A DNA stretch of 43,313 nt from Hydrogenophilales bacterium (GTDB taxonomy: Bacteria; Pseudomonadota; Gammaproteobacteria; Burkholderiales; Thiobacillaceae): positions 1 to 43,313 of the forward strand of contig JAHFRD010000023.1 in NCBI GenBank assembly GCA_023258975.1. The letters are read 5' to 3'. Of the stretch, positions 1-43,313 are shown in pieces. The notes beneath the pieces are model-generated. The model was not told the DNA's origin and made no database searches. It saw only the letters and a list, made by a program, of their open reading frames with translations. Position numbers and translations under genes: made by a program. How positions within the stretch are numbered: the first letter of the stretch is position 1; every line of letters starts with the position of its first letter.

Positions 1-87
1 TACCGCAACATCCAGAACTTTATCAACATGGCCTATTTCCTCTGCGGAAAACTGGATTTCTCGTTCTCTCGCCGGTTGCCAGCATGA
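1..87 (+). CDS. C-terminal end of an ISL3-family-like transposase (partial, cut by window edge)
   Basis: The first 28 codons form an open frame ending in TGA, reading YRNIQNFINMAYFLCGKL and then a basic tail. The pattern 'YRN-x3-FI-x2-AYF-x2-GKL' resembles the last residues of ISL3-type DDE transposases, which end with a similar arginine/tyrosine plus hydrophobic segment. A sequence resembling an ISL3 terminal inverted repeat lies just downstream, which fits a transposase ending about 30 bases inside the element. The start and catalytic residues are outside the window. The family call rests on this short tail and on the nearby terminus. Confidence 0.6.
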   Translation, partial: YRNIQNFINMAYFLCGKLDFSFSRRLPA

Positions 88-119
88 GCGGCTTTACCCA
101 CTGGATTTCACCAAGAGCC
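1..119 (+). mobile_element. Right end of an ISL3-like insertion sequence
   Basis: Read on the minus strand from 119, the sequence starts GGCTCTTGGTGAAATCC and continues as AGTGGGTAAAGCC. ISL3-family termini characteristically begin with GGCTCTT. The next eight bases, AACAATGA (120-127), would then be one copy of the expected 8-bp target duplication. The left end is outside the window, so the duplication cannot be confirmed. The insertion sits just beyond the end of the last gene of the pilus operon. Confidence 0.6.
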
Positions 120-193
120 AACAATGAGGAAGGCCGGATCCTTTTCGTCGGCGGCGAAACTCAAATCTGGCGCGCAAGCTCATCGCGATCGCC

Positions 194-691
194 CTATTGG
201 CCGCCGTTGGCGGCTACCTGTGGTTCGTGTTCATTCCGGACATCCAGCAGCACGGCCTGTTTCACGATATCCACCAGAGCCGATAAGTCCGAATCCAGCC
301 TTTCCCGGTTCAGCCCGAAATACCAGGCGAGATCCAGGAATGACCGGGATCGCCACTCCAATTCCGGAGAATGCAGCCGGAAAGTCAGTTCGTGGTCGGC
401 ATCGAACATGCCATTGACTGTCCATCCGAAGCGTGTGTTTGCCTCATCGTTGCTCTCGGCTTCCCTCAGCACCCGATCAATGGCCGCCGCGACTTCCACA
501 GTCGATTTGAAGTACACATAGGGTGAGCGGAACAGCCCCATGTGCCCCTGACAGGATGCGACCGTCTTAATAACGCCCGTGGCGTTCATGCCCTCCACCA
601 AGGGGCGTATCTTCGGCTCGATCACGGCATAGTCCCGTTCGGATCGTGGCCCGCTCCGCCGGAACATGTCATGAAGTCGCCCTTTAGCCAC
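194..691 (-). CDS. Hypothetical protein with SCQGH motif, last gene of the pilus operon
   Basis: This 165-residue soluble protein has no signal peptide or membrane segment. Around residues 46-52 it has ASCQGHMG followed by PYVYFK. The same arrangement (ASCAGHGRMGG then PYWPHFAF) occurs in the unrelated-looking product at 21274-21714, so the two are probably distant members of one family. The function is unknown; a conserved Cys and His next to glycine suggests a catalytic or metal-binding loop. The frame opens with GTG at 691, overlapping the end of the preceding small gene; an ATG at residue 9 is the alternative. It is probably co-transcribed with the pilus genes. Confidence 0.6.
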   Translation of the reverse strand: MAKGRLHDMFRRSGPRSERDYAVIEPKIRPLVEGMNATGVIKTVASCQGHMGLFRSPYVYFKSTVEVAAAIDRVLREAESNDEANTRFGWTVNGMFDADHELTFRLHSPELEWRSRSFLDLAWYFGLNRERLDSDLSALVDIVKQAVLLDVRNEHEPQVAANGGQ

Positions 692-896
692 GGCACACCG
701 CCGACACGCTGGAAGTCTTCGCGGGACACTTCACGGCCGACACGGCAGTGCTGGTGCCGCGCGACACCTCGCGTATCGCTTCCCGCTCATGCGGGATGCC
801 ATACGCCAACGCCACCTTGTAGGCGGCCCCGAACACCAGTGCGATCACCACACCGATCCAGGGTAGATATTTCAGGATGTCTGCCTCGGATTTCAT
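684..896 (-). CDS. Small single-pass membrane protein after pilP
   Basis: A 70-residue product with one hydrophobic segment at about residues 10-31 (LPWIGVVIALVFGAAYKVAL) and a polar C-terminus. The ATG follows GAGGA by five bases on the minus strand, and the gene begins 15 bases after the pilP stop, so translation as part of the operon is plausible. I do not recognise a family. Position and membrane topology suggest an accessory pilus component, but this is inference only. Confidence 0.5.
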   Translation of the reverse strand: MKSEADILKYLPWIGVVIALVFGAAYKVALAYGIPHEREAIREVSRGTSTAVSAVKCPAKTSSVSAVCRG

Positions 897-910
897 GCGG
901 TCCTCGTTCC

Positions 911-1609
911 TTATTGCCCACCAAATCCAGGGGGCATGAACGACATAGGCTGACCGGCCGGCATCGTCGTCGGCGCGGGTGAACCACTCGGCACCATGCC
1001 AGTGGGCGATCCCACTCGCGGCGCCACGGGCTGCTTGTCCACATTGGTGACCAGGGCGAGCGCGCTGTTGTCCTGGGCCAGCCGCTTGCCCCCGACCTCC
1101 GCCCAGCCCTCGCCGATCCGGGACACTTTCAGTCCATGGGCGGACTGACCGGCCGATGCCTGCATCAATTTCCCGCCCAATTCGATGATGGCCACCCGTC
1201 CGGCTTCGTCGCTCATCACGCCGACCAGGCGCGGCCCGGCGGGTACGAGCGGTGCCACGACCACCGATGTCACCGGCGCTGGCGCGGCTTGTCCACCTTT
1301 TCTCGGTTTTCCCGAGGGGGAAAGCCCTGTGAGGTCCGGTATAGGCAACTTGTCGGTCGGGAACTTGAGGGTGCCGAACTGTCCGGGCCGGGTCTCCGGT
1401 TTCGGGGGGGCTTTCATTTCGTCTTCAACCTTTTTCTGTCGGCGTTTTTCCTCCACGATCTCGGACCTGAGCCGCTCGATGTCCAGCGTGCGCTTCAGGT
1501 CGGCCACCGTGGCCTCGGTGCCGGTATAGGGGTTGACCGTGGCCGGGTCCGCCGCGCGGGCGGCGCCAGACAGGAACAGGGCAATCAAGATGAGGGGTTT
1601 TGCGTGCAT
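911..1609 (-). CDS. pilP: PilP-like type IV pilus assembly protein (GspC HR-domain type)
   Basis: A 232-residue exported protein with a signal peptide at residues 1-19 (SGAARA-A). A charged helix, ERLRSEIVEEKRRQKKVEDE, covers about residues 44-65, followed by a proline-rich stretch. A beta domain at about 125-190 includes RLVGVMSDEAGRVAIIELGG and VSRIGEGWAEV. Such domains in PilP and GspC bind the secretin from the periplasmic side. A low-complexity Pro/Gly/Met tail follows. It is transcribed after the minor pilin gene with a 15-base gap. The family fit is good at the level of domain layout; the orthologue name follows plasmid pil operons. Confidence 0.7.
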   Translation of the reverse strand: MHAKPLILIALFLSGAARAADPATVNPYTGTEATVADLKRTLDIERLRSEIVEEKRRQKKVEDEMKAPPKPETRPGQFGTLKFPTDKLPIPDLTGLSPSGKPRKGGQAAPAPVTSVVVAPLVPAGPRLVGVMSDEAGRVAIIELGGKLMQASAGQSAHGLKVSRIGEGWAEVGGKRLAQDNSALALVTNVDKQPVAPRVGSPTGMVPSGSPAPTTMPAGQPMSFMPPGFGGQ

Positions 1610-1624
1610 GGCGAATCTCCTGGG

Positions 1625-2602
1625 TCAGAACACCATTCCCACGGCGGTCTGCATCATCAGGGTTCCGTCGGGCAAAGTGGTTTGGGCCGCCGCCGTGAAC
1701 GGCGGCAACTGCATGGCGGCGGCGGCATTGTTGGGGTGGCGCAGGCCGGCGCCGCAGTTGTCGTACTGGATGATCTGGCCGTAGCCGTCAGTGACGTCCT
1801 CACGCGCCAGGCCGATGACGCCGGCAGCCGTCGTGGTCATGGCCACCGGGCCGGCACAGGTGGTGGGCAAGCCGTTGGCGCCGTCCCAACCACCCGCCGC
1901 GCCGGCGGGCGGGCACGCGGCGGCGCCGCAGCCGAAGTAGTTGATGGAGGGCGCGCGCGCCGGATCGGCGTTGTAGCGCGCGCCGAAATACTGCTGCATG
2001 GCGCCCGCCGATCGGGCGAGCACATCCATGGTGCGGGTGTAGGCGGCAATCGCCTGTCCGGCGGTATCCACCACCACCCCGATGTCGTCGCCGGCGAGGG
2101 TGAGTTGGCCGCCAACAAATGTGGTGCCGGCCTCGACACGGGCGTTCGGGCCGCCGGAGAGGATGGTCACCGGGTGATAGGGCAGGTTCTGGCCGTTGTA
2201 GGCGATGACGGCGCGTGCGCCGACCAAAACACAGAAGTTTCGGCCGTAGCCATCCCGGATCGCCACGTCCGGAGATGAACGCAACAACAGGGCGATCGGC
2301 GCCAGCGCCCCGGCGGGCGGCTGACAGTAGCCCTGTCCATCCGGCAAGACCGGGGCGATGATGCCCGCCACCCCGAGGTTTAGCCGGGCCTGGGCATCGC
2401 CGTCGATGCTGACGATGTTCTGCCGGTATGCGGTCTCCAGGCCGTTCTTGAGCAAGGCGATCCGGTTATCCGTGTCGGCGCGCGACTTCCACTTCAGTTG
2501 CGGGCCGAGGAAAGTGTAAATCGCGGCCGTCAGCGCGCTCATCATGGCGATGGCGACCGTGAGCTCGATCATCGAAAACCCGCCATTGCCGCTCCGGCTC
2601 AT
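1625..2602 (-). CDS. Minor pilin / PilV-like tip subunit
   Basis: A 325-residue prepilin. The N-terminus GNGG-FSMIELTVAIAMMSALTAAIY shows a type IV prepilin cleavage site after Gly8, glutamate at mature position +5 and the hydrophobic stem. It is larger than the major pilin, with a long C-terminal region containing paired cysteines (FGCGAAAC, CAGP, DNCGAG) that could form disulfides in an exposed domain. In R64-type operons the equivalent place is held by PilV, an adhesin with shufflon-variable ends; no inverted repeats or shufflon recombinase are seen here. The gene starts inside the end of pilT (ATGA-type overlap). Confidence 0.75.
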   Translation of the reverse strand: MSRSGNGGFSMIELTVAIAMMSALTAAIYTFLGPQLKWKSRADTDNRIALLKNGLETAYRQNIVSIDGDAQARLNLGVAGIIAPVLPDGQGYCQPPAGALAPIALLLRSSPDVAIRDGYGRNFCVLVGARAVIAYNGQNLPYHPVTILSGGPNARVEAGTTFVGGQLTLAGDDIGVVVDTAGQAIAAYTRTMDVLARSAGAMQQYFGARYNADPARAPSINYFGCGAAACPPAGAAGGWDGANGLPTTCAGPVAMTTTAAGVIGLAREDVTDGYGQIIQYDNCGAGLRHPNNAAAAMQLPPFTAAAQTTLPDGTLMMQTAVGMVF

Positions 2603-3693
2603 TGCAGTTCCTTCGTGAGCCGTACCGGGTCATAAGACGCAGTCATCGCCGCATCTTTCGTCACCACGCCACGTTTCACCAGGTCGACCAGCACCCGGTG
2701 CATCAGCACCTGGCCATGCTCCCTCCCCTGCTCCATCTGGTTGGGAATCTGGACGAAGCGGCCCTCCGCGATGGTGGTGCGGATGTCCGGGGTGTTGACC
2801 AGAATTTCGTAGGCCAGCGCCCGGCCGCCTCCAACCCTGGGCACCAGGGTTTGCGCGACGATGCAGTTGAGGACGGTGGCGAAAGCCCCGCGCGCCCATT
2901 CCTTGTCGTCCGCCGGGAAAAATGACAACACCCGGTCGACGGTCTTGGCGGCGCTGGTGGTGTGCAGGGTACCGAGCACCAGGTGGCCGGTTTCCGCCGC
3001 GCTCATCGCCGCGCGCATGGTCTCCCGGTCGCGGATTTCGCCGATCATGATGATGTCCGGGTCTTGCCGCATGGCGGCGCGCAGGGCACCGAGGAATGAC
3101 GGGGCATCCTTGTGTATCTCCTTGCGCGTGACCTTGCAGCGCCGCTGCGGCAACAGGTATTCCACGGGATCCTCGATGGTGAGGATGTGGCCGGCCACCT
3201 TCTCGTTGAGGTAATCAAGGATGCCGGCCAGCGTGGTGGATTTGCCCGAGCCGGTCGGGCCGGTGACCAGCACCAGACCGGTAGGTTTGTCCACCTGGCG
3301 AGCGATGGTGTCGGGCAAGCCCAGGGTGACCAGGCTGGGAATGTGGTCGCTCAACTTGCGCATGACCAGGCTCAGAAGCCCGCCGTTGGCCAGGGCCAGG
3401 TTGCAGCGCAATCGCACGCCCTGCACTTCGGCACCGAAGTCGAGGCCGCTCCTCACTTCTTCCCGCAGAAGCGCCGTTTCCTGTTTTTCAACGGCGGCCA
3501 GGGCAGCATTGGGATCGACAATACCCAGGCGTTCAAGCAGTACCCGCATCGAGGAATCATCCACCCAGGCCGGATCCCGGATGGCCAACAGCAAGCCATC
3601 CTGACGTACCCACGGCGCATTGTTCGTGGTGAGATGGATGTCGGACACGCCAGGTTGCAGCAGAGTCTCGGCGATGAAATCGAACAGTTGCAT
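2599..3693 (-). CDS. pilT: PilT-type retraction ATPase
   Basis: A 364-residue secretion/pilus hexameric ATPase. It shows Walker A GPTGSGKST at about residues 143-151, an aspartate box ILTIEDPVEY, Walker B IIMIGEIRDRET and the histidine box GHLVLGTLHT. The C-terminal segment with IPNQMEQGREHGQVLMHRVL resembles PilT, the ATPase that depolymerises pili, rather than PilB. The start at 3693 overlaps the stop of the upstream gene by TGATG. A separate extension-type ATPase is encoded at 6372-8258, so both motors appear present. In plasmid R64 'pilT' names a lytic transglycosylase, so the name should be read in the Pseudomonas sense. Confidence 0.85.
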   Translation of the reverse strand: MQLFDFIAETLLQPGVSDIHLTTNNAPWVRQDGLLLAIRDPAWVDDSSMRVLLERLGIVDPNAALAAVEKQETALLREEVRSGLDFGAEVQGVRLRCNLALANGGLLSLVMRKLSDHIPSLVTLGLPDTIARQVDKPTGLVLVTGPTGSGKSTTLAGILDYLNEKVAGHILTIEDPVEYLLPQRRCKVTRKEIHKDAPSFLGALRAAMRQDPDIIMIGEIRDRETMRAAMSAAETGHLVLGTLHTTSAAKTVDRVLSFFPADDKEWARGAFATVLNCIVAQTLVPRVGGGRALAYEILVNTPDIRTTIAEGRFVQIPNQMEQGREHGQVLMHRVLVDLVKRGVVTKDAAMTASYDPVRLTKELQ

Positions 3694-4547
3694 CAGGGTT
3701 CCTTTGCGATAGCGCCCATCACCCCGCCCCACGGCGTGAGCGAGCGCACAGACAGGGAATACGGGGATACCAGGCTGCTGCCTTGCAGATTGCTGAGGGT
3801 GATGGGCAGACCCCATGCGTTCACCGTCAACTCGGCTTCAATGCCGGCCTCAACCGGCGCCGCGGTGGCGGCCAGATCCACGTAGGTGTCGTAGCAGGGC
3901 AACTCGCCGGTTTGTACGGCGTCACAGGCATCGGCTCGAAACCAGTTACGCGCACCATACGAGAAGGGATCCGTCGCCCGTCTGGCGGCGAACATGTTCT
4001 CCAGGCGGGCGACCACTAGGCGCACCCGGCGACCGCTTTCGGCAAACTTCCTCAACTGCGATGCCTGGCCGTTCAGCACCGCATGAACCACGGTGGCCGG
4101 CAGGCCGTTGCTGACCAAGGTTCCCTGGGTGAATACGCCGCTCGCCGGATCCAGGCCCGTGCCCTGCACACGCACCAAATCCGGCAGCCAGAGCGCCATG
4201 ACGTGCCAGCTCACCATGCCATCGGTCTGGCGCACGCTGGAGGCGGCCTGCAAGTTGTAGCGTGGCGTGACGCCGGCGCCGGCCAGGGCTTGCGCCATGT
4301 CGATCTGCCCAACTTGCGCGCCGGTCGTGGCCGAGTTGAAGTCGTACCAGCGGGCCAGGCGTGCCGCCGCATCCTGGAGGTAGGCGGCGCGATCGACGTC
4401 GGCGCGGTTGGTTCGCGCCTGATCCTCGCTCCGCAACATCCCTACCGACACGGCCACCACCAGGCCGAGCAGGCCCACCAGTAGCATCTGCATGGCGAAC
4501 CCGGCCTGGCGAACCTGGATACGATGGTGGGCGCAACTCGGCGGCAT
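3693..4547 (-). CDS. Pseudopilin-like inner-membrane protein of the pilus operon
   Basis: A 284-residue protein with a short positively charged N-terminus (RIQVRQAG) and one hydrophobic helix FAMQMLLVGLLGLVVAVSVGML, then a mainly periplasmic domain. It resembles a prepilin, with Gly before Phe, but the mature +5 position is Met and no glutamate lies near the start of the helix, so standard cleavage and assembly are uncertain. Cysteines occur in DACDAV and LPCYDT. The gene lies between the major pilin and pilT, three bases after the pilin stop. It may act as a minor pilin or a tip-complex component. Confidence 0.6.
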   Translation of the reverse strand: MPPSCAHHRIQVRQAGFAMQMLLVGLLGLVVAVSVGMLRSEDQARTNRADVDRAAYLQDAAARLARWYDFNSATTGAQVGQIDMAQALAGAGVTPRYNLQAASSVRQTDGMVSWHVMALWLPDLVRVQGTGLDPASGVFTQGTLVSNGLPATVVHAVLNGQASQLRKFAESGRRVRLVVARLENMFAARRATDPFSYGARNWFRADACDAVQTGELPCYDTYVDLAATAAPVEAGIEAELTVNAWGLPITLSNLQGSSLVSPYSLSVRSLTPWGGVMGAIAKEP

Positions 4548-4549
4548 GG

Positions 4550-5149
4550 TTACAGATTCGACGAGAAGCGATAGACCACGTTGGTCAATTCCGCGCCGTT
4601 GGCCACGCCGAGACATTTCAGGTTGGCTGTCCAGGCGACCGGCAGCACCGTGGTCGGGTCCGTGCCGTTGCAGGTATTGACGGCGATCTGCGCGATGTTG
4701 TTCGGGATATTGGCCGCCGTGAGCAACCACATGGTGCCGATGCCGCCCGCGGCGCGCGTGATCTGCAAGGTCGATCCCGATTGCACGCTGTCCAGCGCCA
4801 TGGCGTTGGCCGCGCCCATAGGTTGTTCCTTCATGAACGGCTCGGTCCAATTCGGCCGCAGATCCAGGCCGCAGAAGTTGTTGGCGGCGATGGCCAGGGT
4901 GCGATCCCAGAGCACGTCGAGCCGATTCGGGTAGCAGCCGGTTTGCGCCTGGAAGCGATCCAGGGCGCCGCCAACCTGGTCGAAGGTCATCATCAGGGTT
5001 TGCGCCCTGGCGCTCTTGGTGCCGCCCTTGAACAGGCGGAAAGCGCCGAAAGCCAGAATGCCCAGAATCAGCATGACAACGGCGAGTTCGATCATGGTCA
5101 TGCCGGCTTGGCCGCGATGGCTGGCGCGGCGGGAGAGGTCGATCATCAT
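4550..5149 (-). CDS. pilS: Major type IV pilin (PilS-like prepilin)
   Basis: A 199-residue prepilin. The leader ends GQAG and the mature protein begins MTMIELAVVMLILGILAFGAF, with glutamate at +5 and the standard hydrophobic helix. Four cysteines (GCYPN, NFCGL, NTCNG, LKCLG) could form two disulfides, as in type IVb pilins. The start at 5149 is chosen because AAAGGAG lies eight bases upstream; an earlier ATG at 5188 overlaps the preceding stop but has no such site. Gene size and position after the PilC-type gene match pilS of R64-type operons. No prepilin peptidase gene is visible in the window. Confidence 0.85.
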   Translation of the reverse strand: MMIDLSRRASHRGQAGMTMIELAVVMLILGILAFGAFRLFKGGTKSARAQTLMMTFDQVGGALDRFQAQTGCYPNRLDVLWDRTLAIAANNFCGLDLRPNWTEPFMKEQPMGAANAMALDSVQSGSTLQITRAAGGIGTMWLLTAANIPNNIAQIAVNTCNGTDPTTVLPVAWTANLKCLGVANGAELTNVVYRFSSNL

Positions 5150-5184
5150 GGGTGGTGCTCCTTTGGTGGGTGGAAGAACGGCGT

Positions 5185-6375
5185 TCATCCCGGCACGCTG
5201 GCGGCCAGGATCGGGAACAGGGTGAGATAGGCGAACACCAGCAGCATCACGCTGCCCAGTAGAATCGAGACGACCTGCATGTTGCTTTGCACCCGCGCGG
5301 TGGCCTCCTCGACCTCTTCGGCCAGTTCGCGGGTGAATTCCTGCAAAGCCACCGACAGCGAGCCGCCGGATTCCTCGGCCGCCGCGACGCCAGAGGTCAC
5401 GAAGTCCGGAAACGCGGAACGGGTCACCGACATGGATACGGTCTGCCCGGCAGTCAGCAGGCGGGCGAAGTGGGCGAAGGACTCGTGGGTATCCGGCCTG
5501 CGCGCCGCACTGGCAACGACGGTGGCGCACTCGTAAGGCGGGATGCCGGCCTGATAGAGCATGGCGAACGCGGTCCAACAGGTGCCGTGATCGGATTTCT
5601 CGGACATTTGGCGCCAGGCGGGCCAGGCATCCAGTACGCGCGCAAACCGCACACGGTGGCCGAATGCGATCAACAGGACCGGGGCCGCCATGTAGAGCGA
5701 CCCCCATATCGCCAGATTGGCGTGCAGGGCGTGTGAAACCGCGAAATACGCCTCCTGCATGGGATCGGGCCGCTTGCCCATTTCCTTCATGAACTCTTCC
5801 GGCATCGGCGCCAGGAAATAGGTCGCCATGAACAGCGCGATGTACATGAAACCAGCGAGCAGTTTCGGGGTGCGCATGGCGCTGGCTATGCCCTTGGCCA
5901 AGCGGCTTTCCCGCTCGATTTCATCGGCCAGACGCTTGAAGGCCTCGCCGTGGTCGCCGGAACCATCCGCCGCGCGGATCGACATGGCATGGATGCGCGG
6001 GAACCCGGCGGCGACCATGGCCTCATGGATGGGGGCGCCATCAAGCATGCGCTGGCCCATGAGCACAGCGCCCTGACGCAAAGCGTCGTCACGCACGAAA
6101 CTGGACGCGCTTTCCAGCGTGTCGATGATGGGGCGTCCAGAGCGGAATCGCCTGGCCAGCACGCGGTAGAAGCGGATCAATTCCTTCCTGGGCATCTGAC
6201 CGCCAGAGAGCCAGTGGGAGAACGTCGCCTCCAGAGAGAACTGAATCTGGCGGGCGCGCATCGAGGATTGTTTGATGTGCGCGTAGGCCAGATCCTCGTT
6301 TTCCGCGAAAACCACGCCCTTCACTTCCTGGTTCCGGGCATTGGTGGCCGTGTAGCGATAAGCGAAGTGGATCAT
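5185..6375 (-). CDS. pilR: PilC/GspF-type inner-membrane platform protein (PilR)
   Basis: A 396-residue polytopic protein with three predicted membrane segments at about 165-190 (LLAGFMYIALFMATYFLAPM), 220-240 (LAIWGSLYMAAPVLLIAFG) and 370-394 (SILLGSVMLLVFAYLTLFPIL). These separate two cytoplasmic T2SSF-type helical domains. Such proteins form the cytoplasmic-membrane platform on which the assembly ATPase works. The start at 6375 overlaps the ATPase stop by four bases, indicating translational coupling. Length matches plasmid PilR and TcpE/BfpE relatives. Confidence 0.85.
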   Translation of the reverse strand: MIHFAYRYTATNARNQEVKGVVFAENEDLAYAHIKQSSMRARQIQFSLEATFSHWLSGGQMPRKELIRFYRVLARRFRSGRPIIDTLESASSFVRDDALRQGAVLMGQRMLDGAPIHEAMVAAGFPRIHAMSIRAADGSGDHGEAFKRLADEIERESRLAKGIASAMRTPKLLAGFMYIALFMATYFLAPMPEEFMKEMGKRPDPMQEAYFAVSHALHANLAIWGSLYMAAPVLLIAFGHRVRFARVLDAWPAWRQMSEKSDHGTCWTAFAMLYQAGIPPYECATVVASAARRPDTHESFAHFARLLTAGQTVSMSVTRSAFPDFVTSGVAAAEESGGSLSVALQEFTRELAEEVEEATARVQSNMQVVSILLGSVMLLVFAYLTLFPILAASVPG

Positions 6376-8258
6376 GCGTAATCCCGATCGACGCGCTTGG
6401 TCAGATCATCCATGGACACAACGCCCTGAGCCACCAGCATCAAACCGCGCGCCCACATGCTTTGGCCGGTGGCGATGCCTTTCTTCTGTATCTCGGAAAT
6501 CGGTGCCCCGGTTTCGATCAACGATTGCACCAGGTGCGCTTCCAGCACCTCGTAGACCATCCGCCGCCCCCGGATGCCGGTGCCACCGCAGTGTTCACAG
6601 CCCTCGGCGACCATCGGTAATTTCTTGATGTTGCCGATCCAGGGCTTGTTGAGTTCATCTCGTGTGCCATCTCGCTGGTCCGGCCGCTTGCAGCGCGGAC
6701 ACAGCACGGGCACCAGGCGCTGCGCGACCACGCCGCGCAACGAGACCGCCATCTCTTCGATGGATGCGCCCATCTTCTTGAGCCGGAGAATGGCGCCGGC
6801 CGCCGAGTTGGTGTGCAGCGTGGTAAACACCAGGTGGCCGGTCTGCGCGGCGGCCAACACGGATTTGACGACTTCCAGGTCATCCCGCATTTCGCCGTAA
6901 AGAATTACGTCCGGCGCCTCCCGCAGCATCGCCTTCAGATAGATACGGAACTGCTCGCCCTCATCGTCCTGGCTCTTGGCATGGATCTCATGCTGTATCC
7001 AGGCCGGGTTGCGGTACTCGACCGGGTTCTCGACGGTGATGATCTGCCGGTCGATTGCGTCGATCTCCTTCAGCATGGAATACAGCGTGGTGGTCTTACC
7101 CGAGCCGGTGGGGCCGGTAACCAGCACCAGACCGGCGGGCGATTCGATCCAGCGCCGCAGGATGCGGGTGGTGTGGTCGTCGAAGCCGATGGACGCGAAA
7201 TCCGTTTCCTGCGCTTGTGCGTCCTGAACCCGGATGACCGCGCTCTTGCGGCCGTCACGGTCCTGCACAAGTTCCATGCGGAAGTTGTACCGAACCAGAA
7301 TGTCGGCATATTTCCGCTCGACCTCCGGCGCTTTGATGATGACGCGCGTATCGACCGGACCCGTGACCACGCGCTCGCCGATGCCCGCATTGCTGACCAG
7401 CATCATCATCAGCCGGTCGAACACCTCCACGGTCAGACTCTTGACCATCTCCCCCACGCCATCGCGCTTGATCTTGAGCTTGCCCGCCAGATCGGAGCGC
7501 CACAGGTAGATGTCGGAAGCGCCCTGGTAGCAGGCATGGCGCAGGATGCAGCACATGACTTCCTGGACCAGTCCGGGGTTATCGGAGTCCGTGCCGGTCT
7601 GCATGGCGGAATTGAACGCTTCAATGGCCTCGTTCAGTGCCGGAATGGTCTTGGCGTAATAGCGCCGATAGATCGCCTGGATGGTGTTTTCCGAAGCGAT
7701 GACGATGCTGGGCGCGTGCTCGTGAAAATGATTGCGCGCATCGTTGGCCGATTGCATCGAAGTCACGGCCAGCAGCACGCCGCCGCGTTCGTTGTGGCCG
7801 ATCGGCACGTAGTCGTGCAATTCCGCCATCAGACCAAGAAAACGACCTAGTTCGCTCACGTCCAGGGACTCGACCCGCTCCGGCGCGAAGTACGCGGCCC
7901 CCGCCTCGATGGACAGCGCGCGGGCCACCGTTTCGCCCGAAACCATGCCGATGTCGCGCATGATCGTCGGCAGCGATTCCCGCGTTACTCGCCGCCGCTC
8001 GATGGCATGGCGGACATGCTTGGGCTTGACGCCCAACTCGATCAGGATGGACTCCAATGGCCTTGATCGGGCGCCGGCAACAACCACTTCGTTTTCCGGG
8101 CCTTCGTTCGACACCGGGTTGTGGCGCGCCGGCACGGCAATCGGCTGCCGGGTAACCGGCATCATGGTGGGCGGCATCACGGTGGGCGCCGCATCAGTCC
8201 GCAGGTCAGGCTCCGCATCCCGGCGGAAGCGGAACCATGAGTTGCTCGCGGCGGTCAT
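6372..8258 (-). CDS. pilQ: PilB/GspE-type pilus assembly ATPase (PilQ of R64-type operons)
   Basis: A 628-residue assembly ATPase. The N-terminal ~200 residues resemble a MshEN-like module, and the ATPase domain follows. It has Walker A GPTGSGKTTTLYSML at about residue 383, Asp box IITVENPVEYR, Walker B VILYGEMRD and His box GHLVFTTLHTNSA. A tetracysteine zinc motif, CPRCK at about 518 and CEHCGGTG at about 553, is typical of GspE and PilB extension motors and absent from the PilT-type gene in the same operon. It should power pilus polymerisation at the inner membrane. Four-base overlaps with both neighbours support coupled translation. Confidence 0.88.
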   Translation of the reverse strand: MTAASNSWFRFRRDAEPDLRTDAAPTVMPPTMMPVTRQPIAVPARHNPVSNEGPENEVVVAGARSRPLESILIELGVKPKHVRHAIERRRVTRESLPTIMRDIGMVSGETVARALSIEAGAAYFAPERVESLDVSELGRFLGLMAELHDYVPIGHNERGGVLLAVTSMQSANDARNHFHEHAPSIVIASENTIQAIYRRYYAKTIPALNEAIEAFNSAMQTGTDSDNPGLVQEVMCCILRHACYQGASDIYLWRSDLAGKLKIKRDGVGEMVKSLTVEVFDRLMMMLVSNAGIGERVVTGPVDTRVIIKAPEVERKYADILVRYNFRMELVQDRDGRKSAVIRVQDAQAQETDFASIGFDDHTTRILRRWIESPAGLVLVTGPTGSGKTTTLYSMLKEIDAIDRQIITVENPVEYRNPAWIQHEIHAKSQDDEGEQFRIYLKAMLREAPDVILYGEMRDDLEVVKSVLAAAQTGHLVFTTLHTNSAAGAILRLKKMGASIEEMAVSLRGVVAQRLVPVLCPRCKRPDQRDGTRDELNKPWIGNIKKLPMVAEGCEHCGGTGIRGRRMVYEVLEAHLVQSLIETGAPISEIQKKGIATGQSMWARGLMLVAQGVVSMDDLTKRVDRDYA

Positions 8259-8815
8259 GGCGCCACCCCGTATATCTCGGTTGATGCCTCGAAATGGTCA
8301 CCGCTGAGCTTGAGTGACTGGATAGCCGACAGATAAACCACGTCATCCAGAAATCGCTTGAATTGTGGATAGTCCGAATAACGGCCGCGCAGGCTAAGCC
8401 TCACGGCACGGATGTGGCCAGCGGTCATCGGCACTTCACGCGCAAATACCTCGGGGCCGCTAAAGGCCGCTTGCTGCTGGTTTGCCGCCGTGCCGATACG
8501 TTCAAGGACAACAGAACGCGCCTTGGCCTGGCGATTCAAAGCCACGATGAAGTCCGACAAGGCGTCATTGATGGAACGTGCTCGCGCGGGTGCCTCCAAT
8601 ACCCCCTCGGGTTTCGAGTCAACGGGCGAGTCAACGGGCGTAATGGCGCGTAGCGATGCGCTGGCCATTTGCTCAGCACGTCTTGCGGCTTCCAAGGCCA
8701 TTCGCGCGGACGTGACTTCATCCCGCGTGTCGCTGGCGTCAAGCACCAGGCTCGCCGCGGAAAGGAGCAGCAGCAGCGTTGCCGCCGGGACAACTAAAGC
8801 GGATGCGGACTTCAT
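8255..8815 (-). CDS. PilO/GspM-like inner-membrane protein
   Basis: A 186-residue bitopic protein. One N-terminal membrane helix (ALVVPAATLLLLLSAASLVL) is followed by a coiled-coil-like segment (MALEAARRAEQMASASLRA) and a periplasmic domain with the ferredoxin-like pattern of PilO or GspM (IRAVRLSLRGRYSDYPQFKRFLDDV). These proteins form the alignment complex that joins the inner-membrane platform to the secretin. It overlaps the end of the upstream gene by 77 bases and the downstream ATPase by four. Confidence 0.65.
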   Translation of the reverse strand: MKSASALVVPAATLLLLLSAASLVLDASDTRDEVTSARMALEAARRAEQMASASLRAITPVDSPVDSKPEGVLEAPARARSINDALSDFIVALNRQAKARSVVLERIGTAANQQQAAFSGPEVFAREVPMTAGHIRAVRLSLRGRYSDYPQFKRFLDDVVYLSAIQSLKLSGDHFEASTEIYGVAP

Positions 8816-10112
8816 CGAGGGCTCCGGAGTATTCGAGGGCGGTGCGTTGGCAGCCAGGCCTGGACAAGGCGAATGCCGCCGCCAAGGCTTTGGCGTCGGG
8901 TTCGTCGGCTACGTCGGTGGCGCGCAGGCGCAGCGGCACGAACACGTCATGCCGGGTTTCTTGCGCGGTGAATTCGGATTCGATATGCGAGCCCGGTAGA
9001 TACAAGGCTTCCGCGTCGGCCAGCCCGTCTCGTGGGGACAGGCCCACCAAACGGGAGAGCACGGGCAGATCGCCGGCTATGGCGCGTCCGATGGCTTCGA
9101 CATGCTGTGCCTGCCGGGTCCGCGCTGCCGCCGCCTCAGACTTCAGCGCATCCAGCGACTGGCCCCCCATCCACCACCAGCCACCGGCCCCCAGGCACAG
9201 CACGGCCGACGCCGCCAATGCGGATAGCCAGGCCAGGCGCGCGGGAACGCCGAGGATGTCATCCTGCGAGGGATACACGGCATAGAAGCCTTGCAACCCC
9301 TCCAGCGCCTCAGTCTGGTTGAAACCTGCCGGCTCCGTATCCTCGGGCAGGCCGAGACTGGCGAGGAACGCGCCGTAAATCGCTTGCAGGTTGTCTGGGT
9401 TGACGGAGATGTGCGCCCTGGTCTTGCCGTCCGACTGTTGCGCAAAAAAGACGGCAATCGCCATCGCGCCATCCGCCTGCTCGCCGAACACGAATCCGGT
9501 CACGTCGGGCAGAGCGCCACGCTGGCGCAAAGCCAGGCGATCAGCCAAGGCGGACAAGGGCGCCAGGCGATGGCCCTGGGCGCGCGCCTCAGCGATGCGC
9601 GCGACGGGTGTGCCATAAACCGTGAGGCCGGCGGACACCACGCCCAGCTTCGCGTAACTGGCTGTCTCGCGTATCAGACGGCTCTTGGCTGCGGCATGGG
9701 GCATGGGCTCCGGCAACACCAGGCGAAGATCGTCCGCCGTGACGGACAAGATCAGCGGGCAATCCTTCGGTACGTCCTGGACGCGCTCCGCCTCGCTATC
9801 GCCATGCAGGGCATAGATCACCTCGGCGCCATTCTCCAGACGCGCCAACAGGCAGGCCGGTGTGGGCCGGGACGACCGGCGCAACGAGGGGTTGAACAAT
9901 CGGCGCAGGCTGAAACGGACGCGCGGCGCGATACGGGCGGATGTCGCCCGCGCCGCTTCGGTGGTGGTGGGAGTGGCCGGGCACGCGGGTTCCACGGGCG
10001 GCGATGCCGCGCCTCCCGTGCCCGCCTCCGGCCCCCGCACGGCGCGCTGCCGCAACAGTAGGCGGGACAGGCTGGGCAGCTTTATGGGCAACTTCACAAG
10101 GGGCAACCTCAC
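8739..10112 (-). CDS. pilO: GspL/PilM-PilN-like pilus assembly membrane protein (R64 PilO type)
   Basis: A 457-residue bitopic protein. A basic, proline-rich N-terminus (~90 residues) precedes a cytoplasmic domain (ACLLARLENGAEVIYAL to YPSQDD, about 95-290) of the actin-like GspL/PilM kind. A membrane helix follows at about 300-322 (LAWLSALAASAVLCLGAGGWWWMGG), then a periplasmic domain. This layout matches GspL and PilO of R64-type thin pilus operons, where a single chain replaces PilM and PilN. It overlaps the secretin gene by four bases. Residue identity to any one family is not obvious by eye, so the name follows position and topology. Confidence 0.65.
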   Translation of the reverse strand: MRLPLVKLPIKLPSLSRLLLRQRAVRGPEAGTGGAASPPVEPACPATPTTTEAARATSARIAPRVRFSLRRLFNPSLRRSSRPTPACLLARLENGAEVIYALHGDSEAERVQDVPKDCPLILSVTADDLRLVLPEPMPHAAAKSRLIRETASYAKLGVVSAGLTVYGTPVARIAEARAQGHRLAPLSALADRLALRQRGALPDVTGFVFGEQADGAMAIAVFFAQQSDGKTRAHISVNPDNLQAIYGAFLASLGLPEDTEPAGFNQTEALEGLQGFYAVYPSQDDILGVPARLAWLSALAASAVLCLGAGGWWWMGGQSLDALKSEAAAARTRQAQHVEAIGRAIAGDLPVLSRLVGLSPRDGLADAEALYLPGSHIESEFTAQETRHDVFVPLRLRATDVADEPDAKALAAAFALSRPGCQRTALEYSGALDEVRIRFSCPGGNAAAAPFRGEPGA

Positions 10113-11617
10113 AGGGCCTCCGTGAACAAGGTGTCCGTCCGGCGGGCGGGAATGATGTTGGCCTGCAACAGGATGGCCACCTCGGTGGCCGATGATTTGC
10201 GGTCGCCCGAGGCGATGCGGTCGGAATCGTTACTGGCGTTCTGGCGGATGCCGCCCAGGACCACGGTACGGCCGTTATCGACCAAGGCCTGCATCAGCGA
10301 TTGTTTGGAGGTCTGGCGTGGCCCGGTCAGTTTCATGCCGCCGCCGACATCGAACTCCACCAACTCCTTCACGGTGGAGAGCACCGGCACCAGGGTGATG
10401 TCCACCTGGCTGTCGGAGAGGATGTCCGGGATCACCGACAGCGAAAGGCCATCGACGGCGAACGAGAGCGTGCTGGACCCGTTGGTCACCGTGGTGCCGG
10501 TGGTTACCGGCGGGGTGACCGAACCGACATAGGGCACTTGTTCGCCGTTGAAGATGGTGGCGGGCGTGCGGTTCATCGCCGTGATCGACGGCTGGCTGAT
10601 TACGCGCAGGTTGGTCTTGTCCTTGAGCAGTTTCAACGCGCTGGTGACGTTGGCGCCGGCATAGGACAGCGTGAACACGGGATTGGTGACGGCCGCCGCG
10701 CCCGCCACCGCAAGCGTCGTTCCCTTGAGGTTGCCGGTACCGAATATCCTGGACCAGTCGATGCCAAAGGCGAATTCATCGGTCAGCGTCACCTCGACCA
10801 CCGCCGCCTGAATCTCGACCCGGCGCATCGCGGTCTGGGTGTAGCGGTTGAGGAAGTCACGTACCCGCTCCAGCGCCGGGCCGGGGCCGCGCACCATGAC
10901 CAGGCCGGCGTCGCTGGCCACGTTCACGCTGGCATTGGCGCCGGCGAGCTGGGTGATGAACAGCGCCAGGGCCTGCGCGTTATTGCTCGACTCTCCAGTA
11001 ACCTTGAACTTGGCTTCGATGCCGCCAACCGCGCCCACAGCCTGACCCATGCCGCCCGACGATGAACCCGATCCGGCCGAGACCGGGTTGCCGCCCACGA
11101 CGTACTCGGCCTTGAGCTTGGCCATGACGTGCGGCGGCACACGGAAGGTGTACACCGCCTGATCGGCCACGGTCACGCTACGGGTTTGCGCGTCGATCAC
11201 CGCGACCAGGCCGGCGGCAAGGGCCGCGCGACGCATCGCATATTCCGGAGAGACTCGGGCCAGCTTGATGCCGACCACGCGAGCCCGGTCCACGTCGCTG
11301 ACGAACGCCAGCGCATAACCGTAGCGGTCGGCGATGCTGGCCAGTACGTCGGCCACCTTGCCGGCCATGTCGATCGTGACGTTGCCGGCGCCGGGGTCCA
11401 GATCGGTAGGCTGGATGTTCGGCACCTGGTCGGCCGAGTCCACTTCGACCAGGCCGATCCGGCGTTCGTCCTTCTTGATCTCGTCCACGGCCATACCGAC
11501 GGCCTTGGCCGCGTCCTGAGCCAGTAACTCGGACTTGCTGGGCCGGTCGGTCGCGCAGCCCGCCAATGACAGAGCGCACAGGGCGGCGATTAAATGGGAA
11601 TGTGTCACGGGGATCAC
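10109..11617 (-). CDS. pilN: Type IVb pilus secretin lipoprotein PilN
   Basis: A 502-residue outer-membrane lipoprotein secretin. The lipobox LAGC puts the acylated cysteine at residue 21. N-domains carry VADVLASIADRYG and RRAALAAGLVAVIDA. A glycine/serine-rich insert lies near residue 180, and the secretin beta domain runs from about 260 to 490, with RRVEIQAAVVEVTLTDEFAFGIDW, a VPYVGSVTPPVTTG segment, LSVIPDILSD and TVVLGGIRQ. PilN/BfpB secretins form the channel through which the pilus leaves the cell. It lies directly after the PilL-like gene, as in plasmid pil operons. Confidence 0.88.
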   Translation of the reverse strand: MIPVTHSHLIAALCALSLAGCATDRPSKSELLAQDAAKAVGMAVDEIKKDERRIGLVEVDSADQVPNIQPTDLDPGAGNVTIDMAGKVADVLASIADRYGYALAFVSDVDRARVVGIKLARVSPEYAMRRAALAAGLVAVIDAQTRSVTVADQAVYTFRVPPHVMAKLKAEYVVGGNPVSAGSGSSSGGMGQAVGAVGGIEAKFKVTGESSNNAQALALFITQLAGANASVNVASDAGLVMVRGPGPALERVRDFLNRYTQTAMRRVEIQAAVVEVTLTDEFAFGIDWSRIFGTGNLKGTTLAVAGAAAVTNPVFTLSYAGANVTSALKLLKDKTNLRVISQPSITAMNRTPATIFNGEQVPYVGSVTPPVTTGTTVTNGSSTLSFAVDGLSLSVIPDILSDSQVDITLVPVLSTVKELVEFDVGGGMKLTGPRQTSKQSLMQALVDNGRTVVLGGIRQNASNDSDRIASGDRKSSATEVAILLQANIIPARRTDTLFTEAL

Positions 11618-12270
11618 CTCACGTAGAGCGTTTTGTTGGAGCGGGCGTAGATGCCGTACAAACCGTGCGCGCGCAGGACTGCGTCAACTGCGGCAAGCGG
11701 GTTGTCGCCCGTGTACTCGCCGGTGACCGTGGTCACGCCGCCGGCATCGCCGGCGCCCCAGACCAGGGCCATGCCGTGACCGCGCAGGAAATCGCGCAGG
11801 GCATAGGCGAGATGGTCGCCGTAGGCGAGTTTGAGCAGGGTGGGCACGACGGCGGTGAGCCCCGGCGCCATCACCGGGCTACTTGGCGCACCAGTCGCCA
11901 TGCCGCCACCGGACGCGGGTTGGGTGACCGAAGCGGTGTCGGGCTGACGAGGCTGCAAGGCGGCCAGCGATGTGTCGGCGTGGCGTATGGAGACGACACC
12001 ATCACGCTCACTCCAGGCGCATCCCAGCGCATCGGTCAGCCGATCCAGAACCACCGGCAGCCGACCTGACACTCCCCGAGCCGACACCAAAGCCGGGCCG
12101 GCGGGACAGTTTTCCAGCACCAGCGCGACACCACCGGCTTCCGCGACCCTGGCGAAGGCATCCTGTGGCACGACCTGGTCGAAATCCGGAATGGATACCC
12201 GCGTCTGCGCGAAGGGCGCCGCCGCCGCCGCAATAGAGAGGAACGGCAGCAACATCAGTACAGCTTTCAT
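11614..12270 (-). CDS. pilL: PilL/TcpQ-like secretin partner protein
   Basis: A 218-residue exported protein with a signal peptide (MKAVLMLLPFLSIAAAAA). The N-terminal half has a short beta/alpha module (VPQDAFARVAEAGGVALVLENCP). The C-terminal half from about residue 148 (LKLAYGDHLAYALRDFLRGHGMALVW to GLYGIYARSNKTLYVR) matches the C-terminal pattern of PilL and TcpQ-family proteins, which stabilise the PilN-type secretin. The real start is 12270, overlapping the upstream stop as TGATG; the open frame upstream of it is in the shadow of the preceding gene. Confidence 0.7.
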   Translation of the reverse strand: MKAVLMLLPFLSIAAAAAPFAQTRVSIPDFDQVVPQDAFARVAEAGGVALVLENCPAGPALVSARGVSGRLPVVLDRLTDALGCAWSERDGVVSIRHADTSLAALQPRQPDTASVTQPASGGGMATGAPSSPVMAPGLTAVVPTLLKLAYGDHLAYALRDFLRGHGMALVWGAGDAGGVTTVTGEYTGDNPLAAVDAVLRAHGLYGIYARSNKTLYVR

Positions 12271-13289
12271 ATCCGCACCCCGCCGCTGACGAAGCTGACC
12301 AAAACCAAAGGCTTGCTGGCCACCGTCGACGCGATGACATGCACCCGCCCCGGATCGACGCCCGCCTCGGCCAACACCGCCCTCACCCGCTCGCCTCGGC
12401 GCTCGGCCCATTGTTTGCGCGCCAGCGGACTGCGAGCGCCACTGTAGGCGAGGACATGAATGGTCCAATCGTCACTGTGTTGCCTGGCATCACGGGCCAG
12501 CGACGCCAGATCAGCCTCTTGCCCCAACAAACCGTTGCCTTTGAACCGGACCACAATCGGTTTTGCCGGAATGCGCGCGGGATGCAGCGACCAGGCCATC
12601 TTGAGAACGGTCGCGGGCTGGGCGGGGCTGGACGCTCCAGCTGGCGCCGCCATCGACGCGGCAGACGCGGTGCGTGTCGTGGGTTGCGCGGCGGTGGTTG
12701 ACGAGGTGAGTGACGAGCCCGTCAGGCCACCCAGCTTCTGCACCACGAAGCTCCCGGCGAATTCCGGCAAAACCGCCGGCAAAACCGATTTGATCGGAGT
12801 AGCGCCCGGCACAGGCGGCGTTGGCGCGGCGCTCGCCACGGATGGCGCCTGTTGCGGCGCGATCGCGGCCACGCGCGGCGTCGGCGCGGATGGCAGCGCG
12901 GCCGGTCCAGGCTCGGAAATGGGCGCGGCCGCGCCGTAGAGCGCGCCTTTCACCGCCAACGGCCGGCTGCCGGCATAGCGCACCGCCGCGACGCCGCGCC
13001 CAAGACGCAAGCGCCAGTCCGTGAGCACCCCTTCGACCACGATATAGGGACCATCGGGCCGCCAGTCGGCAAGCTGCTCGCCGCCAGGCCCCAGCTTGAA
13101 GATGGCGGGTACCGGACGGCCGGGCGTGAACTGGAAGAAAGTAGCCGCCCCATCGTCGAAAACATTGGCGGGACGGGCGTCCGGATCGCCCACACTGCGA
13201 TAGTCGAAATCGTAGGCGGCGCCCCAGGACACGAGCGGCCAGGTGGCCAGTAACAGCGCGCGGATGAGCATGAGAGGATTCCCGTTCAT
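12267..13289 (-). CDS. Fusion of a VirB9 C-terminal-like/TcpQ domain with an OmpA-like domain
   Basis: A 340-residue exported protein with a signal peptide at 1-23. Residues 24-110 (FDYRSVGDPDARPANVFDDG, FFQF, VPAIFKLGPGGEQ, WRLRLGRGVAAVRYAG) align by eye with the C-terminal domain of the VirB9 encoded two genes upstream (FDYKIEG-x4-RPSAVFDDGRFTWFRL, SPALFAVDAKGE, WLLKLGDEEVRIEARG). A Pro/Ala/Ser/Thr-rich linker spans about 115-235. The C-terminal 100 residues resemble an OmpA peptidoglycan-binding domain (FKGNGLLGQEADLASLARDARQ, WAERRGERVRAVLAEAGV). The protein could tie the outer-membrane part of the secretion channel or pilus to the cell wall. It lies between virB10 and the pilL-like gene, with four-base overlaps on both sides. 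Confidence 0.7.
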   Translation of the reverse strand: MNGNPLMLIRALLLATWPLVSWGAAYDFDYRSVGDPDARPANVFDDGAATFFQFTPGRPVPAIFKLGPGGEQLADWRPDGPYIVVEGVLTDWRLRLGRGVAAVRYAGSRPLAVKGALYGAAAPISEPGPAALPSAPTPRVAAIAPQQAPSVASAAPTPPVPGATPIKSVLPAVLPEFAGSFVVQKLGGLTGSSLTSSTTAAQPTTRTASAASMAAPAGASSPAQPATVLKMAWSLHPARIPAKPIVVRFKGNGLLGQEADLASLARDARQHSDDWTIHVLAYSGARSPLARKQWAERRGERVRAVLAEAGVDPGRVHVIASTVASKPLVLVSFVSGGVRI

Positions 13290-14551
13290 ATTTTGGTGTA
13301 CGGCGCCAATGCCATATCCCGGTTGACGATCACATTGAGCTTGTAGCCCGCGTCCAGGCTCAGGGTCGGGCTGATGTTCTGTTTCTTCTCCAGCACCCGG
13401 CGGGCGGTCTCGGTGAGGATTTGCCCGGCCGAATCGGTCAGCGTGGTCGAGCCGCCGGCCTGGTTGATGACGGTGATGTTGGATTGGTTGGAACGGTCAA
13501 AAACCTTGGCGATGCCGGCGATGAGGAAGCCCGTGCCGAACATCTGCCAGAAATGGTTGTTCACGTCTGCCGGCAGGCCCGACCGCCCCATCGAATCGGC
13601 GCCGCCGAACCCGGACAGCCGCACGCTCTTCCCGTCCGGAAAGATCAGCCGCGAGAACGCCATCAGGACGCGCTCCTGCCCCTCCGCCACTTCGTTCATG
13701 TAAGCGCCATACAACCTTGACCCCTTCGGGATCAGCAGCCGTGTGGCGCGCACATCGTCGTAAACATCGCGGGTCACGCGCGCGGTGATGGAACCGGGCG
13801 CATCGCTGGTCACCGGTGTCACCAGCACCGCCGGGATCACCGTGCCCTGGAACAGCATCCAGGGCGAGGGCGCGGCCGTCGCGGTCAGCGGCGGCTCGGC
13901 ATCCGCCACGGCGCGTTGTTCACTGGCCCAGGCGTTCTGGGACTTGGCCGCCCCCGCCCCGCCTCCACCCGCCTGCGCCGATTGCAGCGCGCGCTGCACC
14001 AGGGCCGCCGTGGCCTCACCGCCGGCAGCCGCCGGCTGCACCATCCCGGAAAGCGCCTTTTCCACGGCGGAGAGTGCATCGTTCTGTGGCTGCGCGGTGG
14101 CGGTCTTCGTTGTGTCGAATTCCTCGTAGGCGGCCATGGTCGCCGTGGCACCACGCGCCGCTTCCTTGCGCTGCGCGTAGGCGTCCACATCGGGCGTGCC
14201 GCCAGCCGCGCCCATCCCGGCAGGTGTGGGGCCTGGCGAGCCCGGCGGCATCCGATAATCCTGCCCCGGCGCGGGAAGCGGCACCGGGCCGGACGGCGCC
14301 AACCCAGGCGAGGCCGGAAGCTCGCCAGCGCGGGGCACCTCGTCGCGGCCGGCCTGCTCGCGCGCCCTGGCCGTGACATCCTCGGCGCGACCGGGCTGGA
14401 TGGTGGCCGCCGGCGCCTTTTCCTCGACGACGTCCTTCTTGTGGAGCGCCGTGTACAGCAGCCCGCCGCCCACCAGCACAAAGAGAAAGCCGAACAGGAT
14501 GGGCATGAGATTGCGAGGGAAGCTCTGAGCGCGTGCCATCAATCCCCCCAT
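13286..14551 (-). CDS. virB10: T4SS protein VirB10/TrbI
   Basis: A 421-residue protein with a short cytoplasmic N-terminus and one membrane helix at about 16-36 (LMPILFGFLFVLVGGGLLYTAL). A long Pro/Ala/Gln-rich periplasmic region follows. The TrbI/VirB10 beta-barrel domain from about residue 225 contains LFQGTVIPAVLVTPVTSD, SITARVTRDVYD, RLLIPKGSRLYGAY and FSRLIFPDGKSVRLSGFGGAD. VirB10 spans both membranes and senses energy from the channel ATPases. The gene overlaps virB9 by 13 bases; ATG codons at 14551 and 14539 are both possible starts. Confidence 0.92.
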   Translation of the reverse strand: MGGLMARAQSFPRNLMPILFGFLFVLVGGGLLYTALHKKDVVEEKAPAATIQPGRAEDVTARAREQAGRDEVPRAGELPASPGLAPSGPVPLPAPGQDYRMPPGSPGPTPAGMGAAGGTPDVDAYAQRKEAARGATATMAAYEEFDTTKTATAQPQNDALSAVEKALSGMVQPAAAGGEATAALVQRALQSAQAGGGGAGAAKSQNAWASEQRAVADAEPPLTATAAPSPWMLFQGTVIPAVLVTPVTSDAPGSITARVTRDVYDDVRATRLLIPKGSRLYGAYMNEVAEGQERVLMAFSRLIFPDGKSVRLSGFGGADSMGRSGLPADVNNHFWQMFGTGFLIAGIAKVFDRSNQSNITVINQAGGSTTLTDSAGQILTETARRVLEKKQNISPTLSLDAGYKLNVIVNRDMALAPYTKI

Positions 14552-15414
14552 GGCCAGAAGGAACTGGAAGCACCCGCACGGGATGGGAAGGTCACTTTGC
14601 GGCCACGCGCCTCGATGCGCACTTCCTCATCACCCAGCTTCAGCAGCCAGCCCGGCGCCGTGCGCGTGGCCTTGAACCAGTCGCCCTCGACCGGCACGTA
14701 GGCCGCGATCTCGGTCTCACCCTTGGCATCCACGGCGAACAAGGCGGGCGAGACCTGCGCGCCCTTGGGCAGCCTGAACCAGGTGAAGCGGCCATCGTCG
14801 AACACCGCCGACGGGCGGAACTCGGCCGTCCCCTCGATCTTGTAATCGAAGGTCGAACGTGAAAGGTCCACGCTCACCGGCGACGGACCCGCCGCATCAT
14901 CCGCAACGCCGCCGACCAACCCGTTGCCAGGAGCGGCAGCCGCGCCCGCCCTGCCCTCGCGCGCCTGCTGCGCCGCCTCCAGTTCATCGAACGCCGCGCC
15001 CGGGATGTACCAGGACACCCGCTGATGCCACCGCTCTTTCTCGCCGTGGCTTTCCAGCACCAACTGATACACGCGCTTGTCCGTGATGACCGTGCCGGAG
15101 TTGAACGAACCGGTCTCGAACGGGCGGATGAAAACGTGGCGTTTGTCGCCGGCCACATGGCTCTGCCAGCGTGCCGTATCCGACAGATACAAACCCTGCA
15201 CCCGCTCGCCCGGCTCGAAGGCGAGCACCGTGTACATACCGGCGCGCGCCAGCACCGGGAACACCTGATCCGGGTTCCAGGCATACACCGCCAGGCGGGT
15301 ATCCGCGAATGCCGCCGCCTCTGGCGCCCTGCGTGGCGGCGCTTCCTGGATCGGCGCATCGGCCCAGGCCGGCGCGGCCAGGAAAACCAGGGTCAACCAA
15401 GCTCTCGTTTTCAT
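14539..15414 (-). CDS. virB9: T4SS outer-membrane-complex protein VirB9/TrbG
   Basis: A 291-residue exported protein with a signal peptide at 1-18 (LAAPAWA-D). The N-terminal domain (RLAVYAWNPDQVFPVLARAGMYTVLAFEPGE) and C-terminal domain (STFDYKIEG, RPSAVFDDGRFTWFRL, to about residue 283) are standard for VirB9/CagX/TrbG. These bind VirB7 and VirB10 in the outer-membrane ring. No separate VirB7 lipoprotein gene is visible next to it. It overlaps virB8 by four bases and virB10 by 13. Confidence 0.92.
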   Translation of the reverse strand: MKTRAWLTLVFLAAPAWADAPIQEAPPRRAPEAAAFADTRLAVYAWNPDQVFPVLARAGMYTVLAFEPGERVQGLYLSDTARWQSHVAGDKRHVFIRPFETGSFNSGTVITDKRVYQLVLESHGEKERWHQRVSWYIPGAAFDELEAAQQAREGRAGAAAAPGNGLVGGVADDAAGPSPVSVDLSRSTFDYKIEGTAEFRPSAVFDDGRFTWFRLPKGAQVSPALFAVDAKGETEIAAYVPVEGDWFKATRTAPGWLLKLGDEEVRIEARGRKVTFPSRAGASSSFWPWGD

Positions 15415-16112
15415 TTGATGTCGTCCAGGCTGTAGTGGGTCACATAGAACCCGATCGGATTGAGGCGCAGCCGCCGCTTCATGTCTTCGTCAGACCCCAC
15501 GGCGGAAGGCGGAATCAGGGTGAAATGCAGGGTGAGCCGCTGGTGTTTTGAGGAAATCGTGTTGCCGGCGATCTGCTCGGTCACGGTCGCGTCGATCACC
15601 GCCACATCCTTGGACAGGAAACTCGCCGGCATGAGGTCCACTTCGCGGGAATAGCCCGGCTCGCGCTTGAGCCGCTCGAACGGCCGTTCCTTGTCCAACC
15701 ACTCATCGAACTGCCTGGAAGCCGCGCCCGTGGTCATGACGTAGGCCAGCGCGATTTCCCGCTCCGCGATCCGGCCCTCCGGGTCAAGCGCCAGCCGCCG
15801 GCGCGCCCACAGATTCATGAAATAGCGCAGGGACAATTCCGCGCTGCCGGCGTCAAACGCCGTGGCCACCCGATCGGAGGGACGAACCTCGCCGGTAAGC
15901 TTGTCGACCTCCAGGTAATAGGGCGTCGCGGTCTTGAGCGGCACCATCGACCAGAGGGCCAGGCCCTCCACCAGCGCCACCAGGATGGCGGCAATCGCGA
16001 AGACCCAGGCGCGGTTGCGTTCCGTGGACAGCACCGCGCCCTGGGCGAGGACGGGCTTGCCGGTGACCGAGGCGGGAGGAGGATTGCCGGGAGAGGTGGG
16101 ATGGGAACTCAT
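15411..16112 (-). CDS. virB8: T4SS inner-membrane protein VirB8/TrbF
   Basis: A 233-residue bitopic protein with a proline-rich cytoplasmic N-terminus and a membrane helix at about 34-56 (RAWVFAIAAILVALVEGLALWSMVPL). A periplasmic NTF2-like VirB8 domain contains TPYYLEVDKLTGEV, YFMNLWARRR, SAVGSDEDMKRRLRLNPIGFYVTHYSL. The start at 16112 is preferred over an in-frame upstream ATG at 16163 because the latter lies outside the normal domain. It is the first gene of the minus-strand operon that continues into virB9, virB10 and the pilus genes. The region upstream carries a plus-strand toxin-antitoxin-like pair. Confidence 0.9.
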   Translation of the reverse strand: MSSHPTSPGNPPPASVTGKPVLAQGAVLSTERNRAWVFAIAAILVALVEGLALWSMVPLKTATPYYLEVDKLTGEVRPSDRVATAFDAGSAELSLRYFMNLWARRRLALDPEGRIAEREIALAYVMTTGAASRQFDEWLDKERPFERLKREPGYSREVDLMPASFLSKDVAVIDATVTEQIAGNTISSKHQRLTLHFTLIPPSAVGSDEDMKRRLRLNPIGFYVTHYSLDDIK

Positions 16113-16181
16113 GCGTGAACCTGGGTGGAGGCGAAAAAAGAAGGCTTGATGTAGGGCAACCATTGCACTAGCATAAGCGTC

Positions 16182-16409
16182 ATGCCGACCTTGCAGCGAT
16201 TCGACCGGTGCCGCTTATTGATGTACCCGGGCGACCATCCACCACCGCACGTCCATGTGAAATTGAGTGACGGACGGGAATGCACGATCGACATTGATTC
16301 GTGCGAGGTCCAGGGACGGGTTACCGAGCGCGAAATCCGGGAGGCGATGATCTGGATCGCATCCAACCAAGCACTACTGCTGGCCGAATGGCGGAGGTAC
16401 AACTCATGA
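16182..16409 (+). CDS. DUF4160 protein, probable toxin-like partner
   Basis: A 75-residue protein with the DUF4160 pattern: MYPGDHPPPHVHVKLSDGRE, IDIDSCEVQGRV, then a C-terminal helix IASNQALLLAEWRRYNS. DUF4160 genes are usually found directly before a DUF2442 gene, as here, with a four-base overlap. The pair is commonly regarded as a possible toxin-antitoxin system, but the activity is not established. It starts 70 bases from, and divergent to, virB8. Confidence 0.8.
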   Translation: MPTLQRFDRCRLLMYPGDHPPPHVHVKLSDGRECTIDIDSCEVQGRVTEREIREAMIWIASNQALLLAEWRRYNS

Positions 16410-16900
16410 ACGAATACTTTTTTCCGAAGCTGACGGCCGTCGAAGCCCTGGCGCCCTACCATCTGCGCACGACCTGGAGTACGGGAGAGGTTCTTGACGT
16501 GGATGTGGAAGATGTTCTGCGCCGCCACGACTTTCTGGCGCCGATCCTGGACCTGGAAGTCTTCGCGCGCGTCCATGCCGACGCGAACGGCCGTGGTATC
16601 GAATGGCTGGATGCGGAACTTGGCGCCGACAACGTCTACGCCTGGGCAAAGGAACAGGCCGGGGAGCCCAGCCACGAAATGTTCGACGCCTGGATGCGGC
16701 GCAACGACTTGTCCCTCGCCGGCGCCGCCGAGGCTCTGGGCATCAGCCGCCGCATGGTTAGTTACTACCGCACGGCGCACAAACCCATTACCCGCGCCAT
16801 CTGGCTCGCCTGCCTGGGCTGGGAAACCACCAGGCCGACAGCGCCCACACTGCCCCGCAAGCTGCCCACGGCGCGGGAATACGCGGCCATGCACGCTTGA
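16406..16900 (+). CDS. DUF2442 protein with C-terminal helix-turn-helix
   Basis: A 164-residue protein. The N-terminal DUF2442 domain (KLTAVEALAPYHLRTTWSTGEVLDVDVEDVL) is followed by a linker and a helix-turn-helix at about residues 95-130 (LSLAGAAEALGISRRMVSYYRTAHKPI). It overlaps the DUF4160 gene by four bases. A DNA-binding domain fits an antitoxin or autoregulator role for the pair; this is inference. The start at 16406 is set by the overlap, and the longer open frame upstream lies over the DUF4160 gene. Confidence 0.8.
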   Translation: MNEYFFPKLTAVEALAPYHLRTTWSTGEVLDVDVEDVLRRHDFLAPILDLEVFARVHADANGRGIEWLDAELGADNVYAWAKEQAGEPSHEMFDAWMRRNDLSLAGAAEALGISRRMVSYYRTAHKPITRAIWLACLGWETTRPTAPTLPRKLPTAREYAAMHA

Positions 16901-16921
16901 GCGACAAAGGAGCACACCGCC

Positions 16922-17362
16922 ATGAACCCCGCCCCCAACGCCTACGAACGGGACTACTTCGGCTGGACACAGGAACAAACGGCCCTGCTGCGCGCTGGCC
17001 GCCTGGACGCCCTGGACACCGAACACCTGATCGAGGAGATCGAAAGCATGGGTAACAGCGAACGGCGCGAATTTGAAACGCGACTGGAAGTGCTCTTGCT
17101 GCATCTCCTGAAATGGCGCCACCAGCCCGCTCGTCGCAGCCAAAGCTGGCGCCTGACCATCGCCGAACAGCGCCGCCGCATCGAGCGCCGACTCCAGCAC
17201 AGCCCCAGCCTCAAAGCCATTGCCGACGAAGCCCTGACCGAAGCCTATGAAGTGGCGATCCTCGCCGCCGCGCGGGAAACCGGGCTCGATGAAACCGCCT
17301 TCCCGGCGCAATGCCCCTGGACGCTGGAACAGTCCATGACCCAGGACTACCTGCCGGAGTGA
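16922..17362 (+). CDS. DUF29 domain-containing protein
   Basis: A 146-residue protein with the DUF29 pattern: YERDYFGWTQEQTALLRAGRLDALDTEHLIEEIESMGNSERRE, then LLLHLLKWRHQPARRSQSWRLTI and a C-terminal FPAQCPWTLEQ. A good ribosome binding site (AGGAG) lies eight bases before the ATG. The family is common in cyanobacteria and proteobacteria, often beside toxin-antitoxin genes; its biochemical function is unknown. It is co-directional with the DUF4160/DUF2442 pair, 21 bases downstream. Confidence 0.85.
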   Translation: MNPAPNAYERDYFGWTQEQTALLRAGRLDALDTEHLIEEIESMGNSERREFETRLEVLLLHLLKWRHQPARRSQSWRLTIAEQRRRIERRLQHSPSLKAIADEALTEAYEVAILAAARETGLDETAFPAQCPWTLEQSMTQDYLPE

Positions 17363-17365
17363 ACC

Positions 17366-17541
17366 ATGCGCATGCACAGCCTCATGACCCTCGACGGCAT
17401 CCAGGCGGTGATCGCCTACGACCCGGACATCATCAGCCTGCGCAAGGCAGAAAAATATGAAATCCGCTTCTTTACCCAAGGGCTGGCAGACGCGGGTGAA
17501 CGACGCCATGCGCGAGTGGATAAAAGACCACACGCCGGCAT
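17366..17541 (+). pseudogene. Degenerate antitoxin remnant (HicB-like start, BrnA-like end)
   Basis: The frame starting at 17366 begins MRMHSLMTLDGIQAVIAYDPDIISLR, resembling the N-terminus of HicB antitoxins. A different frame ending at 17541 reads MKSASLPKGWQTRVNDAMRE followed by a short tail and TAG; the GWQTR-N-D pattern is typical of the C-terminus of BrnA antitoxins. The two pieces lie in different frames and lack the middle of either protein. I read this as scarred remains of one or two antitoxin genes. The first frame runs on into the downstream membrane protein, which has its own start. Confidence 0.4.
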
Positions 17542-17644
17542 AGCGGAAGAACTTTTTATGCGCGGTAGTGAGCGGCGTCACTTCCTGGCCGATGGCCTTG
17601 GCGCTATGTTGACGACCGTGAACAATGAATACAGAGGAACAATC

Positions 17645-18007
17645 ATGATGATTACCCGAGATACCCGATTCAGCGCCGTCAAGGCGGCCGTGCATTGGTG
17701 GCTGCTGAGCATGGTGGGCTGGGTCGTCGGTGCCGGCATCCTCCTGGCCCTGGCCGAATTCACGCCCCTCGCCGCATACAGCCAGGAACCTGTTGTCGGG
17801 GCCGCAGTCGCCATCGCCGGTCTGGCCTGGATACTCTGGGCCGCCTGGTACATCGGCCATCGGGATGGCTATACCGAGCGGGTGGTGCCAATACCTCATG
17901 ACAGCCTCGCCGCGTACTACGGGGAACGTTCGATGGATGTAATCGGTGTCGTCATGGTGGCAACGTTCGCTGGCGGCGCTGCGTGTTGCTGCGATGATGA
18001 TGACTGA
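17645..18007 (+). CDS. Small two-pass membrane protein with acidic Cys/Asp tail
   Basis: A 120-residue protein with hydrophobic segments at about 15-38 (VHWWLLSMVGWVVGAGILLAL) and 50-72 (VVGAAVAIAGLAWILWAAWYIG), and a weaker one near 98-112. The last seven residues are CCCDDDD. The start at 17645 is chosen because GAGGAA lies six bases upstream. The gene is convergent with virB6, whose stop is two bases away. I do not recognise the family. The cysteine/aspartate tail looks like a metal-binding or acylated terminus, but no function can be assigned. Confidence 0.6.
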   Translation: MMITRDTRFSAVKAAVHWWLLSMVGWVVGAGILLALAEFTPLAAYSQEPVVGAAVAIAGLAWILWAAWYIGHRDGYTERVVPIPHDSLAAYYGERSMDVIGVVMVATFAGGAACCCDDDD

Positions 18008-18009
18008 TC

Positions 18010-19203
18010 TCATTTCTTCCCTGCCCCTATCGCCTTGGCGATGGTACTGAGCGTCCTAACTGCCTGCTTCATATCCCCGCCCGTGCTCCCACCTGACAGC
18101 GCCCCCGCAATACCCGGCACCTGCCACATCATCAACAGTGTGATGACCGCGATGACGATTGCCAGCGACAGACTCATCAAATCGCCAGTCCAGGTATTGG
18201 CGGCGGCGGCGGCCGAAGCCGCGTTCCAGCCGGTGGCGGACTGGTTGATGGAAATGGAGGCCACTTCCAATTCCTTTACCAGGTTGTAAGTCATCGCCAG
18301 CATGATCGTGGCCACCAGCTTGAAGAACCCGGCGGTAATCATGAAACGCAGCCAACCATCAAACAGGAAGGACAGCACCGGCATCAGATAGAACGGGATC
18401 ATGATCGGCCCCAGGGTCAAGCCGACGGCAACCAGGACATCGGCCATCAGGATCACGAAGAGGTAGACCACCATCGCGAGCCCCACGATCAGCGAAGCAA
18501 TCAGGGCCAGCAAAACGTGCGGAAACCGCAAGAGGCCCCGCCCGATCGCCACGATGTAATCCGTCCAGCCAGGGCTATCCGGCACCAAGTGCGCCCCGAC
18601 GGCGAAGTTCTGCAACTGCGTGATGCTGTTCCAGAACAGCTTCACCCCCACCGCCTGCATGCTGTCCCACTTCACACCCATCCCCGCGATCCCTGAACTC
18701 CCGGCGATCTTCTTGGCGTAATCCTCGAACCCCGAAGTAAATATCTGCGCCATGTACACCGGCGAGCCGCCCCAGGTGCCCACCCCGCCACGCGGCGGCA
18801 TGTAGAGCATCATGACGAGGTAAATGAACATGCTGGTCGCGCCGAACAGCGAGAGGGAGCCCACCAGGTCTTCGCTCAGGTGGTAGTTCTTGTAGACGGT
18901 CCAGCCGAACATCAGGGTCCACACCGCCCAGAACAGCGTGATGCCCTCACTCCACAGCGACCCCGCCATCCGCGCGCCAGCCGCCTGGATGCCATTCATC
19001 GCCCGCGACAACGCCTTGTCCGCCTGCTGCCCGGCGGTCGGCGGGGTAGCCGCCCGCGCCGGCTCCGCCGCCGTGACGGCCGCCACCCCCGCCACCAGCG
19101 CCCAAGCCACCGGCGGCATCGCCTCGGCGCGAGGCGTCCAGAGCGCCAGGGTGGACAACATCACCACCCCGAACCAGTTGAACCATTTCATGCCGTGAGT
19201 CAT
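18010..19203 (-). CDS. virB6: T4SS polytopic inner-membrane protein VirB6/TrbL
   Basis: A 397-residue protein with an N-terminal signal-like segment and a central/C-terminal set of about six hydrophobic helices, including LVGSLSLFGATSMFIYLVMMLYM, VLLALIASLIVGLAMVVYLFVILMADVLVAVGLTLGPIMIPF and LSLAIVIAVITLLMMW. The central VAVGLTLGPIMIPFYL stretch is characteristic of TrbL/VirB6 proteins, which form the inner-membrane part of the DNA channel. It stands alone on the minus strand, separated from the virB1-5 operon and from virB8-10 by plus-strand genes. GGGGG lies eight bases before the start. Confidence 0.85.
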   Translation of the reverse strand: MTHGMKWFNWFGVVMLSTLALWTPRAEAMPPVAWALVAGVAAVTAAEPARAATPPTAGQQADKALSRAMNGIQAAGARMAGSLWSEGITLFWAVWTLMFGWTVYKNYHLSEDLVGSLSLFGATSMFIYLVMMLYMPPRGGVGTWGGSPVYMAQIFTSGFEDYAKKIAGSSGIAGMGVKWDSMQAVGVKLFWNSITQLQNFAVGAHLVPDSPGWTDYIVAIGRGLLRFPHVLLALIASLIVGLAMVVYLFVILMADVLVAVGLTLGPIMIPFYLMPVLSFLFDGWLRFMITAGFFKLVATIMLAMTYNLVKELEVASISINQSATGWNAASAAAAANTWTGDLMSLSLAIVIAVITLLMMWQVPGIAGALSGGSTGGDMKQAVRTLSTIAKAIGAGKK

Positions 19204-19271
19204 GCGAACCCCCTTTGTTGTATGAACCCGCTCTGTTGTTCGTTACACCAACACCTGTTAGGCTTTCCGCC

Positions 19272-19568
19272 ATGAAAGCGAAAGAACTGATCCGGCGCCG
19301 GATCGAAATAACTGAACGTGCCATTGCCGATGTCGTGGTGTGGACGGTTCCCGCCCCCGTCGATGGATGCGCCCATCTTTTCAAATACCGCCTGGCCTTC
19401 GTGGTCGATGACGAATGTGTCATTCGCTACGACAACGAACGGGGCAAAGGCGACCACCGGCATTACGGCCGCCGGGAGATGGCTTACCGCTTTTCCAATC
19501 CGCGCCAGTTGTTGGCCGATTTCTTTGAAGACATAGCGAGGTGGCGAAATGAGCGTAGTGACGATTGA
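19272..19568 (+). CDS. tumE: TumE-type toxin (DUF6516)
   Basis: A 98-residue protein matching the TumE/DUF6516 pattern: FKYRLAFVVDDECVIRYDNERGKGDHRHYGRREMAYRFSNPRQLLADFFEDI. The GKGDHRH motif at about residues 57-63 is diagnostic. The toxin gene precedes and overlaps the antitoxin gene by 20 bases, as in other tumEA pairs. The start at 19272 is selected over an earlier in-frame ATG at 19215, which would add a non-family extension and lie close to virB6. It is divergent from virB6 with a 68-base gap that must carry both promoters. Confidence 0.85.
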   Translation: MKAKELIRRRIEITERAIADVVVWTVPAPVDGCAHLFKYRLAFVVDDECVIRYDNERGKGDHRHYGRREMAYRFSNPRQLLADFFEDIARWRNERSDD

Positions 19569-19893
19569 TGTAAGAAGCCTGGAAGACAACCTGGCGGACG
19601 TGGTGCATGCGATGGAAACGCTGGAGCCCTCCCCGCCCCGCTTCAGCTTCGCCACGCATGAACTGTTCTGGCGCACGCTGACCGGCAAACGCTGGGAACT
19701 CCTGCGCGCCATGGCCGGCGCCGGCCCCATGAGCCAGCGCGAACTGGCGAGGCGGCTCGACCGCGACATCAAGTCCGTGCATGACGACGTGCATGCCTTG
19801 ATCAAAGCCGGCCTGATCGACCGTACCGACGACGGCGGCATCGTCTTCCCGTATGACGACGTGCATGTGGATTTCATGATGAAAGCGGCGTGA
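19549..19893 (+). CDS. tumA: TumA-type antitoxin with winged helix-turn-helix
   Basis: A 114-residue DNA-binding protein. The helix-turn-helix PMSQRELARRLDRDIKSVHDDVHALIKAGLIDR lies at about residues 62-95, with a wing-like DDGGIVFPYDDVHVDF. MarR-like antitoxins of this kind partner TumE toxins and usually repress their own operon. The start is translationally linked to the toxin gene by a 20-base overlap. Confidence 0.85.
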   Translation: MSVVTIDVRSLEDNLADVVHAMETLEPSPPRFSFATHELFWRTLTGKRWELLRAMAGAGPMSQRELARRLDRDIKSVHDDVHALIKAGLIDRTDDGGIVFPYDDVHVDFMMKAA

Positions 19894-19982
19894 TGCGGGC
19901 CTGAGACCGGCCTCACGGTGCTGCGCATACCAGATTGAGCCGCCAGGGGCGGATTCAACAAAACCCGATAGAAGGGAAACCA

Positions 19983-20948
19983 ATGACAATTGAACGGGCG
20001 TGGTGCGCAGAACTCGGGAGAAGTGTTTCGATTGATGAGGCTCGACGCGAGATCGTGGCTGGAACCACGGGAGCGGAACGCTTCACCTTTTACTGTTCTC
20101 ATGAACCTTGTCGGGCGAAGGGGATCCGTGTTTCTGGAGTCAACTACTGGAGGCCCGCCCAAGAAGCCGAAAAGTATCGGGCCGCCCATTTCCGGGAGAA
20201 AGATGAACACATCGAAGGATGTGAATGGCGTAAACCGGATGCAGTGGAGCGGGTGCCAAGTGACGCGCATTGCCCTGACGGCAAACCACACCAGGCACGA
20301 CGCAAGCTCAATGACTGGGTGAATGTGTTTGATCCGCGCGGGACAGATGAAATCTGCGGAAATGCCGACGAAAGTGCGGCCACAGATGTCACCAGGGCGG
20401 TAGGCGGCAGTTACGGTGAGCGAGGATCGAACGCGTCCGGTACTCATGGAGAAACAAGAACCAACAGCCTTGAACGGCTCGTTGATCTTTATCTTGAAGC
20501 CAAATCCATACTGTCCTGGGAAGAATTCCAGAACCTGGAAATCCAGGTCATTGGAGTAGGCATGGTTCGACTCGCCAATTACTTTCAACGTCTTGGACAA
20601 CCGGAAACCGCTGATCGAGTCGTCTACGGCGGAGCAAGGCTTTTGAAGCGTTACGGGCTTGGGTTCAAATTCCGCTTCTACGACACAGTCAGCGGCAAAA
20701 CTATCCACCTCTACATTTCGAACGACGAGATGAGCGAGTACCGGCATCGGCGATACCTGGATGCTCTTCTCAAGCACGTGGATACGGTGCGCTACTTCAC
20801 CCTCTATGCCATCGGCGAGATGCACCCAGCGACTCATGGAGAAAGCATGGAGTTGATTGTTCGCGGGCTGCATCATTTGGTCGTCATCCTCGGCCCGAGC
20901 CGTAATGACGCTGGCGACAGCGAATCCAGCACCCGTAATGTCAAATAG
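19983..20948 (+). CDS. Hypothetical protein with CoiA-like N-terminal zinc motif
   Basis: A 321-residue soluble protein. The N-terminal 85 residues carry a likely metal site: WCAELGRSVSIDEA, then FTFYCSHEPCRAKGIRVSGVNYWRP, then AAHFREKDEHIEGCEW. Paired cysteines followed by HF-x5-H-x3-GC resemble the zinc-ribbon start of CoiA-type proteins, but no nuclease core was recognised. The rest (LERLVDLYLEAKSILSWEEFQ, GKTIHLYISNDEMSEYRHRRYLDALLKHV) is unassigned. The start at 19983 is preferred over 19935. Its 3' end overlaps the convergent minus-strand gene by 76 bases. It reads as a cargo gene; a defence role is possible but not shown. Confidence 0.65.
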   Translation: MTIERAWCAELGRSVSIDEARREIVAGTTGAERFTFYCSHEPCRAKGIRVSGVNYWRPAQEAEKYRAAHFREKDEHIEGCEWRKPDAVERVPSDAHCPDGKPHQARRKLNDWVNVFDPRGTDEICGNADESAATDVTRAVGGSYGERGSNASGTHGETRTNSLERLVDLYLEAKSILSWEEFQNLEIQVIGVGMVRLANYFQRLGQPETADRVVYGGARLLKRYGLGFKFRFYDTVSGKTIHLYISNDEMSEYRHRRYLDALLKHVDTVRYFTLYAIGEMHPATHGESMELIVRGLHHLVVILGPSRNDAGDSESSTRNVK

Positions 20949-21277
20949 AAGGCGTCAACTGAATCTGTGACGATGCATTCCAGATCCGTGAACCTGGCGA
21001 CGCAATCCGCCGTGGGCAACTCGACCTTATCCCCCTCCATCAAGGTCAGGCTTCGGCTTTCAGCCGCACCCGCCACATCCATGGCCAAGTACATGCCGGC
21101 GCCAGCCCGGTAAGTCCAGCAATTCACAGAAGCCCCACAACCAACGACTTGTTGCAGCGCCGTACAAAACGCTGTTACAGCCGGTTCCAGATTGGAATCG
21201 AGGCACACGCGCGCGGTTGGATATGCCTGAAACAAGGGATCGCTCATGCTTGTGAAGTGATCAAGGGCCTGCGTCAT
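20873..21277 (-). CDS. Hypothetical protein, last gene of the virB1-5 operon
   Basis: A 134-residue protein with several cysteines (RVCLDS, FCTALQQVVGCGASVNCWTYRAG). No signal peptide or membrane helix is obvious. ATGA overlap with the upstream gene places it in the operon. The last 76 bases are antisense to the convergent plus-strand gene. I do not recognise a family. Confidence 0.5.
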   Translation of the reverse strand: MTQALDHFTSMSDPLFQAYPTARVCLDSNLEPAVTAFCTALQQVVGCGASVNCWTYRAGAGMYLAMDVAGAAESRSLTLMEGDKVELPTADCVARFTDLECIVTDSVDAFYLTLRVLDSLSPASLRLGPRMTTK

Positions 21278-21714
21278 ACCCGCTCCCCTCCAGCGCCCAT
21301 CGCCTGAATCGCACCCGCCAGCCGCCGCAGGTCCGCATTCACACAGCCAAGATCGAATTTCTGCCGATCGCTGATGGACAGCGCAATGCCCAGGTCGAAC
21401 CCGAAGCGCGGCATGAAGTGCCCGGCCAGGGACCAGCGATAAGCCAGCGCGGGGTGGTCATGCAAGCGTTCAGCCAGAACCCGCGCGCGCGCCGGGTCAA
21501 GAAGGAAAGCGAAGTGCGGCCAATACGGCACGCCCCCCATGCGCCCATGCCCGGCGCAGGACGCGAACACGTCGCCGCCATAACCCTCCAGCGCCGCAAT
21601 CAATCCACGCGCGCGCGGTTCCACGAGATGAGGCAGGTGATCCGGATTAGGCAGATGCGCGCCCGTAAACGGAGCACCGCGCATTGCCAAACGGGAGAAC
21701 AGGGTTTGCAGCAT
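21274..21714 (-). CDS. Hypothetical protein with SCAGH motif
   Basis: A protein of about 146 residues with FASCAGHGRMGGVPYWPHFAFLLDPARARVLAERL near its middle. The Cys-x-Gly-His element followed by an aromatic strand is also found in the product at 194-691, suggesting a shared fold. The C-terminus (LGIALSISDRQKFDLGCVNADLRRLAGAIQAMG) is helical. ATG at 21714 has GGGAG ten bases upstream; a TTG at 21735 overlapping the preceding stop is an alternative. The function is unknown. Confidence 0.6.
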   Translation of the reverse strand: MLQTLFSRLAMRGAPFTGAHLPNPDHLPHLVEPRARGLIAALEGYGGDVFASCAGHGRMGGVPYWPHFAFLLDPARARVLAERLHDHPALAYRWSLAGHFMPRFGFDLGIALSISDRQKFDLGCVNADLRRLAGAIQAMGAGGERV

Positions 21715-21731
21715 GGCAACTCGGCTCCCGC

Positions 21732-22520
21732 TCAATGCAACAACGTGGACTGAACTTCGGCCGCCAAGGCGGTCAGTCCCTCATCGGAAAAAAGCTGCGT
21801 GAGCCCTCCGCCTTTAGCCAGGCGTGCGGCGACTTTATCCGCCAGTGCGTCAAGGAGCAGTTCGAAGCTGGTCGCCTTGTGGCCGGTGGCATTCAACGCC
21901 TCCGTGACTCGCAATATCTCGTCCACCGCCAGGCGCTTGCTTGCGGTGTTGAGCGATGACTTCCCCGCCAGGTGGTTCAAATCGCGCTCAATGTCGCGGA
22001 AGGTGGCGATCACCGGGGACTTGTGGGCTTCGTGTGCTAGTGCCCATTGCAGCATCAACACCACCGCCTTGTTGTCGAAGACGTCCATCAAACGGACGAA
22101 CATGTCCGACGACGGCACCGGCAGGTTGTCCGGGTCGGAGAAGTCGAGGGCTTTCCCGGAACGTTCGAGGCGCTGGATGAAACTGACAGCCTCCACGAGA
22201 CGGTTTTCCATGAGGTTGAAGGCGGTGATGTACGCCTCCTTCCATCGGCCGGCCTCCTTGCCGTTGAAACCCATGACGAGGATGGAAAAGCCGTCTCGGC
22301 TTATCCGGTACATGGAGCGATTTTTTCCTTGTGAATCAAGGTAGTTAGCGGGCGCAAAACTGCGCCGGCTAAATTCCTCGGAACATTCCAGGTTACGGAT
22401 CGCCTTCAGAACATCCTTGTGCTGCTTGCCGAACTTCTCCGCCACGTCCAGCGACGTGGTGGTGATCTGGCCGTCCACGATGCGAAGACGGGGTTTGAGA
22501 TTGGTGGGGATATTGCTCAT
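21732..22520 (-). CDS. Rha-family phage-type regulatory protein (long form)
   Basis: A 262-residue protein. The N-terminal ~95 residues match the Rha domain: TTTSLDVAEKFGKQHKDVLKAIRNLECSEEF, then MYRISRDGFSILVMGFNGKEAGRWKEAYITAFNLMENRL. A C-terminal ~150 residues of helical sequence follows. Rha proteins are phage-encoded regulators thought to bind DNA. This one is embedded in a conjugation operon, overlapping a shorter Rha-like gene just upstream by an ATGA junction. It may regulate the element or simply be cargo. Confidence 0.8.
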   Translation of the reverse strand: MSNIPTNLKPRLRIVDGQITTTSLDVAEKFGKQHKDVLKAIRNLECSEEFSRRSFAPANYLDSQGKNRSMYRISRDGFSILVMGFNGKEAGRWKEAYITAFNLMENRLVEAVSFIQRLERSGKALDFSDPDNLPVPSSDMFVRLMDVFDNKAVVLMLQWALAHEAHKSPVIATFRDIERDLNHLAGKSSLNTASKRLAVDEILRVTEALNATGHKATSFELLLDALADKVAARLAKGGGLTQLFSDEGLTALAAEVQSTLLH

Positions 22521-22855
22521 GGTGTGTTCTCCCAAAGAAGGTCGTCGGGGTAAGAGGATGGGTCGGTGATGAAAGCCTCCCGGATACGGGCGGCCTTGGC
22601 GCCCCGGTAGGCCAGGGCGAGGAACAGGAAACCCTCGCGGGACATGCGGTAGTGACCGGTGCGTGAAGTCTCCTTTGAGCGCCACTGCCGGCCGGCATCG
22701 ACGTAGCTGATGACCTCCTGATGTGGCTCGAAATGGCACTCCCGGAATGCCAGACTGCAATCCAACATCCGGATGTCGCGCAGCACCGCGTCATGCTTCT
22801 TCCCGAAGTACTCCGCCACCGTCGGCGAGGTCGTATAAATCCCGTTGATAGCCAT
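22517..22855 (-). CDS. Rha-like regulatory protein (short form)
   Basis: A 112-residue protein consisting almost only of a diverged Rha domain: TTSPTVAEYFGKKHDAVLRDIRMLDCSLAFRECHF, then GHYRMSREGFLFLALAYRGAKAARIREAFI. It parallels the N-terminal part of the next gene (VAEKFGKQHKDVLKAIRNLEC, YRISRDGFSILVMGFNGKEAGRWKEAYI), so the two look like an old tandem duplication. The ATG at 22855 follows a strong GGGAGGGG site; a TTG at 22870 overlapping the upstream stop is less likely. Confidence 0.75.
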   Translation of the reverse strand: MAINGIYTTSPTVAEYFGKKHDAVLRDIRMLDCSLAFRECHFEPHQEVISYVDAGRQWRSKETSRTGHYRMSREGFLFLALAYRGAKAARIREAFITDPSSYPDDLLWENTP

Positions 22856-22866
22856 GTCCCCTCCCC

Positions 22867-23355
22867 TCAATGCAGCCTGCGCTTCAAGTCTTCCGCCAGC
22901 GCGCCCAACCCCTTATCGCCCAGCGTGCAAGCACGATTCGATGCATGCAGTTCGTCGAGCAAGGCCACCAGCGGCATGGACTGGATGCGTTCGTGTTTGA
23001 GCGTGACCAGCACCACCATGCTTCTCACCTCCTCGCCCTTCGGCAGCCGGTCGAAATCGAGCAAGGGCCAATGGCCGGCCGGTTCGATGGACAGGCCGAG
23101 CAAGGAGGAAGTCACGCAATAGGATTCGCGCAGGCGGTCAAGGTAGGCATCGAACTTCGTCAGCTTCCAGATTTGCGCCTCCACTCGGGTGTCGCCCCTG
23201 AGCTTCTCGAACTTCGCCTGCAATTCCTCTTTCTCGACCGCGAGGGCCTGAGCCTTCTCGACCGCGAGCCGGTAGCGCTCCAGGCCATGCGCCGGCGATT
23301 CGGCAAAGTCGGCGGCAATATCCGTGTCGACATCCTTCAAGTGGTCCATATTCAT
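22867..23355 (-). CDS. Hypothetical coiled-coil protein in the T4SS operon
   Basis: A 162-residue soluble protein with a strongly charged helix at about residues 25-60 (LERYRLAVEKAQALAVEKEELQAKFEKLRG), probably a coiled coil. The C-terminus GDKGLGALAEDLKRRLH resembles the C-terminus of the long Rha-like protein (SDEGLTALAAEVQSTLLH), hinting at a shared end module. Its start overlaps the upstream stop by ATGA. No family is recognised. Confidence 0.55.
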   Translation of the reverse strand: MNMDHLKDVDTDIAADFAESPAHGLERYRLAVEKAQALAVEKEELQAKFEKLRGDTRVEAQIWKLTKFDAYLDRLRESYCVTSSLLGLSIEPAGHWPLLDFDRLPKGEEVRSMVVLVTLKHERIQSMPLVALLDELHASNRACTLGDKGLGALAEDLKRRLH

Positions 23356-23756
23356 GACACCCACCCCATGACCGTGCTCGCGATGTTGTTGACCAGCGCG
23401 ATGAGCGCGACACCCAGCAGCAGCAGGTCCAGGAAAACCAGCCCCGGCCGGTCCTGCAACAGGACGATCAACCCCCAGGCCAACTCCAGACGCCAGCGAT
23501 GCGCCTGGCGCCAGGCCGCCCGCTCCGGCGGCTGGTAATCGCCCCGCGCACCCTCCGGGCCATGGGCCAAGCGCCCCTTGAAGACCGTGGTAATCAGCGC
23601 CTGGTCGGCGGCGTTCGCGCGCACCAGCCAACCGATCAGGCGATCCGGCCCGTGTTCTTCACCGAAGCAGACGGCTTCCACCACGAAGGCGGTGGTTTCC
23701 AGGCCCTGCCTGAGCATCTCCTTGATGTGCCGGCGCCGTGCCGGTTTCGCGGTCAT
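23352..23756 (-). CDS. Hypothetical protein with C-terminal membrane helix, after virB5
   Basis: A 134-residue protein with a basic N-terminus (MTAKPARRRHIKEMLRQGLE) and a hydrophobic C-terminus (LVFLDLLLLGVALIALVNNIASTVMGW). The start at 23756 overlaps the virB5 stop as TGATG; two in-frame ATGs lie slightly upstream. In trb-type clusters a small lipoprotein (TrbK, VirB7-like) often follows the virB5 gene, but this product has no lipobox and is not similar by eye. It may be an accessory or entry-exclusion component; that is inference from position. Confidence 0.55.
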   Translation of the reverse strand: MTAKPARRRHIKEMLRQGLETTAFVVEAVCFGEEHGPDRLIGWLVRANAADQALITTVFKGRLAHGPEGARGDYQPPERAAWRQAHRWRLELAWGLIVLLQDRPGLVFLDLLLLGVALIALVNNIASTVMGWVS

Positions 23757-24556
23757 CACCATTTCCACCATGACGGCTGCTCCAGGGTGAACTTCGAGGC
23801 GGCGGCCCGATCAGCCGCTTCCTGAGCGGCCTTGGCCGCCATCTCTCGCTGGATCTGTTCGCCCGTCGCGACGCTGCGCGCCTGTTCCTCGCCGGACTTC
23901 AGGGCCGCAGCGGCTTTCTGTTCGGTGACCACCTGAGCCAGGTCCATCATCACCGAGCCGGCAATGGCATTCTGAGTAGCCAGGGCAGCCAGCCCTTCCA
24001 CCGTGCCGGAAGCGTTGGTGGCGTTCCGGGTGGCATCCGCCAGGGCGATGCTCTTCTTGTTGTAATTTTCGAGCCGTGCCACGTCGCGGTCGAACTCGCG
24101 GGCATAGTTGCCCCCGCGCGTCCTGGCCAGCGCGACCTCCTGGGCCAGGTAATCCGCCGGGGATAGCTTCAGGTACGCCGCCTCGCTGGAGCGCCGCTTC
24201 AGCATTTCCGCCGCTTGCTGCGAGGCCAACTTGATGTCCGCCACAGACCGATAAAGATCGGTGTACACGGCCAGATCCTTCTGCAACGGCCCCAGCGCGA
24301 TAGCCACCGCAGCGGCTGGCAGCTTCTTGAGGTTCTGCACCATGAGCATCTTGTGCTCGATCTCGACCGTAATCTGACGGATTTGATTGGCCACCTGCGC
24401 GGCCTGTTTACTCACGCCGGCGACCAGTAAGCCGTTGTTGAGTATCTGCGTGATTTCGGTGGAGCCTCCGTTGCCGGCCACGCTACCAGCCTGAGCCAAG
24501 GGGGCAACCATGCAGCCAGCCAACGCCAACAACATTGATCTTCTGGTCGTACTCAT
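23756..24556 (-). CDS. virB5: T4SS minor pilus protein VirB5/TrbJ
   Basis: A 266-residue exported protein. The signal peptide contains RRSMLLALAGCMVAPLAQA; the RR pair is not a full Tat motif. The mature protein is almost entirely helical (VEIEHKMLMVQNLKKLP, LAVYTDLYRSVADIKLASQQ), like TrbJ and VirB5. The C-terminal third is rich in Ala, Glu and Lys and could form a coiled coil. VirB5 proteins sit at the tip of the T-pilus. It follows the methyltransferase gene by 14 bases, with GAGG upstream of its ATG. Confidence 0.8.
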   Translation of the reverse strand: MSTTRRSMLLALAGCMVAPLAQAGSVAGNGGSTEITQILNNGLLVAGVSKQAAQVANQIRQITVEIEHKMLMVQNLKKLPAAAVAIALGPLQKDLAVYTDLYRSVADIKLASQQAAEMLKRRSSEAAYLKLSPADYLAQEVALARTRGGNYAREFDRDVARLENYNKKSIALADATRNATNASGTVEGLAALATQNAIAGSVMMDLAQVVTEQKAAAALKSGEEQARSVATGEQIQREMAAKAAQEAADRAAASKFTLEQPSWWKW

Positions 24557-24570
24557 CGTTGTAACCTCGT

Positions 24571-25815
24571 CTACGTGGTGCGGGGATAAGCGAAATGGAT
24601 GTGGTCACACTCCGCGAGATAAGTGAAAACCGCCATTACATAGTCCCGGCTGGCCTGGTCGGCGAATGCATCCAGGATCAGGCGGAAAGAACAGGAACCA
24701 TCCACCTGCGAAAACGCGGCCAGGGCCGCGCCATTCAGCCTCAGCGTGTGCCACTCACGCTGCATGCAAGCGGAATCGTGCTCTTCGGTAAGGACCAAAT
24801 CCGGATGCCTTATGGGTACGGCGTCTGCATCAATCACACCTGCCAACAGCCGTGCGTCAGGAGAAAGCAGGAAGCCATCCTCATCAACCTCACCTACCAA
24901 CAGCCGTTCGGCATGACAGAGGAGGAAGCGGTGAACGCCGGTAACCTGTCCCAACAGGTCGACGATGTGCCACTGCTCAACCCGAGGCAAAGCGTGGATA
25001 TGGTCATGAATCGCCGCATCGGCCGGAAAGACGGCGGAGGGGCTGTAATGCAGGCCGTCCAGCCAGGACTGGAAACGAAGGCCCGCAGCCACCGCCAGAT
25101 CCATGATTTCAGGCACGGTGTAGGCACGATCGCGAGCGTTCAGGAAGGCATCCACGATGCCGGCGTCATAGCCAAGGTCGGGCGCGACTGCCACGTACTG
25201 CCTGGCGGCATGCCATTCAGGCAGGTGAGCCACTACATCACGAGCCAGCGCCACCCCTTCCGGCGTTCTTTCAGCGCCGAGCCGGCGCAATGCCTCCTGC
25301 ACCATATAGACCCCCGCGCGCCGGTGTCTTCCATACAACATCACGCTGATTGCACCTTGCGGCGCGAGCACCTGGCGCAACGCCTCCAGTCCAGCCGCTG
25401 GGTCAGCGAGATGGTGGAGCACCCCTGTCGTAACGATGTAGTCGAACTCACGGCCCAGGGTGCCAACATCCTCCACGGCCACCTGCAACAGCTCCAGGTT
25501 GTGCAATTTGTGCGCCTTCTTGAGACGCTCATGGTGAGCAATCGCCTGACCAGACAGGTCGATTCCGAGCACGCTGGCAGCCGGATTGGCTCTCGCCAGG
25601 ATCGCGGCCTGATTCGCGCCGCACCCGGCGACAAGAATCCGCAAACCCGCCGGCACGGCGCCATGAGGCCATATCTTCCAGCGCAACCGCGACGGATCGG
25701 CATAGTCACGCCCACCCGCCGCCACATAAGCGTCCAGATCCACAATGGGTTCTGGGTAGACCCACTGCTCGTATTGGGTAATCAGCGGATCGCGGGGCAT
25801 GGGCGAACTACGCAT
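24571..25815 (-). CDS. Class I SAM-dependent methyltransferase inside the T4SS operon
   Basis: A 414-residue enzyme. The N-terminal Rossmann domain shows SAM motif I LVAGCGANQ at about 61-69, an acidic strand end SVLGIDLSGQ, and motif VTTGVLHHLADPAAGLEAL at about 128-146. The order is normal for class I methyltransferases. The second half from about residue 300 (FLLCHAERLL to YVMAVFTYLAECDHIHF) is a separate helical domain that might bind a substrate or partner. The gene sits between virB4 and virB5, where conjugation clusters usually have none. It overlaps virB4 by eight bases and has AGGAGG nine bases before the ATG, so it is co-expressed with the channel. The substrate is unknown. Confidence 0.8.
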   Translation of the reverse strand: MRSSPMPRDPLITQYEQWVYPEPIVDLDAYVAAGGRDYADPSRLRWKIWPHGAVPAGLRILVAGCGANQAAILARANPAASVLGIDLSGQAIAHHERLKKAHKLHNLELLQVAVEDVGTLGREFDYIVTTGVLHHLADPAAGLEALRQVLAPQGAISVMLYGRHRRAGVYMVQEALRRLGAERTPEGVALARDVVAHLPEWHAARQYVAVAPDLGYDAGIVDAFLNARDRAYTVPEIMDLAVAAGLRFQSWLDGLHYSPSAVFPADAAIHDHIHALPRVEQWHIVDLLGQVTGVHRFLLCHAERLLVGEVDEDGFLLSPDARLLAGVIDADAVPIRHPDLVLTEEHDSACMQREWHTLRLNGAALAAFSQVDGSCSFRLILDAFADQASRDYVMAVFTYLAECDHIHFAYPRTT

Positions 25816-28345
25816 ACTGCTTGACCTCCTCGATATGCCGCTCCTGCCAGCCCTCGCCGCCCTCGCGGTAAACCCGGTCGAATATCCCCAGCGCCGCCTT
25901 GTCGGAACGCAGGCAAGCCAGTGTGTCGGCGTCCAGGCGCAGGTTCACCATGCGCGAGAGGCCGGGCTGCACCACCATGAACTGGCCCTTGCCGGTGGAA
26001 CTGGCGATGGCCTCGATCTGCACTTCATTGAGCGACAGGTGCCGCGTATAGAGTTCGCGCAGGGTCTCCGAGCGCGCCTCCGGGTTGGGCAGCAGGACGC
26101 GGGTGCGCACGTTGTCGCGCACGGCGGGCCAGATGCGCGAGGTCAGGACCGACTCCGGCGATTGCGTGGTCATCCAGACTGCGGTCAGCTTCTTGCGGAA
26201 GGTCTCCAGCCAATCCTTCACCTTGGCCTCGAACGCCGGGTCGGCCAACAGGTGCTGGCACTCTTCCAGATACACCAGGGTCGGGATCGGCCGCCCGTCC
26301 GGGCCGGGCTCCATAATCGTGCGTACCAAGCGATGGAAGGCGTAATCCAGGAAGGCCCGCGCCACGTTCGGATACTGGAAGACCTCGCCCATCTCGATAC
26401 AGGTGATGTCGTCGAGATCGAGGCCATCCTCGACATTGTCGAAGAACGGCGCCTGCGGGCCATCGCCGATCCAGGGCGACAACTGCACGCGCAGGCGCTC
26501 CGGCAGGGACGACGCCAGCGACAGCAGGCGCCAATCCTCGCGCGGCAGTGAAGCTGTCGCCTCCACCGCCTCATGCAACAGACGCTCATCGTCGGCGGTC
26601 ACGACGTAATCCCCTCGCGAGGCGATCAACATCTCCACCCAGCGCGCGATCCACCCCCACTCTGAGGGATCGGACAGCCAGGCCAGCGGATTGACCCGCA
26701 CCCCACTGGCGGCGCCGCTGGACGGCACGACATGGCGCCCACCCATGAGCAGGGTCTGCGCCTTGCAGGAGAAGTCCTTGTCGAAAATCACGATCCGGCA
26801 CGGGTAATACTTGCGCCACATCGCCATGAAGAACGTCACGATCACCGTCTTGCCGGCGCCGGTCGGGCCGAGAATCAGCGTGTGCGCCACGTCGCCGACG
26901 AAGGGGTCGAAGTAGAACGGCATCCCGTGCGCCGTCGGCAACACCGCCAGCGCCGGGCAATGCCGGCCCGTCTGTTCGGTCAGGTGGCGAGAAACGGGGT
27001 CGCCCTGCCGAATAGAAAACAGCGGCGCCACACAAGCCTGAGCCTGCGAGGACAACACCCGCCAGCGGCGCACCAGGGCGTGCTGGCCCGGCAGCGACCC
27101 GGCGAAAGACGAGACCAGATGCAACCGCTCCCGCACCAGCACCACGCTCTGATAGCGCAAGGCCGCGGTCACCAGGCTGACATGCTCTTCCAGTACCTCG
27201 GCGCTATCCGCGAACACCAGCACCGTGGTGTTGTGCCAGCCGAATTGGCGTTTGCCGGAATTCAAAGCGGTCATCGCTTCATCGGCCTGTTTTTCATCCG
27301 CCTCGCGCGCCTTGTCGGTCGGCGCCTTCGCGGTGCTGCCGCCATTGGCCGCCGCGCCCAACACGGCGCCGATGCGCAGATTCTTGGCCAGGCCATGCCA
27401 CCAGCGCACCCGCTCGATGTGGTCATGTGCCTCGGCGCGCGGCATCAACCGGAAGATGTGGCTGACGGTCAATTCCACCGGCAGCCGCGCCAGCGTGTCC
27501 AGAAAGCCAGGGTGAAGCTCCGGCTGCTCCGAACCTTCCCGCCACCTGGTGATGGTGATGGCCGCCGCGTATTGCTTGCGGTCACCCTCGAACACCAGGT
27601 GATCCTCGAACACCTCCATCGCCGCATCCGGCAGTCCGGCATCCAGGAACCACTCCGGATACCCCTCTGGGGTGCCCGGCGTCACCACATGCGCCTGCCG
27701 ATCGTGGACCGGCGCGGCCTGACCGTGCAGGAAGCCGGTCAAAGCCTCGCCGGCCAGCCTGGTCAAAAAAAGATCGCGCAGCGGTTCCGCAAAGTCAGAG
27801 AGCAAGGACTCGAAACGCTCTACCTGGGTATCCAGTTCCTGCGCCGAGTAAGCGAAGGCCGCCGAGGGATCGAAGGTCAGACGCAGCGCCGCGCCGAACG
27901 CGGACCAGAACCCGAGGCCATCCTGCATGCCGGAACGCACACGGTCGGCCAGCCTGGCGCTGCCCCGCTCGGGCATGAGGCAAGTGCTCAGGAAATGCGT
28001 ATTGCGGAATTGGCGGCCCTCGATGAAAGCCCGTCGGCGGTTATCGTCGATGCGCGCGGAAACGGAGTCGGGGAAAGCGCCCACCGGGTAGTCGAGGATG
28101 CGCCGGCGGCGCAGCGTCCACCACAGATGCACCGGCCGGTCATCCCAGCCGCGAAGTGCGGACCCGACGCGGCGAACCAGGTCGTTGAGCGCCGACGACG
28201 CGCCCCCCTCCTCGTCCATGCCCGAGAAGGCGTAACTGGCCAGCAAAGAGGAGTCCTTGTTGACCACCACCCGGTCACCGGCCATGAATAACCAAGGAGC
28301 CAGTGCCGCCATGGACATGGCCTCGGCGTCTCGTGTCTGGCTCAC
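25808..28345 (-). CDS. virB4: T4SS ATPase VirB4/TrbE
   Basis: An 845-residue cytoplasmic ATPase. The N-terminal ~400 residues are the CagE/TrbE_VirB-type domain. The RecA-like motor has Walker A LGPTGAGKTVIVTFF at about residue 490, FDKDFSCKAQ, Walker B LVYLEECQHLLAD at about 690 and WMTTQSPESV at about 720. VirB4 energises pilus assembly and substrate transfer. Length is normal for TrbE. It overlaps virB3 by four bases. Confidence 0.93.
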   Translation of the reverse strand: MSQTRDAEAMSMAALAPWLFMAGDRVVVNKDSSLLASYAFSGMDEEGGASSALNDLVRRVGSALRGWDDRPVHLWWTLRRRRILDYPVGAFPDSVSARIDDNRRRAFIEGRQFRNTHFLSTCLMPERGSARLADRVRSGMQDGLGFWSAFGAALRLTFDPSAAFAYSAQELDTQVERFESLLSDFAEPLRDLFLTRLAGEALTGFLHGQAAPVHDRQAHVVTPGTPEGYPEWFLDAGLPDAAMEVFEDHLVFEGDRKQYAAAITITRWREGSEQPELHPGFLDTLARLPVELTVSHIFRLMPRAEAHDHIERVRWWHGLAKNLRIGAVLGAAANGGSTAKAPTDKAREADEKQADEAMTALNSGKRQFGWHNTTVLVFADSAEVLEEHVSLVTAALRYQSVVLVRERLHLVSSFAGSLPGQHALVRRWRVLSSQAQACVAPLFSIRQGDPVSRHLTEQTGRHCPALAVLPTAHGMPFYFDPFVGDVAHTLILGPTGAGKTVIVTFFMAMWRKYYPCRIVIFDKDFSCKAQTLLMGGRHVVPSSGAASGVRVNPLAWLSDPSEWGWIARWVEMLIASRGDYVVTADDERLLHEAVEATASLPREDWRLLSLASSLPERLRVQLSPWIGDGPQAPFFDNVEDGLDLDDITCIEMGEVFQYPNVARAFLDYAFHRLVRTIMEPGPDGRPIPTLVYLEECQHLLADPAFEAKVKDWLETFRKKLTAVWMTTQSPESVLTSRIWPAVRDNVRTRVLLPNPEARSETLRELYTRHLSLNEVQIEAIASSTGKGQFMVVQPGLSRMVNLRLDADTLACLRSDKAALGIFDRVYREGGEGWQERHIEEVKQYA

Positions 28346-28659
28346 GCAAGCACTCCCCGGCCAAGCCCGGTGGGCCGCCGCCCCTGGCGCATTTCAGACA
28401 CGGCGCCCGGCTCGTAGCGAGAAGCCTGCCCCGCATAAGCCAGATAGATACCCAGCTTGTCGGGGTCTTGTCGCGTGGCCCACCAGAGCGCCAGATGCGC
28501 GGCAACGGCGGGCAGCACCCACCAGAACAGCTTGAGCGTGCCGGCCATGAACACAAGCGCCATCACATTGCCGCCGAACAACCGCCACTCCACGCCCAGC
28601 ACCGACATCGGCGCCGACAGGCTGGGATAGACGGGTTCCTTGTCCAGGTCCGCGCGCAT
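28342..28659 (-). CDS. virB3: T4SS inner-membrane protein VirB3/TrbD
   Basis: A 105-residue protein starting MRADLDKEPVYPSLSAPMSVLGVEWRLF. The 'P-x-y-x-S/T-x3-P' start followed by two close membrane segments (NVMALVFMAGTLKLFWWVLPAVAAHLALWW) is standard for VirB3/TrbD. The start is fixed by an ATG that overlaps the virB2 stop (TGATG); a much longer open frame in the same phase upstream is only the shadow of virB2 and virB11. VirB3 works with VirB4. Confidence 0.88.
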   Translation of the reverse strand: MRADLDKEPVYPSLSAPMSVLGVEWRLFGGNVMALVFMAGTLKLFWWVLPAVAAHLALWWATRQDPDKLGIYLAYAGQASRYEPGAVSEMRQGRRPTGLGRGVLA

Positions 28660-29018
28660 CAGAGATTGTTGATGATTTGCTGCATGGCGCCGGCGCCGCC
28701 GGCACAGTTGAACTGCGCCTGAGCCTTGCCACCTGCCATATAGCCGCCGATGGATGCCACACTTGCCAGCAGGCCGGCCGCCAGCACGCCTTTCAAGGCG
28801 GTCTGCATCCATTCGCCGCCGACCTTCATATACATCGCATAGGCGGAACCACCGACGGCGGCCAACGAAATGACGGCGGGGAGAATCGACTCGGTCACGC
28901 TGACGCCGGCGCAAATGCCATCCTTGACCGGGCCGGCCAAGGCGGGATCGACCGCCAGCATGGCCACACCGGCTACGACGGCGAATTGAAGAGAAGAAGC
29001 AAGCTGAGGTGTTTTCAT
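28659..29018 (-). CDS. virB2: T4SS major pilin VirB2/TrbC
   Basis: A 119-residue prepilin. The signal peptide ends near residue 28 (VDPALA-G). The mature protein has a hydrophobic segment VTESILPAVISLAAVGGSAYAMYM and a second one TALKGVLAAGLLASVASIGGYMAG. This two-helix layout is that of VirB2/TrbC conjugative pilins. The final residues FNCAGGAGAMQQIINNL include a lone cysteine. It overlaps virB11 by an ATGA junction. This pilin is distinct from the type IV pilin at 4550-5149, so the element encodes two kinds of pilus. Confidence 0.85.
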   Translation of the reverse strand: MKTPQLASSLQFAVVAGVAMLAVDPALAGPVKDGICAGVSVTESILPAVISLAAVGGSAYAMYMKVGGEWMQTALKGVLAAGLLASVASIGGYMAGGKAQAQFNCAGGAGAMQQIINNL

Positions 29019-30043
29019 GAAGGAATCCTTTTTTTGAAGATGGAGCGTGTGACATAGGCGCCGTCTTCCACGCCCAGCACCTCGATGATTTCGTCCGGGC
29101 CGCGCATCCCGCCCACGCGGGCGGCCTGCACGACAAAGCGGAAGACGGCGGCGATTTGCGCGCGCAGCGCCGGCAACGGCCAGCCGGCCGCCTCCGGCGC
29201 CATGCGCACCATGTTTTCCAGACGGGCCAGGGCCATGAGCGCGCTGTTCGCATGTAGCGAACAGGCACCGCCGGAGTGACCGGTGTTGAGCGCATCCAAC
29301 AAGTCGAATGCCTCGTAGCCGCGCACCTCGCCGACCAGAATGCGATCGGGCCGGAAGCGCAGGGCCAGGCGGATCAAGTCGCGCGTGGAGACGTTCTTGT
29401 CCGAGTTGCTCTCGAAGCCCACATGATTCGGGGCCTGCACCATCAACTCGGCGGTGTCCTCGATGGTGAGGATGCGGTCGCCATTCGGCATGGCGGCCAC
29501 CAGCGCATTCAGGAACATGGTCTTGCCGCTGGACGTGCCGCCGGCAATCAAGAGGTTCTGCCTGGATTCCACCGCCCAGGACAGGAACTGCATCAGGGCT
29601 TCGCCGCCCTGTGCCGTCTCGGCATCATCCGGCCGATTCGCTGGCACGTATCCGGCCGCCGGCCATTCCGAAGTGAACGCGCCCTGAGCCAGATAGTCCG
29701 ACAAGGTGAGTTGCCGCTTCGCGTGCTTGCGTATCGACATACAGGCGCCATGCACCGCCACCGGCGGCAATGCCGCCGCGATGCGCAAGCCCGGCATCCG
29801 CAGGTCGAGAATCAAGGCCTCGTCCTTGTGGCAAGACGCAGCTAAAGCCTTGATCGCGGCCTTGACCACGGTCTCGGTCAAAACGATGTCGGTGCGAGTG
29901 ACCACACCCTGGCGTTCCACCCAAATGTCGTCGGCGCGGTTGACCATGATCTCCTGCACGCCAGGGTCACTCATGAGCGGCAACAGGGGCGCCAGGTGGG
30001 CGCGCGCCACACGGATGGCCTGGTCTTCCAGGGCGCGGCTCAT
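29015..30043 (-). CDS. virB11: T4SS hexameric ATPase VirB11/TrbB
   Basis: A 342-residue traffic ATPase with an N-terminal domain (DPGVQEIMVNRADDIWVERQG) and Walker A IAGGTSSGKTMFLNALV at about residues 166-174. Further motifs are ILTIEDTAELMVQAPNHVGFES, Walker B RILVGEVRGYEAFDLLDALNTGHSGGACSLHANSA and a C-terminal domain. VirB11 switches the channel between pilus assembly and DNA transfer. It begins four bases before the end of the lytic transglycosylase gene. Confidence 0.93.
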   Translation of the reverse strand: MSRALEDQAIRVARAHLAPLLPLMSDPGVQEIMVNRADDIWVERQGVVTRTDIVLTETVVKAAIKALAASCHKDEALILDLRMPGLRIAAALPPVAVHGACMSIRKHAKRQLTLSDYLAQGAFTSEWPAAGYVPANRPDDAETAQGGEALMQFLSWAVESRQNLLIAGGTSSGKTMFLNALVAAMPNGDRILTIEDTAELMVQAPNHVGFESNSDKNVSTRDLIRLALRFRPDRILVGEVRGYEAFDLLDALNTGHSGGACSLHANSALMALARLENMVRMAPEAAGWPLPALRAQIAAVFRFVVQAARVGGMRGPDEIIEVLGVEDGAYVTRSIFKKRIPS

Positions 30044-30513
30044 CCCTGATCCTCCATTTGAGCCAGTATCCGGCGATATGCGGCGTTAACCTTGCGTGCA
30101 TACCAAGCCCGCCGGCGCAGGCATTCGTTGCCCTGGAGAGTCGTGCAGGCCGCGTTGTAGGCGCCCACTGCTTCCCAGGTCTGACCGTAGCGCGCAAACA
30201 GGTCGGCCAGAATCCAGGCGCCGACCTGCACATTGACGCAAGGTTCCATCAGACGCTTGGCGTCGATACCGTACTGACCCAGCTTGGACAGCCAGCGGGA
30301 ATTGACCTGCATCAGACCGATGTCGATCGAGCGGGTGCGCGCGGCATGACCCCTGTTCACGGCGGCCGGGTTCACTGACGACTCGACGTCGGCGATGGCA
30401 TACAGCAACCAGGGGTGGATGTTGTAACGCTGCCCCGCAGCCACAAAGCAATCCCCAGCCACCGCCTGAGTGGTTACCAGGAACGCCAAGAAGAGAAATC
30501 TGAATTTGTTCAT
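30040..30513 (-). CDS. virB1: VirB1-like lytic transglycosylase
   Basis: A 157-residue exported enzyme. The signal peptide is FLFLAFLVTTQAVA, followed by the SLT fold: CFVAAGQRYNIHPWLLYAIADVESSVNPAAVNRG with the catalytic Glu in ADVESS, then SIDIGLMQVNSRWL and AYNAAC. It opens the peptidoglycan for channel assembly. The start at 30513 (MNKFRF) gives a proper signal peptide; an ATG four codons earlier is also possible. It is the first gene of the operon, with a ~130-base leader separating it from the shared palindrome at 30644. Confidence 0.88.
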   Translation of the reverse strand: MNKFRFLFLAFLVTTQAVAGDCFVAAGQRYNIHPWLLYAIADVESSVNPAAVNRGHAARTRSIDIGLMQVNSRWLSKLGQYGIDAKRLMEPCVNVQVGAWILADLFARYGQTWEAVGAYNAACTTLQGNECLRRRAWYARKVNAAYRRILAQMEDQG

Positions 30514-30643
30514 CCGTCCGTTCATGCAAGGAAAAAGGTGGTCGTCGCCTGGGAGGAGAACGCGACGACCACTAAGCCTCAACTGCAATGCCTGAAACAG
30601 GCGGAACGAACGGTAGGGGGGAACGCGAGAAATTTCAGCCGTA

Positions 30644-30669
30644 AATAGGGTTTTCGATAAAACCCTATT
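30644..30669. promoter_or_regulatory. Shared 26-bp palindrome, copy 1
   Basis: Perfect inverted repeat: arms AATAGGGTTTT and AAAACCCTATT around a 4-base centre CGAT (plus strand). The same 26 bases occur at 36160-36185 and, reversed, at 37282-37307. The site lies about 130 bases before virB1. The low-GC arms without a run of T after them fit a protein-binding operator better than a terminator. Confidence 0.75.
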
Positions 30670-30697
30670 CTTTGTAGAAATAAAAAATTCAAACTGC

Positions 30698-30729
30698 TAG
30701 AATACACAGTTTCGCGCAACAAACGCGAA
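30698..30729 (+). promoter_or_regulatory. Possible rightward promoter element and TTCGCG/CGCGAA inverted repeat, copy 1
   Basis: TAGAAT at 30698-30703 resembles a -10 box for rightward transcription. It is followed by TTCGCGCAACAAACGCGAA (30711-30729), a perfect 6-bp inverted repeat with a 7-base centre, placed where an operator would block transcription. In copy 2 the hexamer is TATAGT and the inverted repeat is unchanged. No gene clearly uses it here: the start codon found in copy 2 reads ACG in this copy. Confidence 0.4.
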
Positions 30730-30812
30730 CATACAAATACCAACAGAAACAAGGAGATACGCAAAAACACACGAACCCCGCCAGCAGGCCCCGCGAAACT
30801 ATTTTTTGCGCA

Positions 30813-31165
30813 AAATCAGCGAAATCATCCCAAAAACGGACGGACACGCCTGGGGCTGCCCCAGAAAACGGAACAAAGCCACGGCAACCGCCACAACGGA
30901 GCGCGTCAGTCTGGCGAACAACTGGTTCGCGGCCGATCTGGCGGCTGTCTGGATGGAGCGGCGCCGCACCGAGAACTAGGCCCGGCTGTTCGGGCTGCCG
31001 TTGGTGCGGGTGGTGAATCCTGGCTCGCATCGACCCGGTCCATGAGCGATAAATCATCAGGTACTGATTTGTTTGGGCGCGCCAAGGCAAAACAATCATG
31101 TTCAGGGAGCATCGAACACACATATCATTGTCAACACGCCTACCCACAGGATACCGGAGCGAAAC
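30813..31165. other. Intergenic stretch with a possible decayed reading frame
   Basis: No intact gene is supported. On the plus strand a frame through VSLANNWFAADLAAVWMERR reaches an in-frame TAG at about 30977-30979, then continues ARLFGLPLVRVVNPGSHRPG before TGA. This could be a degenerate gene end, but I could not identify it. Near 31132-31160 there is a weak promoter-like TTGTCA, and GGAG lies six bases before the next gene's ATG. Confidence 0.3.
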
Positions 31166-31504
31166 ATGTCACAACCCAGGCTATTGCTGCGCTGCTATGC
31201 CAGAGCCGTCGAAGGCCAATGGCAGGCGTTTTGCCTGGATTTCGACTTGGCGGCGCAGGCGGACACCTATGAGGAGGCGCGCGCCAAGTTGGCATCCATG
31301 ATCAGCGCATACCTATATGACGCGCTGCGGGGGGGAGACCGCGATCATGCGGAGCAACTCTTGCATCGCCGTGCGCCTTGGACCATATGGTTGCGCTTCT
31401 ACTCCTATCTCCTGCAGGACAAGGTACTGCACGTCGGTAGCCGCCTACACCACCTGTTCCGCGAACCCGTTCCACTCGTGCCGGCCAGCTGCTGCCAGGC
31501 ATGA
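31166..31504 (+). CDS. HicB/DUF1902-like hypothetical protein
   Basis: A 112-residue protein beginning MSQPRLLLRCYARAVEGQWQAFCLDFDLAAQADTYEEARAKL, the strand pattern of HicB-like and DUF1902-like small proteins. The C-terminus (WLRFYSYLLQDKVLHVGSRLHHLF to PLVPASCC) is longer than an antitoxin core. ATG at 31166 has GGAG six bases upstream. There is no HicA-type partner next to it. Similar stand-alone proteins are widespread in proteobacteria; the function is not known to me. Confidence 0.65.
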   Translation: MSQPRLLLRCYARAVEGQWQAFCLDFDLAAQADTYEEARAKLASMISAYLYDALRGGDRDHAEQLLHRRAPWTIWLRFYSYLLQDKVLHVGSRLHHLFREPVPLVPASCCQA

Positions 31505-31574
31505 GCGAGGCATTCCCGCCACTGACCTGCAAGCAGCAAGGCTGCTGATTTGCTGGATGCGCGCCTTCTTCCGT

Positions 31575-31591
31575 GGGCTACAATGTAGCCC
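31575..31591. promoter_or_regulatory. Palindromic operator of dinJ-yafQ
   Basis: GGGCTACAATGTAGCCC is a perfect 8-bp inverted repeat around one base, lying 19 bases before dinJ. It contains TACAAT, a likely -10 box, so a bound antitoxin would cover the promoter. This is the usual autoregulatory arrangement of RelB/DinJ-type operons. Binding by DinJ is inferred. Confidence 0.65.
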
Positions 31592-31610
31592 GTTTCCTGG
31601 AGAATAAACC

Positions 31611-31874
31611 ATGCCCGCGAACGCAGTAGTTCGTGCCCGTATCGACGAGCACATCAAGGAAGAAGCAACCGCCGTGCTGGCGGCTATGGGGCTGACCCTA
31701 TCCGATGCCTTTCGCATCATGCTGACTCGTGTCGCCCGCGAGAAGGCGCTGCCGTTCGAGCCACTGGTGCCAAACGCGGTCACCATCGCGGCAATGAAGG
31801 AGGCGCGCGCTGGCAACCTGAAGAGCTTCGATAGCGTCGAGGCACTGATGGTGGATCTGCATGCGGAGGATTGA
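31611..31874 (+). CDS. dinJ: RelB/DinJ-family antitoxin
   Basis: An 87-residue protein with the RelB/DinJ ribbon-helix-helix start: VVRARIDEHIKEEATAVLAAMGLTLSDAFRIMLTRVAREKALPFEPLVPN. The C-terminal part would wrap the toxin. The toxin gene follows with a 14-base overlap. GGAG lies upstream of the ATG, and a palindrome overlaps the promoter. Confidence 0.88.
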   Translation: MPANAVVRARIDEHIKEEATAVLAAMGLTLSDAFRIMLTRVAREKALPFEPLVPNAVTIAAMKEARAGNLKSFDSVEALMVDLHAED

Positions 31875-32142
31875 GCGCACCAGCCAGTTCAAGCGCGACT
31901 ATAAGCGGGAGACCAGGGGGCAGCACCGCGCAACGCTCGATGCGGACCTGATACCCGTCGTGAAAGCCTTGGCGAACGATCAAGTACTTGAGCCGCGTTA
32001 CCGCGATCATTCGCTGACCGGTGACTGGAAGGGCCATCGGGACTGCCACATCAAGCCTGATCTGGTATTGATCTACGAAAAACCAGATGACGTTGTGTTG
32101 CAGCTTGTCCGTCTCGGTTCGCATAGCGAACTTGGCTTGTGA
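31861..32142 (+). CDS. yafQ: YafQ-family mRNA interferase toxin
   Basis: A 93-residue RelE-superfamily toxin. It opens RRIERTSQFKRDYKRETRGQH and contains EPRYRDHSLTGDWKGHRDCHIKPDLVLIYEKPDD, the YafQ pattern. In that family the His and Asp of RDHxL and DCHIKPD are among the active-site residues. The C-terminal RLGSHSELG supplies the final His. It should cleave mRNA on the ribosome when freed from DinJ. The pair appears intact. Confidence 0.88.
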   Translation: MRRIERTSQFKRDYKRETRGQHRATLDADLIPVVKALANDQVLEPRYRDHSLTGDWKGHRDCHIKPDLVLIYEKPDDVVLQLVRLGSHSELGL

Positions 32143-32166
32143 TGCCGTTGAGTTACGGTGCCACGC

Positions 32167-32265
32167 GCCATCCTCCGGGCGCCAGTCATGGTGTTTCCGA
32201 TGATCCCCGCCCGCATCTTCGGCGCCACCCCAGCCGCCAGGCCCTGGGCCTGTTCGCCCATCGCG
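32167..32265. repeat. 99-bp duplicated fragment of the gene at 34466-36079
   Basis: From GCCATCCTCCGGGCGCC to TTCGCCCATCGCG this segment matches 34680-34778 in the same orientation with only a few differences. The source lies in the 3' part of the exported-protein gene; here the minus strand still reads MGEQAQGLA and VAPKMRAGIIG before running out of homology. It begins 24 bases after the yafQ stop. It is not a gene by itself. Confidence 0.85.
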
Positions 32266-32277
32266 CCACGCCCAAGG

Positions 32278-32305
32278 TTGAAAAGATTACAATGCGCATT
32301 ACATT
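32278..32305 (+). promoter_or_regulatory. Probable promoter for the 32336-32808 gene pair
   Basis: TTGAAA (32278-32283) and TACATT (32300-32305) are separated by 16 bases, 30 bases before the ATG. The spacer contains ACAATGCGCATTACATTG-like symmetry (AATGCGCATT is a perfect palindrome), which could be an operator for the product of the first gene. Confidence 0.45.
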
Positions 32306-32335
32306 GGAACAGGCATTCAAAGGAGCGCCACCACC

Positions 32336-32605
32336 ATGAAAGGCACCTCGAAGACCGAGCGCATCACCATTCTCGGGACACCGGAGTTCAAGGCCTTCCT
32401 CGCGCTGGAAGCGGAGAAATCCAACGTCAGCGTATCGGAACTGGTTCGCAATCGTTGCGAGCAAGCGACCATGGACAGCGAGGACTTGGAAACCCTGGCA
32501 GCGCTGTCCAGGGAACTGACTCACGCGGTAGCCGAGGCGCGACAATCCCTCAAAGCCGGTCTGGCGAGTATTCAGGAAACATTGGCCAGGCGGAGTGAAG
32601 CATGA
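32336..32605 (+). CDS. Small hypothetical protein, possible ribbon-helix-helix regulator
   Basis: An 89-residue protein starting KGTSKTERITILGTPEFKAFLALEAEKSNVSVSELVRNRCEQ. The strand-helix-helix layout with SVSELVR is what ribbon-helix-helix DNA-binding proteins look like. A helical tail (LAALSRELTHAVAEARQSLKAGLASIQETL) follows. It overlaps the next small gene by four bases, so the two are a unit. A toxin-antitoxin or regulatory pair is possible; I do not recognise a known family for the partner. Confidence 0.6.
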   Translation: MKGTSKTERITILGTPEFKAFLALEAEKSNVSVSELVRNRCEQATMDSEDLETLAALSRELTHAVAEARQSLKAGLASIQETLARRSEA

Positions 32606-32808
32606 GCGCGGTGAGTGATGCGATCACCGCCATCCGGGATGCGCTGAAATTGGCGGACGATGTGAAACGAGTAGGCGATCAGTTGACCGGCATTGCCCAG
32701 GAATTGCGCGATCATGATCGCCGAATTACCCGCCTGGAAGCGAAATGGGAGACCGCCATCGAACTGGCTGCCATCCGCCATCCGCGGATCGACCAGAACA
32801 GGCCGTGA
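32602..32808 (+). CDS. Small hypothetical helical protein, partner of the preceding gene
   Basis: A 68-residue, highly charged helical protein (DAITAIRDALKLADDVKRVGDQLTGIAQELRDHDRRITRLEAKWETAIELA), probably a coiled coil. The start overlaps the upstream stop (ATGA). There are no cysteines, signal peptide or membrane helix. The function is unknown; co-expression with the putative ribbon-helix-helix protein is the main clue. Confidence 0.55.
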   Translation: MSAVSDAITAIRDALKLADDVKRVGDQLTGIAQELRDHDRRITRLEAKWETAIELAAIRHPRIDQNRP

Positions 32809-32969
32809 CTCCGTTCAAGTTTTAGCGACCCTGTGTCGCACATCACTTGACACGGCCAAGTGGTTGAATAGACTGAGCAAAGCAATTCGTAGGTCGAAGC
32901 CGGTCAGTCCCTGCAACCGGCACACCTCGCAAGAGGTCGGGATTATCGTAATGCTGTTTCTCAACCCTG

Positions 32970-32984
32970 CCGGGGCGTCCCCGG
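32970..32984. repeat. Short GC-rich hairpin in the 32809-33023 gap
   Basis: CCGGGG-CGT-CCCCGG forms a perfect 6-bp stem. No T-run follows on either strand, so it is not a standard terminator. It lies 40 bases before the ATG of the next gene and could affect its translation. The rest of the 215-base gap shows nothing I can name. Confidence 0.35.
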
Positions 32985-33023
32985 TGGGGATCGCCTTCGG
33001 CCAACCACCTGGAGGCATTCAAA

Positions 33024-33446
33024 ATGGGCAACATGAACCTGTCGATTGAAGTATTTGACGTATTCGAGCGGAAATTTGGTCGCGAGGATGCGCTTGTGCT
33101 TGGAAAGTCACTGGAGGCCACCTTCTCCCGTCTGGAAGAACGGGGTGCCGAGATTTCCATCCAGCGCAAGATCGAAGTCAAGGACGAACTGAAGCGCGAG
33201 CTGAAGGACGAACTGGCCACCAAGGAAGACATCGCCAATCTTCGGGGCAATGTGAAGGAAGACATTGCCACCCTGCGTGGGGAGGTGAAGGAAGACATCG
33301 CCAATTTACGTGGGGAGTTGAAGGAAGACATCGCCAGACTGGACAAGAAGTTCACCGTCCTGTCTGTCGTGGTGATCTTCTCCACCCTGTTCGTGAACAA
33401 GGACGCTCTCACTTGGTTCGCCCAGATCATCGGGTTGGTTCGGTAA
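33024..33446 (+). CDS. Coiled-coil protein with 11-residue tandem repeats and C-terminal membrane helix
   Basis: A 140-residue protein. After an N-terminal helix (VFERKFGREDALVLGKSLEATFSRLEE), residues ~66-110 hold four tandem 11-residue units beginning KEDIA: KEDIANLRGNV, KEDIATLRGEV, KEDIANLRGEL, KEDIARLDKKF. The DNA is a 33-bp direct repeat. A membrane helix FTVLSVVVIFSTLFV then anchors the end. The layout resembles DUF1640-type coiled-coil proteins, but the match is loose. GGAGG lies eight bases before the ATG. Repeat number could vary between strains. Confidence 0.65.
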   Translation: MGNMNLSIEVFDVFERKFGREDALVLGKSLEATFSRLEERGAEISIQRKIEVKDELKRELKDELATKEDIANLRGNVKEDIATLRGEVKEDIANLRGELKEDIARLDKKFTVLSVVVIFSTLFVNKDALTWFAQIIGLVR

Positions 33447-33562
33447 TACCAGGCCGGCCAATTCTGGCTGGCGCCATTCACCCTGTTGGGGATCCACCTT
33501 CCCGACATGGGAACTGTCATTATCGACAGGGTGGTCTCCGCTCAATTCTCTAGGAGACTTTC

Positions 33563-34399
33563 ATGACAAAAATCGCTTTAACCACGGGACGGATCATCAT
33601 GCGCATCGGTTACTCCCTCGTCCTGGCCAGCATGCTGACCACTTCCCCCGCCTTCGCCGAGGATGGGTTCAACTTCCTGGGCGGTAATGCCCAGGCGGAA
33701 AAACCCGCCAAGGCCAAAGCGCCGCGCGAAGTTAATCCGTTCTCTGATGGAAGCCCGATGACAAAGGCGGCAGCCGCCGGGTTTGGTCTCGCCCTACTTG
33801 GCCCGATTGGTGCCATTGGCGTGCCGATCGCTACCATCATGATTTCTAACAATAACGTTGAAAACGTGACGAAGTTGGACGCCTTCTACGCTGGTGCAGT
33901 GCTACGAGGGAAGGTGGAGAAGATATTCCCATTGGGTAATTCGTCCTCGACGGCACAGTTTCTTGCCGACATCAAGAAAAGCGGCATTGACCCATCTACG
34001 ATTCCGTTACCAGCGACGATTAGGAACAACCTGGTCGCGCTACGACTTGATGTGGATGGCCCGAAAGGTTCTGAGCGTGTCGTGGTGGCACGCAAAGATG
34101 CTGACTACGAGATAGGCGACATCCTGGACGTGAAGACTGTAGTACAAAATAGTGCGCCTATTTACTACAACAAGCACATGCCCCGCGTCATCGCCCTCTA
34201 CTGCAAGCACGATAACGCAGTCTGCCAGAACGACTACAACTCTTCCCTCGGCGTCCTTTCCCGCCACACCGACACCGAGTTTCCCCCCTCGCAATACCTG
34301 ATCGACCCGGCCATCATCGCCGCCGACCAGGCGAAGATGCGGAAAGAAGAGGAAGAACGGAAGACGGCCGCGAACAGCGGTGGCTTCAACTTCATGTAA
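33563..34399 (+). CDS. Exported protein of unknown function with GFNF motifs at both ends
   Basis: A 278-residue protein with a signal peptide (MRIGYSLVLASMLTTSPAFA-E). The mature protein begins EDGFNFLGGN and the chain ends NSGGFNFM. In between lie a glycine/alanine hydrophobic segment (AAAAGFGLALLGPIGAIGVPIATIMI), probably membrane-inserting, and a beta-rich domain (LVALRLDVDGPKGSERVVVARKDADYEIGDILDVKTVV). AGGAG lies seven bases before the ATG at 33563; an internal ATG at 33599 gives a tidier signal peptide. It is convergent with the exported-protein gene at 34466-36079 and ends in a terminator. I do not recognise a family. Confidence 0.65.
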   Translation: MTKIALTTGRIIMRIGYSLVLASMLTTSPAFAEDGFNFLGGNAQAEKPAKAKAPREVNPFSDGSPMTKAAAAGFGLALLGPIGAIGVPIATIMISNNNVENVTKLDAFYAGAVLRGKVEKIFPLGNSSSTAQFLADIKKSGIDPSTIPLPATIRNNLVALRLDVDGPKGSERVVVARKDADYEIGDILDVKTVVQNSAPIYYNKHMPRVIALYCKHDNAVCQNDYNSSLGVLSRHTDTEFPPSQYLIDPAIIAADQAKMRKEEEERKTAANSGGFNFM

Positions 34400-34415
34400 C
34401 CGCACCACCCAAAAG

Positions 34416-34447
34416 AACGGCCCCCACCAGTGATGGTGGGGGCCGTT
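34416..34447. terminator. Strong hairpin terminator between convergent genes
   Basis: Arms AACGGCCCCCACCA and TGGTGGGGGCCGTT form a perfect 14-bp stem around GTGA. T residues follow on the plus strand and AAAAG-type sequence precedes it, so it can work in both directions. It serves the genes ending at 34399 (plus) and 34466 (minus). Confidence 0.88.
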
Positions 34448-34465
34448 TGCATTTCAGCTACCGCT

Positions 34466-36079
34466 TTACTGCGGTTGCGGCTGCTCGATCCTTAATTTCT
34501 CCATGCGTGCCGTACAGCGATCCAGCGCGACGCCCATATTCCCGGCCATCTTGCACTGCTCGCGCGAGTCCCACAGATCCAGCGGGACGTTGCGCTGCCG
34601 GTAGGAAGTCGTCCGGGGCGCGATGCCGGGATCGACCGCGTTGCATCGCGCCCCCGGCGTATTCGGGCAGTCGCCATAGGCCATCCTCCGGGCGCCGGTC
34701 ATGGTGGCGCCGATGATCCCCGCCCGCATCTTCGGCGCCACCGCCGCCGCCAGGCCCTGGGCTTGTTCGCCCATCGCGGAGAGGTTGGGCATGAGTTGAC
34801 CGTCACCTACCTTGCCCAACAGATCGGCCTGCGCGGCGTTCGCCCCCTCGCCCGTGGCCAGAGTCGTGCCGGCGATATAAGCGCCTCCGACCGTGGCACC
34901 TACTGCCGCCGCACCAGTTGTGGCGGCAGTGGTAGCGCCAACGGCATTAACACCCGCACTCGCCCCCAACATCGGCAACCCATAAGCCAGCGCCATCCCC
35001 ATCGTCAGCACCCCCAAAATGATCCCGATCCCCATCACGGACAAGCTGCTCTTGCTCTGCTGCCACTGATACAGCATCTCCTCATCCACCGGCAGATTCC
35101 CGCCCGTCCAGGGCCGCACCGAGATTCCCGACTTGGCCGTCCACTCCGGCGCCAGGCATTTACCTTCGGTCGTCGCCGTGCTGTGGGTGCAGATCACCGC
35201 TTCCACCGGGGTGCTGTCCATGTTCTTCGGCACCGCGAGGAACCACTTCGGCTTGGCGTAGCCCTTCACCGTGGTCGTGCATTTCTTCTTGAAAAAGCTG
35301 CTCGAACACGACTGGTTCTGGTCGAAGCGTGTATCCGGGATGTAGATCATCCCGAAGGCCGCCTGGTAATGCTGCATGGCGTAGCCCACCGCCACCTGCA
35401 CCGCCGGGAAACTGACGTTGTGCCACAGGGGGTCGGTCGCATAGGACTCCTGGCCATTGACGAGGTCGGGATATTGTTGGAACAGGTTGAACGGGTTGTG
35501 CCCGGCGATGTACGGGTTCGTCAGTTCCTCGGGCGTCATGTGATACCGCGCCACCGCCCACAGCCGGCCGTGGTAGGGCGTGAAATCCGCGACGTAGACG
35601 TGGACCCGGTTGTCCATGCCCTTCTCCACCTTCTGCACGAGGATGCGGGCCGTGGCGTTGACCGGGTCATAGGCCGCGAAGACCTGGCTGTACGACCCAC
35701 CTGGTGGAATCTTGCGCAGGGAGTAATCGACGGTATCGTCCTGCCGGTTCAACCCCGCCGAGACGTTGGCGGCGGTCATCCAGGCTGGCCCGTCGATCAT
35801 GCGGCGGTCGGTGCCATTCGCCATGTTCCAGGCGCCATCGGCAATTTCCGCCCAGTTGTCGCGGGGAATGTAGAGGAACTCCGGCGCCCTGGCGCTGCCG
35901 CCGTTGAGCGTGGCGCCGACGTACATCCAGTTGTCCACGAGGCCGGAGACGTGGTGGGCCCAGGTGTGATCGACACCGTGGATGTCCACCACGGCCGCTG
36001 TGGCTTCGGCGGGGATCAGGATGGCCTGGATGGTGATCGTGGCCAGCAATACGCGGGCAATCAGGCGAGTGAAGAACAT
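34466..36079 (-). CDS. Large exported/membrane protein of unknown function in the transfer region
   Basis: A 537-residue protein. The signal peptide is LIARVLLATITIQAILIPAEATA. A mainly soluble N-terminal region of about 340 residues includes GVDHTWAHHVSGLVDNWMYVGATLNGG, FLYIPRDNWAEIADGAW and CSSSFFKKKCTTTVKG. A hydrophobic region at about 350-410 (LSVMGIGIILGVLTMGMALAYGLPMLG, then an Ala/Gly/Thr-rich stretch) precedes a C-terminal tail with cysteines (GDCPNTPGARCNA, REQCKMAGNMGVALDRC). A copy of the shared 26-bp palindrome lies 80 bases upstream, as for the channel and coupling operons, so it is probably a transfer protein. A fragment of its 3' end is duplicated at 32167-32265. Confidence 0.65.
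   Translation of the reverse strand: MFFTRLIARVLLATITIQAILIPAEATAAVVDIHGVDHTWAHHVSGLVDNWMYVGATLNGGSARAPEFLYIPRDNWAEIADGAWNMANGTDRRMIDGPAWMTAANVSAGLNRQDDTVDYSLRKIPPGGSYSQVFAAYDPVNATARILVQKVEKGMDNRVHVYVADFTPYHGRLWAVARYHMTPEELTNPYIAGHNPFNLFQQYPDLVNGQESYATDPLWHNVSFPAVQVAVGYAMQHYQAAFGMIYIPDTRFDQNQSCSSSFFKKKCTTTVKGYAKPKWFLAVPKNMDSTPVEAVICTHSTATTEGKCLAPEWTAKSGISVRPWTGGNLPVDEEMLYQWQQSKSSLSVMGIGIILGVLTMGMALAYGLPMLGASAGVNAVGATTAATTGAAAVGATVGGAYIAGTTLATGEGANAAQADLLGKVGDGQLMPNLSAMGEQAQGLAAAVAPKMRAGIIGATMTGARRMAYGDCPNTPGARCNAVDPGIAPRTTSYRQRNVPLDLWDSREQCKMAGNMGVALDRCTARMEKLRIEQPQPQ
34680..34778. repeat. Source copy of the 99-bp duplication
   Basis: This part of the 34466-36079 gene encodes the SAMGEQAQGLAAAVAPKMRAGIIGATMTGARRMAY region. 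It is nearly identical to 32167-32265 in the same orientation. Being inside an intact gene, it is the likely donor. Confidence 0.85.
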
Positions 36080-36159
36080 GGGAAACCTCTCGTGTGGTTG
36101 AGCGGCCCGAAGGGGTCACGCGCGAACGGTACGAGGGAATGAAAGAAATTTCAGCCGTA

Positions 36160-36185
36160 AATAGGGTTTTCGATAAAACCCTATT
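36160..36185. promoter_or_regulatory. Shared 26-bp palindrome, copy 2
   Basis: Arms AATAGGGTTTT and AAAACCCTATT around CGAT, identical to copy 1. It lies 80 bases before the ATG of the minus-strand gene ending at 34466 and has the same orientation relative to its downstream gene as the other two copies. Confidence 0.75.
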
Positions 36186-36213
36186 CTTTGTAGAAATAAA
36201 AAAATCAAACGGA

Positions 36214-36245
36214 TATAGTACAAAGTTTCGCGCAACAAACGCGAA
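36214..36245 (+). promoter_or_regulatory. Possible rightward promoter element and TTCGCG/CGCGAA inverted repeat, copy 2
   Basis: TATAGT (36214-36219) is a good -10 box. TTCGCG (36227-36232) and CGCGAA (36240-36245) follow as a perfect inverted repeat. A ribosome-binding-like AAGGAG and a short frame lie just downstream. Transcription would run toward mazE, opposite to the exported-protein gene. Confidence 0.42.
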
Positions 36246-36274
36246 CATACAAATACCAACAAAAACAAGGAGAT

Positions 36275-36313
36275 ATGCAGAAACACGAGAAGCCAGCCCG
36301 GAAACCCTCTTGA
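36275..36313 (+). CDS. Possible 12-residue leader peptide
   Basis: AAGGAG followed five bases later by ATG opens a frame encoding MQKHEKPARKPS and a TGA stop. It lies directly after the rightward promoter-like element in repeat copy 2. In copy 1 the equivalent codon is ACG, so the frame is not kept. It may be a chance frame within a regulatory region. Confidence 0.25.
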   Translation: MQKHEKPARKPS

Positions 36314-36405
36314 AATAATTTCCGCGAAACAGGCTGATCTACCACCCATCCACCGACCCTTGGCTCCAACAACAGCCCAAGCGGATAGGCATGGCGCAAA
36401 GAGCG

Positions 36406-36425
36406 TGTTATACGTGGATATAACA
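36406..36425. promoter_or_regulatory. Palindromic operator of mazE-mazF
   Basis: TGTTATACGTGGATATAACA has 7-bp perfect arms around a 6-base centre and includes TATAAC, a possible -10 box. It ends 18 bases before the mazE ATG. Autoregulation by the antitoxin or the MazEF complex through such a site is usual; here it is inferred. Confidence 0.6.
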
Positions 36426-36443
36426 ACGCAACCGGAGTACGTC

Positions 36444-36701
36444 ATGCACACAACCAACCTTCGCAAAGTGGGTGGATCCGTCATGTTGACGGTCCCGCCA
36501 GCGATCCTGGAAATGCTGCACCTGACGGTCGGCGCAACCGTGGGTGTCACCGTTGACGATGGTCGCCTGGTCGTTGATCCGACGCCGCGCCCGCGCTACA
36601 CCCTGGCCGACCTGCTGGAAGCATCCGACTACTCGCAGCCACAACCCCCGGAAGAACGCGAATGGGTTGACGCACCCTCGGCCGGAGAAGAACTCGTATG
36701 A
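36444..36701 (+). CDS. mazE: MazE/ChpS-like AbrB-type antitoxin
   Basis: An 85-residue protein with a swapped-hairpin AbrB start: NLRKVGGSVMLTVPPAILEMLHLTVGATVGVTVDDGRLVVDP. The acidic C-terminal tail (LADLLEASDYSQPQPPEEREWVDA) is the part that wraps MazF. GGAG lies seven bases before the ATG at 36444; an in-frame upstream ATG at 36360 would run through the operator and is rejected. It overlaps mazF by four bases. Confidence 0.88.
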   Translation: MHTTNLRKVGGSVMLTVPPAILEMLHLTVGATVGVTVDDGRLVVDPTPRPRYTLADLLEASDYSQPQPPEEREWVDAPSAGEELV

Positions 36702-37024
36702 ACCGAGGGGACATATATCTGGTGTCCCTTGACCCCACCGAAGGGCATGAGCAGAACGGTCGCCGTCCGGTCTTGGTGGTGTCGCCCGCCGCCTTCAACG
36801 CGGCTACCAGGCTACCAATCATCGTGCCGATCACGAATGGCGGGGAGTACGCCCGTCGGCTTGGCTTCGCAGTGCCGATCAATGGCATCAAGACAACAGG
36901 CGTGGTTCGATGCGATCAGCCGCGTGTGCTGGATATAGCGGCTCGCAACGGCCGCAAGGTGGACACCCTGCCAAAAGCAATCCTCGTCGAGGTAATGGCA
37001 AGGCTGGCGCCAATCTTCGAGTAA
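36698..37024 (+). CDS. mazF: MazF/ChpB-like endoribonuclease toxin
   Basis: A 108-residue toxin of the PemK/MazF family. It shows MNRGDIYLVSLDPTEGHEQNGRRPVLVVSPAAFN with the RGDIY and RPVLVV strands, PITNGGEYARRLGFAVP, and TTGVVRCDQPRVLDIAARNGR, where the Cys-Asp-Gln segment matches the family. It should cleave mRNA at specific short sites. The gene is intact and coupled to mazE. A probable terminator follows at 37162-37188. Confidence 0.9.
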   Translation: MNRGDIYLVSLDPTEGHEQNGRRPVLVVSPAAFNAATRLPIIVPITNGGEYARRLGFAVPINGIKTTGVVRCDQPRVLDIAARNGRKVDTLPKAILVEVMARLAPIFE

Positions 37025-37104
37025 CCCCACCCGTCCAGGCAAACAGAGCAAAGGGGCGGTCGTCGGCGCCCGCCATCAAGGGGAAGGGGCTTATCTTAAA
37101 GGGC

Positions 37105-37135
37105 ACGCCCCCCGCTAATAAGACGCGGGGGGCGT
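37105..37135. repeat. GC-rich inverted repeat
   Basis: Arms ACGCCCCCCGC and GCGGGGGGCGT form a perfect 11-bp stem with a 9-base loop TAATAAGAC. No T-run follows, so it is not a typical intrinsic terminator. It could be part of an origin of transfer or a transcription-pausing structure. Confidence 0.6.
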
Positions 37136-37161
37136 TACCGAAAGGGCTTAATGGGGAATGG

Positions 37162-37188
37162 AAAAAGCCTTAATGGGTAAGGGCTTTT
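37162..37188. terminator. Probable bidirectional terminator after mazF
   Basis: AAAAAGCC-TTA and TAAGGGCTTTT pair with one bulged base around ATGGG, and T/A runs lie on both sides. A second hairpin at 37221-37235 (GGCCC-TTAAA-GGGCC) has an A-run to its left, giving a T-run on the minus strand. Confidence 0.6.
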
Positions 37189-37272
37189 AGAACCGAAAGG
37201 GGTAATGGAGACAAGAAAAAGGCCCTTAAAGGGCCGGCGACCGCGTGAGCATACCTTCTTTGGAACAGTCTC

Positions 37273-37316
37273 GCCACAATAAATAGGGTTTTATCGAAAA
37301 CCCTATTTATTGTGGC
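37273..37316. promoter_or_regulatory. Shared palindrome, copy 3, extended to a perfect 44-bp inverted repeat
   Basis: The 26-bp core at 37282-37307 equals copies 1 and 2 in reverse orientation. Here the symmetry extends nine bases further on each side (GCCACAATA and TATTGTGGC), giving 20-bp perfect arms around ATCG. It lies 55 bases before the first gene of the traD-traI operon. The outer ACAATAAA half also appears in an operator-like site at 43082-43099. Confidence 0.8.
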
Positions 37317-37370
37317 GGCCGCCCTTTTTCCTGGGCAGTCTCCGGCGCATTGCGTTGCTGGAGCATGAAC

Positions 37371-37691
37371 ATGTACATCGAGCGTCTCAAAGGCCCTGAC
37401 TCGGTACTCCCCATCATCAATACCCTCGTCGCACGGGAACACCCGCGCACGGTGTTCATCGTCGATGGGCAAGTCAAAACCTATCCAACTAACAGCCTGA
37501 GCGAGAAACGCTGCCTCAATAACGAATTCGCCGTCATGGTCGGCACCTACGACGCCGGCGTGGACGCCCGGCGTCTCTATGAGGACATTCTGGCGTCTCT
37601 GCCACAGGACTTGCTTCGCCATCGACTGGTGCTGGGCTCCACTCATAGTGGCATGAACCGGCTTGCCGAATTCCGCCGGCCGGGGGCGTGA
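37371..37691 (+). CDS. Small hypothetical protein, first gene of the traD-traI operon
   Basis: A 106-residue soluble protein (MYIERLKGPDSVLPIINTLVAREHPRTVFIVDG to HRLVLGSTHSGMNRLAEFRRPG). The ATG at 37371 is preceded by GGAG with seven-base spacing; an ATG at 37365 is too close to that site. It overlaps the next gene as TGATG. No family is recognised; position suggests a DNA-processing or regulatory accessory. Confidence 0.55.
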   Translation: MYIERLKGPDSVLPIINTLVAREHPRTVFIVDGQVKTYPTNSLSEKRCLNNEFAVMVGTYDAGVDARRLYEDILASLPQDLLRHRLVLGSTHSGMNRLAEFRRPGA

Positions 37692-38104
37692 TGCGCACGC
37701 CCGTTGAAGTAACCATGGACCACATCTCCGAGCGCCTGGTGGCGCTCCAGGCGGCTCGGTGGCTGCCGGTGCTTCATGCCTGGCTGTCGCAATATCGCGG
37801 GCTTTATGACGTCATCTCGGGCGATTCGGAATCGCCCGAGAGCCAAATCAGTGTCTTGTTGGAGCAGATTGATATTCCTCTGGACGACAATGATCTAGCG
37901 GCGCGCCTGGCGCGCCTGGATTTCCTGACCTGGCGCGCCAGGAACGGCGCCCAGCCCTGGGCACCTCTGGAGGTGCCCTTTCAGCAGTTCTGGGTGGAAG
38001 GCGTCGCCATCTGGCAATCCGACCGCGAATATCCGGAACCCACTGAAACAGAACAATGGCTGTTGAACTGTCTCAGAAAGGTTGCCCTGTGCCCTACCCC
38101 GTAG
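37691..38104 (+). CDS. Hypothetical protein upstream of traD
   Basis: A 137-residue soluble protein rich in Trp and acidic residues (MDHISERLVALQAARWLPVLHAWLSQYRGLYDVISGD, FWVEGVAIWQSDREYPEPTETEQWLL). It starts within the stop of the preceding gene and its end overlaps the traD frame, so all are probably translated from one mRNA. I do not recognise a family. Confidence 0.55.
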   Translation: MRTPVEVTMDHISERLVALQAARWLPVLHAWLSQYRGLYDVISGDSESPESQISVLLEQIDIPLDDNDLAARLARLDFLTWRARNGAQPWAPLEVPFQQFWVEGVAIWQSDREYPEPTETEQWLLNCLRKVALCPTP

Positions 38105-40191
38105 AAAACCTGCTGCGCCGCCCCTACGAGTTGTACTCGGCCGTGGGCATGTCGAGTTTGGCGGTGTCTACCTCCGTCTTATCCTTTGCCCGCATTCCGT
38201 TCGGCCCCGTCCCGGAAGAGGCCCTGCCTGTCTCGGCGTGCATTTGCGCCTACGCCGCCTGGCGCGCCTGGCAGGGCTGGCGCCTCGTGCGCTACCAGCG
38301 CGGGCTGAGAAAGCTCCCGCTCTTCCAGTTGGGCCTGGACGAGATACCGCATTCGACCAAGGCGTATTACGTGGGCAAGGGGTTCCAGTTTGACACCCGC
38401 CATGTCCAGCGGCTGGTCATGGCGCGCGAGCCCAGGTTCGCGCACTTGTCCCGGCCGAGTTGGTTGCATGACATGGCCCGCACCCTGGAACTGCGCGCCG
38501 AGAACGCGGGCATGGATCTGCGCCAGTACACCAGCCATGATGCTTGGTGGAACCCGGCGCGCCCCCTGCCACCGGTCGGCGGCGATCCTTTGCTACATGC
38601 CGTGGGTCTGTGGGAAGGAGAAAAAGACGTCTGGTTCGACCTGTATTCCCGTGTCGGCCATGTGCTGGTGCTAGGCACCACCCGTGTCGGCAAGACCCGG
38701 TTCCTGGAACTACAGGTCACTCAGGACATACGGCGCGGTGATACCGCGATCGTGTTTGATCCGAAAGGCGATGCTGCCCTGCTCAAGCGCATGTACACCG
38801 AGGCGAAGCGGGCCGGGAAACTGGACCGCTTCTATGTCTTCCACTTGGGTTTCCCGGAACTTTCGGCACGCTACAACGGCATAGGCGACTTCAGCCGGGT
38901 TACCGAGATCGCCACCCGGATCACCAACCAACTGCCACAGGAGGGCGAAGGCGCGAACTTCGCCCAATTCGTCTGGGGTTTCGTGAACTCCATGGGCCGC
39001 GCGCTCGTCGCTCTGGGTCGCAAGGTCCGCTATGTGGACATCCTGCGCTACGCCTCGGACATCGAGCCGCTGGTGCTGGATTACTGCGCCTTCTGGCTCG
39101 ATCGGGAGCCCAAAGCGGCTGGATGGCGCGATGAGGTTGCCGCCAGGGAAATCGAAAAGAAGAGCGTCGACCGCGCCCTGCAAAGCCGGTCGATGGACAT
39201 CATCAAGCTGATCGACTACATCCGCGCCAAGGGTCTCTACGACCCTGTCGCGCACTCCCTCATCAAGATCATCAGCTTCGAGCAATCGTTCTGGAACAAG
39301 TTGGTCGCCTCGCTCATTCCGTTGCTGGAGAAGCTCACCACCGGCCAGGTCGCGGAGCTGCTCAATCCGGACTACGAGGATCCGGACGATCCCCGCCCGA
39401 TCTTCGATTGGGAAGGCATCCTGCGCGGTGGCGGCATCGTCTACGTGGGCCTGGATTCCCTATCCGACTACGAAGTGGCGGGGGCCGTGGGCAATTCGAT
39501 GTTCTCCGACCTCACCAGCCTGGCTGGTCGTATCTACAAGGACGTGCAATCGGGTGGCGCGCCGATCACGAAATGCAGTGTCCATGCCGACGAGTTCAAC
39601 GAGTTGATCGGCGACGAGTTCGTGCCCCTGCTCAACAAGGCTGGTGGCGCCGGCTTTCAGGTCACCGTGTATACCCAGACCTGGTCGGACATCGAGGCGC
39701 GCATCGGCAACAAGGCCAAGGCCGGGCAGATCGGCGGTAACCTGAACAGCCTCTTCATGCTGCGGGTCAAAAATCCCGAGACGGCGGAAATCCTCACCAA
39801 GCAACTCGGCAAGGTGCGGATCAACACCCTGACGCCGGTGACCGGCGCGAATGACAACAACAACCCGGAGGATTTCGACGAATTCACCAGCAAGAACGAA
39901 GATCGGATCACGCCACAGGAAGTGGACCTGCTCACGACATCCGACGTGACCAGTCTGCCGAAGGGTCAGGCCTACGCCTACGTCGAGGGCCGTCTCTACA
40001 AGCTGCGCCTGCCATTGCCGGATCCGGCCGACGAAGAGGCGATGCCGGCGAGCCTGGCACACATGGTGCGCGACATGGCGAGCCGGCACGCGAATGATGG
40101 ATTCGAGGCTGAAGGCATGGAGGGGCCGGCGCCCCTCCAGCCTGGTGAAGAACATGGCGTGACCGTGCAAGGGAAAGGCAGTGGCTGGTAA
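38056..40191 (+). CDS. traD: Type IV coupling protein TraD (SXT/MobH-associated type)
   Basis: A 711-residue ATPase of the VirD4/TraD superfamily. The N-terminal membrane region (SSLAVSTSVLSFARIPF and LPVSACICAYAAWRAW) is followed by Walker A LGTTRVGKTRFLEL at about residue 204-217, IVFDPKGDAALL, GGIVYVGLDSL and SVHADEFNELIGDEFVPLLNKAGGAGFQVTVYTQTWSD. The last stretch holds the Walker B-type segment and the Gln/Thr sensor region. It brings the relaxosome to the channel. ATG at 38056 overlaps the upstream gene by 49 bases; a GTG at 38089 with AAAGG upstream is an alternative start. Confidence 0.88.
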   Translation: MAVELSQKGCPVPYPVENLLRRPYELYSAVGMSSLAVSTSVLSFARIPFGPVPEEALPVSACICAYAAWRAWQGWRLVRYQRGLRKLPLFQLGLDEIPHSTKAYYVGKGFQFDTRHVQRLVMAREPRFAHLSRPSWLHDMARTLELRAENAGMDLRQYTSHDAWWNPARPLPPVGGDPLLHAVGLWEGEKDVWFDLYSRVGHVLVLGTTRVGKTRFLELQVTQDIRRGDTAIVFDPKGDAALLKRMYTEAKRAGKLDRFYVFHLGFPELSARYNGIGDFSRVTEIATRITNQLPQEGEGANFAQFVWGFVNSMGRALVALGRKVRYVDILRYASDIEPLVLDYCAFWLDREPKAAGWRDEVAAREIEKKSVDRALQSRSMDIIKLIDYIRAKGLYDPVAHSLIKIISFEQSFWNKLVASLIPLLEKLTTGQVAELLNPDYEDPDDPRPIFDWEGILRGGGIVYVGLDSLSDYEVAGAVGNSMFSDLTSLAGRIYKDVQSGGAPITKCSVHADEFNELIGDEFVPLLNKAGGAGFQVTVYTQTWSDIEARIGNKAKAGQIGGNLNSLFMLRVKNPETAEILTKQLGKVRINTLTPVTGANDNNNPEDFDEFTSKNEDRITPQEVDLLTTSDVTSLPKGQAYAYVEGRLYKLRLPLPDPADEEAMPASLAHMVRDMASRHANDGFEAEGMEGPAPLQPGEEHGVTVQGKGSGW

Positions 40192-40870
40192 TCAAGGCAC
40201 ACCGGACCCCAATCCGTTCGGGTTTTTCTTCGCGCCCCTGCGCTTCGCCGTCTGGCTGTCGTTGACGTGCATCGGGTTGGCCCTGTTGTCTCTCATCATG
40301 CAGATTGCCGTGGCCAGATTCGCCTGGCCACCAGGCCAGGGGCAAGATCGGATGCGCAGTCTGGCGCAGGCCGAAGCGTCACACCTGGGCATGGCGGACA
40401 ACGCCATGTCTTACCGGATCGGCAAACGGATCGCGGAAAGTGTCTACGCCCTGGAGTTCCGAGCCACCGGGCTGCACCGGGTGGTGGTGGAGCAGCGCCC
40501 TTTGCCCGTAATCAGCAAGCTCGCGGCGAACTTTGGCGAAGAAATCCGCATCGCCATGACCGGCACCTGGCTGGTGGGTTTCCGTCTGGCCAGCGCCGCC
40601 GGCGTGCTTTGGCTCGTGGTCATAGTCTGGGTGACGGGGTTGTTGGACGGGCTTTCCGAGCGCGCCGCGCGCCGCGAATGCGCGGGCCGCGAATCGGCGA
40701 ACCTGTATCACCGGGCCAAGTATTTCCACTTCTTTGGCTTACCCATTGCACTGGCCATGTATTGCACCCTGCCGTTCGAGGTTTCACCTGCCATCCTGTT
40801 CTATCCCATCGTCCTGGCCACCGCCCTGCTCAGCAGGATGCAGTGGAAGTACTACAAGAAATACCTGTGA
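40181..40870 (+). CDS. DUF4400 integrating-conjugative-element membrane protein
   Basis: A 229-residue protein with membrane segments at about 18-45 (LRFAVWLSLTCIGLALLSLIMQIAVA), 130-152 (FRLASAAGVLWLVVIVWVTGLL) and 185-215 (FGLPIALAMYCTLPFEVSPAILFYPIVLAT). The segment ERAARRECAGRESANLYHRAKYF is typical of DUF4400 proteins, which lie between the coupling protein and the MobH relaxase in many integrative elements. It starts with GTG within the traD 3' end and ends one base before traI. The role is unknown; it may link the coupling protein to the channel. Confidence 0.8.
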   Translation: MAGNQGTPDPNPFGFFFAPLRFAVWLSLTCIGLALLSLIMQIAVARFAWPPGQGQDRMRSLAQAEASHLGMADNAMSYRIGKRIAESVYALEFRATGLHRVVVEQRPLPVISKLAANFGEEIRIAMTGTWLVGFRLASAAGVLWLVVIVWVTGLLDGLSERAARRECAGRESANLYHRAKYFHFFGLPIALAMYCTLPFEVSPAILFYPIVLATALLSRMQWKYYKKYL

Positions 40871-40871
40871 C

Positions 40872-43040
40872 ATGACGGTGAATTGGATGGCTGCCTCAAC
40901 CGGAATCGGATTGCTTGTTGCTGGGGGTTGGCTGTTGATGCGCTGGATGCGCGCCCCAAAACGATACCTCGCCACATCGGAAAAAGCGGTAATCGCCACC
41001 TTGCCGGCGGGCGCGCAGCGGGTCATGGAAGCTGAGCGTTTGTTGAAGCCGCACTCCATGCTGACCGGCGAAATCACCCGTATCGTCGGCTTGCCCCGCG
41101 AGGGCTGGGAGCGCATGGGGGTGCCGCTCCTCGATGGTTTTGCCGGCTTCTGCCAGCGCTTGCCCGCCTCCGAGGCCCATCATCACGCTCAGCCAGGCGG
41201 TCTGTTGGAACACAGCCTGGACGTGGCCACGCGAGCCTTGCGCCTACGGCAAGGTTTGATGCTGCCGCACGGCGCCGACGCCGAAGACATCGCGCGGCTG
41301 AAGTCACGCTGGAGTTATGCGGTCCTGGTGGCCGCCCTGCTGCATGACATCGGCAAGCCGATTGCCGACCTGTCAATCACGTGCGGCAACGCGCGGGGAG
41401 AAGGCGCCTGGCAACCGCTCGCCGGCAGCCTGGCCGAGCAGGGTATGGACTGGTATCGGGTCTCGTTTGTGAGGGGGAGGGCTTATTCGCTGCACCAGAG
41501 ATTGGCCGTGTTGCTGTTGCAGAAGCTGGTTCCGGCCGACGCGATAGCCTGGCTATCCGCGCCCGCCGGCCCCATGCAGGACTTGGTGGCCTACCTATCG
41601 GGCGAAGCCAAAGGCGGCGCCTTGGTGGATATTGTGACTCAGGCCGACATGCAATCCGTGGCCGCCAATTTGATGGCCGGCCCTCGCGTGCGCTTCGCCA
41701 GTGCGCGCGACGTGCCGCTGATCGAGCGTTTGATGGCCGGCTTGCGCGGAATGCTGGCCGAAGGATTACTGCCACTCAATCGCGACGGCGCCGCCGGCTT
41801 CGTCGCGGACGGCAGCATCTGGCTGGTTTGCAAACGCACGGCTGATGAATTGCGTGATTACCTGGATAAAAACGAACTGGCGGCGCCGGACGGCAAGCCC
41901 GGCCTGCCATCCAGCTTCAAGAATGATCGGATTTTCGACACGTTTCAGGAATATGGCGGCCTCACGCCCAATCCCGCAACCGGTGGCGCCGTCTGGACTG
42001 TGCAGGTGAGCGACACGGGCTGGGCACACCAGTTGACCATGTTGCGCTTTCCCCTGGAAGCGCTTTACCAGCCCGACAGAATCCCAGGAGACTTCCCCGG
42101 AGCCATCATGGCTGTGGAGAAAAAGGCCGCCGTAGCCTCTACCGCTACTCCGACCAAACCGACCAAATCAGCCGGCCCGGACGGTGATCCAGGATTTGAA
42201 ACAACCAACAATCCATCGCCTTCGGCCAGTCCTGCGGAAATACAGCCCGCGCAGGTCGATGCCTTAGCCGGCCTGAGAGACTTGATTGATGGCGGCAAAA
42301 CCGCCGATGCCCTGCTCCAGCCATCCATAGGCAATGATCTGCCTCAGCAACAAGGGGGTGCGGCCGCCGAACTGGCGCGACCACAGACAGAGGATGATGA
42401 CGGTTTTCTTGACGACCGTTCAGACTTGATGGACGCAGAAACCGGGCCATCTCGCGGAGCGAGGCCCAGGGATAGGGAATCTGCACCAGTAAATGCCGTC
42501 CAGGTTGGTAGATCGGCTTCCCCGCCTACTACCAAGAGGACCAGGATTCCCATGCCCGAGGTTCTGGCGCCGGTAGTGCCGCAGTCACCAGCGCCGCCGA
42601 GTGCTGGGCCAGCAAGCGTTCCGGAAAATGCGAAACGCCTCATGGCCTGGATACAGGAGGGTGTCGGCAACGGGAGTCTGGTCTACAACGTGCCGGGAGC
42701 CCTGATCCATTTCGTGGAGGAGAACGGCGCCACCTTGATGTTGCTGGTGTCGCCGCGGGTTTTTCGGCACTACTTGGATTCGATTGGTGAAGGCGCCACA
42801 GGTGAACCCGAGGATAAAATCGGTACCGCGCTACAACGTGATTTTTTTAAGGCGCAATGGCACCGAACCGGGCCAAAAAAGACGAATATCTTGCGCTATC
42901 GCGTCAAACGTCGTGGCGCTGAGGGCAGCCTGTTATCAGTTGTTGTTATTCCCCATCCAGAACGGTTTGTGAACCCCATCCCCTCACCCAATCCACATAT
43001 CGAGCCTTTTACCAGTGCCGTGGATGGTGGCAAGTCGTAA
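40872..43040 (+). CDS. traI: MobH-family relaxase TraI
   Basis: A 722-residue protein. After an N-terminal membrane-like helix (TGIGLLVAGGWLLMRWM), the TraI_2 domain has ASEAHHHAQPGGLLEHSLDVATRAL at about residues 99-123 and LLHDIGKP at about 157-164, an HD-hydrolase-like metal site diagnostic of MobH relaxases. A variable Pro/Ser/Asp-rich linker spans about 410-580. The TraI_2_C-type domain (AKRLMAWIQEGVGNGSLVYNVPGALIHFVEENGATLMLLVSPRVFRHYL) follows at about 585-690. It should nick at oriT and lead the strand out. MobH relaxases are best known with F- or G-type channels; here the channel is of the trb/VirB kind. Confidence 0.88.
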   Translation: MTVNWMAASTGIGLLVAGGWLLMRWMRAPKRYLATSEKAVIATLPAGAQRVMEAERLLKPHSMLTGEITRIVGLPREGWERMGVPLLDGFAGFCQRLPASEAHHHAQPGGLLEHSLDVATRALRLRQGLMLPHGADAEDIARLKSRWSYAVLVAALLHDIGKPIADLSITCGNARGEGAWQPLAGSLAEQGMDWYRVSFVRGRAYSLHQRLAVLLLQKLVPADAIAWLSAPAGPMQDLVAYLSGEAKGGALVDIVTQADMQSVAANLMAGPRVRFASARDVPLIERLMAGLRGMLAEGLLPLNRDGAAGFVADGSIWLVCKRTADELRDYLDKNELAAPDGKPGLPSSFKNDRIFDTFQEYGGLTPNPATGGAVWTVQVSDTGWAHQLTMLRFPLEALYQPDRIPGDFPGAIMAVEKKAAVASTATPTKPTKSAGPDGDPGFETTNNPSPSASPAEIQPAQVDALAGLRDLIDGGKTADALLQPSIGNDLPQQQGGAAAELARPQTEDDDGFLDDRSDLMDAETGPSRGARPRDRESAPVNAVQVGRSASPPTTKRTRIPMPEVLAPVVPQSPAPPSAGPASVPENAKRLMAWIQEGVGNGSLVYNVPGALIHFVEENGATLMLLVSPRVFRHYLDSIGEGATGEPEDKIGTALQRDFFKAQWHRTGPKKTNILRYRVKRRGAEGSLLSVVVIPHPERFVNPIPSPNPHIEPFTSAVDGGKS

Positions 43041-43078
43041 ACCCTTTCAGATCAATCAACAATCATGGAAATTAGATG

Positions 43079-43108
43079 TTGACAATAAAGATTTATTGTA
43101 AATACACT
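43079..43108 (+). promoter_or_regulatory. Promoter with embedded palindrome downstream of traI
   Basis: A consensus -35 TTGACA (43079-43084) is followed 18 bases later by TACACT (43103-43108). The spacer includes ACAATAAAGATTTATTGT (43082-43099), a perfect 8-bp inverted repeat overlapping the -35 box, as expected for a repressor site. The AT-rich sequence stands out. A further inverted repeat TGGAGC/GCTCCA lies near 43218-43243. Nothing else is seen in the 225-base gap. Confidence 0.55.
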
Positions 43109-43265
43109 GCTCTAGTGTGGGATTGGCCTGTCAAGCAAGCCGCAATTCAAGAAAGCATCACCACATGTCAAATCGCTCCGGGCGCGCCATCATAAGTAAT
43201 GCCGCTTAACAATAGTGGAGCATTTATTGCTTGACGCTCCAGGTGACTTGGCTGAGGAGCAAGAG

Positions 43266-43313
43266 ATGGTACGCAAGATCCAAACACGGCACCTTCTGGA
43301 CGTGCCGCTGACG
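43266..43313 (+). CDS. Start of an unidentified gene (partial, cut by window edge)
   Basis: An open frame begins MVRKIQTRHLLDVPLT and runs to the end of the window. GAGGAG lies six bases before the ATG, and a good promoter lies about 160 bases upstream. Sixteen residues are not enough to identify the product. Confidence 0.45.
   Translation, partial: MVRKIQTRHLLDVPLT

Follow-up and report, generated by a model that had tools for sequence, protein, structure and literature searches.

The window (the whole 43,313-nucleotide stretch analyzed, here called contig C23, from a Hydrogenophilales bacterium) carries two divergent sets of transfer genes. On the minus strand, virB1, which encodes an SLT transglycosylase (30040..30525, start codon uncertain; Pfam PF01464), opens a long virB-pil operon, and a virB11-like ATPase gene (29015..30043; TIGR02788 at 223 bits, under the cut-off of 249.95) and virB4 (25808..28345; PF03135) lie on the same strand. 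On the plus strand, the operon that the original prediction had called traD-traI does hold these two genes in one direction but opens with two others, giving the order small1 (37365..37691; 71% in contig C31, introduced below), small2 (37688..38104; a family common to related elements by alignment), traD for a coupling protein (38056..40191; TIGR03754 at 779 bits), a DUF4400 membrane protein gene (40181..40870; TIGR03747 under the cut-off), and traI for a MOBH-type relaxase with TraI_2 and TraI_2_C (41052..43040, the true start lying further upstream). A slightly shorter form of small1 matched no Pfam or NCBIfam family. The TraI_2 relaxase, the TOL-type TraD, the virB set, and the pilus genes identify a MOBH conjugative element with an MPF_T channel and a type IV pilus.

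Between these two operons lie a gene for an exported protein of 537 amino acids (34466..36079, minus strand), a mazE-mazF toxin-antitoxin pair (36444..37024, plus strand; PF04014 and PF02452) with palindromes (described below) to either side, and a conserved noncoding block that we consider a probable oriT (37085..37260, plus strand), with a GC-rich hairpin and TTAATGGG-like repeats, within a 277-bp stretch that is 84% identical to C31. Searches of Pfam and NCBIfam gave no family for the exported protein, which is a distant homologue (about 30% identity) of the last gene in the type IV pilus gene runs of two plasmids, both typed as non-mobilizable by MOB-suite; this homology makes the label of transfer unit plausible for the gene.

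A window scan found the 26-bp palindrome AATAGGGTTTT-N4-AAAACCCTATT, exact in every copy, at 30644, 36160, and 37282, just as predicted, and none of 100 dinucleotide shuffles held any copy at up to 3 mismatches. Copy 1 (30644..30669, minus strand) lies upstream of the virB1 operon and copy 2 (36160..36185, minus strand) upstream of the exported pilus-associated gene; copy 3, upstream of small1-small2-traD-DUF4400-traI, has its 26-bp core at 37282-37307 within a longer palindrome of 46 bp with 21-bp arms (37272..37317, plus strand), which had been overlooked. The measured gaps between palindrome and start codon agree with the 63 to 130 bases originally given: 130 (ATG at 30513) or 118 (ATG at 30525) for virB1, with 55 to a TTG at 30588; 80 for the exported-protein gene (ATG at 36079); and 63 or 57 on the traD-traI side (ATG at 37371 or 37365). 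On the plus strand, the center reads CGAT in copies 1 and 2 and ATCG in copy 3, so that all three read ATCG in the direction of their genes. The claimed common orientation is therefore correct, but the argument drawn from it is thin, because only the central ATCG of a near-symmetric palindrome is directional and because the two copies on a related plasmid (pTY921B, below) are opposed. We rejected the palindromes themselves as terminators, since no T-run follows them and the terminator scans omit them.

Copies 1 and 2 are both contained in one 207-bp direct repeat (30607..30813 and 36123..36329, 85% identity), which holds the palindrome and a divergent promoter-like region, and are therefore not independent; the three copies amount to two independent placements. 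The repeat copies differ by 32 mismatches, none of which falls in the 60-bp run at 30628-30687 that contains the palindrome, and random placement of mismatches yielded such a run in 4/20000 trials. The promoter-like pair TAGAAA-17-TAGAAT (30675..30703, plus strand) is directed away from virB1, and it has equivalents near copy 2 (TAGAAA-17-TATAGT at 36191-36219) and in C31 (TAGAAA-17-TACAGT). This is the sole promoter-like pair by copies 1 and 2, and we found no convincing sigma-70 promoter toward virB1 or traD, which counts against an operator at these sites.

Across the organism's own 3.6-Mb genome, the palindrome occurs at five sites (up to 3 mismatches), all before transfer operons of two related elements. 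Two of the five are on contig C31, which carries a diverged copy of the element, and precede the same two operons as in C23. The 26 bp are identical within each element, with a core that differs between them (TTTTATCGAAAA in C23 versus TTTCATCGTAAA in C31). Sites thus stand before at least two transfer operons and nowhere else (5 of 5 at this threshold), the pattern that characterizes a regulon operator. The many copies unrelated to transfer genes that would mark a REP-like dispersed repeat, and that the original prediction had named as the finding to speak against it, occur neither in this genome nor in other genomes of the family (0/116 match); with the shuffles, this led us to reject both chance and a host-wide repeat. 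Fourteen stretches with ATAGGGTTT-N6-AAACCCTAT (12 in the genome collection, 2 in the viral collection) were taken as chance; in all 14, the central six bases lack ATCG and CGAT, and most lie in low-GC, unrelated records. A further six viral stretches share the 18-bp core without the outer arms. Neither of the two intergenic stretches matched anything when searched against plasmid DNA, and literature searches, not aimed at the exact sequence, turned up no description of the palindrome among the papers listed.

We considered six elements with the divergent virB/traI layout (those with virB and traI/traD genes in the same direction being excluded) and scanned 41 sequences (27 + 14) for paired palindromes. 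In the chromosomal element G330, a palindrome of another sequence, AAACCCTTTC-N7-GAAAGGGTTT, stands on either side of the divergent region; the two copies differ from each other by one A-to-G, and a search of 5.6 Mb allowing up to 3 mismatches gave no further site. On the Burkholderia plasmid pTY921B, a looser hairpin is repeated to the left and right of the divergent region, with the two copies oppositely oriented relative to their genes; the scan, which covered 78,042 of the plasmid's 88,423 bases, showed it at no other position. Among the 41 sequences, pairs of similar palindromes were confined to C23, C31, and G330, apart from L084 and L095, whose sequence is different and repeated. These scans found no paired palindrome in B. 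glumae p48s4p or G388 (2/6 elements), which have the same layout, and none (0/6) in six less similar loci outside the set (L076, L077, L080, L082, L083, and L087), in which a virB1-like gene diverges from a traI-like gene with no virB11 or virB4 match; both observations weigh against an operator, as does the lack of a terminator in those six loci (0/6).

That the palindrome is identical or nearly so within an element and different between elements is expected if the site coevolves with its regulator. It also makes a dispersed repeat or a functionless relic of duplication scarcely credible: copies 1 and 2 do represent a duplication, but there are five sites only, all before transfer operons, the core is constant within each element, and G330 has a separate analogue. 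A site for DNA processing, either bound beside oriT by a relaxase accessory protein such as small2 or forming hairpins in the transferred single strand, has better claims but is still unlikely. The location flanking the probable oriT suits such a relaxosome site as well, the two copies bracketing it in both C31 and G330; small2 is kept beside oriT in several relatives; and the predicted hairpins have very high stability, with the traD-side copy at -33.2 kcal/mol (RNA parameters). In C23, however, some 6.4 kb and other genes separate the copy at virB1 from the oriT-like block, copy 2 is preserved unchanged before a separate gene, and the distance from palindrome to oriT varies widely among copies.

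The leader of virB1 contains a further feature, which the original prediction did not mention. Between the palindrome and the gene lies an intrinsic-terminator-like hairpin (30533..30572, minus strand), with a GC-rich 11-bp stem (30538-30572; at least 8 pairs were required) and a 13-nucleotide loop carrying CUCCUCCC, followed by CTTTTT; by sequence, it would be expected to terminate transcription in the cell. None of 200 shuffles matched it in the same scan. A terminator precedes virB in 5/6 of the same-layout elements versus 0/7 of their other leaders. In G388, a weaker hairpin and T-run can be seen by eye at approximately 14027-14060 of L088 but failed the scan. The leader hairpin of C31 is the same as that of C23 with two compensated pairs, which do not prove covariation because 123/500 shuffles do equally well. 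An Rfam search gave sub-threshold matches only, among them CcsR1 on the leader hairpin (18.6 bits versus a cut-off of 65.3), which was not accepted.

The palindrome might also act as RNA, as a hairpin in the leader transcript that could, for instance, provide nut- or put-like antitermination past the virB1 terminator. The off-center loop ATCG is conserved in the gene direction in C23 and C31, five of the six elements have the terminator downstream of this position on their virB side, and the A-to-G difference between the G330 copies would retain a G-U pair in RNA. We nevertheless regard this as distinctly improbable: the leaders of traD and the exported-protein gene have the palindrome but no terminator that passes the scan, B. 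glumae has the terminator but no detected palindrome, the outer arms on the virB side differ without compensation, the innermost pair is broken in C31, and the pTY921B hairpins face opposite ways. We see a slim chance, too, for a two-tier switch of a Gram-negative conjugation channel in which a nut-like antitermination signal or an operator, co-diverging between elements, would couple both operons and license RNA polymerase past the virB terminator.

Because the palindrome stands before each transfer cluster and nowhere else in the genome searches, it is probably the docking site of a regulator that jointly controls these clusters. Of the specific readings, the one we favor, with some reservation, takes the palindrome as an operator for a transfer regulator that the element itself encodes, possibly with a termination gate on virB; protein binding and transcriptional regulation are inferred. 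A putative DNA-binding regulator encoded by the conjugative element would bind the palindrome and control the divergent promoters that flank the probable oriT, of which one would drive the virB-pil operon (mating channel) and the other the traD-traI operon (DNA processing), while the duplicated virB-side copy would now serve the displaced pilus-associated gene. Transcripts toward virB might face a second gate, having to pass the intrinsic terminator between palindrome and virB1. Where divergent tra promoters have an operator in common, it is often a binding site for a repressor, and for this reason we lean slightly toward repression over activation. The regulon operator originally suggested thus gains from the confinement of sites to transfer operons, including two further sites at the places it predicts on the paralogous C31 element, and loses from the smaller number of independent placements and the thin orientation argument.

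The regulator could in principle be of the BisDC type known from ICEclc (ParB-like and DUF2857 proteins), an identity to which we assign a low probability. DUF2857 is present in 5/5 related genomes or plasmids tested (3/5 above the cut-off), and the organism's own genome encodes one, on contig C13, adjoining ParA and a ParB-like protein (TIGR03764 at 123 bits, under the cut-off of 143.75). In ICEclc, the feedback loop that BisDC maintains acts at the promoter of BisDC itself (PMC9286271), but here C13, a contig apart from C23 and C31, has no site before the DUF2857 operon or elsewhere at up to 3 mismatches. There is likewise no palindrome near DUF2857 in G330, and DUF2857 also occurs in genomes without paired palindromes. 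If the operator reading is right, the palindrome defines the regulon and control point of a MOBH/MPF_T/type-IV-pilus element family and offers bait for the missing regulator.

Several known systems resemble the arrangement proposed here. The palindrome's sequence presumably differs from the KorA and KorB operators of RK2. Plasmid-encoded global repressors of IncP-1 (RK2), KorA and the ParB-family protein KorB, act on operators common to several operons (PMC11790492, PMC4889941, PMC5577506); the sharing of one kind of operator is alike, whereas the sites here are limited to transfer operons. In ICEclc, a 27-bp motif is reported to be common to 8/9 bimodal promoters (PMC9286271), comparable to the single motif found here at the transfer operons of an element, in a family that also encodes ParB-like and DUF2857 proteins; the difference lies in the absence of the motif from the ParA-ParB-DUF2857 contig. 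SetCD and AcaCD of SXT/R391 ICEs and IncC plasmids are described as one regulator acting through one motif at many transfer promoters with poor -35 elements (PMC4344509), the AcaCD core being GCCCAAAATGGGC (PMC5058578); a single motif at many transfer promoters and weak -35 elements are the points of likeness. An FlhDC-type activator of this kind was rejected, as PF05280 (the FlhC family) had 0 matches in the organism's own genome. Terminators in transfer operons are also described for Gram-positive elements, together with antitermination (PMC8955417, PMC11658703), whereas here the terminator alone was seen, in a Gram-negative element. Since five of the six same-layout elements have it before virB, control of a Gram-negative transfer operon by termination can be tested directly.

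A 26-bp palindrome occurs three times in the window without a mismatch, as originally predicted, starting at 30644 upstream of the virB1 operon (copy 1), at 36160 upstream of a gene for an exported protein (copy 2), and at 37282 upstream of the small1-small2-traD-traI operon (copy 3), and no match with 3 or fewer mismatches arose in 100 shuffles of the window. On the strand of the gene that follows it, each copy reads AATAGGGTTTT-ATCG-AAAACCCTATT, and the distances of the copies from the likely starts (118 or 130 bases, 80 bases, and 57 or 63 bases, respectively) bear out the proposed 63 to 130 bases. Copy 3 sits centrally in a 46-bp palindrome with arms of 21 bp. Across the 3.6-Mb genome (37 contigs, the window being contig C23), the palindrome has five sites at this stringency: the three in C23 and two on contig C31, a diverged copy of the element (about 67 to 91% in longer aligned pieces), ahead of virB1 and of small1-small2-traD. 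Copies unrelated to transfer genes had been named as evidence against a transfer regulon; all five sites precede transfer operons. The palindrome core is uniform inside each element and differs between them (TTTTATCGAAAA in C23 and TTTCATCGTAAA in C31). A family search matched 1 of 117 genomes, the source genome itself, and a relaxed-form scan returned 12 stretches in the genome collection and 2 in the viral collection, none of which has the ATCG core or was considered related. The best-supported reading is that the palindrome would act as the operator of a putative element-encoded regulator coupling the mating-channel operon to the DNA-processing operon.

Copies 1 and 2 lie within a 207-bp direct repeat (85% identity), none of whose 32 mismatches falls in the 60 bases (30628-30687) holding the palindrome; a mismatch-free run that long appeared in 4 of 20,000 trials with 32 mismatches placed randomly. 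This pattern points to a duplicated segment common to both copies, in which the palindrome stretch was then kept through either selection or gene conversion. The repeats (30607-36329) bracket a 5.3-kb segment in which the exported-protein gene lies together with a toxin-antitoxin pair, and recombination between them would delete 5,516 bp, giving a C31-like layout. The gene behind copy 2 (34466-36079) is plausibly a mating-pilus gene, because its product is about 30% identical to the protein encoded by the final gene in type IV pilus gene runs of a Limnohabitans and a Robbsia plasmid, although MOB-suite classes both plasmids as non-mobilizable. Within the window itself, pilus genes lie further down the virB operon. 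Positions 34414-34456 give a sub-threshold match to the Rfam antisense RNA ctRNA_p42d (25.5 bits versus a cutoff of 50).

Near copies 1 and 2, the sole sigma-70-like pair listed faces away from virB1 and the exported-protein gene. The promoter-like pairs are TAGAAA-17-TAGAAT (copy 1), TAGAAA-17-TATAGT (copy 2), and TAGAAA-17-TACAGT (C31), and a divergent transcript is plausible because the first, second, fourth, and sixth positions are conserved; 0.3 and 1.0 such matches are expected by chance in the stretches scanned. Behind the site at copy 2 lie a Shine-Dalgarno-like AAGGAG (36267-36272) and a 12-codon open reading frame (36275-36313), whose ATG is absent at the matching place in copy 1 and C31.

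Among 399 genomes of the order, 22 have a TraD match (E ≤ 1e-100), and among 369 of the class, 7 have a VirB4 match (E ≤ 1e-85), the source genome included in each case. In six elements, the virB and traI/traD operons diverge from one intergenic region: C23, C31, Burkholderia cenocepacia pTY921B, Burkholderia glumae p48s4p, the chromosomal element G330, and the related element G388. G330 carries two copies of AAACCCTTTC-N7-GAAAGGGTTT, one at either flank of the divergent region, these being its only sites genome-wide with 3 or fewer mismatches, and its traI-side palindrome is the longer one, as in C23. A repeated hairpin flanks the divergent region of pTY921B on both sides, and no palindrome pair was detectable in p48s4p or G388 by the scans used. 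A scan of 41 sequences (27 plus 14, partly overlapping) for similar palindrome pairs, for which the pTY921B pair is too imperfect, was positive for C23, C31, G330, L084, and L095. The last two sequences were set aside as a separate phenomenon, having a different repeated word: L084 contains repeated GCCGTCTGAA palindromes, the Neisseria uptake sequence, and L095 is from a genome where that word was also found.

The original prediction also stressed a common orientation. ATCG indeed reads in the gene direction in all three copies, and the off-centre core has one reading direction relative to the genes in C23, C31, and G330, but this agreement amounts to about two independent comparisons, given that C31 is a relative of C23 and that copies 1 and 2 arose by duplication; moreover, both pTY921B copies lie on one strand while the genes diverge, placing them in opposite orientations relative to the genes. 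Orientation thus carries little weight, and the case for a regulon operator, weakened by the single duplication behind copies 1 and 2, draws instead on confinement to transfer operons and on the analogous pair in G330.

Between the palindrome and the likely virB1 start codons lies a terminator-like hairpin (30533-30572), with an 11-bp GC-rich stem followed by CTTTTT. Under fixed criteria, predicted terminators are present in five of the six virB leaders (C23, C31, pTY921B, B. glumae, and G330, not fully independent since C23 and C31 are close relatives) and absent from that of G388 and from seven non-virB leaders (that of the exported-protein gene and six from the traD/traI side); shuffled leaders yielded 0 of 200, except for B. 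glumae (1 of 200). No more than about 25 bases separate the stem from the first possible start codon in C23, C31, and B. glumae, leaving so little promoter space that virB transcripts probably must read through the predicted terminator; the hairpins of pTY921B and G330 are placed further upstream. The C23 and C31 stems differ at two pairs, both compensated (equaled in 123 of 500 shuffles), and both hairpins have CUCCUCCC in the loop. None of six less similar loci (virB1-like genes diverging from traI-like genes, with no virB11/virB4 match) has a predicted terminator, which makes both the operator and a terminator gate slightly less likely.

The assembly is fragmented, and C23 seems to end inside the element at both sides. 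The block at 37085-37260 is a probable oriT, a call based on a location next to the MOBH operon, a hairpin, and C23/C31 conservation rather than on a nick-site match. Toxin-antitoxin pairs lie between the palindromes in C23 (YafQ/DinJ-like, 31573-32147; MazEF, 36444-37024), and C31 has a FitA-like gene and a PIN domain there (9938-10605), this gap possibly being a hot spot for their insertion. Compared with C23, C31 also carries a reciprocal inversion whose junctions (5367-5373 and 13591-13603) lie within genes, have only about 8 bases in common, and break virB4 and traI into open pieces.

Contig C13 of the same genome contains a run of ParA, TIGR03764-like ParB (below the cutoff), DUF2857, and topoisomerase genes (5389-12573), neighbored by a lysS-like gene recognized by eye; the run possibly belongs to one of the two elements. 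BisD/BisC-like proteins are obvious candidates for the putative regulator by analogy. The palindrome is absent from C13 at 3 or fewer mismatches, and DUF2857 also occurs in genomes without paired palindromes, both of which count against them; in their favor, a DUF2857 gene is present in the source genome and in all five related genomes or plasmids tested (three above the cutoff). The analogy is with ICEclc, where the transfer regulon is run by BisDC and its promoters have a motif in common (PMC9286271).
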